Shown: positions 1 through 40,494 of the stretch, one piece after another
How positions within the stretch are numbered: position 1 is the first letter of the stretch
Layout of the letters: the number at the start of each line of letters is the position of its first letter
Source of the DNA: a virus
IMG/VR virus record: IMGVR_UViG_3300011116_000295
Location: 1-40,494 of that record
Strand: one strand, 5' to 3'
DNA length: 40,494 bases
Program-made: the position numbers and the translations under genes
Notes under the pieces: generated by a model
What the model was told of the DNA's origin: nothing
The model's input: the letters and a program-made list of their open reading frames with translations, nothing else
Databases searched by the model: none

Positions 1-182
1 TTTATTGTCCTAATCCACGCCATTATCGCAAGAGATTACAATGGAGATACCGAATTAGAATAGATGGAGTTGTTTATGACGGATATGCAAAGACAGAGAA
101 GGAAGCCGCAAAAAACATCGACCTTATTTTAATTAGAAATGGGCGTGAGCCAATTAATATACTAAATAAAAAAGTTAGCTAA
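1..182 (+). CDS. AP2-like small DNA-binding protein, 5' truncated by the window edge
   Basis: The reading frame enters at the window edge (first full codon at base 3) and stops with TAA at 180-182. It is the second copy of the gene complete at 38161-38358, so about the first 7 residues are missing. The visible part has a basic CPNPRHYRKRLQWRYRIRI segment followed by a strand-strand-helix pattern ending in TEKEAAKNIDLILIRNG. This resembles the beta-sheet plus helix of AP2 DNA-binding domains, like the AP2 half of the adjacent endonuclease. The last 15 residues differ from the right copy. Its 3' end overlaps the convergent endonuclease gene by 8 bases. A DNA-binding role is inferred from fold resemblance only. 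Confidence 0.6.
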   Translation, partial: YCPNPRHYRKRLQWRYRIRIDGVVYDGYAKTEKEAAKNIDLILIRNGREPINILNKKVS

Positions 183-903
183 AATTAGTTTGCTTAGGTA
201 TATTCTTTGAGCAAGCTAAACAGAAGTCTTCTTTTCCGTCTTTAATTATTGCTAAATCTGGATGCTCACAAATGTCACCAATGGTTAATTTGCTATGTAT
301 GTGATAGTTTTCAATTTCTTTAATAGCTTGACTTTCATCCATATTATTGTCTTGTTTTTTAGTTAAAAAACTGGACAAATCGCTTATATCATTTAGCATA
401 GCAAACTCGCCATGATGCTTATGCGCAAATTCATTGTAAGCGATTGCGGCATCAATTTCTGTCTGGTAATGCCCAATAACCTTTTTCTTACCATCTATAA
501 CTATACTTGCTACCCATCTTGGGTTTCTCCGTATGGTTGTTTTAGTTGCTTTACTATAATACACATCCCTATGTAAATGAACCCCCTTATATTTAGATGT
601 GCAGTTTTGTTTTTTATGTCTATTCTGCTGATTTTGTGAGTTGTTGCACACCCTTATATTAGACCTTCTATTATCAAGACCGTTATGGTTTATGTGGTCA
701 ACAAATAGTTTATCTTGCTTTTTTAATCCCATTAATAACCTGTGCATTGGTAGTGAATATTGCCTACCGTCTTTGTAAGCACTGTTATAAGCATAAAATG
801 TGTTCCCTGATTTTTTAGCGCACCATTTGTATTTACTAACTAATTCAAGGTCTTCGTCATCAATTAGCGCAACTTTACCCTGTGTTAATTTTATTTCTTT
901 CAT
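175..903 (-). CDS. HNH homing endonuclease with AP2 DNA-binding domain and C-terminal extension
   Basis: 242 residues. Residues about 50-95 hold an HNH core (MHRLLMG, then VDHINHNGLDNRRSNIRV). Residues about 103-165 form an AP2-like domain (SKYKGVHL, then RWVASIVIDGKKKVIGHY and a DAAIAYNEFA helix). Such HNH-AP2 proteins are free-standing homing endonucleases common in phages. Compared with its allele at 38360-38884, this copy has about 70 extra C-terminal residues with a CEHPDLAIIKDGKEDFCLAC pair of cysteines. Met188 (codon at 342-340) could start that extension as a separate small protein. The gene lies alone on the minus strand behind its own promoter and structured leader, facing the late operon. 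Confidence 0.88.
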   Translation of the reverse strand: MKEIKLTQGKVALIDDEDLELVSKYKWCAKKSGNTFYAYNSAYKDGRQYSLPMHRLLMGLKKQDKLFVDHINHNGLDNRRSNIRVCNNSQNQQNRHKKQNCTSKYKGVHLHRDVYYSKATKTTIRRNPRWVASIVIDGKKKVIGHYQTEIDAAIAYNEFAHKHHGEFAMLNDISDLSSFLTKKQDNNMDESQAIKEIENYHIHSKLTIGDICEHPDLAIIKDGKEDFCLACSKNIPKQTNFS

Positions 904-1011
904 TTAAAAACACCCTCACCAATTACAAAGGCTATCCAGTCGGCAACAGTAAGTTGCAAAAGGCAATGTAAGAGGTGAGGGATTTTTTAATATTTTTCAT
1001 AACTGAATAGC
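904..1011 (-). ncRNA. Pseudoknotted 5' leader RNA, copy 1 (upstream of AP2/HNH endonuclease)
   Basis: Read on the minus strand, the transcript would begin with strand P1a (1011-1001), which pairs with 941-931 over 11 bp with two G-U pairs. P1b lies inside a second helix P2, whose arms CCCTCACC and GGTGAGGG (981-974 with 920-913) are perfectly complementary, so P1 and P2 form a pseudoknot. Inside P2 are a 5-bp extension (971-967 with 927-923), the conserved CATTGCC core (968-962) and a hairpin P3 (957-943, five pairs and five loop bases). The last helix ends 10 bases before the start codon. The same architecture with different helix sequences recurs at 7785, 8747 and 38885. Confidence 0.75.
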
Positions 1012-1014
1012 GAT

Positions 1015-1023
1015 GCAAATATA
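1015..1023 (-). promoter_or_regulatory. Bacteroidota-type -7 promoter element for the endonuclease transcript
   Basis: The minus strand reads TATATTTGC, matching the TAnnTTTG -7 element of Bacteroidota sigma-ABfr promoters. It sits 3 bases upstream of leader strand P1a, so the RNA 5' end would lie at the start of P1. The same box occurs at the same place before leader copies 2 and 4. No clear -33 element was identified. Confidence 0.6.
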
Positions 1024-1034
1024 ATAATTATATT

Positions 1035-1043
1035 TAACTTTGC
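1035..1043 (+). promoter_or_regulatory. Bacteroidota-type -7 promoter element for the lysis gene
   Basis: TAACTTTGC matches the TAnnTTTG consensus. It lies 31 bases upstream of the DUF5675 start codon and is conserved in the right allele at 39016-39024. It points opposite to the endonuclease promoter 12 bases away, so the intergenic region is a divergent promoter pair. Confidence 0.5.
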
Positions 1044-1073
1044 AAAACAACCAGTAAACATATTAGTAAAAAA

Positions 1074-1502
1074 ATGAACGCAACGATAAAAAGAACTTAC
1101 ACACCAACACAAACGGAGGGTATATTTAAACTCTTTGACGATGCAGGAAAACTTATTTTAACCTGTCATTCTTTAGAACTTCCTAATTTACAAAACCAAC
1201 GTCAAATATCCTGCATTTCAGAAGGCGTTTATGTAGTTAAAAAACATACATCGCCAAGTAAGGGGCTTTGTTTTAGCTTGCCAAACGTCCCGTTTAGGGA
1301 TAATATTCTAATTCATTCAGCTAACTATGTAGGTAGTAAAAACCCTGCAACGGGGCATTCAGATTTACTTGGGTGTATTGCTTTAGGAACGGGTTACGCA
1401 GATTTGAACGGTGACGGAATTAAAGACATCATAAATTCAAAGGCAACTATGAAAAAGCTGTTAGCTTTAACGGACGGGTTTAATCTTCAAATTTCAAGCT
1501 AA
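1074..1502 (+). CDS. DUF5675 family protein, probable lysis enzyme
   Basis: 142 residues. The sequence resembles DUF5675 phage proteins: an N-terminal RTYTPTQTEGIFKLFD strand pair, ISEGVYVVKKHTS, and a C-terminal block with ILIHSANYVGS, then LLGCIALGTG. The His...Gly-Cys pattern is reminiscent of YkuD-type L,D-transpeptidase folds, but catalytic activity is not established here. It occupies exactly the slot taken by an M15 endolysin of identical length in the right allele. It is followed by the same coupled 37-residue membrane protein and, further on, the same spanin-like pair. The lysis role is therefore inferred from position. The start is the first ATG after the promoter, and the stop overlaps the next start (TAATG). 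Confidence 0.75.
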   Translation: MNATIKRTYTPTQTEGIFKLFDDAGKLILTCHSLELPNLQNQRQISCISEGVYVVKKHTSPSKGLCFSLPNVPFRDNILIHSANYVGSKNPATGHSDLLGCIALGTGYADLNGDGIKDIINSKATMKKLLALTDGFNLQISS

Positions 1503-1615
1503 TGTCAATAGAAGCAGAACGCAGAGCCGACCAAGACCGCAACATCCGATTAGGGTGGGTTACTTTTCTATTTCTTTGCGTTGTGATTATGATAATGAAT
1601 ATGTCGGGGTGCTAA
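1502..1615 (+). CDS. 37-residue single-span membrane protein coupled to the lysis enzyme
   Basis: ATG at 1502 overlaps the stop of the DUF5675 gene, so translation is probably coupled. The protein has a charged N-terminus (MSIEAERRADQDRNIRLG), one membrane segment (WVTFLFLCVVIMIMNM) and ends Ser-Gly-Cys. The copy at 39469-39582 is nearly identical (IMIMNM becomes IIIMNL), although the upstream enzyme is unrelated. Together with mostly synonymous differences, this argues for a real gene. It could be a minimal holin or pinholin-like lysis accessory, which is inference. Its stop codon overlaps the first half of an attC-like site. Confidence 0.7.
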   Translation: MSIEAERRADQDRNIRLGWVTFLFLCVVIMIMNMSGC

Positions 1616-1667
1616 CAAAGCCTTTGCAAAATAAGGGGAACTTACTTCGCAAAGCCGACTGTTAGGT
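1610..1667 (+). repeat. attC-like site A
   Basis: Imperfect palindrome from TGCTAAC (1610-1616) to GTTAGGT (1661-1667), the latter a perfect GTTRRRY. The terminal TAACA pairs, an asymmetric AAGCC/GTCGGC region follows, and then a TTTGC-containing stem closes on a variable centre (AAGGGGAACTT). The arms are shared with the sites at 39577 and 40360 while the centres or ends differ. Arm mismatches are A-C on the plus strand and T-G on the minus strand, which favours folding of the bottom strand, as in integron attC sites. Confidence 0.65.
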
Positions 1668-1699
1668 GCAATATTTTTTAATTTTTTTGCCCACGCACT

Positions 1700-1721
1700 C
1701 GGTTTTTTCAAAACCGTTTTG
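1700..1721 (-). terminator. Hairpin after the methyltransferase gene
   Basis: CGGTTTT (1700-1706) and AAAACCG (1710-1716) form a perfect 7-bp stem with a three-base loop. On the minus strand it follows the methyltransferase stop directly and leads into an A/T-rich tail. It may terminate either strand, since T-rich tracts occur on both sides. Confidence 0.4.
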
Positions 1722-1722
1722 G

Positions 1723-2484
1723 TTAGAATAGTGTTTTATTCAATCTTTTGTTAGTTAATTCAATTGCCTTTGGGTTCAAATCACATCCAATAAATTTTCT
1801 ATTTAATTCTTTACACATTACCGCAGTAACTCCACTACCCATATAAAAATCAGCGACAACATCATTTTCATTACTACTTGCTTTTATAATCACTTCAAGT
1901 ATTTCCTTCGGCTTTTGTGTTAAATAATCAACCCATTCATCATTCTGCTTTGTATAATTCCCCTTCTTAACGGCATTTATAAACCATAAGTTTTCTCGCT
2001 GTTTGCCGTTTATATTTATTGTAATTCCTGCGTTTGCATATCCTTTTATTCTTCGATATGTATCTGGGTGGTGTGGTATCATTACCTTATCCAAATTTAA
2101 AGTATAGTTTTCCGTTTTGGTATAAATAATTATTTCATCTACAACGGTTTTAAATTTAGTTTTATGTTTTCCACCTGCATCGTATTTCCAATAAACAGTC
2201 TGTAAATATCTATCATACCCAAAAATATCATCCATAATTATTCTTAACCAATGTGATATTCTATAATCCATTTGTAAATAGATACTTCCAGTTTTCTTTA
2301 GAAGTCTGTGCATCTCTTTTATTCTTGGTATATAATGGGTTTCAATTTCACTCCGTATCGGTTTTAAATCTTGGTAGTCTGCAAACTTTCTACCAGTACC
2401 ATATAAAATGTCGCAATAAATCAAATCAATACTTTCGTTTTGAAGTTCCTGCATAAATTCTAAATTATCTCTACATACAATCAT
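1723..2484 (-). CDS. DNA N6-adenine or N4-cytosine methyltransferase (orphan, cassette cargo)
   Basis: 253 residues. Motif IV appears near the N-terminus as DILYGTG (residues 25-31), a DPPY-type loop in which Pro-Pro is replaced by Ile-Leu. Motif I appears near the C-terminus as ADFYMGSG (211-218), then FIGCDLNPKAIE. The IV-before-I order matches beta-class amino-methyltransferases (N6_N4_Mtase family). No restriction endonuclease is nearby, so the likely role is modifying phage DNA against host restriction (inference). The gene fills an attC-bounded cassette and is absent from the right allele. The DILY variant leaves target base and activity uncertain. Confidence 0.88.
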   Translation of the reverse strand: MIVCRDNLEFMQELQNESIDLIYCDILYGTGRKFADYQDLKPIRSEIETHYIPRIKEMHRLLKKTGSIYLQMDYRISHWLRIIMDDIFGYDRYLQTVYWKYDAGGKHKTKFKTVVDEIIIYTKTENYTLNLDKVMIPHHPDTYRRIKGYANAGITININGKQRENLWFINAVKKGNYTKQNDEWVDYLTQKPKEILEVIIKASSNENDVVADFYMGSGVTAVMCKELNRKFIGCDLNPKAIELTNKRLNKTLF

Positions 2485-2520
2485 AAAAAATCCCCCCTAA
2501 AAAAATTAAAAAATACAGAC

Positions 2521-2650
2521 ACCTAACACGTGCTATAAGCAATGCAGGGTTACTGCGTTCTTTAATGTTTGTACTATTTATTAACTTTATCATAATTTGA
2601 TAGTTTTGTGGTTTCTAATCCTGCACTGCTCATAGCACCATTTGTTAGCC
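2521..2650 (+). repeat. attC-like site B
   Basis: Starts ACCTAAC (2521-2527, perfect RYYYAAC) and ends GTTAGCC (2644-2650). The arms GTGCTATAAGCAATGCAGG and CCTGCACTGCTCATAGCAC pair almost throughout. Two of the differences are A-C on the plus strand but T-G on the minus strand. About 65 AT-rich bases form the variable centre. The last bases run into the stop codon of the spanin-like gene. Confidence 0.65.
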
Positions 2651-3060
2651 TACTTTACAAGGTAAAGCACCATACACGCAGCAGCAATCCCTGACACCGT
2701 CCAAAGTAACCCTTCCTTTAATCTGTTTTGCCTAATCTTTTTCTTTAGCTGCTTTTCAGCGGCTAACTTTTCAGCTTCGCAGGATTGAGTTAAAACTTTC
2801 GATATTTCTAAGTCATTGGCTAAAACTTTATTAATAGCCTCTAATTGCACGTTTGCGCTATTACAGGCATCAAAACCAACAGAAAGGGTATCATAAGCCT
2901 CACGACACATATCGCGGTCTATAAACGCACTAATTACAATATCTAACTCCTTTTCAGAAAGACACGTTAAAGTGTCCCCGTTATTTATTAAGGTAGTTTG
3001 CGAGTACGTTCTGCTTACCAGACAAAGGCAAAGCCAAAGCACTATCTTTAATTTGCACAT
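2650..3060 (-). CDS. Spanin-like protein with N-terminal signal sequence and C-terminal membrane segment
   Basis: 136 residues. An N-terminal hydrophobic segment (KIVLWLCLCLVS) ending in TYSQ looks like a signal peptide. It is followed by a long helical, probably coiled-coil region and a basic KKKIRQNRLKEG stretch, then a C-terminal span (LLWTVSGIAAACMVLYLVK). The C-terminal 30 residues are almost identical in the right-allele homologue (39634-40029), while the N-terminal half differs. Its start lies inside the preceding gene in another frame, an arrangement typical of Rz/Rz1 spanin pairs. Spanning topology and lysis function are inferred from position and architecture. Confidence 0.6.
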   Translation of the reverse strand: MCKLKIVLWLCLCLVSRTYSQTTLINNGDTLTCLSEKELDIVISAFIDRDMCREAYDTLSVGFDACNSANVQLEAINKVLANDLEISKVLTQSCEAEKLAAEKQLKKKIRQNRLKEGLLWTVSGIAAACMVLYLVK

Positions 3061-3310
3061 ATTTAATTTTGATTTTGATTATTTCTTTCGGTTTACTTTC
3101 TGCAATTTCTTTGAAGCGTTGGTAGCTCGCTGTTATATCAATCAGCATTAAGCTATCCTGCTCAATTTTATTTAACAGATATTCGCGCTCAGTGTTGGGT
3201 GGTGCTATGCTTACAGGGTTGCAGTTAATAACTTTTACTACTAATCCGATAATAACAATCATCAGGACTGCAAAGATAATAATTAGGTAGTTTTTTTTGA
3301 TAAATTTCAT
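2981..3310 (-). CDS. Spanin-like protein with N-terminal membrane anchor
   Basis: 109 residues. A single N-terminal span (YLIIIFAVLMIVIIGLVVKV) is followed by a periplasmic-type region: PPNTEREYLLNKIEQDSLML, then a helical segment rich in Lys and Glu. This is the layout of an inner-membrane spanin (Rz-like). The last 80 bases overlap the following gene in a different frame. The right allele has a homologue (39935-40279) with the NTEREYLL region conserved and a divergent C-terminus. The sequence TAACTTTAC sits directly before the ATG, a weak -7-like element. Family membership is not certain. Confidence 0.6.
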   Translation of the reverse strand: MKFIKKNYLIIIFAVLMIVIIGLVVKVINCNPVSIAPPNTEREYLLNKIEQDSLMLIDITASYQRFKEIAESKPKEIIKIKIKYVQIKDSALALPLSGKQNVLANYLNK

Positions 3311-3371
3311 TTTGTAAAGTTAGTTAATTTTTCTGCCACCGCACCCAAAATTCAGCGAAAGGCTGAACTTC

Positions 3372-3435
3372 GGATAACGGTCAATTTACTCAATTCTTCT
3401 GCTTCGCAAGAACAGCGTAAATTTTTGCGTTATAT
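3372..3435 (+). repeat. attC-like site C
   Basis: Palindrome from GGATAAC (3372-3378) to GTTATAT (3429-3435). Paired blocks, outside to inside, are ATAACG/CGTTAT, AATTTAC/GTAAATT and TTCTT/AAGAA, separated by unequal unpaired stretches (GTC opposite four bases on the other arm). This block-and-spacer plan matches R and L boxes of attC sites. Cleavage at G3429|T3430 would start cassette 2. Confidence 0.55.
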
Positions 3436-3509
3436 GCCATTGCCGTGCTTCGTAGCAAGCATTATCGGAACTTCTCTTTTTTTGTTTTAAATAATTTTTG
3501 CCCACGCTC

Positions 3510-4442
3510 TTAAAAAAATAAAGACGGTTGTTGTTTAATCAAATCGGTTCTGTCATTCGCCATTTTCGTATAGCGTTCTTCAATTTCAAATCCAATAAAG
3601 TTTCTGTTTTCTTTCACACACATTGCACACTCTGTTCCACTTCCTGCAAATGGTATCAGCACTAAATCCTTTTCTCTGCTGCAAGTTAATATTAACGCTC
3701 TGGTCAATGTTTCGGGCTTGCAGGTATCGTGGTCGTAATTGCCTGTAATGTGTGCCTCTTGGTCAAACTTCATCACATCATACAGTTTCATAAAGTTGTT
3801 GAATGGTCGTCTCAATGTTTCGTATTCTGTCCTCAGTGTTTCGTATTCTTTTTTATCTGGGTTCGGTATTAAATTGTATTGGTATTCAGTAATCATTTGC
3901 GGTTTGTGGCTTCTTTGGCTCAAAATATTATTTGCGTTTTGTTTTGCACTTTCAGAATTTCGGCAGTTGCCTGTTTGCAATAATATTTCTGCAAGTTCAT
4001 TTCGTGTTGTAATGGTTGCCAAATAATCCTGAATGTATTTAATTGATAACCGAACATTATCGTGGTAATCATCGCCAACGCTATACATCAGCAGTCGTTC
4101 ACTCACGGGAGCAAAGCATCTAAATTCTTCAACACCTTTTTTGGTTTGGCGGTTAAATTCAATAGTGATATTGTTTTCTAAATTCAAAAGTTTGTCAAAA
4201 ATTATTTGCGTATATGCTATTTTCTTTGCGTGTCCATACCAAAATAATGTTCCATTATCAGCAAGCACCCGCTTACATTCCTTTGCCCACAGTTCCACCT
4301 GTTGCAAGTATTCATCAAAGGTTTTCCAAATGAAATCAAACTCTCCCTTCACTTCAAAGTAAGGTGGGTCAGCAATTATCAACTGCACCGATTTATCAGG
4401 CAATGTATTATTCATCCAGTCGGTATTAAATACTGTATTCAC
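3510..4442 (-). CDS. DNA methyltransferase with DPPY motif (orphan, cassette cargo)
   Basis: 310 residues. Motif IV is ADPPYF (residues 24-29), and motif I is FAGSGT (265-270) followed by FIGFEIEERY, the order seen in beta-class N6-adenine/N4-cytosine methyltransferases. The middle (about 110-235) is a large target-recognition-like insert containing a duplicated YETLR heptad (KEYETLRTEYETLRRPF). No cognate nuclease is seen. The gene overlaps the upstream 78-residue gene by 17 bases, so both are probably cotranscribed. It probably protects phage DNA against restriction (inference). It is not related closely to the other cassette enzyme and is missing from the right allele. Confidence 0.9.
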   Translation of the reverse strand: MNTVFNTDWMNNTLPDKSVQLIIADPPYFEVKGEFDFIWKTFDEYLQQVELWAKECKRVLADNGTLFWYGHAKKIAYTQIIFDKLLNLENNITIEFNRQTKKGVEEFRCFAPVSERLLMYSVGDDYHDNVRLSIKYIQDYLATITTRNELAEILLQTGNCRNSESAKQNANNILSQRSHKPQMITEYQYNLIPNPDKKEYETLRTEYETLRRPFNNFMKLYDVMKFDQEAHITGNYDHDTCKPETLTRALILTCSREKDLVLIPFAGSGTECAMCVKENRNFIGFEIEERYTKMANDRTDLIKQQPSLFF

Positions 4443-4662
4443 TTATCAATTCGTTTTTTATGTTTCCATTGCTTGCTTGTTCTATTGTCATTCCACATAC
4501 TTTGCAAAATCCATCTTTATCAAAATCGTGAGTTCCTTTTTCAAGTCCTCCTTCCCAATCAGGATATAAGCAGTCAGATAATTTGCCTGTCCATTGTGGC
4601 TCTTGTCCTCTTTCAAGCATCAGTTTGTAAAGTTGTTGTTGTGTCATAATATTTTTTTTCAA
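4426..4662 (-). CDS. Small zinc-finger-like protein preceding the methyltransferase
   Basis: 78 residues. I recognise no named family. It contains HDFDKDGFCKVCGMTIEQA, where His plus CxxC could bind zinc, and a WTGKLSDCLYPDWEGG segment. Its end overlaps the methyltransferase start by 17 bases, suggesting translational coupling and a joint role as cassette cargo. Met6 (MTQQQLYK) is an equally plausible start. No function is assigned. Confidence 0.55.
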   Translation of the reverse strand: MKKNIMTQQQLYKLMLERGQEPQWTGKLSDCLYPDWEGGLEKGTHDFDKDGFCKVCGMTIEQASNGNIKNELISEYSI

Positions 4663-4752
4663 AAAATTAAAAGATTAAAACCCCTCCCTAAAAAATTATT
4701 TAAAACAAAAAAGGGTTCATCGCTTCGTAGGAACGACAGTGGGAGCAACGGC

Positions 4753-4845
4753 ATATAACAACGGATTAAATGAAATTTAAAAAAATCTTTTCTCATTTTT
4801 TATTTTGGTATTTTTTTAAACTTCATTAATCCGCAACCGTTATAC
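4753..4845 (+). repeat. attC-like site D
   Basis: Runs from ATATAAC (4753-4759) to GTTATAC (4839-4845). The arms CGGATTAAATGAA and TTCATTAATCCG pair with one extra A in the 5' arm, an extrahelical base as in attC L boxes. They continue through TTTAAAAAAAT/ATTTTTTTAAA into a variable centre. The one substitution inside the arms is A-C on the plus strand and T-G on the minus strand. The 3' half overlaps the stop codon of the downstream 54-residue gene. Confidence 0.6.
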
Positions 4846-5004
4846 TCTAAACCCGTCCGCCTCACCCTGCCATTTTACTTTTAGTTCTGGCTTGCGACTT
4901 TTCGGCACTCTAATAGTCAAATTATCGGACGGCTCACCGAACTTCAACTTAGCACCTGCGCCCGGACGTTTACCGCCACTTCCTTTTTTTCTTGCTTTTT
5001 TCAT
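4840..5004 (-). CDS. 54-residue basic protein, possible DNA-binding regulator
   Basis: ATG at 5004-5002, stop TAA at 4842-4840. The basic N-terminus KKARKKGSGGKRPGAGAKLK contains an AT-hook-like GGKRPGAGAK stretch. FGEPSDNLTIRVPKSRKPEL follows, a pattern seen in small phage proteins where the LTIRVP strand may begin a ribbon-helix-helix fold. The 3' part is repeated at the window end (40437-40494) with mostly silent changes, showing selection on the protein. It is the last gene of the early operon, just outside the cassette array. The regulatory role is inferred. Confidence 0.6.
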   Translation of the reverse strand: MKKARKKGSGGKRPGAGAKLKFGEPSDNLTIRVPKSRKPELKVKWQGEADGFRV

Positions 5005-5054
5005 GCTGCAATATTACACAATGTTTTTGATTTTACAAACTTTTTCAAAATAAT

Positions 5055-5312
5055 TTACGAATTTAAAAACAATCTTTTCTGCTCCAACATTTCGCACAGC
5101 CATTCCAACGTTACTTCAAACGGCTTGTCCGCCTCTCTAAATACCGTTGTCCCCATATCTGCCTCACGGGATAATCTAACGACCTCACGGCTATCGTATT
5201 CGTTAAATTCAGCGTGTTTATTATGTATCAATCCTGTTACCCGGTAGTAAGTCCAGTAGTTACCCGCCTTTATTGCGTACTCTCGCCCGATGTTGAAGCT
5301 ATGTTTACTCAT
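5055..5312 (-). CDS. Hypothetical early protein
   Basis: 85 residues with no family recognised. It has an aromatic-rich N-terminal half (REYAIKAGNYWTYYRVTG) and a C-terminal helix (LEWLCEMLEQKRLF). It starts one base after the stop of the primase-helicase gene, so it is probably translated from the same early mRNA. Confidence 0.6.
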   Translation of the reverse strand: MSKHSFNIGREYAIKAGNYWTYYRVTGLIHNKHAEFNEYDSREVVRLSREADMGTTVFREADKPFEVTLEWLCEMLEQKRLFLNS

Positions 5313-5313
5313 T

Positions 5314-7206
5314 TTAAAAAGGGTCTTCAGTTATTTGTTTTGGTTCTGCTATTCGTGTTGGTGCTTCGCTTTCAAAATTAACATTAGGCTTTAGTTGCAC
5401 TTCTTTGGGTATTAAATCTGCTTGCACCGGCTGTAAGTATTCTTCAATATAATCTTTGCCACCAAAATAAAACCTACGTTTTGCTCTATTCAATTCAAAA
5501 GTTAAAATGCCTTTTTTACCTACTGTCTTTTGTCTTCTTATTTTCTTTGAATGTAGTTCGCAAATATTACTATCAGGGTTTGTTTGATGGTCTGGTCTGT
5601 GATAAATTAAAATATTATCGGTTTTATTGTTCCACATAGCACCGTCCGCAATCTCATATACATCAGGACAAGGATAATTCTTTTCTCCTAATTCTTTTTT
5701 TAATTTGTGCGGGTGTGCAACTATTGTAAAATAAATATTATTAAGCTGTGCAAAGCGTAGGCAATCAGATAAAAATGTTTCAAGATACTTATCGCTTCTG
5801 CCTCCATAATCGTTACTAAGTTGATTGAACGGATCAATAATGCAACCGTCAATTTTCTCTTTTATTATTAACTCTAAAAACCTTTCCTTTATGTATGCAG
5901 GTGTTGGCGCAATATCTTTAGGATATACATAAAAAATGTGCTTTGAAATATAATCATAAGCCCTTTCGTATTCTGTTTTAGAAACTTTCCTTTCGTTAGG
6001 CTTTAGAAACGGGGTGCAATTACCACCAATGTATGTTTCAACTAAGTCATGATAAAATTCTTCAGCAGGGTTGTCTTCTGGAGAAAAGAATGCAAATTTA
6101 TTTCCGCTCTTTATTACTTTTATTAAAAGCAAATATTTTAGCAGTGTCGATTTACCGTAGTTTCCTATTCCTGACAAAAGCGTTAGTTCACCGCGTTTAA
6201 ATTTAAAGTAAATATCTAACTCAGGAACTCCAGTGCTTTCAACACCCTCATAACCTTTCTCGAAAATAGTTAAAGCCTTATCTTTTACATCTTCGCCATA
6301 AATAACATCTTTAGGTCTTATATCTATGTTGTAAATGTCAGGGTTTATTTCTGATTTTATTTCGCCTCTTGTAATTTTATCTACTAACTTATCCTTTTCA
6401 AATTGAGCAGTACCGTAGTTTGAAGCATTAACCTTATATGCGCTTTTAATTGTTCGGTGGCACTCTGACTGACTAAATGAATTTTCATTACCAACAAAAT
6501 TAAAGTCGCAATAAAAACGGCAACTATCCTCACTCATTCCAAAACGGCAACAAGCACCTGCAAGTTTAAAAATAAATACATTTCGCTCTCCTGTTACAAA
6601 AGCATCACCCCTATTTGATAGCCATTTTAGAATGTTTGAAAATACCTCAGATTTATCTTCAACTCTTTCTTTTATTTCTACCTTTTCAATCTTTAGTGTT
6701 TTGCCATAAGTTGAAGCAATAGGGTTAATGTAAATGTTTTCGTCATAGCTTTCATAACATACACGGCTTACGTTTTTACCGCTAATATCAATCTCCGGAA
6801 GTTCTTTTAGTAACGCTGTGAAATGTTCTAAATGCTTTTCGCCTTTCGCAATTTCAACCAACATTTTTAATCCATTGCCTGACGGGCTAATCCAACACGC
6901 ATAACAATACGGAAGTTTGATTAATTCAGCTTTTTTAGTTTCTAAATTTTCAACATTATCAAAGTCTAAAACAATAAAGCCTGAATGCTCAATTATGCTT
7001 TTATCCGTTCTGTCAGCACCAAATTTCCCAGAAAAGCAAATAGACGGCAGGTTGCATTTTAGTTTATTAGCACGTTCTTTATCCAGCTGTGCGCGAATTT
7101 CTAAAACCTTTTCTTTGCTCTTGCCTGTCTTTATTCTGTCAAGTGCTTTTTCTACTGTTATGTAGTGAGGCTCGCGAGAAAATATATTTATGTATGCTGT
7201 TACCAT
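5314..7206 (-). CDS. Bifunctional primase-helicase (BT4734-like primase domain plus RecA-fold helicase)
   Basis: 630 residues. Residues 1-165 resemble the BT4734-like/VirE N-terminal domain, an archaeo-eukaryotic primase relative: acidic VLDFDN (79-84), SPSGNGLKMLV (108-118) and SRVCYESYD (147-155). Residues about 188-262 look like a primase C-terminal helical domain. A RecA/DnaB-type ATPase follows, with Walker A GIGNYGKST (346-354), Walker B IDGCIIDP (452-459) and a sensor-like IVAHPHK near 495-501. It probably primes and unwinds DNA at the phage fork. It overlaps the DUF6291 gene by 7 bases, consistent with one replication operon. Confidence 0.88.
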   Translation of the reverse strand: MVTAYINIFSREPHYITVEKALDRIKTGKSKEKVLEIRAQLDKERANKLKCNLPSICFSGKFGADRTDKSIIEHSGFIVLDFDNVENLETKKAELIKLPYCYACWISPSGNGLKMLVEIAKGEKHLEHFTALLKELPEIDISGKNVSRVCYESYDENIYINPIASTYGKTLKIEKVEIKERVEDKSEVFSNILKWLSNRGDAFVTGERNVFIFKLAGACCRFGMSEDSCRFYCDFNFVGNENSFSQSECHRTIKSAYKVNASNYGTAQFEKDKLVDKITRGEIKSEINPDIYNIDIRPKDVIYGEDVKDKALTIFEKGYEGVESTGVPELDIYFKFKRGELTLLSGIGNYGKSTLLKYLLLIKVIKSGNKFAFFSPEDNPAEEFYHDLVETYIGGNCTPFLKPNERKVSKTEYERAYDYISKHIFYVYPKDIAPTPAYIKERFLELIIKEKIDGCIIDPFNQLSNDYGGRSDKYLETFLSDCLRFAQLNNIYFTIVAHPHKLKKELGEKNYPCPDVYEIADGAMWNNKTDNILIYHRPDHQTNPDSNICELHSKKIRRQKTVGKKGILTFELNRAKRRFYFGGKDYIEEYLQPVQADLIPKEVQLKPNVNFESEAPTRIAEPKQITEDPF

Positions 7207-7784
7207 TCTGTGTTTTGTGTAGGTGTGTAGGTTTGTTTTGCCTCAGATATTTTGTTTTCATCTTTAAACCAAACACCCCTAGCTTTTTGTTGCCAATTCT
7301 TTACTTTCTTGCCATTGCTATCTGTCCAGTTCGCGCTTTCGTAATAGTAAAAAAATGTTTCTGCTGACTTCGAAGAAAATCCGTTGTCTGTAAAATAAGA
7401 AATAACAGATTGTATTTTTATTGTATCCTTATCCTTTTCTGTATCCTTATCTGTATCTGTTACAGTATCTGTTACAGTATCTGTATCGGCTAAAGTCGCT
7501 ACACTTTTTAGCGTTCGCTTACGTTTGCTAGCGTTCGCTACTTTAGCTAGACCACCCTTAGAACCGTTGTTACTATTGGCTTCTGACTTTGTTTTATATT
7601 TCTCAGCGTCACGTATAAACTGATTTTTAAAGTGTAAAAACAACAACTTTGTTTCAGCGTCAAGTTCTTGCAACTTACCTATGTTAAAGTTTCTGATAGC
7701 AATAAACAGTTTACCTGCTTGCTCAATAGTTATGTCATCTAGAATATCTAGACTGTCATTAAAAAGAATAAATGATTTTTTCAT
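7200..7784 (-). CDS. DUF6291-type replication-associated protein
   Basis: 194 residues from ATG at 7784-7782. The frame is open further upstream, but that part lies inside the structured leader, and MKKSFILFNDSLDILDDITI is the typical family beginning. The N-terminal domain (1-65) is DUF6291-like. The linker contains NSNNGSKGGLAK and an Asp-Thr repeat (LADTDTVTDTVTDTDKDT) encoded by tandem 12-bp repeats. The C-terminal part (about 130-180) resembles helicase-loader or replication-protein C-termini. It sits directly before the primase-helicase, so it probably acts as initiator or loader (inference). It is the only non-endonuclease gene with the pseudoknot leader. Confidence 0.75.
   Translation of the reverse strand: MKKSFILFNDSLDILDDITIEQAGKLFIAIRNFNIGKLQELDAETKLLFLHFKNQFIRDAEKYKTKSEANSNNGSKGGLAKVANASKRKRTLKSVATLADTDTVTDTVTDTDKDTEKDKDTIKIQSVISYFTDNGFSSKSAETFFYYYESANWTDSNGKKVKNWQQKARGVWFKDENKISEAKQTYTPTQNTEW
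7453..7539. repeat. Two sets of direct repeats inside the replication gene, candidate origin
   Basis: GTATCTGTTACA occurs in tandem at 7453-7464 and 7465-7476, with a partial third copy. TAGCGTTCGCT occurs at 7509-7519 and 7529-7539, exactly 20 bases apart. Both sets lie in the low-complexity linker of the DUF6291 gene. Lambda-type phages carry origin iterons inside an initiator gene, so an origin here is plausible. The repeats could instead reflect codon-level expansion of the Asp-Thr linker. Confidence 0.35.
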
Positions 7785-7893
7785 TTTAAATTTACGCCCC
7801 CTCCAAAACAAAGTCGTACCCATCGGCTGCAAAGGCAGCAAAGGCAATGTTTCTTCGGGGGCTAAATTTATAGTTCATGTTAGATGGGTACGA
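7785..7893 (-). ncRNA. Pseudoknotted 5' leader RNA, copy 3 (upstream of DUF6291 gene)
   Basis: P1 pairs 7893-7883 with 7824-7814 over 11 perfect base pairs (minus strand TCGTACCCATC with GATGGGTACGA). P2 is GCCCCC with GGGGGC (7862-7857 with 7801-7796). The CATTGCC core (7849-7843) precedes hairpin P3 (GCTGC-CTTT-GCAGC, 7839-7826). Helix sequences differ completely from the endonuclease copies while the order, spacing and core are kept. A -7-like box lies at 7908-7916. The start codon follows 11 bases after P2. Confidence 0.75.
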
Positions 7894-7907
7894 TACCTTT
7901 CTAGGCT

Positions 7908-7916
7908 GCAAATATA
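7908..7916 (-). promoter_or_regulatory. -7 promoter element for the DUF6291 transcript
   Basis: The minus strand reads TATATTTGC, identical to the boxes before the other leader copies. It lies 14 bases upstream of strand P1a here. This suggests an internal early promoter driving the replication genes. Confidence 0.55.
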
Positions 7917-7951
7917 ATTAAATAATCAATCGAATTACAAAAAGTGTAAAA

Positions 7952-8164
7952 TTATTTTAAGTCTTTTATTTCGTGATGGACCTGACAGCGATAACCGTAG
8001 TCGGTCATATACCTTTGAAGCGTGGTATCATTCTCCACCATCTCAATTACAAAACTTGCTTCCTTGCTGCATTCCAACGGGTAGTATTGAGTTTCTTCTG
8101 AGTAGTAGTTAGCGGTTAAAATTGTGCCGAGTAAAGCACCGGAAAAGAATAGTAGTAGTTTCAT
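7952..8164 (-). CDS. Small exported or membrane-anchored protein
   Basis: 70 residues, no family recognised. The N-terminus (MKLLLFFSGALLGTILTANY) is a signal peptide or anchor. The remainder carries two cysteines (LECSKEA and YRCQVHH) and could sit in the periplasm. It lies between the NUMOD4/HNH endonuclease and the leader of the DUF6291 gene, on the early strand. Confidence 0.55.
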   Translation of the reverse strand: MKLLLFFSGALLGTILTANYYSEETQYYPLECSKEASFVIEMVENDTTLQRYMTDYGYRCQVHHEIKDLK

Positions 8165-8179
8165 CGTTCAGTTAGTATT

Positions 8180-8746
8180 TTAATTAAAATATCTTAATGA
8201 TGTTTTATTAGTTCGTGTCCCTACTAAGTAATGTATTAAAGTAGATTTTTTTATTCCTAAAATATTACAAGCATCGGTAGCACTTTTGTATATAATATTT
8301 GTATTTATATCAATAACCTGTTTACTATTAATATTTCTTAGTTTTTCTTTATGCCAGTTACTTTGAACCATTTTAGGATAAAGTCCCATAGCCCTTGCAT
8401 GGCGTATGTTTTCTAAAGATGTTACCCACTCTAAATTATTTACGTTGTTATCAGACTTATCACCATTTATATGATTTATCTCGCGCTTGTTATCTAAATT
8501 AACTAAAAACGCTTGCGCTACTATCCTGTGAACCCTACGCATTTCATCTTTACCTTTGTTTTGTAACCTAACACGTTTATACCCCCTTTCAGTTGCAGGT
8601 GCAAGAATTATCTCTTTTGTATAGTAAGTGTAATTCCCGCTTTTATTAAAGCATCTTTTTAGCTTCTTGCAGCTTTTTACTTTTCCTGTGTTACTAACTT
8701 TATAACACCCTTCAAATCCAATAACATCTTTCCAAATTTCTTCCAT
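8180..8746 (-). CDS. NUMOD4/HNH homing endonuclease
   Basis: 188 residues with three recognisable parts. An N-terminal NUMOD4 module (EEIWKDVIGFEGCYKVSNTG, 2-21) comes first. An HNH_3-type core follows (VHRIVAQAFL about 72-81, then INHINGDKSDNNVNNLEWVT). A C-terminal NUMOD1-like helix-turn-helix (IYKSATDACNILGIKKSTLI) ends the protein. These are free-standing homing endonucleases that insert next to phage genes. It has its own pseudoknot leader and promoter, although AP2/HNH copies elsewhere share only the leader and not the protein family. Confidence 0.92.
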   Translation of the reverse strand: MEEIWKDVIGFEGCYKVSNTGKVKSCKKLKRCFNKSGNYTYYTKEIILAPATERGYKRVRLQNKGKDEMRRVHRIVAQAFLVNLDNKREINHINGDKSDNNVNNLEWVTSLENIRHARAMGLYPKMVQSNWHKEKLRNINSKQVIDINTNIIYKSATDACNILGIKKSTLIHYLVGTRTNKTSLRYFN

Positions 8747-8851
8747 TTTAAAATACCTGCCAAACGCAAAGACTTACCCACGCTGTTGCGGATGCAACAA
8801 ATGGCAATGCGAATGACAGGATTTTTTAATATTTTTCATGCGTGAGTAAGT
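8747..8851 (-). ncRNA. Pseudoknotted 5' leader RNA, copy 4 (upstream of NUMOD4/HNH endonuclease)
   Basis: P1 pairs 8851-8840 with 8783-8772 over 12 bp (minus strand ACTTACTCACGC with GCGTGGGTAAGT, one wobble). P2 is CCTGTC with GGCAGG (8820-8815 with 8761-8756), with an inner 4-bp helix (8811-8808 with 8768-8765). The CATTGCC core lies at 8809-8803 and hairpin P3 (GTTGC-ATCC-GCAAC) at 8798-8785. The linker ATGAAAAATATTAAAAAATC is shared with copies 1 and 2. Confidence 0.75.
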
Positions 8852-8854
8852 GCT

Positions 8855-8863
8855 GCAAATATA
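8855..8863 (-). promoter_or_regulatory. -7 promoter element for the NUMOD4/HNH transcript
   Basis: The minus strand reads TATATTTGC, three bases upstream of leader strand P1a, as in copies 1 and 2. It sits against the 3' end of the ninG coding region. Confidence 0.55.
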
Positions 8864-8864
8864 A

Positions 8865-9428
8865 CTATTTTTTAAACGCTGCAACAAGTTTTGAATATTT
8901 ATTTTTAATTTCAATCAATTCCTGTTTACTGTATTTGTAATTTCTATGCGTTTCTTTTTTACTTTCTAAGTCGTTTAGATATTCAACCCCGTAACGAACT
9001 ATAAGTCCTTCCCTGTAATCTAAAAGCCGACCACCCTCAAAGCGGTTACATTTTTGGCAGGAAGCATGGCAATTCATTTCATTAAAAATAAGTCCACTAA
9101 ACTGATTAGCGTTGTAGTAATGTGAACCGTCCGAAGTTGGAATAGTAATTTTCGCCCCACAAGAAATACAATTATAGCCTTTTGAATTATCTCTAATCCT
9201 AATCCAGTGCTGAAAAAATACTTTTGCTTCCTTTTCATATTCACCAAGTGTTTTCAGTTTATCTTTCAAAACTTTCTTTTCTTCGCGCCACTCTTTATTC
9301 TGCTTTTTATCCGTTTGAACTTTCGACCATGCGGCAAAGGCTTTTATACATTCATCACTATCCATGCAGAACTTTTGTAAAAAGTAACGCGGGACAAACT
9401 TGTTTTTGCAGTTCTTACATCGTGGCAT
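8865..9428 (-). CDS. ninG: NinG-like recombination endonuclease
   Basis: 187 residues, matching lambda NinG (Rap) in length and layout. There is an N-terminal zinc-binding pair (CKNCKNKF, then FCMDSDEC), a basic helical region (about 40-85) and the core CISCGAKI, DGSHYYNANQFSGLIF, NCHASCQKCNRFEGG. NinG proteins help resolve recombination intermediates. Here it closes the recombination set ERF annealase plus YqaJ nuclease. Its first 14 bases overlap the upstream gene. Confidence 0.9.
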   Translation of the reverse strand: MPRCKNCKNKFVPRYFLQKFCMDSDECIKAFAAWSKVQTDKKQNKEWREEKKVLKDKLKTLGEYEKEAKVFFQHWIRIRDNSKGYNCISCGAKITIPTSDGSHYYNANQFSGLIFNEMNCHASCQKCNRFEGGRLLDYREGLIVRYGVEYLNDLESKKETHRNYKYSKQELIEIKNKYSKLVAAFKK

Positions 9429-9759
9429 TACGCTCAGATTTTAAGTAGCTTATATTTGTTCTTATTGCACCGATAACCTCATACGAACTATTCATTTTGT
9501 GCCTTAATAAATACATCAATGGAAATTCAATGTGCGCTTGGTTTTCTGCTCTTGCAACAGAATTACCATCAGAAACTAATTTAGACACTAATATTTGCCA
9601 TTCATTATGAACTTCCGACCTAACGCCCTCAAGGTAGTGTAATGTGCCTGAAATCTCTCGTAAAAGTTCGTTTAGCCTATTACCTTCTAAAACTTCCATT
9701 TGTCGGTATTCCTTTACACATTCGTCTATGTGTTTTATTGCCTGTTGTTCTGCTGTCAT
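9415..9759 (-). CDS. Hypothetical early protein, helical
   Basis: 114 residues, no family recognised. It is predominantly helical with heptad-like spacing (CVKEYRQMEVLEGNRLNELL and a C-terminal IGAIRTNISYLKSE). It overlaps both neighbours by a few bases (ninG downstream, T5orf172 gene upstream), which supports translation within the recombination operon. Confidence 0.6.
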   Translation of the reverse strand: MTAEQQAIKHIDECVKEYRQMEVLEGNRLNELLREISGTLHYLEGVRSEVHNEWQILVSKLVSDGNSVARAENQAHIEFPLMYLLRHKMNSSYEVIGAIRTNISYLKSERNATM

Positions 9760-10187
9760 TTTTTTAGCTGTTTAGATAATTCACTAATATTATCAATTAT
9801 ATTCCACCCTACAATCACACTATAAAAAAGGTTTTTTATATCAGAATAATCACGCAAAGATAAATTAAACCATTCGCCATAAGCCCTTTTCTTTTTGTAG
9901 AATTTATGAATAGCTAACTCTATTACATTAGCGGGTTCGTCATATCCTATCTCTGGCTGAATAGCCAAAACTAAATAAACTTCAACCCCTGACTGACACA
10001 TTAATTCACCTTTTCTTCTGGTTGGAGATGATGATATTCCTATTTTACTAAGTTTAGTGGTAGGGCAAAACATTAAATAGCACCAATTACCATTATCAAA
10101 ATCTTCAACACTTTCTATTTCACCTGCTGCAACTTGGTGTTTAGGGTAATTGATTTCTTTTGTGTAAAATTCAAAAAGAGTTTCCAT
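9756..10187 (-). CDS. T5orf172/Mug113-type GIY-YIG family nuclease
   Basis: 143 residues. The pattern WCYLMFCPTTKLSKIGISSS, then PTRRKGELM, then the distal E-L-A-IHKFYKKKRAYGEWFNL block, matches the T5orf172 (Mug113) branch of GIY-YIG nucleases. In this branch the first Tyr-containing strand, KIGxS, R and the late Glu form the active site. The function in phage is not established; it may be a structure-specific nuclease for recombination, given its place between the YqaJ exonuclease and NinG. Confidence 0.8.
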   Translation of the reverse strand: METLFEFYTKEINYPKHQVAAGEIESVEDFDNGNWCYLMFCPTTKLSKIGISSSPTRRKGELMCQSGVEVYLVLAIQPEIGYDEPANVIELAIHKFYKKKRAYGEWFNLSLRDYSDIKNLFYSVIVGWNIIDNISELSKQLKK

Positions 10188-10218
10188 TAGAATTGAACCT
10201 TTGCTAAAAAGATATGCT

Positions 10219-11010
10219 TCACGCTTCCAAAGTTTTAATGTATTCCCGGCACATCAACACACGTTCTTTAATTCGCTCCGCAGCCGTTTCGTCTTTTTCA
10301 ACAGGAAACTCTTTTATCCGTTCACTTTCTGCCACATCTTCAAAGCGGTAGTTCTTTCCTAAATCAGCGTATGCCTCAGGTGACCAATCGGTAGCTGTAC
10401 CGCCTGACTGATAATACAACTTCTTTAACTCTTGGTCTATTAGCGGTTGTGGTGTGTTGATAAGGCAGTAAACGATTGAAGACTGTGATAGTCCTGTAAT
10501 AGCCATATAACATTGAAGCTGCCACCAATAGTCGGTATTAGGTAGTTCATTTTCAAAGAACGGGAAACTAAATATATCCCAACTGCTTTTTATGTCGAAT
10601 ACTATTCCGTTATGAATTACATCAGGCTGCCCTTGTATGTAATCATTACTAAAAAATTCTTCATTCTTTACTAAGTCAATACCCTGATGTGCTGATAGCA
10701 TTTCAATGCCCAAATATTCAACCACTAAGCCCTTTTCAACGTACTTGTTAAACCATTCTTTTCTACGTCCGTATTTCTGTTGAATGTACCATGTTTCGCA
10801 GTAGGTTTTTGCGCCTTGTGATAGTTCAGGGTTTGCCTGTTTTAAAAGCAAAGTTCCTAATTCAACTTCCATATTAATGGTAAGTGGTTTACCTATTCCT
10901 GCTTTACGCTCCGAAAGTTCTTTTAATCGGACTTCCTGCTTTTCAGAAAGCCCTACTTCGCCCGTCATTATCTTAGCGCAAGAGTGCGCTGAAACTTTAA
11001 ACTCTTTCAT
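10219..11010 (-). CDS. YqaJ-type phage recombination exonuclease
   Basis: 263 residues. N-terminal SAHSCAKIM resembles the YqaJ start motif. The PD-(D/E)xK core is visible as GQPDV, then FDIKSSWD, followed by YWWQLQCYMAITG, the conserved Gln helix of lambda exonuclease relatives. It would resect double-stranded ends to give 3' overhangs for the ERF annealase encoded just upstream, whose stop overlaps this start by 4 bases. This is a standard two-component phage recombination system. Confidence 0.9.
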   Translation of the reverse strand: MKEFKVSAHSCAKIMTGEVGLSEKQEVRLKELSERKAGIGKPLTINMEVELGTLLLKQANPELSQGAKTYCETWYIQQKYGRRKEWFNKYVEKGLVVEYLGIEMLSAHQGIDLVKNEEFFSNDYIQGQPDVIHNGIVFDIKSSWDIFSFPFFENELPNTDYWWQLQCYMAITGLSQSSIVYCLINTPQPLIDQELKKLYYQSGGTATDWSPEAYADLGKNYRFEDVAESERIKEFPVEKDETAAERIKERVLMCREYIKTLEA

Positions 11011-11606
11011 ATCTTAGTGAATAATAAGTAAGCCGCTTCTGTTGCAGCATCTACCGAATGAGTTTCTTTTACCTTTTCAATACTAAATCCTTTAGCGTGA
11101 GCCTTTTCAAATTTATCCTGAGTGAACTTAGGCTTAACTTTTACAACAGGTGTTGCAATGTTTTCTGAATGATGTACGTCAGCGTCATCTATCTTGCCTG
11201 TTGGCACAAGGAACGTATAGAGTAAAACATATTTTAAAGCGTATGTAGTAGCTTTACCTGCGCCTTTGTCCTGACTATCCATTCCATGCCCGTAACCACT
11301 TAATGAAATACTTTCTCCGCTTTCGTGCAAAAGCAAATATTCAGTAGTTACTTCTGTTGTGATGTTCTGCTTCATCTTAGTACCGTAGTTATCGGTATGC
11401 TCCCAACGGTCAATAGTTGTTTTAGATGTTACTTTGGTCGGTAGAATACAAAGCCCGTTCTTTGCCATTGCTTCACCGATTACTTTTTTTACTTCTTGGT
11501 CTGGCACTCCTTTGTAAGAGTTAGATCCACTGCCAACGGTCATTGACTTATCAATACCTTTGACTTCTTGCATTACTTTTAAAATTGCTGTTGCTATTTG
11601 TTTCAT
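11007..11606 (-). CDS. ERF family single-strand annealing protein
   Basis: 199 residues. The ERF hallmark is present: an N-terminal helix (TAILKVMQEVKGIDKS), YKGVPDQEVKKVIGEAMAKNG, and the strand-rich core ending in HGMDSQDKGAGKATTYALKY with the Lys-Ala motif. The C-terminal 50 residues are a variable linker plus helix. It anneals complementary strands after resection by the following YqaJ nuclease. The SSB-like protein is encoded immediately upstream, across a strong hairpin. Confidence 0.9.
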   Translation of the reverse strand: MKQIATAILKVMQEVKGIDKSMTVGSGSNSYKGVPDQEVKKVIGEAMAKNGLCILPTKVTSKTTIDRWEHTDNYGTKMKQNITTEVTTEYLLLHESGESISLSGYGHGMDSQDKGAGKATTYALKYVLLYTFLVPTGKIDDADVHHSENIATPVVKVKPKFTQDKFEKAHAKGFSIEKVKETHSVDAATEAAYLLFTKI

Positions 11607-11628
11607 GGTTTGGTTTTTAGAAAGGTTG

Positions 11629-11669
11629 GCAGGGCTGACATACGTGCCTTAATGCGTCATCAGCCCTGC
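11629..11669 (-). promoter_or_regulatory. Strong hairpin between the SSB-like and ERF genes
   Basis: GCAGGGCTGA (11629-11638) and TCAGCCCTGC (11660-11669) form a perfect 10-bp stem around a 21-base loop that contains a further ACG/CGT pair. The flanks CCTTT and AAAGG extend it. No U-tract follows on the minus strand, so it is more likely an RNA processing or stability element, or an attenuator, than an intrinsic terminator. Confidence 0.5.
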
Positions 11670-11680
11670 GCCTTTGTTGG

Positions 11681-11932
11681 TTAAAAAGGAAGGTCATCTG
11701 TTGTGTTACTTACTACTGGGTTTGCAGTAGTGCCGGCTGCGCCTTCTTTCGGCTTCCATACTTCTGAAATCTTTACAGAAAAGTATTTAGTTCCTTTTTC
11801 CGATGTGTTGAGCCATAGACTAATCTCTTTGTCTTTTCCATCTACATTAATTTTTCCGCGATAGTCGGGGTGTTTGTCGGTTGTTTTCTTGTCGTTTTTA
11901 AAGATAGCCCCTGTATTGATTTTTGTTTCCAT
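11681..11932 (-). CDS. Minimal SSB-like single-stranded DNA-binding protein
   Basis: 83 residues. A short beta-rich body (TGAIFKNDKK, YRGKINVDGKDKEISLWLNT, KYFSVKISEVW) is followed by a Gly/Ala/Thr/Asn linker and the acidic tip TTDDLPF, nearly identical to the C-terminal tip of bacterial SSB proteins that docks partner enzymes. The body is shorter than a classical OB fold and resembles small DUF736-like phage proteins. Position directly before ERF and the exonuclease supports a ssDNA role in recombination. Confidence 0.7.
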   Translation of the reverse strand: METKINTGAIFKNDKKTTDKHPDYRGKINVDGKDKEISLWLNTSEKGTKYFSVKISEVWKPKEGAAGTTANPVVSNTTDDLPF

Positions 11933-11966
11933 TTTTTTTATTTGTTTAGTTATTAAAGATAGTTAA

Positions 11967-12242
11967 TTATTTGTTACGTTGTTCAAATACTTCGTCAAAA
12001 AGTTTGCGCTGTTCTTCTGAAATAAGCATGTAGTCAGGCATAGTGTTTTCCTTATTCCAACTTTCAATCACAGCATCAGAAGTTAGCTGTTCAAAGATTG
12101 CTATTTGCAACATCACTTCATTCAAAGTTAGTTGCCTTTCAATAGCTTCTAATTTCTTTTCATCACTTTCAAAGTGTGAGTTGTTGTAGATTTCGCGCTG
12201 TTCTGCAATCCATTCTTTTAATAATTCGAGTTCTGTTTTCAT
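11967..12242 (-). CDS. Hypothetical early protein, coiled-coil
   Basis: 91 residues, almost entirely helical (LKEWIAEQREIYNN, EKKLEAIERQLTLNEVMLQI, EEQRKLFDEVFEQR). No family is recognised. It lies upstream of the SSB-like gene on the early strand, with a TATCTTTA -7-like sequence close to its start region. Confidence 0.55.
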   Translation of the reverse strand: MKTELELLKEWIAEQREIYNNSHFESDEKKLEAIERQLTLNEVMLQIAIFEQLTSDAVIESWNKENTMPDYMLISEEQRKLFDEVFEQRNK

Positions 12243-12297
12243 GGTGTTTGTTTTTAGTTTAGGGTGTAAAGATAGTTATTAGTTTTGATTGTGCAAA

Positions 12298-12603
12298 TTA
12301 TTTCAAATTATTATTTGTTTTGTGAGCGTTCAACTCGATAAATAGTTGTGGCAGCTTATCCCAATTAGTGAACATATTAATGTCGGGTGCTTCGCAGTTA
12401 CAGCCGTTGCATACCCGGATAGTTCTAACCTCATTCTCCATTGCAAACTTATTATAAACTGTTCTTATCGTTGCTTTGCAGCATAGTGATCCGTTAGTAA
12501 GTTTATCTTTCTTCGCTGCTATCATATCCTTTTCAGCTTGCAACCTGTCAGCACGTTCCTGACTTAAAGTCTTTTTAGGAATATACATATTGAGTAATAT
12601 CAT
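12298..12603 (-). CDS. Hypothetical cysteine-rich early protein
   Basis: 101 residues. A basic helical N-terminus (LSQERADRLQAEKDMIAAKK) is followed by LCCKATIRTVYNKF and VCNGCNCEAPDIN, in which four cysteines may bind zinc. It overlaps the upstream gene by 4 bases. An alternative start is Met6 (MYIPKKTL). No function is assigned. Confidence 0.55.
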   Translation of the reverse strand: MILLNMYIPKKTLSQERADRLQAEKDMIAAKKDKLTNGSLCCKATIRTVYNKFAMENEVRTIRVCNGCNCEAPDINMFTNWDKLPQLFIELNAHKTNNNLK

Positions 12604-12803
12604 GCTGCTCTTATTAATTCAATTAGTATGTTAGTATCTTCTTTTAAGTTGTAGTCTAAGCAGTGAACGCAAACATGGCAAGTTCCTAAAGTTGTAACCC
12701 ATACGTCTAATTCGGTGTCAAACTTATCATTGCAAAGTCCGCATTCAAATAATTCTGGCTCTGTTTTGTAATCGTCATAACGCGGGTCTATTCCTGTTGG
12801 CAT
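12600..12803 (-). CDS. Small zinc-ribbon protein
   Basis: 67 residues with paired CxxC motifs (ECGLCNDKF and TCHVCVHCLDY) separated by a short beta-rich stretch, the pattern of a zinc ribbon or RING-like knuckle. The stop overlaps the next gene start by 4 bases (ATGA type). It is probably an early regulatory or host-takeover protein (inference). Confidence 0.6.
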   Translation of the reverse strand: MPTGIDPRYDDYKTEPELFECGLCNDKFDTELDVWVTTLGTCHVCVHCLDYNLKEDTNILIELIRAA

Positions 12804-12809
12804 GGTTTA

Positions 12810-12986
12810 TTAATTTAAAATTATACTTCTGTTTAACGCTCGTAACGCTTTACGCAACCCCTTAGCAGTCTTTATACTTCCGCCTGTTGAAAGTGTCTGC
12901 AACTCTAACAAGGGTTTAAAATTCGAGAACTTACAGCCGGTGTTTATTCTCGGTTCGTTGTTGATGATAAAGGATAGATTAGTCAT
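12810..12986 (-). CDS. 58-residue hypothetical early protein
   Basis: ATG at 12986-12984, stop TAA at 12812-12810. The start overlaps the end of the upstream regulator gene by 8 bases, supporting coupled translation. The sequence has a polar N-terminus and a basic helical C-terminus (KTAKGLRKALRALNRSI). No family is recognised. Confidence 0.5.
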   Translation of the reverse strand: MTNLSFIINNEPRINTGCKFSNFKPLLELQTLSTGGSIKTAKGLRKALRALNRSIILN

Positions 12987-13143
12987 TGTCTGTACATGGT
13001 ATCCGTTTAGTGTCGTGAATTTTATCCATCTGTTCTTTCAGATAGTTGTATAGTTTAACTCCGTGACGTTTCTTTAAACGTAGTAATCTTGCTTCATCAA
13101 ATCTGATGGTATAGATTTTTGTTGGTTTTCCTTTTGGGTTCAT
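12979..13143 (-). CDS. Ribbon-helix-helix type transcription regulator
   Basis: 54 residues from ATG at 13143-13141. The frame is open 39 codons further upstream, but that part runs through the repeat-rich promoter region and encodes an unrelated hydrophobic stretch. PTKIYTIRFDEARLLRLKKR gives the ribbon strand and first helix, and VKLYNYLKEQMDKI the second, a compact Arc/CopG-like fold. It is the first gene of the early operon and faces the late operon across the control region, so it probably represses one or both promoters through the repeats at 13171-13205. Confidence 0.65.
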   Translation of the reverse strand: MNPKGKPTKIYTIRFDEARLLRLKKRHGVKLYNYLKEQMDKIHDTKRIPCTDND

Positions 13144-13301
13144 ATAGTTGTTTATTGTTTCGGGGACAAATGTAATACAAGTTGTAATACAAATTACATT
13201 ACATAGTAAAATAAATACTAACTGTTTGAAAGTCAGGGCAAAAAAATAATAAATTTGCACAATTAAAAAACATTTATTAAATTCGCATCGGTTTTCATGG
13301 A
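13144..13301. promoter_or_regulatory. Divergent early/late control region
   Basis: It contains the direct repeat GTAATACAA at 13172-13180 and 13184-13192, and TGTAAT...ATTACA inverted repeats up to 13203. These overlap TACATTTG on the minus strand (13166-13173), a -7 element for the early operon. On the plus strand TAAATTTGC (13250-13258) is a -7 element for the late operon. A leader follows with TTTCAT (13293-13298) able to pair with ATGAAA (13321-13326). The repeats are the likely operators of the ribbon-helix-helix protein. Confidence 0.55.
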
Positions 13302-13346
13302 GTGGTTAGGCGAGGGTGGGATGAAAGTTCTGCCCTTGCTTTTAAA

Positions 13347-13871
13347 ATGGATATACTAAACGAACTATCAAAAGACGCGAAGATAAAAGAAGCCTGTAAA
13401 AAAATAGGCTACCCAAACCATGACGATTTATATCAGGAACTATTTATCATACTTTGTGAATTACCTCAAGATAAACTAAATGAAATTTATTCAAACGGTT
13501 ATATACATTTTTGGGTTGTTCGCACCTTAATAAATATGACTTCACCTAATGGCAAGTTCTATAAAAAATACAAAGTAATATACGATGACACCGAAGCAAT
13601 CACAAAACTTACAGAACCGCAAGAAGAAGATAGAGAACAAGTATTCGAACTTGAAAGAAAGGCATCAGAAGTTGAAGCACTGCTTACAAAATATGAACAA
13701 AGCGGACAAAAAGAATTTGGATGGTACAAAGTAAACTTACTCAAAATGTATGTCGAAGCAGGAAGCTGTCGAAAACTAAGTAAATTAACAGGAATAAGTT
13801 ATAAAACAATATCGTATGACATTAGCAATTTTAGAAAAGAACTTATTAATAATCTTAGTCCCGGTTGTTAG
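13347..13871 (+). CDS. Sigma-factor-like late regulator
   Basis: 174 residues from ATG 13347; a GTG at 13302 in the same frame would add 15. The first half carries a sigma-70 region 2-like helix set (HDDLYQELFIILCELP, then YIHFWVVRTLINM). The C-terminal 40 residues form a region 4-like helix-turn-helix (SCRKLSKLTGISYKTISYDI). Such small sigma-like proteins open late operons in many phages. Its position directly behind the divergent control region suggests it drives late transcription. Overlap with the next gene is 56 bases. Confidence 0.7.
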   Translation: MDILNELSKDAKIKEACKKIGYPNHDDLYQELFIILCELPQDKLNEIYSNGYIHFWVVRTLINMTSPNGKFYKKYKVIYDDTEAITKLTEPQEEDREQVFELERKASEVEALLTKYEQSGQKEFGWYKVNLLKMYVEAGSCRKLSKLTGISYKTISYDISNFRKELINNLSPGC

Positions 13872-14067
13872 TTGGTATATTGCCAATATAATTAGTCCAA
13901 TGTTTAAGATAAAGATTAAACCTTTCGTATGCGCTAAGTGTATGGGTTTATGGATTGGTTTCTTTGCTTCTGTTTTATTGGAGTTTAACTACATTCTAAT
14001 TATACCTATTGCTTTTACAACATCAACTTTATCAATTATCTTTGAGAGATGGATATCGAGATTGTAA
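13816..14067 (+). CDS. Small integral membrane protein with CxxC motif
   Basis: 83 residues with three hydrophobic segments (LLIILVPVVSWYIANII, GLWIGFFASVLLEF, YILIIPIAFTTSTLSII). A FVCAKCMGLWIGF motif similar to the CxxC-x-x-W pattern of DUF1360-like membrane proteins lies between them. The 56-base overlap with the preceding gene is unusual. Met29 is an alternative start but would lose the first span. Function unknown. Confidence 0.6.
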   Translation: MTLAILEKNLLIILVPVVSWYIANIISPMFKIKIKPFVCAKCMGLWIGFFASVLLEFNYILIIPIAFTTSTLSIIFERWISRL

Positions 14068-14246
14068 AGAAGCACTGGGACTTAATTAAGATGGTAGCGG
14101 TACATGAGTATATGCCCCCCGGAATGAATAACGATTTTATGGAAGTGGCTAACAATTACGGGCTAAGAAAAGATGAATTGTTTTGTGGATTTTGTAAAAC
14201 ACAAATGTGTAAACGAATTTATAACGAATTTAAAGATAGGGTATGA
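14049..14246 (+). CDS. Hypothetical small protein
   Basis: 65 residues, no family recognised. Helical, with a FCGFCKTQMC cysteine cluster that could bind metal. It overlaps both neighbours (19 and 4 bases), consistent with coupled translation in the late operon. Confidence 0.55.
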   Translation: MDIEIVKKHWDLIKMVAVHEYMPPGMNNDFMEVANNYGLRKDELFCGFCKTQMCKRIYNEFKDRV

Positions 14247-14908
14247 CAGGCATTTATAAAATAACTTCACCATCAGGAAAAGTTTACGTAGGTAGTTCTA
14301 TCAATATAAAGAAACGATGGAATAGTTACGCCTCACTACACTGTAAAAGCCAAGTAAGATTGTTGGCATCGTTTAATAAATACGGGGTTAATAATCACGC
14401 ATTTGAAATATTAGAATTGTGTGATAATTCTGTTTTGTATAAGCGGGAAATCTACTGGTCGAATGCCTATAATGTTTTAGGTGTTAATGGATTGAATTGC
14501 AGAATACCTTCAGATAAAGACACTAAGGCGCAGGTTTCGCAGGAAACAAGAAATAGACTTAGTTTGGCAGGTATCGGTAAGAATAGATCAAAACCAACTA
14601 AGGAGACAAGATTAAAAATGAGCTTAGCGAAAATTGGTAAACCGCTTCCCGAAAGCACTAAGGTTAAAATGAGAGGTAAAACAAATTGGGCGAAAGGAAA
14701 AAAGTTTTCGGCAGAATATAGAAAAAAGATAAGTGATGGACTTATGGGTAAAATGGCTCACAATAAAATAATAATTTTAAATACAGCCACAGGAATATTC
14801 TACGATTCTATTAAAGAGGCATCTCAATCAACAACGTATGGAAGGAGTTATATATCAAGGATGTTAAGTGGCGTGAATAAAAATAAGACTAATTTTATAT
14901 ACGCATAA
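14243..14908 (+). CDS. GIY-YIG homing endonuclease with NUMOD3 and NUMOD1 modules
   Basis: 221 residues. GIYKITSPSGKVYVGSS (3-19) is a full GIY-YIG motif, with the catalytic-type Arg (KKRWNSY) and Glu (EIYWSNAYN) following. Two or three NUMOD3 repeats (TRNRLSLAGIGKNRS, TRLKMSLAKIGKPLP, YRKKISDGLMGK) bind DNA, and a C-terminal NUMOD1-like region (GIFYDSIKEASQSTTYGRSY) completes it. Seg-like free-standing homing endonucleases have this layout. It sits between small late genes and glycosyltransferases with 4-base and 1-base overlaps, so it is well fitted into the operon. Confidence 0.92.
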   Translation: MTGIYKITSPSGKVYVGSSINIKKRWNSYASLHCKSQVRLLASFNKYGVNNHAFEILELCDNSVLYKREIYWSNAYNVLGVNGLNCRIPSDKDTKAQVSQETRNRLSLAGIGKNRSKPTKETRLKMSLAKIGKPLPESTKVKMRGKTNWAKGKKFSAEYRKKISDGLMGKMAHNKIIILNTATGIFYDSIKEASQSTTYGRSYISRMLSGVNKNKTNFIYA

Positions 14909-15702
14909 TGGAAGTATTAATAGCAGTAGCAGTTTATTCAACACTTGAAAACCAAAAGGATGAATGCCTTTATAAAATGCTATGCAGTTTGCGTGAAACA
15001 GTTGACTTAAATAAACATAAACTGGGATTAAGTATAAATTCATATACAGGTAAAACATTGGATATTTTAAAAGAGTTTGATGAAATAATAACATATAAAA
15101 TATTTAATGATGAAAACATAGGTACTGCTGAAGCTGTTAACAAAATTTGGAAATTAAGAAAAGAAGGGCAACATTGTGTTAAATTAGATGACGATGTAAT
15201 TTGGTATCAGAAAGGTTGGGTTGAAATAATGAAACAGGCAATAGAAAGAGATAGAAGTATAGGTATTATTGGTTTAAAAAGAAAAGACTGCTGCGAAAAA
15301 ACAAATAACCCTGACCCTGATTATAGGAGTGAATTAATACAGTTGCCACAAACACCGGGAGAGAGATGGATTGTAGTCGAAAAAGCTAAACATATCATGG
15401 GTACGTGTTGTATGTTTAATAGCGACTTATTGAATAAAATAGGTTACTTATATCAAGCAGGAGCAAAATATGGCTATGATGATGTCATGGCAAGTTGGAG
15501 GTCACAGATAGCGGGGTTTAAAAATGTATTTTTATTTCAAATAGAAATAGACCATATTGACAATGGAAATACACCTTATCAGGGATGGAAGGAAAGACAC
15601 GCAGGAGAATATACTCAGCAGGTGATAAAAGAAGTGAATGAAATGATAGCAGGAACAAAATCAATTTATTATAATCCTTTTCCGGTACTCAATGAAGTGT
15701 AA
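14908..15702 (+). CDS. GT-A fold glycosyltransferase (family 2-like)
   Basis: 264 residues. NIGTAEAVNKIW (70-81) and the DxD-type KLDDDVIWY (92-100) mark a GT-A nucleotide-sugar-binding fold. GYDDVMASWR near 192-201 is a plausible acceptor-side acidic motif. It begins a three-gene group with another glycosyltransferase and a methyltransferase, separated by a small DNA-binding gene, inside the late operon. Targets could be virion proteins, modified DNA bases or host glycans; the sequence alone does not decide. Confidence 0.8.
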   Translation: MEVLIAVAVYSTLENQKDECLYKMLCSLRETVDLNKHKLGLSINSYTGKTLDILKEFDEIITYKIFNDENIGTAEAVNKIWKLRKEGQHCVKLDDDVIWYQKGWVEIMKQAIERDRSIGIIGLKRKDCCEKTNNPDPDYRSELIQLPQTPGERWIVVEKAKHIMGTCCMFNSDLLNKIGYLYQAGAKYGYDDVMASWRSQIAGFKNVFLFQIEIDHIDNGNTPYQGWKERHAGEYTQQVIKEVNEMIAGTKSIYYNPFPVLNEV

Positions 15703-16330
15703 GCTCATCACAACCGCCTCCGACATCAGCAAGACATTCATGCTGCAGAAGTCCCTAATTAAATTCGGGTGGGACTATCATATTATTGAGCATGAATGGA
15801 CGGGTTTTGGAAATAAACTCATTCAAACCTACAACTACTTAAAAGCTAATCCGGATATAACTCACTTCTTTTATTCAGATAGTTACGATACGATAGTATT
15901 AGATACGATGGACGAAGCACTAAGCAGGGTTAAAGACTTCGACTGTATTCTTATGAGTGCTGAAAGAGCGTGCTATCCACACCCGCATAAGATACCATTT
16001 TATCCACCGCTTAAAGACATTAACAACCCTTTCAAATATGTTAACGGTGGCGGATGGTTTTGTAACTCTCAAGTGTTTCAATCTGTTTACAGGTACAATG
16101 TGCCAGCAGTAGAAACAGTAGATCAGGTTTGGTTCACTGACCGCTACTTAAGTCAGACACCTTTAGTAAAGTTAGATAGCGACTGTAACATATTTCAGAC
16201 TATTGCGTTTTGCCCTGACGAAAATTTTATATTAACAGACAAAGTATTTAATACAATTACAAAAACTTTTCCTATCTTCTTGCACGCGAATGGCCACACC
16301 CCTTACGATAAATTTAAAGCACTAATATAA
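15692..16330 (+). CDS. PLOD-like glycosyltransferase
   Basis: 212 residues. FFYSDSYDTIVL (59-70) with its D-x-Y-D, then LMSAERACYPHP, YVNGGGWFCNS, a DQVWFTDRYL block and a C-terminal HANGHTPYD, follow the order of the glycosyltransferase domain of procollagen lysyl hydroxylase-type (PLOD1-3) enzymes. It overlaps the upstream glycosyltransferase by 11 bases. Sugar and acceptor are unknown. Phage members of this group are often found near structural genes. Confidence 0.8.
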   Translation: MKCKLITTASDISKTFMLQKSLIKFGWDYHIIEHEWTGFGNKLIQTYNYLKANPDITHFFYSDSYDTIVLDTMDEALSRVKDFDCILMSAERACYPHPHKIPFYPPLKDINNPFKYVNGGGWFCNSQVFQSVYRYNVPAVETVDQVWFTDRYLSQTPLVKLDSDCNIFQTIAFCPDENFILTDKVFNTITKTFPIFLHANGHTPYDKFKALI

Positions 16331-16755
16331 TGAAAAGAAGTCACGGACAATCAAGAGCAAAAAATAATAGGCTTTATCATATTTGGGAAAATATGAAGCA
16401 AAGGTGTTTAAATAAAAAAGCACCGACTTATAATAATTATGGAGGTAGGGGAATAATAATTTGCGAAGATTGGAAAGATTATGTTAAATTTGCAGAATGG
16501 GCTACAGCAAATGGTTATTCAGATAAATTAACATTAGACAGAAAGGATAACGATAAAAACTATTCTCCTGATAATTGCCAATGGATTACAAACTTTGAGC
16601 AACAGGCAAATAAAAGAGATAGCGTATATCTAACTTACTTAGGTCAAAAGTTAATTGTTTCAGAATGGGCAAGAAGATTTAACATACATAAAACTACAAT
16701 GCTTTACAGAATAAAAACAGGAAAATCGATGGAGCAAATATTCGGTCTAATATGA
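16330..16755 (+). CDS. HNH-like phage DNA-binding protein, probable mobile endonuclease
   Basis: 141 residues. The sequence carries the widespread phage pattern LYHIWENMKQRCLNK, YGGRGIIICEDWKDY, LTLDRKDNDKNYSPDNCQWI, which resembles a degenerate HNH-type fold, followed by a C-terminal helix-turn-helix (LIVSEWARRFNIHKTTML). The catalytic assignment is uncertain. Position between two carbohydrate-related genes, with 1- and 4-base overlaps, suggests insertion into the operon. Confidence 0.65.
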   Translation: MKRSHGQSRAKNNRLYHIWENMKQRCLNKKAPTYNNYGGRGIIICEDWKDYVKFAEWATANGYSDKLTLDRKDNDKNYSPDNCQWITNFEQQANKRDSVYLTYLGQKLIVSEWARRFNIHKTTMLYRIKTGKSMEQIFGLI

Positions 16756-17441
16756 ACACGCTAAAAGAATTACAGGACATCTGGAATGACAGCGAGGCAA
16801 GTCACTATGCAATAAACGAAACGTTTAAAGACCTGACTAATGCCGACCCGAAACTAAAAGAACTACGCGACCATGTCGAAAGTAATATCTTAGGCTTTGG
16901 TGAGCGTTCCTTTTATCACTTGTTTAAAATTATTCTAAATGAATTACCAGAAAAGGCTAATCTTTTAGAGATAGGAGTATTCAGAGGACAAACACTTGCA
17001 CTATTCAGAACGCTAAAGCCAAAAGCTACAATAATAGGAATAACACCTTTAGACAGCACAGGCGGACATTGGGAGAGTGACTACGTAAAAGACATTAAAG
17101 ACTTGCACACTAAGTTCAAACTGAAACAACCTAAAATAATTAAGGGTCTAAGTTTTGATGACGATGTAATCACACAAGCTGCCGGTGAATACGATATGCT
17201 TTACATTGACGGAGGGCATTCATACGAAGCAGCACGTTCAGACGTTTATACTTATTCAAGTTTTGTAAAGGTAGGCGGTTACTTGGTTATTGATGACTGT
17301 GCAAACAAATACAAGATACCTCACGGAATGTTTCCTGGTATTGAAACTGTTTCAAGAGCAGTCGATGAACAACTACCAAACGAATACTACAAAGAGATTG
17401 CCTCAGTAGTTCACATAAGAGTATTTCAAAGAATTAAATAA
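16752..17441 (+). CDS. Class I SAM-dependent methyltransferase (TylF/Methyltransf_24-like)
   Basis: 229 residues. The Rossmann motif I is LEIGVFRGQTLALFR. An acidic block YIDGGHSYEAARSDV and GGYLVIDDC follow, typical of TylF or cephalosporin-hydroxylase-type small-molecule and sugar O-methyltransferases rather than DNA methyltransferases. With the two glycosyltransferases just upstream it probably caps or decorates a phage glycan. The start overlaps the previous gene by 4 bases. Confidence 0.82.
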   Translation: MNTLKELQDIWNDSEASHYAINETFKDLTNADPKLKELRDHVESNILGFGERSFYHLFKIILNELPEKANLLEIGVFRGQTLALFRTLKPKATIIGITPLDSTGGHWESDYVKDIKDLHTKFKLKQPKIIKGLSFDDDVITQAAGEYDMLYIDGGHSYEAARSDVYTYSSFVKVGGYLVIDDCANKYKIPHGMFPGIETVSRAVDEQLPNEYYKEIASVVHIRVFQRIK

Positions 17442-17442
17442 G

Positions 17443-17898
17443 ATGCCAACAGGATTACAGAACGGAAAGTATTACACAGTAGAAGATATTGAAAAGGCAT
17501 GGGAAGGATATAAAACCCATTGCGATAATCAACTTGTTCAAGAAGTAAGCGCAGGTAAGGTTCTATCTGTAAACCGTCCTCGTATTCCTACCGTTGGGGA
17601 GTTCTGCCATAAGTTCCTAAACGTAACAGAACAAACACTTTTGAACTACGAAAAAGCAGAGGGGTACGAAGCCTATTTTGAAACTATAAAGAAGATTAAG
17701 GATGAGGTGGCACAATTTAAAAAGGCTGCACTAATAAACGCACAGGGTTCAACAACGGGTTTAATCTTTGATTTAAAGGTTAATTATGGTTGGGCTGAAA
17801 AGCAAATCATTGAGCAGCACGTAACTTATTCTGCGGACTTTGGAACTGAAATTATACACACCACACCAGAAGCAAGCGGAAATACATCAATCGCTTAA
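17443..17898 (+). CDS. Terminase small subunit
   Basis: 151 residues, immediately upstream of and overlapping the large subunit. The N-terminal region (TVEDIEKAWEGYKTHC, then RIPTVGEFCHKFLNV) looks like a helix-turn-helix DNA-recognition part. The C-terminal ALINAQGSTTGLIFDLKVNY, then GWAEKQIIE, is the conserved end of small terminases of this type. It recognises the packaging site and regulates the large subunit. Confidence 0.85.
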   Translation: MPTGLQNGKYYTVEDIEKAWEGYKTHCDNQLVQEVSAGKVLSVNRPRIPTVGEFCHKFLNVTEQTLLNYEKAEGYEAYFETIKKIKDEVAQFKKAALINAQGSTTGLIFDLKVNYGWAEKQIIEQHVTYSADFGTEIIHTTPEASGNTSIA

Positions 17899-19051
17899 TA
17901 CACTTCAAAAGAAATACTATACGATCCCGATTGGTCGGCAGTTTGGTAAATCGCTACTTGGCATTAATCAAAATCTATATTGGGCTTTGAATAACTCAGG
18001 TGTTGATATTGGTTGGGTTTCGCCTGTATTAAAGCAGGCAAGGAAAGTATTTAGGACAATGGAAAAGGCGATAGTTAAAACACCTTTTTTAAAATCAAGT
18101 AATAAGACCGACCTAATACTATTCTTTCAGAACGGATCTAAAATACAGTTTTTTGGCGCTGAAGCATACGACACGATACGAGGCGAAACATTCCACTACC
18201 TGACCTGTGATGAGTTCGACTACTTTAAAACTGAAGCGTGGGATGAGGTACTAAAGGCAACGGTAATCGTTAAAGGTCGTAAGGTATTATTCCTATCCAC
18301 ACCAAAGGGCAAAGGCTTAATGTTTCGCATGGCTAATATGAGTAATGAGAATGAGAATTATCATACCATACGCGGAACGTCCTACGATAATCCATTAATA
18401 CCACCAAGCGAATTAGAGGACGCAAGGCGAAACTTACCAGAGCATATATTTAGACAGGAGTACCTGGCAGAGTTCTTAGATGACAGTAGTAGTGTATTTC
18501 CTGACGTTAAACTATCAATCAACAACCAACCCGCAAACGTGTTAGAAACTTATGCAGGTGTTGACTTGGGTAGGGCTGATGACTACACGGTAGTAACTAT
18601 TCTTAATCGTAACGGGCAAATGTTACACGTTGAAAGGTGGCGGCACTTAGAATGGGCGGAAATAATAACCAACGTTATTGAAGTGCTGAATAAGTACAAG
18701 CCCCGTTGTATAGTGGAAGCTAATAACGCTCAAGACGCAATCTATGAACAGATAAGGAACAGGATAAACTACAATAAGAACCATATTGAGCCGTTTGTTA
18801 CAGGACAGAAGAATAAACAGAATATCATTGAGGACTTAATTGTAGCGTTTGAACAAAGAGAAATAGGAATACTAAACGAACAATGGCTAATAGAAGAACT
18901 AAACAACTTTACTTATGACTACAATCTAAAGACCAGGCAGATTAAATACTCAGCACCTCAAGGCTTCCATGATGACGGAGTAATGTCGTTGGCTTTTGCG
19001 TGGGCTGCTTATAAATCTTTGAAGGGTGCAGGTAAGATGTTAGTATTATAG
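17840..19051 (+). CDS. Terminase large subunit
   Basis: 403 residues starting at TTG 17840, inside the small-subunit gene; no ATG exists near the N-terminus, and ELKLYTPHQKQAEIHQ is a typical beginning. ATPase motifs are Walker A PIGRQFGKS (30-38), Walker B YLTCDEFD (120-127) and coupling motif FLSTPKG. The RNase H-like nuclease has AGVDLGRADDYTV (239-251), VEANNAQDAIY, and the final DDGVMSLAFAW. It cuts and pumps phage DNA into the prohead. The 59-base overlap and TTG start suggest translation coupled to the small subunit. Confidence 0.95.
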   Translation: MELKLYTPHQKQAEIHQSLNTLQKKYYTIPIGRQFGKSLLGINQNLYWALNNSGVDIGWVSPVLKQARKVFRTMEKAIVKTPFLKSSNKTDLILFFQNGSKIQFFGAEAYDTIRGETFHYLTCDEFDYFKTEAWDEVLKATVIVKGRKVLFLSTPKGKGLMFRMANMSNENENYHTIRGTSYDNPLIPPSELEDARRNLPEHIFRQEYLAEFLDDSSSVFPDVKLSINNQPANVLETYAGVDLGRADDYTVVTILNRNGQMLHVERWRHLEWAEIITNVIEVLNKYKPRCIVEANNAQDAIYEQIRNRINYNKNHIEPFVTGQKNKQNIIEDLIVAFEQREIGILNEQWLIEELNNFTYDYNLKTRQIKYSAPQGFHDDGVMSLAFAWAAYKSLKGAGKMLVL

Positions 19052-19076
19052 TAACAAAAACACAAATTTTATATTT

Positions 19077-19631
19077 ATGAATATGACATGGTCACAAATA
19101 ACAATCGGTAAATTCAGAGAAATTCAGTCAATACTTGATGACACCGACTTTGACGAACTAACTAAAAAGGTTTTTCTATACTCTTTAATGAGTGGTCAAA
19201 CGATTGAGGAAGTAAGGGATATTCCTTTGGGTATATTCTTAAAGGCTTATTCTGATAGCTTAGACTTTATGATCGAGCCTATCCCTCAAGTTATACCTAT
19301 TGCGTGGGAACACAAAGGGGTGAAGTATAAAATTACTACACAGATAAACGAATTGACGGCAGGACAGTACATCGACTTAAAAGAATACGCAAAGGAAAAA
19401 GACAATATTCATAAGGTAATGGCGGTGTTATGTTATGAGGGTGAAAGGTATGACGGAAGCACACATGAAGCAAGGGCAAAACTATTTAATGATGAGATGC
19501 CTATCACGATTGCAGCACCGTTGACCGCTTTTTTTTTGGAGTTGTGGAAAGAATGGAGCGAGATTTCTCTGGCATATTCCGTAAAAGTTCTGAAGGAAAG
19601 CGAAGCGGAATGGAACAATACGGCTGGCTGA
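19077..19631 (+). CDS. Tail assembly chaperone, G-like
   Basis: 184 residues. Layout and motifs (ITIGKFREIQSIL, DELTKKVFLYSLMSGQTIEE, ELTAGQYIDLKEYAKE, IHKVMAVLCYEGERYD) match tail-assembly chaperones of Bacteroidota phages. Near its end, codons read through a run of nine T (19529-19537), T-TTT-TTT in the zero frame. A -1 slip there enters the overlapping frame that continues to 19789, giving a G-T fusion as in lambda. The chaperone would coat the tape-measure protein during tail assembly. Confidence 0.75.
   Translation: MNMTWSQITIGKFREIQSILDDTDFDELTKKVFLYSLMSGQTIEEVRDIPLGIFLKAYSDSLDFMIEPIPQVIPIAWEHKGVKYKITTQINELTAGQYIDLKEYAKEKDNIHKVMAVLCYEGERYDGSTHEARAKLFNDEMPITIAAPLTAFFLELWKEWSEISLAYSVKVLKESEAEWNNTAG
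19529..19537 (+). promoter_or_regulatory. Candidate -1 ribosomal frameshift site (T9)
   Basis: A nine-T run is positioned so that T-TTT-TTT is read in the zero frame of the chaperone gene. The -1 frame is open from here to 19789 and carries a T-like C-terminal segment. This is the standard arrangement of G/GT chaperone pairs. Confidence 0.6.
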
Positions 19632-19789
19632 ATTGGGTAGATATAATTTGCCGTGAACGATTAGAAAAGTGGGGCGATATATTTGAGATGAATGTAATGG
19701 AGTTTTTAAATACGGTGCAATTTTTAAAGGATAAGAAAGAGGCGGAGTTGAAAGCACACAAAGAATTAATGAAGCAATATGGCAAGTGA
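19544..19789 (+). CDS. Tail assembly chaperone T-like extension, probably made as -1 frameshift fusion
   Basis: 81 residues if translated alone from ATG 19544, but it more likely follows the -1 slip at the T9 run, continuing FGVVERMERDFSG. The conserved part is YGWLNWVDIICRERL, then FEMNVMEFLNTVQFLKDKK, resembling the C-termini of long chaperone forms. It overlaps the zero-frame gene by 88 bases and ends in the start of the next gene (11-base overlap). Confidence 0.65.
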   Translation: MERMERDFSGIFRKSSEGKRSGMEQYGWLNWVDIICRERLEKWGDIFEMNVMEFLNTVQFLKDKKEAELKAHKELMKQYGK

Positions 19790-20378
19790 TTTTACAGACG
19801 GTTTAGGAGTTCCTGTTTCTGCTATTGACGTAGATTACAAGTTTGATAATACAGTTGATGGAATAGCTTTAGCATGGCTTTACAATCTAAAGGCAAAAGG
19901 AATACCCGACAAACTAAGGGCTAAAGATGTTGTGAGTGGTGGTGGTCAGGATAGTGATTTAGCTGCTGATGCAAATATAATTATTACAGAAGTAAACACG
20001 GGCAACAGTTGGACGCTTTCAATGAAGGACTATTGGAAGTACGTAGAAAGTGGCAGAGGCGTTGGAAGACCTGCACCACCGTCAGCTATTGCCTATTGGA
20101 TAAAAAAGAAAGGAATAAGCCCTGCTGACGTGTTGCAAAAGATGAAACCACAAAGTAAACGACTACCATTTGAAAAGGCTTTAACATCACTTTCATTTAT
20201 TATATCACGTTCAATAGGCAAGAAAGGAACTATAAAAAGGTTTGGATATTCTGGTAGTAAATTCCTTACAGAAGTATTAGCAGAACAAGTACCTGTTCTT
20301 AAAACGGCTTTAGAAGAAAAGCTATCACGAAACATAACAATAAGAGTAGTAACTGACTTGAAAGGATTAACACCATGA
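19779..20378 (+). CDS. Putative tail completion or neck protein
   Basis: 199 residues. WTLSMKDYWKYVESGRGVGR, then PPSAIAYWIKKKG, is typical of tail-completion/neck proteins of HK97 gp10 type, which often carry a conserved Y-x-VE-G-G segment and a basic helix. A helical middle and a beta-rich C-terminus (NITIRVVTDLKGL) follow. It joins the tail chaperone to the baseplate genes with 11- and 4-base overlaps. The exact role is uncertain. Confidence 0.55.
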   Translation: MASDFTDGLGVPVSAIDVDYKFDNTVDGIALAWLYNLKAKGIPDKLRAKDVVSGGGQDSDLAADANIIITEVNTGNSWTLSMKDYWKYVESGRGVGRPAPPSAIAYWIKKKGISPADVLQKMKPQSKRLPFEKALTSLSFIISRSIGKKGTIKRFGYSGSKFLTEVLAEQVPVLKTALEEKLSRNITIRVVTDLKGLTP

Positions 20379-21583
20379 GTATAAGCATAACAGGAACACC
20401 GCAGGCAATAACACCCGCATACAATGAGAATATATTTGTAGCAACATCTACACAGGTAGCGCAGCCTAACTTCCGTTTCCGTTGTGAGGTGCAAGATGAC
20501 ACGCTAACGACCATTGCAACGGTAGAGGTATTCCCTGACGCTAATAATAACATGGTCTTTGATGCTCACAGGATAGTAGAAAACTACGTTACTTCTAACC
20601 CTACTCTAACTGCGATGACAGAGTTAAGTATGTGTGCTGCTTCATTTAAGCAATACAGATTAAAAGTTACAGAACGTTACGGAACAACGTTGGCTAATCA
20701 TTCAAGCGGTGCAAGTAGTGGTATCTATGCTTTTAACGCTGCTTTACGTTGGAGGGACTTTACATCATGGAATTTAGATAATTACTTTATCAAAACGGGA
20801 ACGGTAAACTTTTTAACCAACTGTCCCGATAATCAAAATATCTATACTAATGAGAATGCCTTTTTGCATTTCGGTGTTCAGTCTAATCTTCTTGCTAAAT
20901 ACGCAAGGGTTCGTACTTATGACAGCGCAGGTAGTTTAATTCAGACCGTTCTAATCACAAATAATTATTGGCAGATTGCAGTAAATGACGGAGGTCATAT
21001 TATGCGTATGCCTGCCGGGTGGAATTTAAACTCTATTGCTGCTGTTGCTTCAGGTTCACTTCCTATCGTAACTGCTTCAACTGCTTCATGGGTAATTGAC
21101 ATAGTACAGAGTGACGGCACAACAGCATTAACAGAAACTAAAACATTCACAGCACAAACAGAATGCACCCCTCACAACTCTTACAGGGTTCACTTCTTAA
21201 ACGCTTTAGGTGGCTTTGATAGCTTTACTTTTAACAGAGGACATTCACAAAAGGACGCAATAGTTAAAAAGACCTTTGAGCCTGTGTATGGGTCGGTGTC
21301 GGGTGGTGCTTGGTCGTATGCCAAAACAAACCAACGCTATAAAGACTTCTATATTGAAAGCGAAGAAACGCTCAAATTAAATAGCGATTGGATAACAGAC
21401 GAACAATCGACATGGCTTAAAGAGTTAGTTGAAAGTCCTGAGATTTATTATGAATTAGACGGGGTAATGTATTCAGCACATATAAAGAACGCGGACTATG
21501 TAACTAAGCTACACGTAACAGATCCTATATTTAATTTAGAGATTGAGTTAGAAACAACTAAGGACGTAAGACAAAGATGGTAA
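20375..21583 (+). CDS. Minor tail or distal tail protein
   Basis: 402 residues, beta-rich, with low charge and many Thr/Ser/Asn. The N-terminal part (ITGTPQAITPAYNENIFVAT) and the C-terminal region (YKDFYIESEETLKLNSDWIT, WLKELVESPEIYYELDGVMY) resemble distal-tail-type baseplate proteins. Immediately downstream is the large tail protein, and the two overlap by 7 bases. A baseplate hub or collar role is inferred from position. Confidence 0.55.
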   Translation: MSISITGTPQAITPAYNENIFVATSTQVAQPNFRFRCEVQDDTLTTIATVEVFPDANNNMVFDAHRIVENYVTSNPTLTAMTELSMCAASFKQYRLKVTERYGTTLANHSSGASSGIYAFNAALRWRDFTSWNLDNYFIKTGTVNFLTNCPDNQNIYTNENAFLHFGVQSNLLAKYARVRTYDSAGSLIQTVLITNNYWQIAVNDGGHIMRMPAGWNLNSIAAVASGSLPIVTASTASWVIDIVQSDGTTALTETKTFTAQTECTPHNSYRVHFLNALGGFDSFTFNRGHSQKDAIVKKTFEPVYGSVSGGAWSYAKTNQRYKDFYIESEETLKLNSDWITDEQSTWLKELVESPEIYYELDGVMYSAHIKNADYVTKLHVTDPIFNLEIELETTKDVRQRW

Positions 21584-24537
21584 GACTATATTCAAACGGG
21601 ATTGATTTAGATTTAGGGGAGTTTGCAACAACGCTTACATTCTCAATAGCTGATATTCGTGAGCCGGATAAACGTAATGCTTCATTCAGTAAGACCTTAA
21701 CATTACCTGGCACAAAAGCAAATAATAAGTTCTTTGAGAATATGTTTGAGGTGGACGTAGTAACTCAAACGTTTAACCCTAATCTAAAGGCTTTAACTAT
21801 TTTATCTGTTGACGGGGTTACTCAGTTCAAAGGTGCGTTAAAACTACGTCAGGTTAATTACTTGGTAGGTGGTCAGGTAACATACGATTGTAATTTGATT
21901 GGAAATTTAGGTGAACTATTTCAAGAAATGGGAAATTTGCGTTTAAGAGATTTAGATTTATCTTCATATAATCACACATACACACAGACAAACGTAGAAG
22001 CAAGTTGGTCACCAACATTAGGAACCGGGTATGTTTATCCAATGGTAAATTATGGAGAAAACAGTGACCTTAATAATTGGGATATCATACATTTTCGTCC
22101 TGCTTTATTTGCTAAAACAATATTAGATAAAATATTTACAGATGCAGGGTTTATCTATACATCAACGTTCCTTAATTCAGATTTATTTAAAAGGCTAATA
22201 ATACCTAATAGTCAGGATAAATTAAGGCTTACGGGTGACCAAGTAAATACCAGACTGTTTAAAGCAGGTAAATCAACATCACAGGTAACAACATTACCTA
22301 CAAGCGTTGATACATTAAACCCTGTTACACTAATAATAAATAACGATAGCACAGGCGGCTACTTTGATAATGATGGCAACTTTAATACTTCCACCTACAA
22401 GCATGAACCAACATACAACGGGTTTAACACATACTTGTATTCTAATGATGTTCAAATAGATTTAACTTTTAACCAAGATATATCAACGGCTAATGATTTT
22501 TCTTCTGATGTTGTAATCCAAATAATACAAGAAGAAAGCGGAATAGAAACAATACTTAATAGTCAATACCTTTCAATGGGTGCAGGCTTAGTTAATACAG
22601 GTGTTGGCACTGAAAGTTTTACCTTTAATAAATCATTCAATTTAGCTGCTGAAAACATATCTGTTTACTCAGGCAAAAAGATATTTGTTAGACTGCAATC
22701 ACAGGTTAATTCTGTTCTATCTACGCTTACATCAGCACAGGTAACAATCACTAATCAATTTTTTAGTGACACGATAGTAAATGATTTGGTAGGTGTTAAT
22801 GATACTATTGTAATGAGTAACACATTGCCGGATATGTTACAGAAGGACTTTGTAATTGGTTTAATAAGAATGTTTAATCTATACATTGAGCCGGATAAAG
22901 ATAACGAAACGCTTTTAAATATTGAGCCAAGAGATACCTACTATAATACTACTCAGGTAGATTGGTCGGCAAAGTTAGCAACTGAAAAAGAATTAGGAAT
23001 AGAGCCTATGGCTTTGCTTAACTTTAAAAGAATAGTAGCGCAATACAAAGATGACAGCGATTATTATAATAAAATTTACAAGCAAGAGTACACACGTAAC
23101 TATGGAAGTTATTTAGCAGACGTAACTAATGACTTTGTGAATGGAGATTATAAAATTGAAACTACATTTAGCCCAACTCCATTAGTAGGTAATTTTGAGA
23201 ATGACAGGATAATTCCAACTATCTTACAAAGCACATCAGGCACACCACCAACAGTAGAACCGTTTGGCGCACTGCCAAGAATACTATATTGGGGCGGTCT
23301 AAAAAATTGTGAAACGTGGACATTTAGAGAGTTTGTTATTCCTTCATACAAAACACAATACCCATACGCAGGACACTTAGATGATCCGCAAGCACCAACA
23401 ATAGATTTATCTTTTGGTATTCCGCAAAAGGTTTACTACGGAGTTAATCAGTACATCAGTTCACTAACGTACACTGATAATAATCTTTACAACACCTACT
23501 ACTCTCAAATGATTTCTGAGATTACGGATAGAGATAGTAAGTTGGTAACGGGTTATTTTTGGTTAACCCCTGTTGATATTCTTAATTTAGATTTCCGTAA
23601 AATTTACAGAGTAGGTTCACACGCTTTGAGGCTGAATAAGATTTACGACTACAACCCTGTAAAAAGCAATCTTACAAAGTGCGAGTTCATAAAGATTAAG
23701 GACACATCGACATTCGTTAGTAACTCTGAAATAATGAACGGGGGTATTGACATTGTGGTAAACTCAAGAGAGAACGCTCCCGTTATTGATATGAGTACCT
23801 TTCAAGATGGCAACGTAGTGGCACGACCATCGACTACTGTAATCACAGGCGAAAAGAATTACGCAGGTGGTGGGCTAAGTACATGGATAGGCGGACAAAA
23901 CAATAGAGTACACGGGCGCAATTCATCAGGGGTAGTAATCACAGGCGAGGATAACATAGTACAAGATGGTGCAAGTGGAGTGGTTATTCACGGGTATAAT
24001 AATACAGTTGGCTTTGGCGCAAAGAACTTGTTTATACAGGGGGATAGAAATACTATTGCGCCTAATCTGAGTAATGTAACGCTAATAAAATCAACAGGGG
24101 TAACAGTAACGGAAAGTAACACACTATACATAGATAGTATCAGACGTTATTCAGATACTGTTTACTTCAGAGAAACGGGTTGGACTTACTCTAATAATAA
24201 GAATTTAAATTCAAGTCCTAATCAGATAACAGAATTAGTGGCACAGGCTGATAAGATAATTCTGATTAAAGAACTTTTATTTTGTTTAGATGCGGGGGCG
24301 GTAGCTTACAACTTTGCCAATAACATAAAATTAAGGTACACAGGAGGCAATGTTATTGTAGATATTGATAAGGCAATTATTAATTCAGCTACTGATTATT
24401 ATTATCACGTTACAGGAATAAACGCAGCGGTATCAGTAGGGCAAGGAGTGGAGTTATATTCCGCAGCAGACGCAGCAGCTGGAAACGGATTATACTATTA
24501 TAAAATTATTTACGAAGTAATTTCAAAACCTTTTTAA
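21577..24537 (+). CDS. Large tail/baseplate protein with C-terminal beta-helix
   Basis: 986 residues. The N-terminal region starts with RLYSNGIDLDLGEFATTL and contains the conserved FSKTLTLPGTKANNKFF segment seen in tail proteins of Bacteroidota phages. The middle is beta-rich. Around residues 760-840 repeated short turns (GGQNNRVHGRNSSGVVITGE, GASGVVIHGYNNTVGFGA) form a left- or right-handed beta-helix like those of fibre and haemagglutinin heads. The C-terminal 100 residues form a separate beta domain. It is probably a baseplate hub or tip component facing the host surface. Confidence 0.65.
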   Translation: MVRLYSNGIDLDLGEFATTLTFSIADIREPDKRNASFSKTLTLPGTKANNKFFENMFEVDVVTQTFNPNLKALTILSVDGVTQFKGALKLRQVNYLVGGQVTYDCNLIGNLGELFQEMGNLRLRDLDLSSYNHTYTQTNVEASWSPTLGTGYVYPMVNYGENSDLNNWDIIHFRPALFAKTILDKIFTDAGFIYTSTFLNSDLFKRLIIPNSQDKLRLTGDQVNTRLFKAGKSTSQVTTLPTSVDTLNPVTLIINNDSTGGYFDNDGNFNTSTYKHEPTYNGFNTYLYSNDVQIDLTFNQDISTANDFSSDVVIQIIQEESGIETILNSQYLSMGAGLVNTGVGTESFTFNKSFNLAAENISVYSGKKIFVRLQSQVNSVLSTLTSAQVTITNQFFSDTIVNDLVGVNDTIVMSNTLPDMLQKDFVIGLIRMFNLYIEPDKDNETLLNIEPRDTYYNTTQVDWSAKLATEKELGIEPMALLNFKRIVAQYKDDSDYYNKIYKQEYTRNYGSYLADVTNDFVNGDYKIETTFSPTPLVGNFENDRIIPTILQSTSGTPPTVEPFGALPRILYWGGLKNCETWTFREFVIPSYKTQYPYAGHLDDPQAPTIDLSFGIPQKVYYGVNQYISSLTYTDNNLYNTYYSQMISEITDRDSKLVTGYFWLTPVDILNLDFRKIYRVGSHALRLNKIYDYNPVKSNLTKCEFIKIKDTSTFVSNSEIMNGGIDIVVNSRENAPVIDMSTFQDGNVVARPSTTVITGEKNYAGGGLSTWIGGQNNRVHGRNSSGVVITGEDNIVQDGASGVVIHGYNNTVGFGAKNLFIQGDRNTIAPNLSNVTLIKSTGVTVTESNTLYIDSIRRYSDTVYFRETGWTYSNNKNLNSSPNQITELVAQADKIILIKELLFCLDAGAVAYNFANNIKLRYTGGNVIVDIDKAIINSATDYYYHVTGINAAVSVGQGVELYSAADAAAGNGLYYYKIIYEVISKPF

Positions 24538-24540
24538 GAC

Positions 24541-26184
24541 ATGGCAGAAGAAGTAGCAATAGACCTCAATATAAAAACGGGCGAGGCGGAAAAGAATACC
24601 CAAAGTTTAAAGGGTAAACTAAAACAACTTAAACAGGAACTTGCAGGACTTGAGGAAGGGAGCGCAGCATTTAATAAAGTTGCAGCCGAAGCAGGGAAAG
24701 TGCAGGATAAAATCGGAGACTTAAATAAACGTGTAAATACGTTAGCGAGTGATACCCGTAAATTAGACACGTTTGTTGGGGTGGCTCAAGGTATTGCTGG
24801 CGGTTTCGCTGCTGCTCAAGGTGCTGCTGCTTTGTTTGGTGTTGAAAGTGAGGACTTGAATAAGCAACTGTTAAAGGTTCAGGGTTCACTTGCTTTGCTT
24901 AATGGGGTGCAACAGATAGCTAACACACTGAATAAAGATGATGCTGTAATGACTAATCTTAATTCAGCAGCGAAGGCGGCTTATACATTTGTAGTCGGCA
25001 CTTCAACAGGTGCGTTAAAACTTTTTAGAATAGCATTAGCAAGTACCGGAATAGGATTAATCATAATTGCAATCGGTGTTTTAATTGCTAAGTGGGATGA
25101 CCTTACAGAAGCAATAAGCGGAAGTACAGAGCAGTTAGATAAGAATGCAGAAGCCACACGCAACGACACTAAGGCAATGCAAGAACAAAGCAAAGTCTTA
25201 GCTGAAAAGATAAAAGCAGACAGGGCTTTAGAGTTGGCTAACTTACAAAGCATAAAAGAAATTCGTGAGGCTCAAGGCTTAGACACTTTAGCTATTGATG
25301 AAAAGATACGTGAAGCAAGATTAAGAGGCGGTGCAACGGAAGCGGAATTAAGAATAGACCAGATAAAAGCAGAAACGGCAGCAGGTATAGAAGCCTATAA
25401 AGACCGCGCAGCAAAAGAAGCGGAACAGGAAAAGGCAAGATTACAAGCTATTGATGAGGCTGCTAAAGAGTTTGAAAAGGAAAGGCAAACACGCAAAGGC
25501 ACTGAAGAAGATATCAATAAGATGCGTATTGAGCAGGCTATCGCTGACAAACAGGCGGAGGTAGATGCAGTAAAAGCAATAACAGACCAAGCAGCAGAAC
25601 ACGCAAAAGAGGCAAACGATGCGTTTATGGCGCAGCAGGATATTGATACGCAGAAAAGAATTGATAATGAGGCAAAGGTAGCAAAGGCAAAGCAGGATAA
25701 TTTTGCAATAGCAGCAGCGGGAATGAACGCTTTATCTGCTCTTAATAATCTTATATCACAATCTGAAAATCAAAATGCAAATAAGAACGCAAAGGAACGT
25801 TTAGCTTTAGAGAAAAAACAATTTGAGCGTGGCAAGGCTTTAGGTATTGTAAATACTGTTATTAATACTGCTCAAGCTATTATGGCTCAAATGGCAAACC
25901 CTACTCCTTACGTTGGTATTGCTTTGGCAGCACTCGCAGGGGTAACAGGGGCTTTACAAGTTGCTGCTATTGCATCACAAAAATTTGAAGGTGGCAGTGG
26001 AACTATCTCACAGGTAGGAAGTGCAGGCTCTGTAAATTCACCAAGCATAGCAAACCAAGCGCCACAAGTGCCTACAACACCTCAGTCTATTCCTATTCCG
26101 CAACAGGTCTATGTAACCGAAACGGATATAAGCGGAACGCAGCAACAGGTACAAGTCATCGAGGGGCTTAGTAAAATACACTAA
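24541..26184 (+). CDS. Tail tape measure protein
   Basis: 547 residues, alanine-, lysine- and glutamate-rich, with long coiled coils (about 10-70, 200-350) and two hydrophobic segments (ALASTGIGLIIIAIGVLIAKW near 165-185 and PYVGIALAALAGVTGAL near 465). This is the classic tape-measure profile. At about 0.15 nm per residue a tail near 80 nm would follow, so a short siphovirus-type tail. The C-terminal 60 residues are Pro/Gln/Ser-rich. Preceded by baseplate genes rather than followed by them. Confidence 0.8.
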   Translation: MAEEVAIDLNIKTGEAEKNTQSLKGKLKQLKQELAGLEEGSAAFNKVAAEAGKVQDKIGDLNKRVNTLASDTRKLDTFVGVAQGIAGGFAAAQGAAALFGVESEDLNKQLLKVQGSLALLNGVQQIANTLNKDDAVMTNLNSAAKAAYTFVVGTSTGALKLFRIALASTGIGLIIIAIGVLIAKWDDLTEAISGSTEQLDKNAEATRNDTKAMQEQSKVLAEKIKADRALELANLQSIKEIREAQGLDTLAIDEKIREARLRGGATEAELRIDQIKAETAAGIEAYKDRAAKEAEQEKARLQAIDEAAKEFEKERQTRKGTEEDINKMRIEQAIADKQAEVDAVKAITDQAAEHAKEANDAFMAQQDIDTQKRIDNEAKVAKAKQDNFAIAAAGMNALSALNNLISQSENQNANKNAKERLALEKKQFERGKALGIVNTVINTAQAIMAQMANPTPYVGIALAALAGVTGALQVAAIASQKFEGGSGTISQVGSAGSVNSPSIANQAPQVPTTPQSIPIPQQVYVTETDISGTQQQVQVIEGLSKIH

Positions 26185-26212
26185 TTTGCACAAAAGCCCG
26201 TAAATTATATTT

Positions 26213-26797
26213 ATGGGTATGGCAAAAGACTTTCCGATTTACGAACTTACAATCAATGACGAGGATAACGTAGGTGTAAATTTTATCTCAATAGTTGACC
26301 GACCTGCAATAGAAAAAGGGTGGCACGTATTTAACGGAAGTAAACACAGATTTCAGTTAGGCGACAAAGAAAAGCGCATCGTGTCAGGTGCTGCAATGAT
26401 TGCTAATATGCCTATTTACCGCAGAGATAATACAAAAGGTGAATACTTTGTAATGTTTAAGGCGGACACTATTCGCAAGATAGTAGAAAAGTATTTCCGG
26501 AATAAGTTTACATCTAACGTAAATATGAACCATGCCAACGTAACGGACGGGGTTTATGTCATTGAAAGTATGCTAATCGATAAAGCGCGGGGAATTGAAA
26601 CTCCAAAAGGTTATGATGAACTTCCTGACGGATCATGGTTTGTGTCAATGAAGATTGATAATAATGACGTTTGGGAAAACTTTGTAAAAACAGGAACGCT
26701 CACAGGCTTTTCAGTAGAAGGTACTTTTATTGAAGAACATTTAACAGACAGTTCAGAGCAGACGATTAAAAAACTGATAGACATTTTTGCACAATAA
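26213..26797 (+). CDS. XkdF-like prohead serine protease
   Basis: 194 residues. The segment SGAAMIANMPIYRRD, then GEYFVMFKADTIRKIVEKYF, VNMNHAN, DGVYVIESMLID, LPDGSWFVSMKI and GFSVEGTF, follows the XkdF family of putative phage serine proteases. The His and Ser positions (NMNHAN and GFSVEG) are candidate catalytic residues. It precedes scaffold and capsid genes, the usual place of a maturation protease. MGMAKDF offers two in-frame starts; the first is used. Confidence 0.85.
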   Translation: MGMAKDFPIYELTINDEDNVGVNFISIVDRPAIEKGWHVFNGSKHRFQLGDKEKRIVSGAAMIANMPIYRRDNTKGEYFVMFKADTIRKIVEKYFRNKFTSNVNMNHANVTDGVYVIESMLIDKARGIETPKGYDELPDGSWFVSMKIDNNDVWENFVKTGTLTGFSVEGTFIEEHLTDSSEQTIKKLIDIFAQ

Positions 26798-26819
26798 TTT
26801 ACATTTAATATTTATAGGC

Positions 26820-27470
26820 ATGAACATCAAAGAAAAAATTAAAGAACTTTTAGGGGCGGAGAAATTCGCAGCTATTGAAAATCTTATTAAATCTTCTTTT
26901 TCAGAAGTCGTTGCTAAAGATGGCAGCGTAATAAAATACGAAGGTGATTTAAAATCTGGTACTGCTGTTTTTGTATCTACTCCTGACGGGGACGTTGCAG
27001 TACCTGACGGTGTTGTAGAATTAGAGGACGGTACTATGTTAGAAGTTGCAGCAGGGGTAATCGTAACAGTTACGCCAAGCGCAGACCAAGCGGCAGCAGC
27101 CAACGAAGTTCCTACCAACGACACCAATGCAGAAGCAATGACAGTAGAACAAATGGGTACAGCATTAAGTGACCTGTTTGCGAAAGTGGAAGCACTTACA
27201 AATACCGTTGCAGAGTTGCAGGGGAAATTCAGCGAAGCACCAAAAGAAGATATTAACGCAAAGATTGAAGAAGCAATCAATAATTTGAAAACATCTGAAC
27301 TTTCTAAGATTAGCTCGGACTTTAAAGTTATGGCAGAACTAATCAATGAGATTGGTGATTTGCCGGTAGGTGAACCAAAAGAAAAGGAACAAAACTTTTC
27401 AAGCGCAACAGATAAAAAGACAAAACGAATTTTAGAATTATCAAAAAGCATTAACAATTTAAAAAAATAA
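26820..27470 (+). CDS. Capsid scaffold-like protein
   Basis: 216 residues from ATG 26820; an upstream TTG at 26787 is in frame but lies within the end of the protease gene. The protein is acidic and helical, with an Ala/Glu-rich region (VEQMGTALSDLFAKVEALTN, then TVAELQGKF) and a basic C-terminal tail (DKKTKRILELSKSINNLKK), as in scaffolding proteins that dock to the capsid by a positive C-terminus. Its position between protease and major capsid gene supports this. No sequence family is identified. Confidence 0.65.
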   Translation: MNIKEKIKELLGAEKFAAIENLIKSSFSEVVAKDGSVIKYEGDLKSGTAVFVSTPDGDVAVPDGVVELEDGTMLEVAAGVIVTVTPSADQAAAANEVPTNDTNAEAMTVEQMGTALSDLFAKVEALTNTVAELQGKFSEAPKEDINAKIEEAINNLKTSELSKISSDFKVMAELINEIGDLPVGEPKEKEQNFSSATDKKTKRILELSKSINNLKK

Positions 27471-27473
27471 ACA

Positions 27474-28406
27474 ATGGGATTTACAACATCTTCACTAACA
27501 GACTACGTTGACCAAACATCAACCGACCTCTTAACCGCCACGCAATTTGCGGGCGAAACTGCCGCAATGATGAACCTGCAAACAGGTATCAAAAGTTCAG
27601 CAGCACTTCAACTATTATCAACAAATGCAGTACCACAAGCGGGCGAAACTTGCGGATTTAACGCATCAGGAGATGTAACTTTCTCACAAAGAAATCTTGC
27701 TACCGTTGCTATTAAATTTCAAGACACTCTTTGCCCTCGTGCGCTGCAAGCTAAATGGACGCAAGTTCTTTTGAAAAAAGGTCAGCAAATTTCAGAAAGC
27801 GACATTCCGAAAGTGATTGTAGATAATATCGTTGGTGGTATTAAACAACGTTTGGAAACTGCTGACTGGCAGGGTGACACCGCTTCTCCTTCTGCTTACT
27901 TAAATCTTTACGACGGTTTGATTAAAACTATTGTAAATGCAACAGGTGAGGTAGTAGCAACAGCATCAACTTACAACACTGCAAACTGCCGCACTATTGT
28001 AGCAAATATTATCAGCAACATACCAGCAGCTTTGAAAGGCAATGGAGCAGTAAAAATATTCATGGGTTATGACGCAGTAGAAGTATATCGTCAAAAATTA
28101 ATGAACGATAACCTTTACCACGTACCGGCCGGAAGCGCAGACCAGAAAGGAATTATGGCAGAGGGTTCAGTACACGAAATAGTACCAGTACACGGATTGG
28201 ATGGATTGTATGCAACAGCTACACAAAATTGTATTTTCGCTTTCAACCCGGATAATGTTTTCTTGGGTGTTGACATGGAAAACGAAGAAGAAACCTTCAA
28301 AATGTGGATGTCACAAGATGACGACAATGTGAAGTACTCAGTACGTTTCCGCAGAGGCTGGCAGATTGCATACCCTACCGAAATCGTTAGATATGCTAAC
28401 TCTTAA
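27474..28406 (+). CDS. Major capsid protein
   Basis: 310 residues. Layout fits an HK97-fold capsid of Bacteroidota phages: N-terminal helix (DYVDQTSTDLLTATQFAGET), an E-loop-like region, then FQDTLCPRALQAKW and a P-domain helix with DIPKVIVDNIVGGIKQRLE. The C-terminal block is EETFKMWMSQDDDNVKYSVR, then FRRGWQIAYPTEIV. Gene order protease-scaffold-capsid and the intrinsic terminator directly after it, expected for a highly expressed gene, support the call. Confidence 0.85.
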   Translation: MGFTTSSLTDYVDQTSTDLLTATQFAGETAAMMNLQTGIKSSAALQLLSTNAVPQAGETCGFNASGDVTFSQRNLATVAIKFQDTLCPRALQAKWTQVLLKKGQQISESDIPKVIVDNIVGGIKQRLETADWQGDTASPSAYLNLYDGLIKTIVNATGEVVATASTYNTANCRTIVANIISNIPAALKGNGAVKIFMGYDAVEVYRQKLMNDNLYHVPAGSADQKGIMAEGSVHEIVPVHGLDGLYATATQNCIFAFNPDNVFLGVDMENEEETFKMWMSQDDDNVKYSVRFRRGWQIAYPTEIVRYANS

Positions 28407-28420
28407 TAATTAACTAACTC

Positions 28421-28460
28421 AAAGAGAGGGGCGGGAATTAAAGCCCGCCTTTCTTTTTTA
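28421..28460 (+). terminator. Intrinsic terminator after the major capsid gene
   Basis: GGCGGG and CCCGCC (about 28430-28449) form a GC-rich stem around AATTAAAG, extended by AAAG/CTTT, and followed by TTTCTTTTTT. This is a classic hairpin plus U-tract that could uncouple capsid expression from downstream genes. Confidence 0.8.
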
Positions 28461-28474
28461 AAACAAAATAAACA

Positions 28475-28984
28475 ATGGCATGTTCACTTACAGTTGGCTA
28501 CTCACTCGGATGTAGAACGTCTGTTGGCGGTGTGGAATGGGTATCATTCTTAGCTTACGGAAACAAAGGATCAGTAACAGCAGCATCAGGAACGGTGACG
28601 GCATGGACTGTTGGCGGTGGTCAGTTCTTTAAATACGAACAAGAAGAAGAAGTTTCAGAAGCAACAAGCAACGAAACACTTTCAAGACCTAACGGCACTA
28701 TCTTTTATGCTCAAGAAGTTAAACTTGCAATTAACGGTTTGACTGCTGCTTTACGTCAGGAATTAAAACTACTTGCACAGAATAGACTAATTGCAATCGT
28801 AAAGATGCGTGACGGTCAATCATGGGCTTTTGGTTTAGACTATGGATTGATGAAATCAGCACAGGCTTCTAAGTCTGGATTAGCTTTCGGGGATAGAAAT
28901 GGTTATGAGATGACATTTTCTGGTAACGAAGCAAACGACATTCAGTTAGTAACGACTTCTGTAATAACTTCATTAGGATTGTAA
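28475..28984 (+). CDS. Major tail tube protein (probable)
   Basis: 169 residues, beta-rich, low in Lys/Arg. VGGVEWVSFLAYGNKGSV, then KYEQEEEVSEATSNETL, and a C-terminal GYEMTFSGNEANDIQLV resemble tail-tube proteins. It sits between two terminators, as expected for a separately and strongly expressed structural gene, directly after the capsid gene. The function is inferred from size, composition and position. Confidence 0.65.
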   Translation: MACSLTVGYSLGCRTSVGGVEWVSFLAYGNKGSVTAASGTVTAWTVGGGQFFKYEQEEEVSEATSNETLSRPNGTIFYAQEVKLAINGLTAALRQELKLLAQNRLIAIVKMRDGQSWAFGLDYGLMKSAQASKSGLAFGDRNGYEMTFSGNEANDIQLVTTSVITSLGL

Positions 28985-28989
28985 ATAAT

Positions 28990-29000
28990 TATTATATTTG
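28990..29000 (+). promoter_or_regulatory. -7 promoter element upstream of a short transcript
   Basis: TATATTTGC (28992-29000) matches the Bacteroidota -7 consensus just after the tail tube gene, and about 40 bases before a strong terminator. Transcription from here would yield a short RNA. Confidence 0.45.
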
Positions 29001-29035
29001 CAGAATTAACGTTCTTTATATAATCTGGTTTTTAG

Positions 29036-29067
29036 AAAAGCCCTTGCAATTTGCAGGGGTTTTTTTA
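29036..29067 (+). terminator. Intrinsic terminator after the tail tube gene
   Basis: CCCTTGCA and TGCAGGGG pair around ATT, followed by seven T. With the terminator at 28421 this brackets the tail tube gene. Confidence 0.8.
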
Positions 29068-29069
29068 TT

Positions 29070-29078
29070 ATGTTTGCA
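29070..29078 (+). promoter_or_regulatory. -7 promoter element before the next structural operon segment
   Basis: TATGTTTGC matches TAnnTTTG and lies 2 bases before ATG 29081. The terminator just upstream makes a new promoter necessary, and the short distance implies a leaderless or nearly leaderless mRNA. Confidence 0.55.
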
Positions 29079-29080
29079 CA

Positions 29081-29359
29081 ATGAACCCTTTTCAAGTTCC
29101 TATTGAATTATCTTTTAATCCACAGGCGAGGCATGAAGCGGGAAGTAATCACCCTACCTGGGTAATGGCTACACAAGTAAAATGGGTACTAAAGCCACTA
29201 TTAAGAATAAGGCGAGATTACGAAGTATGTAAGAATAACCCTGACTTAATACGCTTTTACTTTAACGGTACTACAACGATTGAAAGTATTGAGAAAATGA
29301 TAAAAGAATACGAAGAAAAACTAAATCAATTTATTAATGAAAATACTTTTAGTATATAA
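29081..29359 (+). CDS. Hypothetical structural-region protein
   Basis: 92 residues from ATG 29081. The frame is open further upstream but only through the terminator. It contains PIELSFNPQARHEAGSNHPT and a helical C-terminus (SIEKMIKEYEEKLNQF). It overlaps the following glycosyltransferase by 23 bases. No family is recognised. A small tail chaperone or connector protein is possible. Confidence 0.55.
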   Translation: MNPFQVPIELSFNPQARHEAGSNHPTWVMATQVKWVLKPLLRIRRDYEVCKNNPDLIRFYFNGTTTIESIEKMIKEYEEKLNQFINENTFSI

Positions 29360-30365
29360 CTTAGGCGGGGCTGGCTCTAACTTTTACCGCTTAGAAATGC
29401 CTCACCACCACTTAGGGGAAAATTATCCGGTAGAATTATATTCGTGCGCTAATCTTGAAGGCATAGACTTTAGCAAATATGACTTTGTAATATTTAGCAG
29501 GGGTATTGACTACAACGGAAAGACAAAAGAGATAGCTACTGAAATAAAAAAGCATACTAAACTCGTTTTAGATTTAGATGACTATTGGGTACTTGGAGCA
29601 GGTCATATTCTACAAAAGGAATGGAAAGAGAATAAGACATCACAGCAAATAAGGGAGGCGGTAGAGATTGCAGATAATGTAATAGTAACTACTAAGTATC
29701 TTGCTAAGTCTGTAAAAGGAATTAACCGAAACGTTCACGTAGTTCCTAATGCAGTATTCCCGGAAGTCTATAAACAGTTTCAGCACGTTAAACCCGAAGC
29801 GAGTTATGATTTACGCTTAGGATGGATTGGCGGAAGCTGCCATGTAGAAGATATTGAGTTACTGTATTGGTTTGCTCAAGATGTATTTAATCAATCTTTG
29901 CCGGTCCATTTTAAATTCGTACACGATGGAAACAAGGACGGGGTGTATGAGTATTACAAAAGGATAATCACTAATGACTATAAGAATGAGAAATATACGG
30001 CACTACCGACCACTGACGTATATTCTTATGGGTTACATTACAATTCATTTGATGTTGCTTTAGCACCTTTACGAAATACAGAATTTAATACAAAGAAATC
30101 AGAGTTAAAAGTAATTGAGGCGGGCTTCCATAAGAAAGGACTAATAGTATCCGATGTAAAGCCATATACTGACATTTGCAACACTAAAAACTCTATTGTG
30201 GTAAAGTATAGCGAAGACTGGGTTAAAGGTATTAAACGCTTAATTGATAGTCCTGCTTTACTTGAGGACTTGAGCGAACAGTTATATTTAGACGTTCAAA
30301 AGTTTCACATAGCAGAAGTAAATAAAAAGCGGTGGGAAGTATATCAGTCTATTGCACAAAAGTAA
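29337..30365 (+). CDS. GT-B fold glycosyltransferase
   Basis: 342 residues. N-terminal Rossmann part MKILLVYNLGGAGSNFYRLE, then DLDDYWVLG. The middle linker VIVTTKYLAKSVKGINRNVHVVPN is a GT4-type hinge. The C-terminal part has LGWIGGSCHVEDIELL and the acidic donor-site motif KSELKVIEAGFHKKGLIVSD. It is embedded among capsid, tail and portal genes, so glycosylation of virion proteins is likely (inference). This is the third glycosyltransferase of the window. Confidence 0.85.
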   Translation: MKILLVYNLGGAGSNFYRLEMPHHHLGENYPVELYSCANLEGIDFSKYDFVIFSRGIDYNGKTKEIATEIKKHTKLVLDLDDYWVLGAGHILQKEWKENKTSQQIREAVEIADNVIVTTKYLAKSVKGINRNVHVVPNAVFPEVYKQFQHVKPEASYDLRLGWIGGSCHVEDIELLYWFAQDVFNQSLPVHFKFVHDGNKDGVYEYYKRIITNDYKNEKYTALPTTDVYSYGLHYNSFDVALAPLRNTEFNTKKSELKVIEAGFHKKGLIVSDVKPYTDICNTKNSIVVKYSEDWVKGIKRLIDSPALLEDLSEQLYLDVQKFHIAEVNKKRWEVYQSIAQK

Positions 30366-30384
30366 CTTTCTTATATTTACTATT

Positions 30385-30774
30385 ATGCTTAGTATTGTTA
30401 AGGCTTCCGCTAATACCATTGTAGTAACACTTGCTGAAAAGACTACATTAACGGGGACTGTTTATTATTTGTGGAAGTTTGTAAACGACCAGGATGGAAG
30501 TATTGACTATTGCATAGCAACTGATTTAAGTTCTTATACATATCGATATAATAAGTTTACGATTACTGAGCAGGCAAACCCGACATCACTAAGCGGACAG
30601 GTTTCTTTACAAACAGGCTTTGGTAAGTATTATATTTATGAACAGGCAAGTAGCACAAGTTTAGACCCTACTGGCAAGACCTTAGTAGAACAGGGTAAAT
30701 ACTTAGTCACCACAACACTACCTACCGAATACAATCACACCGTAACAACTAACGAATACGTTTACAATGGCTAA
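30385..30774 (+). CDS. Hypothetical structural protein
   Basis: 129 residues from ATG 30385; an upstream in-frame start falls within the preceding gene. Beta-rich (NTIVVTLAEKTTLTGTVYYL, YLVTTTLPTEYNHTVTTNEY) and without Cys except one. It lies directly before the portal gene with an 8-base overlap, so a virion component is likely. Resembles no family I can name. Confidence 0.55.
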   Translation: MLSIVKASANTIVVTLAEKTTLTGTVYYLWKFVNDQDGSIDYCIATDLSSYTYRYNKFTITEQANPTSLSGQVSLQTGFGKYYIYEQASSTSLDPTGKTLVEQGKYLVTTTLPTEYNHTVTTNEYVYNG

Positions 30775-32644
30775 CACCAAACCAATGACATCTTCTGCTA
30801 TTACGTACCTTTCTTTTGAGGAAACGAAGATACCCGTATTTAAAGAGGTTAAAGGAAAAGATTGGATATTCTACGGGAATAACAACCTTTATCCTAATGA
30901 GTTAATTGACTTATTCAGCCGTTCGACTACACACAACACTATTGTAAATTCAAAGAGCGAATACATATCAGGGCAAGGACTACGTTCTAAGTCTTTGAAT
31001 ATTTCAGAGCGTATGGCTTTTGATGTTTTCAATAACACATTTACATCAGGAACGGTAGATAGTTTATTCGCAAAGGTGGCTTTAGATAATGAACTATTTA
31101 ACGGCTTTGCTTTGCAAATGATACCTACTAAAAAAGGCGGATGGACTGCATATCACGTTAGCTTTTCACGTATCAGGGCTAATGAGGACAGGACTACTTT
31201 TTACTATTCAGAAGATTGGAGTAAATACAGGCAAGATGCGGACGATACAGGGTATAAAGAATTTCCTGCTTTTGATAAGGATAAGAAGAAAGAAAGTATT
31301 TTATACTTTGTAAACTACCGACCTAAGAACGGAATGGATACCTATCCAACACCTAACTATTTACCTGCTACTCCTTACATTGAGTGTGATTATCAGATTG
31401 CAAACTTTCACATTAATAATCTTCGTAACGGCTTTACAGGTTCAACTATAATTAATTTCTTTAACGGTGAACCAACACCAGAAGAACAGCGTAAAATTGA
31501 GCAGAAGTTAAAACGTAAATTTACAGGAACAGATAATGCAGGCGGTGTTATTTTAGTTTTTTCAGATAGTAAAAGTAAAGAGCCTTTAATCACAAATATT
31601 CAGCCGTCAGATTTTGACAAACAATTCGACATACTTAATAAGACGGTTGAAAGTAAAATATTTATAGCGCACAGCGTTACATCACCTGCTTTAATGGGTG
31701 TAATGACGGGGGCAAATATGAACCAAAACAAAGACGAATTAAAAGACGCCTTTGCAATGTTTAACGAAACATACATCACTACCCGTAGAAATAAGATATT
31801 AGCGGTGTTTAACGACTTTGCTCAAATGTATGGAGTAACTCAAGGATTGGAAGTAAAAGATTATAACCCTTTTAAATTTACTTTATCGGATGCTGATGTT
31901 TCTTTAGTTTTAACACCAGAGGAAAAACGTAAATGGATTTCTGAAAACCTATCAGTTAGCTTAATAAATAATTCAGTACCGCCTACTCAAATGAGTACGC
32001 ACGTTAACTGTGAACACGACTTTGCAGAAGCGGACGAAGATAGTGTTTTACAAGTATTTTCAGAGTATGGAGTACCGGCTGACAACTATTCATTTATTAA
32101 GACTAAGTTCGTACACAAGCGCAGACCGATTAAGTTCGCAGATGTAATAACAGTAGAAATATCTAAAGAAGAAGGAAAGGTTTTAAGTGCTATAAAAGGC
32201 AATCCAACAGGCGGAATAAATGAGATTGCGGACGCTGTTAAATTAGACAGTAAATTAGTTTTAGATATTGTAACCAAGTTGCAAGATGACGGACTACTTG
32301 AAACGGACGGCACTAACTACAAGGTGACAAGCGCAGGAAACAAGACGCTAAAACAAAACAACGTTTTAAGAATTAAGTCAATGTATCAATACGCTCTTTC
32401 GCCTTATTTAAAAGGTCAGCCTGCGGTGTTACCTGATGACAGAACTCGTCCATTTTGCGAAAAGCTAATCGGGCTAAATAAACTTTACACACGTAATGAA
32501 CTTAGTCAGATTTCGCAGCGTGTTTATGGTGATGAAAATTCAGTATGGATAAGACGAGGTGGTTTTTATCGTAATCCATCAACAGGCGAAACCACACCTT
32601 TCTGCCGTCACGTATGGGCTTTAGTAACCGTAATAGAGAAATAA
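30767..32644 (+). CDS. Portal protein with C-terminal winged-helix and MuF-like extension
   Basis: 625 residues. The portal part covers about the first 400: IFYGNNNLYPNELIDLFSRS, HNTIVNSKSEYISGQGL, a wing and stem with FHINNLRNGFTGSTI, then FIAHSVTSPALMGVMTGANM and TRRNKILAVFNDF. Residues about 455-535 look like a winged helix (VEISKEEGKVLSAIKGN, LVLDIVTKLQDDGLLETDG, NYKVTSAG). The last 75 have the TRPFCEKLIGLNKLYT and TPFCRHVWA Cys/His pattern of MuF-type minor capsid proteins. The portal-plus-MuF fusion is common in Bacteroidota phages, but the winged helix between them is unusual. Confidence 0.9.
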   Translation: MANTKPMTSSAITYLSFEETKIPVFKEVKGKDWIFYGNNNLYPNELIDLFSRSTTHNTIVNSKSEYISGQGLRSKSLNISERMAFDVFNNTFTSGTVDSLFAKVALDNELFNGFALQMIPTKKGGWTAYHVSFSRIRANEDRTTFYYSEDWSKYRQDADDTGYKEFPAFDKDKKKESILYFVNYRPKNGMDTYPTPNYLPATPYIECDYQIANFHINNLRNGFTGSTIINFFNGEPTPEEQRKIEQKLKRKFTGTDNAGGVILVFSDSKSKEPLITNIQPSDFDKQFDILNKTVESKIFIAHSVTSPALMGVMTGANMNQNKDELKDAFAMFNETYITTRRNKILAVFNDFAQMYGVTQGLEVKDYNPFKFTLSDADVSLVLTPEEKRKWISENLSVSLINNSVPPTQMSTHVNCEHDFAEADEDSVLQVFSEYGVPADNYSFIKTKFVHKRRPIKFADVITVEISKEEGKVLSAIKGNPTGGINEIADAVKLDSKLVLDIVTKLQDDGLLETDGTNYKVTSAGNKTLKQNNVLRIKSMYQYALSPYLKGQPAVLPDDRTRPFCEKLIGLNKLYTRNELSQISQRVYGDENSVWIRRGGFYRNPSTGETTPFCRHVWALVTVIEK

Positions 32645-32645
32645 G

Positions 32646-33209
32646 ATGGCAGCAACAAATGTATATTTCATAAGCGAAACCCAATTAAAAGAGGGTAGTA
32701 TAATTGACGAAAATGTTGATATGAAGGCTTTGAAGCCTATGATATTAATTGCACAGGATCAACGAATACAGCCTATTATTGGAAGTGGGCTTTACGCTGA
32801 ATTAAAAACACAAATACAGGCTAATACTTTAACTGCACTTAACACTACTTTATTAGATACTTATATTACCCCTGCTTTAAAAATGTGGGTAGTTTATGAG
32901 TTTACAATCCCTAATACATATAAGTACAGAAATAAGAACGTAGGCAAACAATCTGGCGAAAATAACGAAGCTGCGGACTTAGATAGCTTACTCCGATTAA
33001 TGGACTACTGGAAGGATAAAGCTGAATGGTACTCAGAAAGAGTAACTAAATACTTGAGCGAAAATGACAGTTCATATCCGTTGTATTCTAATCCGGGTGA
33101 CGGAGTTGATACTATCAATCCAAACGGCACAAATTACACTACAAATATTTATTTAGGAACAGATAGCGGTTGTTGTTATGACGGTCCGACTGAAATAGAT
33201 ATTATCTAA
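32646..33209 (+). CDS. Head-tail connector protein (DUF6712-like)
   Basis: 187 residues. Mostly helical N-terminal 130 residues (LKPMILIAQDQRIQPIIGSG, LKMWVVYEFTIPNT, LDSLLRLMDYWKDKAEWYSE) and a beta-rich Ser/Asn/Gly tail. Layout and the conserved RIQPIIGSGLY segment match head-tail adaptor proteins of Bacteroidota phages. It is directly downstream of the portal with a single-base gap. Confidence 0.75.
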   Translation: MAATNVYFISETQLKEGSIIDENVDMKALKPMILIAQDQRIQPIIGSGLYAELKTQIQANTLTALNTTLLDTYITPALKMWVVYEFTIPNTYKYRNKNVGKQSGENNEAADLDSLLRLMDYWKDKAEWYSERVTKYLSENDSSYPLYSNPGDGVDTINPNGTNYTTNIYLGTDSGCCYDGPTEIDII

Positions 33210-33943
33210 TGGCTTTAACACAACCATATACATATAACCAGGTAGTTAAACTACTTTCAGATATTGCTACCAATCACTATCAAATACATTCATTTGTAGA
33301 TGGTGACTTGTGGGAAGTAATGGAAAGTAACCAAGCTGCACATAAGAAATTCCCTTTGCTATGGGTTCGACCTTTGTCGGCTAATTTAGAGTTTCCTTTT
33401 GAAACTGTGCGAATGGGAATAGCTGTAATGGATTTAGTGAATACCGATGAAAGTAATGAGAATGAAGTATTGAGTGATACTTTAACAATCCTTTCAGACA
33501 TTAAATCTATTTTAGACACACCAAGCTACGCTAATACTTTTATTGTTTCTAAGTCTGCTTCGCTTACACCTTTTACAGAACGCTTCAGCGCAAAGGTAAC
33601 GGGGTGGGCTATGGAGTTAGACGTTAAAATTCAATGGTTAGGAGATAGATGTGCTATTCCTATAAGCGGTGCGCCAACAGTAAACAATCTTTGTAAGCCT
33701 GTTTTAGTTTACGACCAGAATGGAAACCTTTTAGCAACCGTACCAAGTGGCGGAACTTACACAGATAATAACACAGGGGCAGATGCAACAGTTAGGAATA
33801 CAGACAGCACATACTCGGTACAGGTGGCAAGCGGAGGCACATTAGTTTTAGCGGACACTACTTACAACTTTTACGTTAATGGAGTTTTAGACCAGACGGC
33901 AACGGTGGCAAGCATGGTAAATCAAACATTTAATATTCAGTAA
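33209..33943 (+). CDS. Tail terminator-like protein with C-terminal beta domain
   Basis: 244 residues. The first 150 (QVVKLLSDIATNHYQIHSF, FPLLWVRPLSANLEFP, FSAKVTGWAMELDVKIQWLG, then DRCAIP) resemble tail-terminator/head-tail joining proteins. The last 85 are Thr/Gly/Asn-rich beta strands (GGTYTDNNTGADATVRN, GTLVLADTTYNFYVNG), like an appended decoration domain. The start overlaps the connector stop by one base. Confidence 0.65.
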   Translation: MALTQPYTYNQVVKLLSDIATNHYQIHSFVDGDLWEVMESNQAAHKKFPLLWVRPLSANLEFPFETVRMGIAVMDLVNTDESNENEVLSDTLTILSDIKSILDTPSYANTFIVSKSASLTPFTERFSAKVTGWAMELDVKIQWLGDRCAIPISGAPTVNNLCKPVLVYDQNGNLLATVPSGGTYTDNNTGADATVRNTDSTYSVQVASGGTLVLADTTYNFYVNGVLDQTATVASMVNQTFNIQ

Positions 33944-35727
33944 TGCCTACAACTACTATAAATCTTACGGGGCAAGCCCTAACTAAAACAGACGATACCA
34001 ACGTTACGCTTACGCTTGGCGGCACACCATTAACGGCACTTTTAAAGGCAACTTCATTAACTTTGGGTTGGACCGGGCAGTTATCAGTTGCAAGGGGAGG
34101 AACAGGATTAAGTGCAATCGGAACGGCAAACCAATTAATAAGAGTAAATGCAGGTGGTACGGCATTAGAATACTTCACCCCAAGTTTCGGGAGTGGAACA
34201 GTAACAACAGTTTCGGTAGTTTCAGCTAACGGATTTGCGGGAACGGTGGCGAACGCTACAACAACCCCTGCAATAACATTAACGACTTCCATAACAGGAC
34301 TACTTAAAGGAAACGGAACGGCAATAAGCGCAGCCGCAGCCTCAGATGTAACAGGTCAATTATTAACAGGATATGTAAGCGGTGCAGGGGTATTAGCAGC
34401 AACCGACACGATACTACAAGGCTTTAATAAACTCAATGGAAACATTGCGGCACTTGTGACAGGTGTTTCTTCTGTAACAGGTTCGGGTAATATAGCATCG
34501 TCAGGCGGTGCAACACCCAATATAACATTCACAGGAGTTCTACCTGTTGCAAATGGAGGCACAAATGCAAGCTCGGCAGGTATCACAGCGTTTAACAATA
34601 TTACAGGATATACCGCAGCAGGCGCAACGGGTACTACCTCAACGAATTTAGTTTTTTCTACTTCGCCAACTTTAGTAACTCCTATCTTGGGCGCAGCAAC
34701 AGGTACAAGCTTAGATGTAACAGGCTCATTAACAAGCGGTGTTGCAAGTACAACTTCTGGGACATTGGTATTAAGAAACGCTGCAAGTGCATTCACCCAA
34801 ACAATCAGAGGAACTAATCCTGCTGCTTCTATAACCTACGACCTACCGACAACAGCACCAACGGCAGGACAAGTATTACAAAGCACAGCACCAAGCGCAG
34901 GAGTGGCTACTTTATCATGGGCTACTGCATCAAGTGGTGCGGCAATATCTGGGCTTACATTAGCAACAGCATCAAATACTATTGATAATACCAACTATGC
35001 TCAAGAATGGCAATGGTCAACATTAGCGGGTGGCAATGGATTAAAACTTTCATCAACATCAACAGCAGCAGCGAGTAATACGCAAACGCTTTTAAACATT
35101 GCTTTGAGTGGTGCAAATGGAACAGCGACACAAACTACCTATGGATTACAGGTTTCTAATACACATACAGGAACTACATCAACTAATATAGCGGGGTATT
35201 TTACAGCAAGCGGAGGGACTACAAATTGGGGTATTTATTCAAATGGTTCTGTTACTATCGGAGCTCCAAACACAACTGATACAACGGCAGCTAATGGTCT
35301 TCAGGTTGAAGGCGGTTTGTCTATTTTAGAAAGTGCTGGGCGAAGAAGATTTCAAATTACAAATACTGGTTCAGGAATAAAGCTATTTACGATTAATGAC
35401 GACATTATTATTGATGCAACTTATCAGGTATTCCAAGTAAAAATTGCAAGTGTAGAAAAATTCAAAGTTTCGGCAACGACTTTAACGATAGGCGATGCGG
35501 TGAATTTTTCAATCGGAACAACAACTGGGACAAAGTTCGGAACTTCGACAAGCCAAAAAATTTCTTTTTACAATTCAACACCGATAGTTCAGCCAACAAC
35601 AGCAGTAGGTTCAGCAACATTGGCAAGTCCGGGAGCAGGAACAAGCATAAAATCAGACGATACTTTTGACGGATATACTTTACAGCAAATTGTAAAGGCT
35701 TTACGTAATTTAGGTTTATTAGCATAA
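33943..35727 (+). CDS. Tail fibre protein with low-complexity repeats
   Basis: 594 residues. The first 400 are Gly/Ala/Ser/Thr-rich with loose repeats such as SVARGGTGLSAIGTAN and LPVANGGTNASSAGI, the GGTG and GGT-x-A pattern frequent in phage fibre shafts. The C-terminal part is more complex (VEGGLSILESAGRRRFQI, IIIDATYQVFQVKIASVEK) and ends in a short helix (TLQQIVKALRNLGLLA). It probably forms the receptor-binding fibre or its shaft. Strand-reversed open frames over this gene result from its composition. Confidence 0.75.
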   Translation: MPTTTINLTGQALTKTDDTNVTLTLGGTPLTALLKATSLTLGWTGQLSVARGGTGLSAIGTANQLIRVNAGGTALEYFTPSFGSGTVTTVSVVSANGFAGTVANATTTPAITLTTSITGLLKGNGTAISAAAASDVTGQLLTGYVSGAGVLAATDTILQGFNKLNGNIAALVTGVSSVTGSGNIASSGGATPNITFTGVLPVANGGTNASSAGITAFNNITGYTAAGATGTTSTNLVFSTSPTLVTPILGAATGTSLDVTGSLTSGVASTTSGTLVLRNAASAFTQTIRGTNPAASITYDLPTTAPTAGQVLQSTAPSAGVATLSWATASSGAAISGLTLATASNTIDNTNYAQEWQWSTLAGGNGLKLSSTSTAAASNTQTLLNIALSGANGTATQTTYGLQVSNTHTGTTSTNIAGYFTASGGTTNWGIYSNGSVTIGAPNTTDTTAANGLQVEGGLSILESAGRRRFQITNTGSGIKLFTINDDIIIDATYQVFQVKIASVEKFKVSATTLTIGDAVNFSIGTTTGTKFGTSTSQKISFYNSTPIVQPTTAVGSATLASPGAGTSIKSDDTFDGYTLQQIVKALRNLGLLA

Positions 35728-35732
35728 TTAAT

Positions 35733-35741
35733 TAACTTTGC
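35733..35741 (+). promoter_or_regulatory. -7 promoter element before the post-fibre genes
   Basis: TAACTTTGC lies 3 bases before ATG 35745, a nearly leaderless arrangement like that at 29070. It is identical to the box preceding both lysis genes. Confidence 0.5.
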
Positions 35742-35744
35742 AAC

Positions 35745-35993
35745 ATGACACAGATACCAATACCCGAAATGACAGTAGTTCTGCAAAAGGAAATAACCAG
35801 AACCGATAATAAATTTACTAATGTAGATGTAAGGGATAATCTTACTGATGCGGTATATGCTTCATGGCAATTTGATGTAAAGACATTTAATGAAGTGCTT
35901 TGGGATAATAACACAGTCCCAACTTACCAAGAAGTTGGCGTGTGGACTTACGAAGATGCTGTAAATAGAATGATTGAATTAACTAAAAAGTAA
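35745..35993 (+). CDS. Hypothetical protein downstream of the fibre
   Basis: 82 residues. A compact alpha/beta profile (PIPEMTVVLQKEITRTDNKF, EVGVWTYEDAVNRMIELTKK). No family recognised. It is possibly a small structural or fibre-associated protein. Confidence 0.55.
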   Translation: MTQIPIPEMTVVLQKEITRTDNKFTNVDVRDNLTDAVYASWQFDVKTFNEVLWDNNTVPTYQEVGVWTYEDAVNRMIELTKK

Positions 35994-35994
35994 C

Positions 35995-36153
35995 ATGGAA
36001 AAAGTAACACTCTCAATAGAATTAGTAAACGCTATTCTTAACTACTTAGGTAATAAGCCATACGTTGAAACATCGGGTTTAATCGGTGAAATTCAGAAGC
36101 AGTACAAAGAACAGCAACCTTTAGAAGTTGTTAAAGATGAAATTCAGCCTTAA
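35995..36153 (+). CDS. 52-residue hypothetical protein
   Basis: ATG 35995, one base after the previous stop; TAA at 36151-36153. An amphipathic helix (LSIELVNAILNYLGNK) and a polar tail (IGEIQKQYKEQQPLE). The 17-base overlap with the next gene supports a tightly packed operon. No function is assigned. Confidence 0.5.
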   Translation: MEKVTLSIELVNAILNYLGNKPYVETSGLIGEIQKQYKEQQPLEVVKDEIQP

Positions 36154-36367
36154 AAATTACTACCACCCTACTCCTAAATTCTTTAGAAAATTAGGGGACG
36201 CTATTCTATACGGGTGCGGCTCAATAGGTGCTACTGGTTTATTTGCTTTTGAAGAATTGAAAGAACTTTTTGAAGTAAATGAGTTAAAGGTAATTATAGG
36301 AGGCGTTTTAATACTTGGCTTTTTAGGCAAATTCCTATCAAACTTTTTTAAAGACGAAGCACAATGA
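36137..36367 (+). CDS. Small membrane protein, holin-like
   Basis: 76 residues from ATG 36137. Two hydrophobic segments (AILYGCGSIGATGLFAF, KVIIGGVLILGFLGKFL) separated by a charged turn (EELKELFEVNELK), with a basic N-terminus. Two-span proteins of this size before the lysis region are typical class II holin candidates. It overlaps the next membrane-associated gene by 4 bases. Confidence 0.6.
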   Translation: MKFSLKNYYHPTPKFFRKLGDAILYGCGSIGATGLFAFEELKELFEVNELKVIIGGVLILGFLGKFLSNFFKDEAQ

Positions 36368-36756
36368 GCGAAATTGAGGAAATAAAAAGCCGTGTAACAA
36401 AGATTGAAAGCGAACAACGCACAATAGTTCATTCGCTTGGCGAAATTCAGCACTCAATAAAAAACTTAGAACTCTATATAATGGGTAATAAGGAAGCAGG
36501 TGTAAAAGGAATAATCGGTGAAATGAAAGGATTACGCTTCGACTTAGGAAAAGAATATGCAGACGAAAGTAATATCCAAAACGAAAGGATAGCACGATTA
36601 AATAATATGCTAATTGAACGTTGTGATTATTTAGATGGACGCTTAAAGGTTTTAGAAGAACACGACAAGGCAAGCGCAAAGAAGCACGGTTTTATAGCAG
36701 GAGTTTCAGCCGTTGTAGGTGCGATTACAGGGTTTTTAATTTCAGTATTTAAGTAA
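36364..36756 (+). CDS. Coiled-coil protein with C-terminal membrane anchor
   Basis: 130 residues. Long coiled coil (EIEEIKSRVTKIESEQRTIV, IQNERIARLNNMLIERCDYL, DGRLKVLEEHDK) and a final membrane segment (GFIAGVSAVVGAITGFLISV). This resembles XhlA-type haemolysin/holin accessory proteins in layout. Coupled to the holin-like gene upstream and to a tiny basic gene downstream (shared TAATG). Confidence 0.6.
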   Translation: MSEIEEIKSRVTKIESEQRTIVHSLGEIQHSIKNLELYIMGNKEAGVKGIIGEMKGLRFDLGKEYADESNIQNERIARLNNMLIERCDYLDGRLKVLEEHDKASAKKHGFIAGVSAVVGAITGFLISVFK

Positions 36757-36872
36757 TGGCAAAAGTTGTTATTAAAAAAAAGATTACATTTGGCAAGAAG
36801 AAACTTGGTAAAAGTAAAAAGCACCGGAATAAATCTGAAACATTTAAACGCTCAGTAGGACAAGGTAAATGA
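36756..36872 (+). CDS. 38-residue highly basic protein
   Basis: ATG 36756 overlaps the previous stop by one base; TGA at 36870-36872 overlaps the next start. Nineteen of 38 residues are Lys, Arg or His (KKKITFGKKKLGKSKKHR). This resembles nucleic-acid-binding tails or small ribosomal-like proteins. No family recognised. The translational overlaps on both sides support a real gene. Confidence 0.5.
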   Translation: MAKVVIKKKITFGKKKLGKSKKHRNKSETFKRSVGQGK

Positions 36873-37153
36873 TTGCTAACCCTCGCTATTATATATCTCC
36901 TTTATACGCAGCTTTTGAGGAAAGTATGCGAGTGGCGAAACAGGCGCGGACAGAAGAACAAACGAAATACGAAACAAATAAAATAGTGCGTAAAAAGATA
37001 GACAAGCTACTGCACGAAAATCATTTAATTCAGCAGGAGATTGATAAGAATACAACACCCGAAGAAAAGAAACGGATCAACGAATTAAGCGAAGCCGTAT
37101 TTCAAAAGATAAAAGAAATTGAGCCTAACTTTTTTGAAAAGATAAAAGAGTAA
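36869..37153 (+). CDS. Hypothetical helical protein
   Basis: 94 residues, charged and helical (ESMRVAKQARTEEQTKYETN, KIVRKKIDKLLHENH, EEKKRINELSEAVFQKIKEI). No family recognised. It overlaps the neighbouring genes by 4 and 1 bases. Confidence 0.55.
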   Translation: MIANPRYYISPLYAAFEESMRVAKQARTEEQTKYETNKIVRKKIDKLLHENHLIQQEIDKNTTPEEKKRINELSEAVFQKIKEIEPNFFEKIKE

Positions 37154-37350
37154 TGGAAATAGCAATCGGTATAATTCTATGTATGTCTTTTCTTGGTAAC
37201 GTTACTATTTTTGTTTTGCTTTATTTAGTTCACAAAGTTCACCAGGTACAAGAACAACAGGTAACAGAAATATGCAACATAGAAGACAGTATCAAGTCTA
37301 TCAATGAGTATTTAGGGGAAGAGGCGGAAGCATACACTAACCAAAACTGA
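37153..37350 (+). CDS. Small membrane-anchored protein
   Basis: 65 residues. An N-terminal membrane segment (IAIGIILCMSFLGNVTIFVL, then LYLV) and a soluble helical, Glu/Gln-rich C-terminus (VQEQQVTEICNIEDSIKSIN). Layout resembles small lysis accessory proteins. The TGA is followed directly by a terminator-like hairpin. Confidence 0.55.
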   Translation: MEIAIGIILCMSFLGNVTIFVLLYLVHKVHQVQEQQVTEICNIEDSIKSINEYLGEEAEAYTNQN

Positions 37351-37370
37351 AGCCTTAACAGGGCTTTTTA
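37350..37370 (+). terminator. Short hairpin with T-tract before the exonuclease gene
   Basis: AAGCC and GGCTT pair around a TTAACAG loop, followed by TTTTTA. The stem is short, so termination may be partial and serve to reduce expression of the downstream exonuclease. Confidence 0.45.
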
Positions 37371-37375
37371 AATTT

Positions 37376-38164
37376 ATGGCAAATCCATTTAGAACAATGT
37401 TCTGGGACGTAGAAGTTAGCCCCAACGTATGCACCACTTGGCGGGTCGGTAGTAAGATATTCCTTTCAGCGGAAAACATAATTAAGGAACGTGCAATCAT
37501 TTGTATCTGTTGGAAGTGGGAGGACGAAGAAGAAGTACATCATTTGACATGGGATAAGAACCAATGCGACAAAACCATGCTTCAAAAGTTTGTAAAAGAA
37601 CTAAACAAAGCACATTTAATAATAGGGCAAAATTCAGATAAGTTTGATGAACGTTGGATAAAGACACGTTGCATATTTCACGATATACCAGCACTACCTA
37701 AATACACCTCAATAGACACGTTAAAGATAGCACGTAAGACGTTTAACTTTAACTCTAATAGATTAGACTATATGGGTAAGTTCTTAGGTGTGGGGCAAAA
37801 GATAAAAACAGAGTTTGACTTGTGGAATAAGATTATCTTTAACAAAGATGCAAAGGCAATGAGTTACATGGTAGATTATTGCAAGCAGGACGTTGTGTTA
37901 TTAGAGCAAGTTTATAAGAAGTTACAGAAATATGCAGAACCCAAAATTCACAAGGCTGTTGCTCTGGGTGGTGAAAAGTGGGATTGCCCTCATTGCGCTT
38001 CTGAAAGGACAATGATAAGCACTACTAAATTCAGCAAGGTGGGAACTGTTTGGACGCAAATGAAGTGTAATGCGTGTAAGCGTTTCTTTTCAGTTTCTGA
38101 GGCTGTTCGTAGGGCTTATTTAGAATTTAAACTAAAGCAGGAAAGGAGAAAGCATAACTTATGA
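37376..38164 (+). CDS. RNase H-fold (DnaQ/YprB-like) exonuclease with C-terminal zinc ribbon
   Basis: 262 residues. Exo motifs are Exo I FWDVEVSP (Asp11, Glu13), Exo II IIGQNSDKFDERW (Asn86, Asp91) and Exo III MVDYCKQDVVLLEQVY (Tyr168, Asp172), as in 3'-5' DEDDy exonucleases of the YprB/RNase_H_2 group. A zinc ribbon follows (CPHCAS at 204-209, CNACKRF at 231-237). Unlike the other nucleases it lies on the late strand at the end of the late operon, next to the AP2-like protein. It may trim DNA ends or act on host nucleic acid; the substrate is unknown. Confidence 0.85.
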   Translation: MANPFRTMFWDVEVSPNVCTTWRVGSKIFLSAENIIKERAIICICWKWEDEEEVHHLTWDKNQCDKTMLQKFVKELNKAHLIIGQNSDKFDERWIKTRCIFHDIPALPKYTSIDTLKIARKTFNFNSNRLDYMGKFLGVGQKIKTEFDLWNKIIFNKDAKAMSYMVDYCKQDVVLLEQVYKKLQKYAEPKIHKAVALGGEKWDCPHCASERTMISTTKFSKVGTVWTQMKCNACKRFFSVSEAVRRAYLEFKLKQERRKHNL

Positions 38165-38358
38165 AAAGCAGATACGCCAATGTTTATTGTCCTAATCCAC
38201 GCCATTATCGCAAGAGATTACAATGGAGATACCGAATTAGAATAGATGGAGTTGTTTATGACGGATATGCAAAGACAGAGAAGGAAGCCGCAAAAAACAT
38301 CGACCTTATATTAATTCGGAATGGGAAACATCCAGTTAATGTTCTGAAGTCTAAATAG
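38161..38358 (+). CDS. AP2-like small DNA-binding protein (complete copy)
   Basis: 65 residues, starting in a 4-base overlap with the exonuclease stop. The basic half has PRHYRKRLQWRYRIRIDG, then VVYDGYAKTEKEAAKNIDLI, a strand-strand-helix AP2-like pattern. It is nearly identical to the truncated copy at 1-182 up to residue 52, then diverges. It faces the HNH endonuclease with one intervening base. Possibly the DNA-targeting partner of one of the neighbouring nucleases, which is inference. Confidence 0.65.
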   Translation: MKSRYANVYCPNPRHYRKRLQWRYRIRIDGVVYDGYAKTEKEAAKNIDLILIRNGKHPVNVLKSK

Positions 38359-38359
38359 C

Positions 38360-38884
38360 TTATATAATTACATTTATACAGGCAAAGTCACCGTAATGTT
38401 TTATGGCGGCGGCATTGTATACAAGCGCAGCTTCTTTTTCTGTTTTAAACGAACCAAGCCTTTTTTGCTTCCCATTTACCTGTATAAGTGCGCCCCATTT
38501 TGGTTTATAATAAGACCATTCTCCAGTTGTAATCTTAAAATATTTTTTAGTAAATAAATAAACCCCCTTATAAATTGAAGTCATTGGTTTGTGCTTTTTC
38601 CTATTTTGTGCGTTTTGCGAAACGGTGCAAATTCTAATATTCTCACGTCTATTATCTAATACATTGTGATTTATGTGGTCAACAATTTTCTTATCGCCAA
38701 ACTCACACCCTAAAATAAGCCTGTGCATTTGAATAGCCTTTTGTTTTTTATTTACTGATACCATTCTACTTGCATAAGCCTCAACACCTACTCCGCTTAC
38801 ACCCCATTTCCATTGATTTACCCATTCATAATCAGCATCATCAACTAATGCAATCATTCCATTTGTTAATTTTATTTCTTTCAT
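38360..38884 (-). CDS. HNH homing endonuclease with AP2 domain (right allele)
   Basis: 174 residues. HNH core: MHRLILG, VDHINHNVLDNRRENIRI. AP2 part: IYKGVYLF, then PKWGALIQVNGKQKRLGSFK and TEKEAALVYNAAA. Homologous to 175-903 along its whole length but ending at GDFACINVII, without the 70-residue extension. It has the same leader RNA and promoter layout. The presence of two alleles of a homing endonuclease on the same locus fits its mobility. Confidence 0.9.
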   Translation of the reverse strand: MKEIKLTNGMIALVDDADYEWVNQWKWGVSGVGVEAYASRMVSVNKKQKAIQMHRLILGCEFGDKKIVDHINHNVLDNRRENIRICTVSQNAQNRKKHKPMTSIYKGVYLFTKKYFKITTGEWSYYKPKWGALIQVNGKQKRLGSFKTEKEAALVYNAAAIKHYGDFACINVII

Positions 38885-38992
38885 TTAAAAATACCCACAC
38901 CAATTACAAAGGCTATCCAGTCGGCAACAGTGAGTTGCAAAAGGCAATGTAAGAGGCGAGGGATTTTTTAATATTTTTCATAACTGAATAGC
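38885..38992 (-). ncRNA. Pseudoknotted 5' leader RNA, copy 2 (right allele)
   Basis: P1 pairs 38992-38982 with 38922-38912; P2 pairs 38962-38955 with 38900-38893 with one mismatch and one wobble relative to copy 1. The core CATTGCC lies at 38949-38943 and hairpin P3 (15 bases, five pairs) at 38938-38924. Most of this leader is identical to copy 1, whereas copies 3 and 4 differ in all helices. Confidence 0.75.
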
Positions 38993-38995
38993 GTT

Positions 38996-39004
38996 ACAAA
39001 TATA
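38996..39004 (-). promoter_or_regulatory. -7 promoter element for the right-allele endonuclease
   Basis: The minus strand reads TATATTTGT, three bases before P1a, as in copy 1. Confidence 0.55.
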
Positions 39005-39015
39005 ATAATTATATT

Positions 39016-39024
39016 TAACTTTGC
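39016..39024 (+). promoter_or_regulatory. -7 promoter element for the M15 endolysin
   Basis: TAACTTTGC, conserved with 1035-1043; 19 bases upstream of ATG 39044. The lysis gene in both alleles is thus under the same promoter despite unrelated coding sequences. Confidence 0.5.
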
Positions 39025-39043
39025 ATTATAATAGTATAAAAAA

Positions 39044-39472
39044 ATGATAAAACAATATAAAGCAAGCCACTTTGAGGGTATCTGTAACGTAGATGAAGAC
39101 TTTTTCCCTATGTTAGACCAAATGAACTACATTGCACAAAATCACAATATGATAGTTGTGGTTACATCCTCATTCCGATTAGACACAAATGTAAAAGGCG
39201 CTATCGTACCACCATCAAAGCGTTCTAATCATTTAATCGGGCAAGCTATCGACTGTAATGTTAAAAATAAAAGAACAGGAGAATACTATAATTCCACAAA
39301 GATGGGTGATGGGAAAGGCGAAGATGAATTATTTTTAAAAGACGTTGATGAAAAAACTCCACTACGCTGGGGTGTGGCATTTAATAATCCAGACAGCGTT
39401 CATTTTGATAGCGGGCTGAATTTAAAGAACCCTCAATTATGGCAGGAGAAATATGATAAATATCACAAATGA
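39044..39472 (+). CDS. M15-type peptidoglycan peptidase (endolysin)
   Basis: 142 residues. SNHLIGQAIDCNV (61-73) gives zinc ligands His63 and Asp70. W109 and SVHFDSG (118-124) with His120 give the third ligand and catalytic acid position, as in D-Ala-D-Ala carboxypeptidase/L-Ala-D-Glu endopeptidase-type (Peptidase_M15) endolysins. SSFRLDT (42-48) is the usual arginine-containing substrate loop. No signal peptide, so a holin is needed. It replaces the DUF5675 gene at the same slot with exactly the same length (429 bases) and is coupled by ATGA to the same 37-residue membrane protein. Confidence 0.9.
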   Translation: MIKQYKASHFEGICNVDEDFFPMLDQMNYIAQNHNMIVVVTSSFRLDTNVKGAIVPPSKRSNHLIGQAIDCNVKNKRTGEYYNSTKMGDGKGEDELFLKDVDEKTPLRWGVAFNNPDSVHFDSGLNLKNPQLWQEKYDKYHK

Positions 39473-39582
39473 GTATAGAAGCAGAAAGACGAGCCGACCA
39501 AGACCGCAACATCCGATTAGGCTGGGTTACGTTTCTATTCCTTTGCGTTGTGATTATAATAATGAATTTGTCTGGGTGCTAA
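39469..39582 (+). CDS. 37-residue single-span membrane protein (right allele)
   Basis: Starts within the endolysin stop (ATGA). Same sequence as 1502-1615 except two conservative changes in the membrane segment (FLFLCVVIIIMNL). DNA differences are mostly at third positions, so the protein is under selection. Its stop overlaps the attC-like site that follows. Confidence 0.7.
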   Translation: MSIEAERRADQDRNIRLGWVTFLFLCVVIIIMNLSGC

Positions 39583-39634
39583 CAAAGCCTTTGCAAAATA
39601 AGGGGAACTTACTTCGCAAAGCCAACTGTTAGCC
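39577..39634 (+). repeat. attC-like site A' (right allele)
   Basis: Identical to site A except one base in the 3' arm (GCCAACT versus GCCGACT) and the bases after G|TT: here GTTAGCC followed by the spanin gene, as after site B in the left allele. This is the predicted empty target for cassette 1. Confidence 0.65.
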
Positions 39635-40029
39635 TACTTAACCAAGTAAAGCACAATTAGAGCAGCGGCAACTCCAGACACCGTCCATAGTAACCCTTCC
39701 TTTAATCTGTTTTGCCTAATCTTTTTCTTTAGCTGCTTTTCAACGGCTAACTTTTCTTCCTCAATCCCTTTTGCTACTACTTTTGCGCTTTCTAAATCAT
39801 TTAACAGCGTTTCATTTGCTTTTGATAGATATGCTTCACTTTCTAATAAAGCATCGTAAGACACGCTTAAAGTATCTAATTGAAGTTTACACCCGTCCGC
39901 AAATACTTTAGTCTGATTAGCAACGTTTATTTGCTCAATAGTGAATTGCTGGGCGTGAAGTCCACTCATTGAAATAATTAACAGACTGAATGCTGTCAAA
40001 ATTTGCCACGCTGTCTTGTTTTTGTACAT
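39634..40029 (-). CDS. Spanin-like protein, right allele (signal sequence plus C-terminal span)
   Basis: 131 residues. Signal-type N-terminus (ILTAFSLLIISMSGLHAQQ), coiled-coil middle (LLESEAYLSKANETLLNDLE) and the same basic C-terminus as the left copy (EKQLKKKIRQNRLKEGLLWT) followed by a membrane span. No lipobox cysteine is visible. Its start overlaps the preceding gene in another frame. Function as for the left homologue is inferred. Confidence 0.6.
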   Translation of the reverse strand: MYKNKTAWQILTAFSLLIISMSGLHAQQFTIEQINVANQTKVFADGCKLQLDTLSVSYDALLESEAYLSKANETLLNDLESAKVVAKGIEEEKLAVEKQLKKKIRQNRLKEGLLWTVSGVAAALIVLYLVK

Positions 40030-40279
40030 AGATTGTTTTATATTTAATTACTACTTTTTGTTTACTTTCTGCAATTTCCTTAAACTTAATATAGCTCGCT
40101 GTTATATCAATCAGCATTAAACTATCCTGCTCAATCTTATGCAACAAGTATTCGCGCTCAGTGTTGGGTGGCACTATGCTTACAGGATTATTATTTAAAA
40201 CTTTTACAGTTAGCCCGATTATAAAGCATAACAGTATAAAGCAGATTATTTGTAGGTAGTAGGTTTTTATGAAGTTCAT
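39935..40279 (-). CDS. Spanin-like protein, right allele (N-terminal anchor)
   Basis: 114 residues. N-terminal span (YLQIICFILLCFIIGLTVKV), then VPPNTEREYLLHKIEQDSLM, conserved with 2981-3310, and a divergent C-terminal tail. It overlaps the following gene by 95 bases in a different frame. The box TACCTTTGC on the minus strand, directly upstream of the ATG, is a good -7 element, so this pair may have its own leaderless promoter. Confidence 0.6.
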   Translation of the reverse strand: MNFIKTYYLQIICFILLCFIIGLTVKVLNNNPVSIVPPNTEREYLLHKIEQDSLMLIDITASYIKFKEIAESKQKVVIKYKTIYVQKQDSVANFDSIQSVNYFNEWTSRPAIHY

Positions 40280-40359
40280 TTTGCAAAGGTATTAAATTAA
40301 GTTTAGTTATTTTAAGTTAGGTAGTGCTTTTATTTTTCAGGTTGTGTAGTTATTTTTAG

Positions 40360-40442
40360 CGATAACAAAGCCTTTGCAAAATCGCTCAATGCCTCCATTT
40401 ACAGTTAGTCTATACGCGACTTCGCAAAGCCGACTGTTATAT
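40360..40442 (+). repeat. attC-like site D' (right allele)
   Basis: CGATAAC (40360-40366) to GTTATAT (40436-40442). The arms AACAAAGCCTTTGCAAAAT and ACTTCGCAAAGCCGACTGTTA are identical to those of site A, but the centre is a different, longer sequence of about 36 bases that can itself form a stem (CGC...GCG). Conserved arms with variable terminal structure are characteristic of attC families. Confidence 0.65.
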
Positions 40443-40494
40443 TCTAAACCCGTCCGCCTCACCCTGCCACTTAACTTTTAGTTCTGGCTTCCGA
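40437..40494 (-). CDS. 3' end of 54-residue basic protein, truncated by the window edge
   Basis: The minus strand reads RKPELKVKWQGEADGFRI then stop (40439-40437), matching the C-terminus of the gene at 4840-5004 (final Val replaced by Ile). Only the last 18 codons are inside the window. It shows that sequence beyond the right edge would continue into the early operon. Confidence 0.7.
   Translation of the reverse strand, partial: RKPELKVKWQGEADGFRI

Follow-up and report, generated by a model that had tools for sequence, protein, structure and literature searches.

A probable integrase-less integron cassette array with DNA methyltransferase cargo in a tailed phage of Bacteroidota

Identity of the region

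The window (the whole stretch of viral DNA that was analysed, 40,494 nucleotides) very probably contains an integrase-less integron gene-cassette array (CALIN) in a tailed phage of Bacteroidota, whose cassettes excise and insert at G|TT. The criterion for a CALIN (at least two attC sites not more than 4 kb apart and no intI nearby) is satisfied in the window (Table 1). That for a complete integron (intI plus attI) is not, the record being a full circle, and no attI was identified in the window. A tyrosine recombinase was detected neither in the window nor in 15 other array and comparison records (controls positive). The first-pass annotation, which had reported the absence of an integrase, is therefore correct for IntI as well as for any other tyrosine recombinase in the record. 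This absence, the site structure with its covariation, the cassette boundaries, the precise filled and empty alleles and the relocation in lytic relatives rest on data. No near-identical phage DNA was found in the annotated phage collection, and a search for the host via the terminase gave a single match with 32% identity among 398 Chitinophagales genomes.

Table 1. Features of the cassette array and of its second allele in the window.
Feature	Position	Strand	Remarks
attC site A	1607..1670	+	R2 30.6 bits, minus strand; cut point G1661|T1662
Cassette 1 (983 bp): methyltransferase 1 gene and attC B	1662..2644		absent exactly from right-end allele; 8/8 end match
Methyltransferase 1, orphan N6/N4 DNA methylase, antisense to its own attC	1723..2484	-	PF01555, E 5.5e-44
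attC site B (part of cassette 1)	2518..2653	+	R2 79.4 bits on minus vs 18.5 on plus strand
Unit with two small spanin-like ORFs (2650-3060 and 2981-3310, minus) and site C	2645..3429		6/8 end match
Site C, weak attC-like palindrome	3369..3438	+	finder score 12.9; without a score from R1 or R2
Cassette 2 (1410 bp): 78-aa ORF, methyltransferase 2, attC D	3430..4839		8/8 end match
Methyltransferase 2, orphan N6/N4 DNA methylase	3510..4442	-	PF01555, E 5.3e-35
78-aa ORF in cassette 2	4426..4662	-	no family match
attC site D, one extrahelical base	4750..4848	+	R2 30.5 bits, minus strand
Second allele of window 1-4897, lacking cassettes 1 and 2	38183..40494	+	block identity 70-94%
attC A of right-end allele, where cassette 1 is missing	39574..39637	+	R2 28.7 bits
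Single attC of right-end allele, at the position of C, cassette 2 and D in left allele	40357..40445	+	R2 31.4 bits

Structure of the attC sites

Sites A, B, C and D and the two sites of the right-end allele all possess RYYYAAC/GTTRRRY-like ends and paired inner arms which are split by unpaired spacers. The four palindromes with AAC...GTT cores described in the first-pass annotation are present where it had placed them, and the extrahelical base of site D is real. The covariance model R2, which was made solely from chromosomal Bacteroidota integron attC sites, scored five of the sites (A, B, D and both right-end sites), every one on the minus strand. Scoring by covariance models had been named beforehand as a check of the four palindromes; A, B and D passed it and C, without a score from either model, did not. 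A geometry finder returned six sites in the window with a score of at least 12.4, each of which belongs to the array, in comparison to an average of 0.93 in 100 dinucleotide shuffles. Compensatory changes were observed in 13 of 14 stem pairs (covariation 0.756 vs ≤ 0.132 for slid structures), and folding of the minus strand was more stable than that of the plus strand at all six sites.

Cassettes and their boundaries

Both methyltransferase units are bounded by G|TT on either side and begin with the complement of R'' of their own attC in 8 of 8 bases, as the definition of a cassette requires. In cassette 1, GTTAGGTG at 1661 pairs with CACCTAAC ending at 2527, and in cassette 2, GTTATATG at 3429 pairs with CATATAAC ending at 4759, each as an exact 8-base complement. 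Such a linked end match, with exact complementarity over 8 bases between R' of a site and R'' of the following one, occurred twice in the window and in none of 100 shuffles. This bears out the earlier observation that two units open with the reverse complement of their own terminal sites; its assignment of an orphan DNA methyltransferase to each of them is likewise supported (PF01555 in both).

The unit between sites B and C was considered as a third cassette, but this is not supported: its ends match in only six of eight bases, both the relatives and the right-end allele possess it, and evidence of mobility is lacking. This unit is probably part of the phage backbone. Its two small ORFs are called spanin-like on the basis of position and shape only, as family searches gave no match.

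Cassette movement in natural alleles and related phages

The last 2.3 kb of the contig represent the right-end allele, in which cassette 1 is missing with the junction exactly at G|TT (ungapped alignment of 274 bases). Cassette 2 is missing from this allele and also from a further sequence (L018), and another one (L146) carries a different cassette at the same G|TTAGCC joint. An independent contig (L145) is 99.8% identical to positions 27376-39317. The second allele with its two further attC sites had been overlooked in the first-pass annotation.

Near-identical lytic Flavobacterium phages showed loss, gain and relocation of cassettes at the same G|TT point. A 439-bp cassette has been relocated, as it occupies different places in lillamy9-1 and lillamy9-7, and cassettes were lost in sniff9-2 and mumin6-4; all breakpoints lie at GTT. 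In 16 phages a constant left site is followed by six different first cassettes joined at the same base, and site A is followed in relatives by different cassettes or by none. The criterion of precise excision and insertion is satisfied by the natural alleles and the related phages. Methyltransferase junctions away from G|TT, which would have refuted the cassette interpretation, did not occur, as related alleles and phages break exactly at this point. An earlier description of cassette movement between natural phage variants was not found, but the supplementary list of Qi et al. 2023 may include Flavobacterium phages.

Polarity of the cassette genes

The cassette genes are oriented antisense to attC in these phages (37:2) and sense in the chromosomal arrays (22:0). 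The usual, although not strict, trait of cassettes that the gene runs sense toward attC is therefore not satisfied in the window or in related phages. This opposite polarity suggests that the phages are not simply sampling ordinary host cassettes. No earlier description of the difference was found (the supplement of Qi et al. 2023 was outside the scope). This antisense orientation had escaped the first-pass annotation.

An array on the minus strand with sense genes was rejected, since both alleles retain stem A on the left and the new stem enters on the right, the lillamy cassette carries its right-hand stem, and it is the minus strand that the chromosomal model recognises as the bottom strand.

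Comparison with known systems

The earlier statement that no case in tailed phages is established is wrong, because 17 phage CALINs have been published, one of them with methyltransferases in Polaribacter phage P12002L (Qi et al. 2023, PMC9892861). Like the window, that CALIN is an integrase-less attC array with DNA methyltransferase cargo in a lytic Bacteroidota phage, and methyltransferase 1 is 51% identical to a methyltransferase of P12002L. Unlike in that report, filled, empty and relocated cassettes occur between natural variants of the window and its relatives. The sites of the window fit the Bacteroidota attC family, whereas P12002L scores weakly with R2 (25.8 bits); R2 finds none of the attC sites of Vibrio, Shewanella or Tetrasphaera phages.

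The Lillamyvirus and Muminvirus phages of Baltic Flavobacterium share the attC type, antisense polarity, methyltransferase cargo and lack of a tyrosine recombinase with the window, but their arrays are longer and possess an attI-like constant entry site. The main text of the report on these phages is silent on integrons and cassettes (Nilsson et al. 2020, PMC7077304). Chromosomal arrays of Chitinophagales and Flavobacteriaceae have the same attC type as the phages, as R2 made from chromosomal sites finds the phage sites; they differ in their sense genes and in an adjoining integrase-like recombinase without the IntI domain. With canonical integrons (class 1, Vibrio) the window has the R''/R' cores, the G|TT joint and the more stable bottom strand in common, but not the IntI with additional domain, the attI and the sense cassette genes.

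Alternative explanations and origin of the recombinase

The palindromes lie between minus-strand genes and form hairpins, as would be expected of transcription terminators or RNA elements unrelated to integrons. This explanation can practically be dismissed: the palindromes score with a model derived from the attC sites of chromosomal integrons, their ends are linked in pairs, Rfam at gathering thresholds gave zero matches in the window, and the boundaries of gain and loss inside the palindromes at G|TT already contradict it. It is also improbable, if not so readily set aside, that the sites are real attC relics and that the present variation is due only to homologous recombination between co-infecting phages, anchored on attC stems and flanking genes. 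Differences between the two alleles of the contig extend to lysis and HNH genes, separated by conserved blocks, a pattern typical of homologous exchange, and certain stems are nearly the same in different sites (A and the right-end site have 20-21 bases in common). However, the place to which the lillamy cassette moved has only about seven bases in common with its source, and identity is 100% in the cassette as well as over the neighbouring 3.6 kb; the joining of different first cassettes to the constant site at one base also argues against this explanation, as do the cassette ends, which match in 8 of 8 bases in 26 of 36 adjacent pairs vs 14 of 206 other pairs.

If the cassettes are mobile through their attC sites, as is very probable, the recombinase most likely derives from the host, because the phage encodes none. 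A canonical IntI was not detected in 399 Flavobacteriaceae genomes (positive controls worked) or in 16 array-bearing Chitinophagales genomes, so the host enzyme must be either an as yet unproven integrase-like one or another. An integrase-like gene adjoins matching chromosomal attC arrays, and the columns of the additional domain of IntI are missing from it. This candidate fails the criteria for IntI (TIGR02249 182-204 bits, cut-off 265; additional domain absent) and reached 191-223 bits with NF040815 (cut-off 220). In a quick integrase tree the candidates group apart from IntI, with too few outgroups for placing the clade. A search for attI downstream of the integrase-like genes gave one clean candidate (L112), and the choice of the core AAC was perhaps wrong in some loci. 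That the array is instead mobilised by a canonical IntI of some uncommon host, or by XerC/D, is rather unlikely but has to be considered, since IntI1 recombines phage attC sites in E. coli, including those of P12002L, of which one of two tested recombines (PMC9892861), and many phages infect several strains. Against a canonical IntI stand the genome searches; XerC/D-like genes reached about 110-122 bits to the integrase-like query and, among the matches listed, none lies beside arrays, unlike the integrase-like genes. Reviews count Bacteroidota among the integron phyla; a published Bacteroidota integron with an integrase-like enzyme without the IntI-specific domain was not found in the literature searched, nor was an earlier description of the candidate beside matching chromosomal arrays (supplement of Qi et al. 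2023 outside the scope).

In the proposed mechanism, each cassette would extend from G|TT to G|TT and hold one attC site along with one or two genes, in most cases that of an orphan DNA methyltransferase. Excision and insertion would take place at G|TT of attC, the putative substrate would be the folded minus strand (the bottom strand of attC), and the recombinase would most likely be supplied in trans by the infected host. The best candidate for this enzyme is the integrase-like tyrosine recombinase that adjoins attC arrays of the matching type on chromosomes of Chitinophagales and Flavobacteriaceae. An exchange of cargo might then alter the methylation of the phage DNA and permit escape from different host restriction systems. 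The enzyme identity, the action in trans, the single-strand substrate and the anti-restriction benefit are only inferred. The absence of an enzyme experiment on these sites weighs against the mechanism, as do site C without a score, the missing canonical IntI and the opposite gene polarity of phages and chromosomes. The first-pass interpretation as a mobile CALIN served by a host integrase in trans fits these results, with the recombinase step still being inferred.

Implications

The phages probably borrow a host enzyme to alter their protection against host restriction. More tentatively, and still somewhat doubtful, Bacteroidota phages might keep their own cassette pool of reversed polarity, exchanged by a non-canonical host integron integrase without the IntI additional domain, with the swapping of methyltransferases in lytic phages representing an anti-restriction repertoire. 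The results point to a Bacteroidota integron integrase which would be missed by searches requiring the IntI domain. Phage CALINs were previously known from single genomes, and the natural filled, empty and relocated alleles show movement in lytic phages without a recombinase, so that the acquisition of anti-restriction genes becomes directly testable. The presence of an 843-bp methyltransferase cassette tracks the published plating on LMO6, so that a difference in plating already on record is connected with a methyltransferase carried on a cassette.

Attachment sites and cassettes of the phage genome

The region 1607-4848 holds four palindromes (A to D) with AAC...GTT cores, with genes located between them (see table). 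Two covariance models were applied: R1 was made from 26 phage sites, and R2, independent of it, exclusively from 26 chromosomal sites of bacteria. R2 matched five window sites on the minus strand (see table) and B alone on the plus strand (18.5 bits), and palindrome C gave no match in the window scan; of the four sites proposed in the first-pass annotation, A, B and D thus score with R2 and C does not. In the alignment of the phage sites, both partners had changed in 13 of 14 stem pairs; covariation scored 0.756, in comparison to ≤ 0.132 for slid structures. The bottom strand of an attC is expected to fold more stably, and the minus strand was the more stable fold at six of six window sites. 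No match to R1 occurred in six non-Bacteroidota genomes. The window sites matched by R2 are attC sites. A.C mismatches on the plus strand, which appear as G.T wobbles on the minus strand, are common to all phage attC stems (e.g. window 1607-1670), and the choice of the folding strand may depend on this pattern.

Features of the window and integrase-like genes of chromosomal arrays
Sequence	Feature	Position	Strand	R2 match	Gene end to first attC
Window	attC site A	1607-1670	minus	30.6 bits	
Window	methyltransferase 1	1723-2484	minus		
Window	attC site B	2518-2653	minus	79.4 bits, E 1e-16	
Window	two small spanin-like ORFs	2650-3310	minus		
Window	methyltransferase 2	3510-4442	minus		
Window	attC site D	4750-4848	minus	30.5 bits	
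Window	right-end attC	39574-39637	minus	28.7 bits	
Window	right-end attC	40357-40445	minus	31.4 bits	
L111	integrase-like gene	3275-4414			824 bp
L112	integrase-like gene	9349-10386			430 bp
L113	integrase-like gene	7945-9165			1.8 kb
L115	integrase-like gene	4603-5640			1.9 kb
L119	integrase-like gene				2.7 kb
L138 (Flavobacteriaceae)	integrase-like gene	276-1208			832 bp

The first bases of both methyltransferase units exactly reverse-complement those at the start of their own right-hand palindrome, as had been read from the sequence before; the window contains two such linked end matches, and 0 of 100 dinucleotide shuffles contained one.

The window is a complete IMG/VR virus record (40,494 bases) with terminase, structural and lysis-region genes. 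Its positions 38183-40494 realign blockwise to 1-4897 (identity 70-94%). Since the ends represent two divergent alleles of one locus, the genome is circular with a length of about 38.2 kb, and the assembly continued beyond the start of the circle into a variant. The join into the right-end allele is supported by an independent contig (L145, 99.8% identity to 27376-39317). The methyltransferase-1 cassette is missing in the right-end allele, and removal of 1662-2644 from the left allele yields an ungapped alignment of 274 bases across the joint. Cassette 2 is also absent there, with a single attC in its place. The alleles further differ in their HNH endonucleases and in a gene of the lysis region, which is DUF5675 in the left allele (1074-1502) and an unrelated one in the right (39044-39472).

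Cassette exchange in related phages

At the methyltransferase-1 joint of the window, the related contig L146 (8555-9430) has a cassette whose gene was identified by eye as PAPS-reductase-like, and the G|TTAGCC joint is common to both despite the different cassette. Contig L020 keeps site A, the bases after G|TT differing from the window, and carries three more methyltransferase-like genes (read by eye) between attC sites beyond the spanin-like ORFs. L021 has an array of several cassettes, which likewise include methyltransferase-like genes, and L018 lacks both window cassettes. In L056 (1-12768), a contig assigned to a Chitinophagales genome bin, attC sites separate about ten DNA methyltransferase genes within 12.8 kb; this contig looks like a phage.

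The Baltic Flavobacterium phages, described as virulent by Nilsson et al. 2020 (PMC7077304), encode homologous methyltransferases, which lie in long arrays with attC sites of the window's type. One 439-bp cassette lies at ~5638 in one and at ~2038 in the other of lillamy9-1 (L001) and lillamy9-7 (L046); the cassette and the adjoining 3.6 kb are 100% identical between the two. Loss of this cassette is the difference between sniff9-1 (L048) and sniff9-2 (L047), and loss of another that between mumin6-2 (L053) and mumin6-4 (L051). All these breakpoints are at GTT. Among near-identical lytic isolates, entire cassettes were lost or had moved, with G|TT as the point of change. Joints with only five to seven shared bases are not easily accounted for by homologous recombination. 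Exchange at G|TT, as the first-pass annotation had expected, is borne out by the empty methyltransferase-1 allele, the L146 joint and the Flavobacterium phage breakpoints. Sixteen phages (L001 at ~2031 and 15 relatives at the corresponding position) share an array left end that is invariant up to TATTGTAG|, after which six different first cassettes follow; by analogy, this is how an attI-like entry site would behave, in phages without an integrase.

Orphan methyltransferases dominate the cassette cargo. According to Nilsson et al. (PMC7077304), a specific methyltransferase is missing from all LMO9 phages with poor plating on LMO6, and the passage test names lillamy9-1 and morran9-1. An 843-bp methyltransferase gene with attC sites on both flanks is missing in these two phages and present in every LMO6-isolated phage examined. 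The plating pattern fits anti-restriction cargo, although identity with the gene of their Table S13 is unconfirmed.

Cassette polarity and candidate recombinase

Genes of textbook cassettes read toward their own attC, and so did those of the chromosomal arrays (22 sense, 0 antisense). The phage arrays of Bacteroidota showed the opposite, with 37 genes antisense and two sense, the latter both outside arrays. The reversed polarity is no orientation error, because the base-exact exchange places the right-hand stem within the mobile unit. That selection favours co-direction with phage transcription is only a guess.

The absence of an integrase from the window was confirmed: no tyrosine recombinase was detected in it or in 15 other array-bearing or comparison records, while two control integron-bearing phages were positive. 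R1 matched the attC type of the phages in 92 of 150 genomes from Chitinophagales and in 116 of 150 from Flavobacteriaceae; in the latter, weak single matches may be false. These chromosomal arrays are often located downstream of a tyrosine recombinase of ~345-406 amino acids, and at least 14 genomes have both on one contig. The enzyme resembles IntI but does not reach the TIGR02249 cut-off (182-204 bits, cut-off 265), has NF040815 as its top NCBI family, and possesses an N-terminal extension but not the IntI additional domain. Canonical IntI was found in none of 399 Flavobacteriaceae and none of 16 array-bearing Chitinophagales genomes. The recombinases beside large Bacteroidota attC arrays are possibly a separate class of integron integrases; that they act on the phage sites is an inference.

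The claim that no case was established in tailed phages does not stand, as Qi et al. 2023 (PMC9892861) reported CALINs (attC arrays without integrase) in 17 phages, among them Polaribacter phage P12002L with methyltransferase cassettes, as well as the ability of IntI1 to recombine phage attC sites. The window belongs to this kind. It is set apart by direct evidence that cassettes are exchanged, by its Bacteroidota attC family, by the reversed polarity and by the candidate enzyme; no published description of these was found within an incomplete coverage of the literature.

In the chromosomal array L112, a candidate attI complementary to the first attC (...TATATACAAG|TTATGTG) is located at ~10640, 254 bases past the stop codon of the integrase-like gene.

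Follow-up and report, generated by a model that had tools for sequence, protein, structure and literature searches.

The question raised by this locus is whether two genes on the minus strand of a phage genome, lying between hairpins that resemble integron attC sites, form a mobile cassette, and what might move it. The stretch analysed (the window) is an IMG/VR virus record of 40,494 bases, for which the first-pass annotation had proposed a two-gene attC cassette at 3430-4839. Sites C and D were found to border a methyltransferase gene and a CxxC ORF over this interval. The features are listed below, with scores from a custom attC finder that accepts only sites with paired arms and core boxes of the form YAAC...GTTR; the bar in a core marks the joint.

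1610-1667, plus strand: attC A, R' core G(1661)|TTAGGTG, finder score 31 (bottom strand) and 24 (top strand)
1662-2644, minus strand: cassette 1, an N6/N4 methyltransferase gene and attC B, missing from the right allele
1723-2484, minus strand: methyltransferase 1, 253 amino acids, PF01555 (Pfam E 5.5e-44; PHROG 67, E 4.2e-53)
2521-2650, plus strand: attC B, R' core G(2644)|TTAGCC, finder score 46 (bottom) and 39 (top)
2645-3429, minus strand: two-ORF unit with attC C, overlapping small ORFs at 2650-3060 and 2981-3310
3372-3435, plus strand: attC C, R' core G(3429)|TTATATG, finder score 25.5 (bottom) and 22 (top), the lowest of the six sites
3430-4839, minus strand: cassette 2, methyltransferase 2, the CxxC ORF and attC D, bounded by C and D
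3510-4442, minus strand: methyltransferase 2, 310 amino acids, PF01555 with a DPPY motif (Pfam E 5.3e-35)
4426-4647, minus strand: ORF for a CxxC protein of 73 amino acids, overlapping the methyltransferase 2 start by 17 nt
4753-4845, plus strand: attC D, R' core G(4839)|TTATAC, finder score 40 (bottom) and 36 (top)
39577-39634, plus strand: right-allele attC A', the empty counterpart of the cassette 1 site, core G(39628)|TTAGCC, finder score 32
40360-40442, plus strand: right-allele attC E', core G(40436)|TTATAT, finder score 33

The PF01555 profile match of methyltransferase 2 reached 121.8 bits against a curated cut-off of 26.7, and translational coupling of this gene with the CxxC ORF was inferred; attC D lies on the 5' side of both. 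No match to the CxxC protein was found in Pfam or PHROG, nor by tblastn in 50,697 phage records. The small ORFs at 2650-3060 and 2981-3310, which are lysis- or spanin-like by layout only, likewise had no Pfam or PHROG match; the pair is also present in contigs L009-L011, and the unit that holds it is not a clean cassette because its two ends match over 4 nt only. Perfect A/T-rich inverted pairs of 22 nt (3478-3499 and 4691-4712) and 17 nt (1672-1688 and 2499-2515) were observed to bracket the ORFs of cassettes 2 and 1, respectively, such that the 5' and 3' ends of a transcript would be complementary.

All six sites have R''/R' core boxes (YAAC...GTTR) around a long imperfect hairpin, and in 6/6 the bottom strand exceeded the top strand both by DNA fold energy (-13.2 versus -7.9 kcal/mol for attC A) and by arm score. 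The four left and two right sites scored 25.5-46, while shuffled copies reached up to 26 and the 33 kb backbone gave one match above 26 (17444-17599, scoring 28.5). Site C alone fails to exceed the shuffle maximum, and its assignment is weak, resting on its position and on the fact that it bounds cassette 2 on the left. Pairs of R-box-matched sites were absent from 580 kb of shuffled phage DNA. A covariance model built without the window sites (R1) matched attC A (25 bits, E 0.007) and A' (26.6 bits, E 0.003), gave a weak match to E' (15 bits, E 0.65) and did not recover B, C or D; an Rfam scan of the window gave no match. A search of genome contigs for the exact attC A pattern returned four single matches in unrelated genomes (Treponema, Spirochaetota, Aenigmatarchaeota and Rudanella) with no surrounding array, and these were set aside as chance or uninformative. 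With four left-allele attCs within 3.3 kb and no PF00589 domain in the window, the criteria for a CALIN are fulfilled, while those for a complete integron (intI and attI beside the array) are not.

The cassette ends were then compared. The first-pass annotation had described 10-bp matched ends at 3429 and 4750, and this proved exact to the base: GTTATATGCC (3429-3438) and GGCATATAAC (4750-4759) are perfect reverse complements, the first 10 nt from the left-core G being the reverse complement of the 10 nt that end at the AAC of attC D. Its reading of the allele ends, G|TTATAT on the right and G|TTATAC on the left, was borne out by the cores G(40436)|TTATATTCTAAACCC and G(4839)|TTATACTCTAAACCC. 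The start of a canonical integron cassette is complementary to its own R'' over approximately 7 nt; here the complementarity extends over 10 nt in cassette 2 and 8 nt in cassette 1. When the start of cassette 2 was compared with the sequence before attC D, the 10-nt agreement was followed by one differing position (A/G, position 11), after which agreement resumed, and the cassette ends of related phages likewise showed complementarity to 10, a single break and then further agreement. Extended complementarity as such was rejected as a phage-specific feature, as it was also found in bacterial arrays; only the A/G at position 11 differs. In phage cassettes the start carried A and the attC side (as reverse complement) G in 29/38 cases (29 of 32 among the exact-10 matches of a second viral set), compared to 1/33 bacterial cassettes. 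On the bottom strand this mismatch is a G.T pair.

Evidence for exchange came from the window record itself, in which one locus occurs twice as divergent copies, in the first 4.9 kb and the last 2.3 kb (1-166, 823-1044, 1508-1665, 2643-2772, 3052-3329 and 4836-4897 align to parts of 38183-40494 at 75-94%). Related contigs have this locus once, between an exonuclease-like gene near 38 kb and a gene at approximately 4.85 kb, and the window ends were therefore read as two population alleles; most likely the phage is circularly permuted and its assembly passed through both. The independent contig L013 equals the right end of the window at 99.76% up to 39,317. The phage was judged to be a tailed phage of Bacteroidota-infecting type, although its actual host was not identified. 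An endolysin-type swap was noted adjoining the cassette array, where 1074-1502 encodes a DUF5675 protein on the left and 39044-39472 a Peptidase_M15 protein on the right; at the equivalent position L010 (7202-7666) and L014 (7829-8293) have a lysozyme-like protein, as judged by eye. HNH-type genes at 175-903, 38360-38884 and 8180-8746 resemble free-standing homing endonucleases with a conserved leader, a similar stretch (GGATTTTTTAATATTTTTCAT...) being found upstream of at least two of them, at 980-1009 and 8819-8848.

Cassette 1 (1662-2644) is cleanly present in one allele and absent from the other, with joints at G|TT. The left allele reads attC A-G|TTAGGTG, methyltransferase gene, attC B-G|TTAGCCTACTT, while the right allele, split exactly at G|TTA, has attC A' joined directly to G|TTAGCCTACTT. 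At the same joint the sister contig L014 has an attC of the E' type (to which site A of L014 belongs), then G|TTATGCG, a gene that resembles PAPS reductase and matches PHROG 424, a new attC and G|TTAGCCTACTT, and L012 has attC A-G|TTAGCGG with a 68-aa ORF. One joint thus has four fillings (empty in the window right allele, methyltransferase in the left, PAPS-reductase-like in L014 and the 68-aa ORF in L012), which argues for cassette exchange. The case is weaker for cassette 2, which does not form a clean present/absent pair because the adjoining attC is C on the left and E' on the right, and these are different attCs.

Relatives of methyltransferase 2 were found within attC arrays at 59% (L005), 54% (L006) and 49% (Lillamyvirus). 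In 395 Bacteroidota genomes this enzyme had no match at E 1e-60, and so no bacterial donor was found. The proposal that the methyltransferase and the CxxC protein travel together holds for cassette 2 only: other arrays have the methyltransferase beside attCs (L005, L006 and Lillamyvirus), but the CxxC gene is absent from the cassettes of these relatives. Fixed, non-attC flanks in many phages would have refuted the cassette reading; this was not seen in the closer relatives, although two distant ones (L007 and L008, 38-39%) have no attC adjoining the gene. Arrays comprised 4-7 sites in the contigs examined first, and as many as 14 attCs in cultured phages (Lillamyvirus), and R' was matched to the next R'' in L005, L006, L011, L012 and Lillamyvirus. 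L005 and L012 have one methyltransferase cassette in nearly identical form, and L005 also has a small gene in common with L006; a relative of this small gene was also seen with two attC cassettes in L092 (IMGVR_UViG_3300025030_000041, 246115 bases). Four methyltransferase-like ORFs are present in L010/L012 and several methyltransferases in Polaribacter phage P12002L, where attCs on the plus strand and methyltransferase genes on the minus strand agree with inversion. In the P12002L locus (L065), two further attC-like sites with matching R boxes (38032-38093 and 38876-38939) were observed around a methyltransferase of inverted polarity at 38118-38816. Phage TJE1 has one clear site adjoining a methyltransferase, with polarity not clear, and no attC site was found in the first 45 kb of H101.

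A cassette was found at two positions in cultured sister isolates. Lillamy9-1 (MN812212) and lillamy9-3 (MN812214) are of equal length (38,268 bp), and a 444-bp unit at 5637-6080 in one is 100% identical to 2037-2480 in the other, as are the 3,605 bp between the two positions, giving a displacement of 3.6 kb with G|TT joints. The unit comprises a gene and an attC on its 5' side; the source closes ...TTTAACG|TTATGTAAAAG and the target opens ...TATTGTAG|TTATAAGC. The insertion target in lillamy9-3, located where the array begins, consists of a single R-box rather than a full attC, and the gene beside it is identical in 46 records. It is inferred that this R-box is used in the manner of attI; the direction of the move was not determined.

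The annotation had also called the genes antisense to the usual cassette orientation, and this was supported because the attC that moves with the gene sits on its 5' side in three cases (window cassette 1, L014 and lillamy9-1/9-3). A typical sense gene has the attC at its 3' end, which is not strictly defining, and this was not fulfilled in the window or its phage relatives. Counting each gene once, the first set of phage cassettes gave 0 sense and 39 antisense genes, compared to 34 sense and 5 antisense in Bacteroidota chromosomal arrays (Fisher P = 8e-17). A second set gave 2 sense and 53 antisense, from the 24 of 87 further viral loci (those retrieved with two cassette proteins) that hold R-box-matched cassettes; shuffled DNA gave 0. 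The second set includes a few contigs already counted (L005, L006 and L012) and the loci are not all independent by descent, and the Fisher P therefore overstates the evidence. The antisense direction was nonetheless uniform across unrelated arrays. The only second-set locus with sense cassettes was L174 (2 sense, 2 antisense).

Chromosomal polarity was anchored by arrays adjoining intI, in genomes assigned to Bacteroidota by T9SS domains. A covariance model of 36 phage attCs, the conserved pairing of which gave a covariation of 0.387 versus 0.166 when shuffled, identified attC arrays in 13/395 Bacteroidota genomes and matched the chromosomal attCs on the gene-sense strand, independently of one-base orientation marks. 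Orientation from wobble pairs alone was abandoned as ambiguous for the Lillamyvirus attC type, for which it was taken from unit movement, the AACA...CGTTA marks and the strand of model R1 matches. The inversion relative to bacterial cassettes makes the phage cassettes resemble a separate pool maintained among phages, the probable reason being that only inverted genes point along phage transcription. A Bacteroidota integron integrase with all neighbouring genes pointing towards it and attC-like sites reversed was noted at L061 (G006:C1:1200500-1220400), and is possibly a reversed integron.

The attC architecture, matched ends, antisense gene, alleles split at G|TT and a cassette at two positions in sister isolates are all direct observations, and on this basis we consider it highly probable that cassette 2 is a mobile cassette in a CALIN of a Bacteroidota tailed phage, with movement by a host integrase and exchange of anti-restriction genes as inferences. 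No tyrosine recombinase (PF00589) was found in the 13 phage records tested, so the recombinase must be either host-supplied or of a type not recognised; with IntI above the cut-off in 105/395 Bacteroidota genomes, an integrase provided in trans by the host is plausible. Such an integrase is the likely engine, inferred in the absence of host intI data and without direct observation of recombination. It would recognise the hairpin of the attC bottom strand as phage DNA infects the cell or replicates, excise phage cassettes as circles and allow these to be reinserted at another attC or at the lone R-box at the array start. Methyltransferase 2, if active as inferred, may methylate the phage DNA and so block host restriction enzymes, and by cassette exchange a phage could change its set of methyltransferases.

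The same absence of a recombinase, together with the intergenic position of the sites and the ability of attC-like hairpins to act as terminators, would also suit an array of terminators between phage accessory genes, made mosaic by homologous or illegitimate recombination at short repeats without any integron integrase. We regard this as improbable, as a terminator has no need for joints at G|TT or for a unit end that matches, over 10 nt, the distal side of the unit's hairpin, and the displaced lillamy unit is found 3.6 kb away, where only GTTAT-type sequence is in common. Phages without an integrase, sharing an attC family with Bacteroidota chromosomes, could alternatively carry relics, acquired from bacterial integrons on one occasion and since then fixed and immobile. 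This is less probable still: bacterial cassettes of the same attC family carry oppositely oriented genes, several alternative fillings occur at one site, and the relocation between lillamy9-1 and lillamy9-3 contradicts relics for Lillamyvirus. Least credible is a mobile element of the transposon or homing type whose termini would be 10-bp inverted repeats. The perfect inverted ends and the internal 22-bp pair could be cited for it; cassette 2 contains no transposase or homing endonuclease, the ends vary from cassette to cassette, and a folded site of 58-140 bp is attached at one end.

N6/N4 methyltransferases are a prominent cargo in phage arrays, and swapping them to evade restriction is the likely function, with enzyme activity inferred. 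In Nilsson 2020 (PMC7077304), LMO9 phages that plated 3-4 logs lower on LMO6 were reported to lack a specific methyltransferase, and one LMO6 passage restored plating, as restriction predicts; the phages regrown on LMO6 were lillamy9-1 and morran9-1. An 843-bp methyltransferase missing from the lillamy (including lillamy9-1) and morran (including morran9-1) phages was found to be carried by sniff9-2 as an attC cassette, which together with an adjoining cassette is inserted precisely at AA|C (equivalent to G|TT). Its identification as the gene of PMC7077304 is ours and not that paper's. The snusmum6 phages, isolated on LMO6, also lack the gene, which therefore cannot be the sole plating determinant, and the link to plating, resting on an incomplete source, is partial.

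According to Qi et al. 2023 (PMC9892861), CALINs with methyltransferase cargo occur in virulent phages, including P12002L, and in E. coli IntI1 recombined phage attCs with attI1. Those arrays, like that of the window phage, have attCs without an integrase and N6/N4 methyltransferase cargo, and the finding of cassette 2 is therefore of a known kind; unlike the present case, the main text describes no alternative alleles, isolate-to-isolate relocation or systematic inversion, and does not mention Flavobacterium phages. The sedentary chromosomal integrons of Bacteroidota share with the phages the attC family (model R1), G|TT ends and extended end complementarity, but their cassettes are sense to attC, often adjoin intI and lack the position-11 A/G signature. 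Phage orphan methyltransferases are similarly PF01555 enzymes able to mask phage DNA from restriction, whereas in the window and its relatives each phage has several of them, placed in attC cassettes that can be interchanged. Uniform inversion, the position-11 signature and a cassette at two positions in near-identical cultured phages appear to go beyond prior work, in that none was found in the literature searched, nor was any paper on antisense cassettes (preprints and most subscription journals lay outside the search).

A wider proposal, to which we give an even chance, is that Bacteroidota phages have their own distinct pool of cassettes (with an inverted gene, ends of approximately 15 bp and a fixed G.T pair at position 11 of the bottom strand), exchanged among unrelated phages, possibly formed by a route other than that of bacterial cassettes, and with prominent methyltransferases that would quickly reset host range. 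As cultured Flavobacterium phages and hosts exist (Lillamyvirus, LMO6/LMO9), movement, the need for an integrase and the effect on host range are directly testable. The opposite gene polarity implies that phage and bacterial cassettes form largely separate pools and, if the interpretation is true, lytic phages would use integron machinery, known mainly for the spread of resistance genes in bacteria, to shuffle anti-restriction genes.
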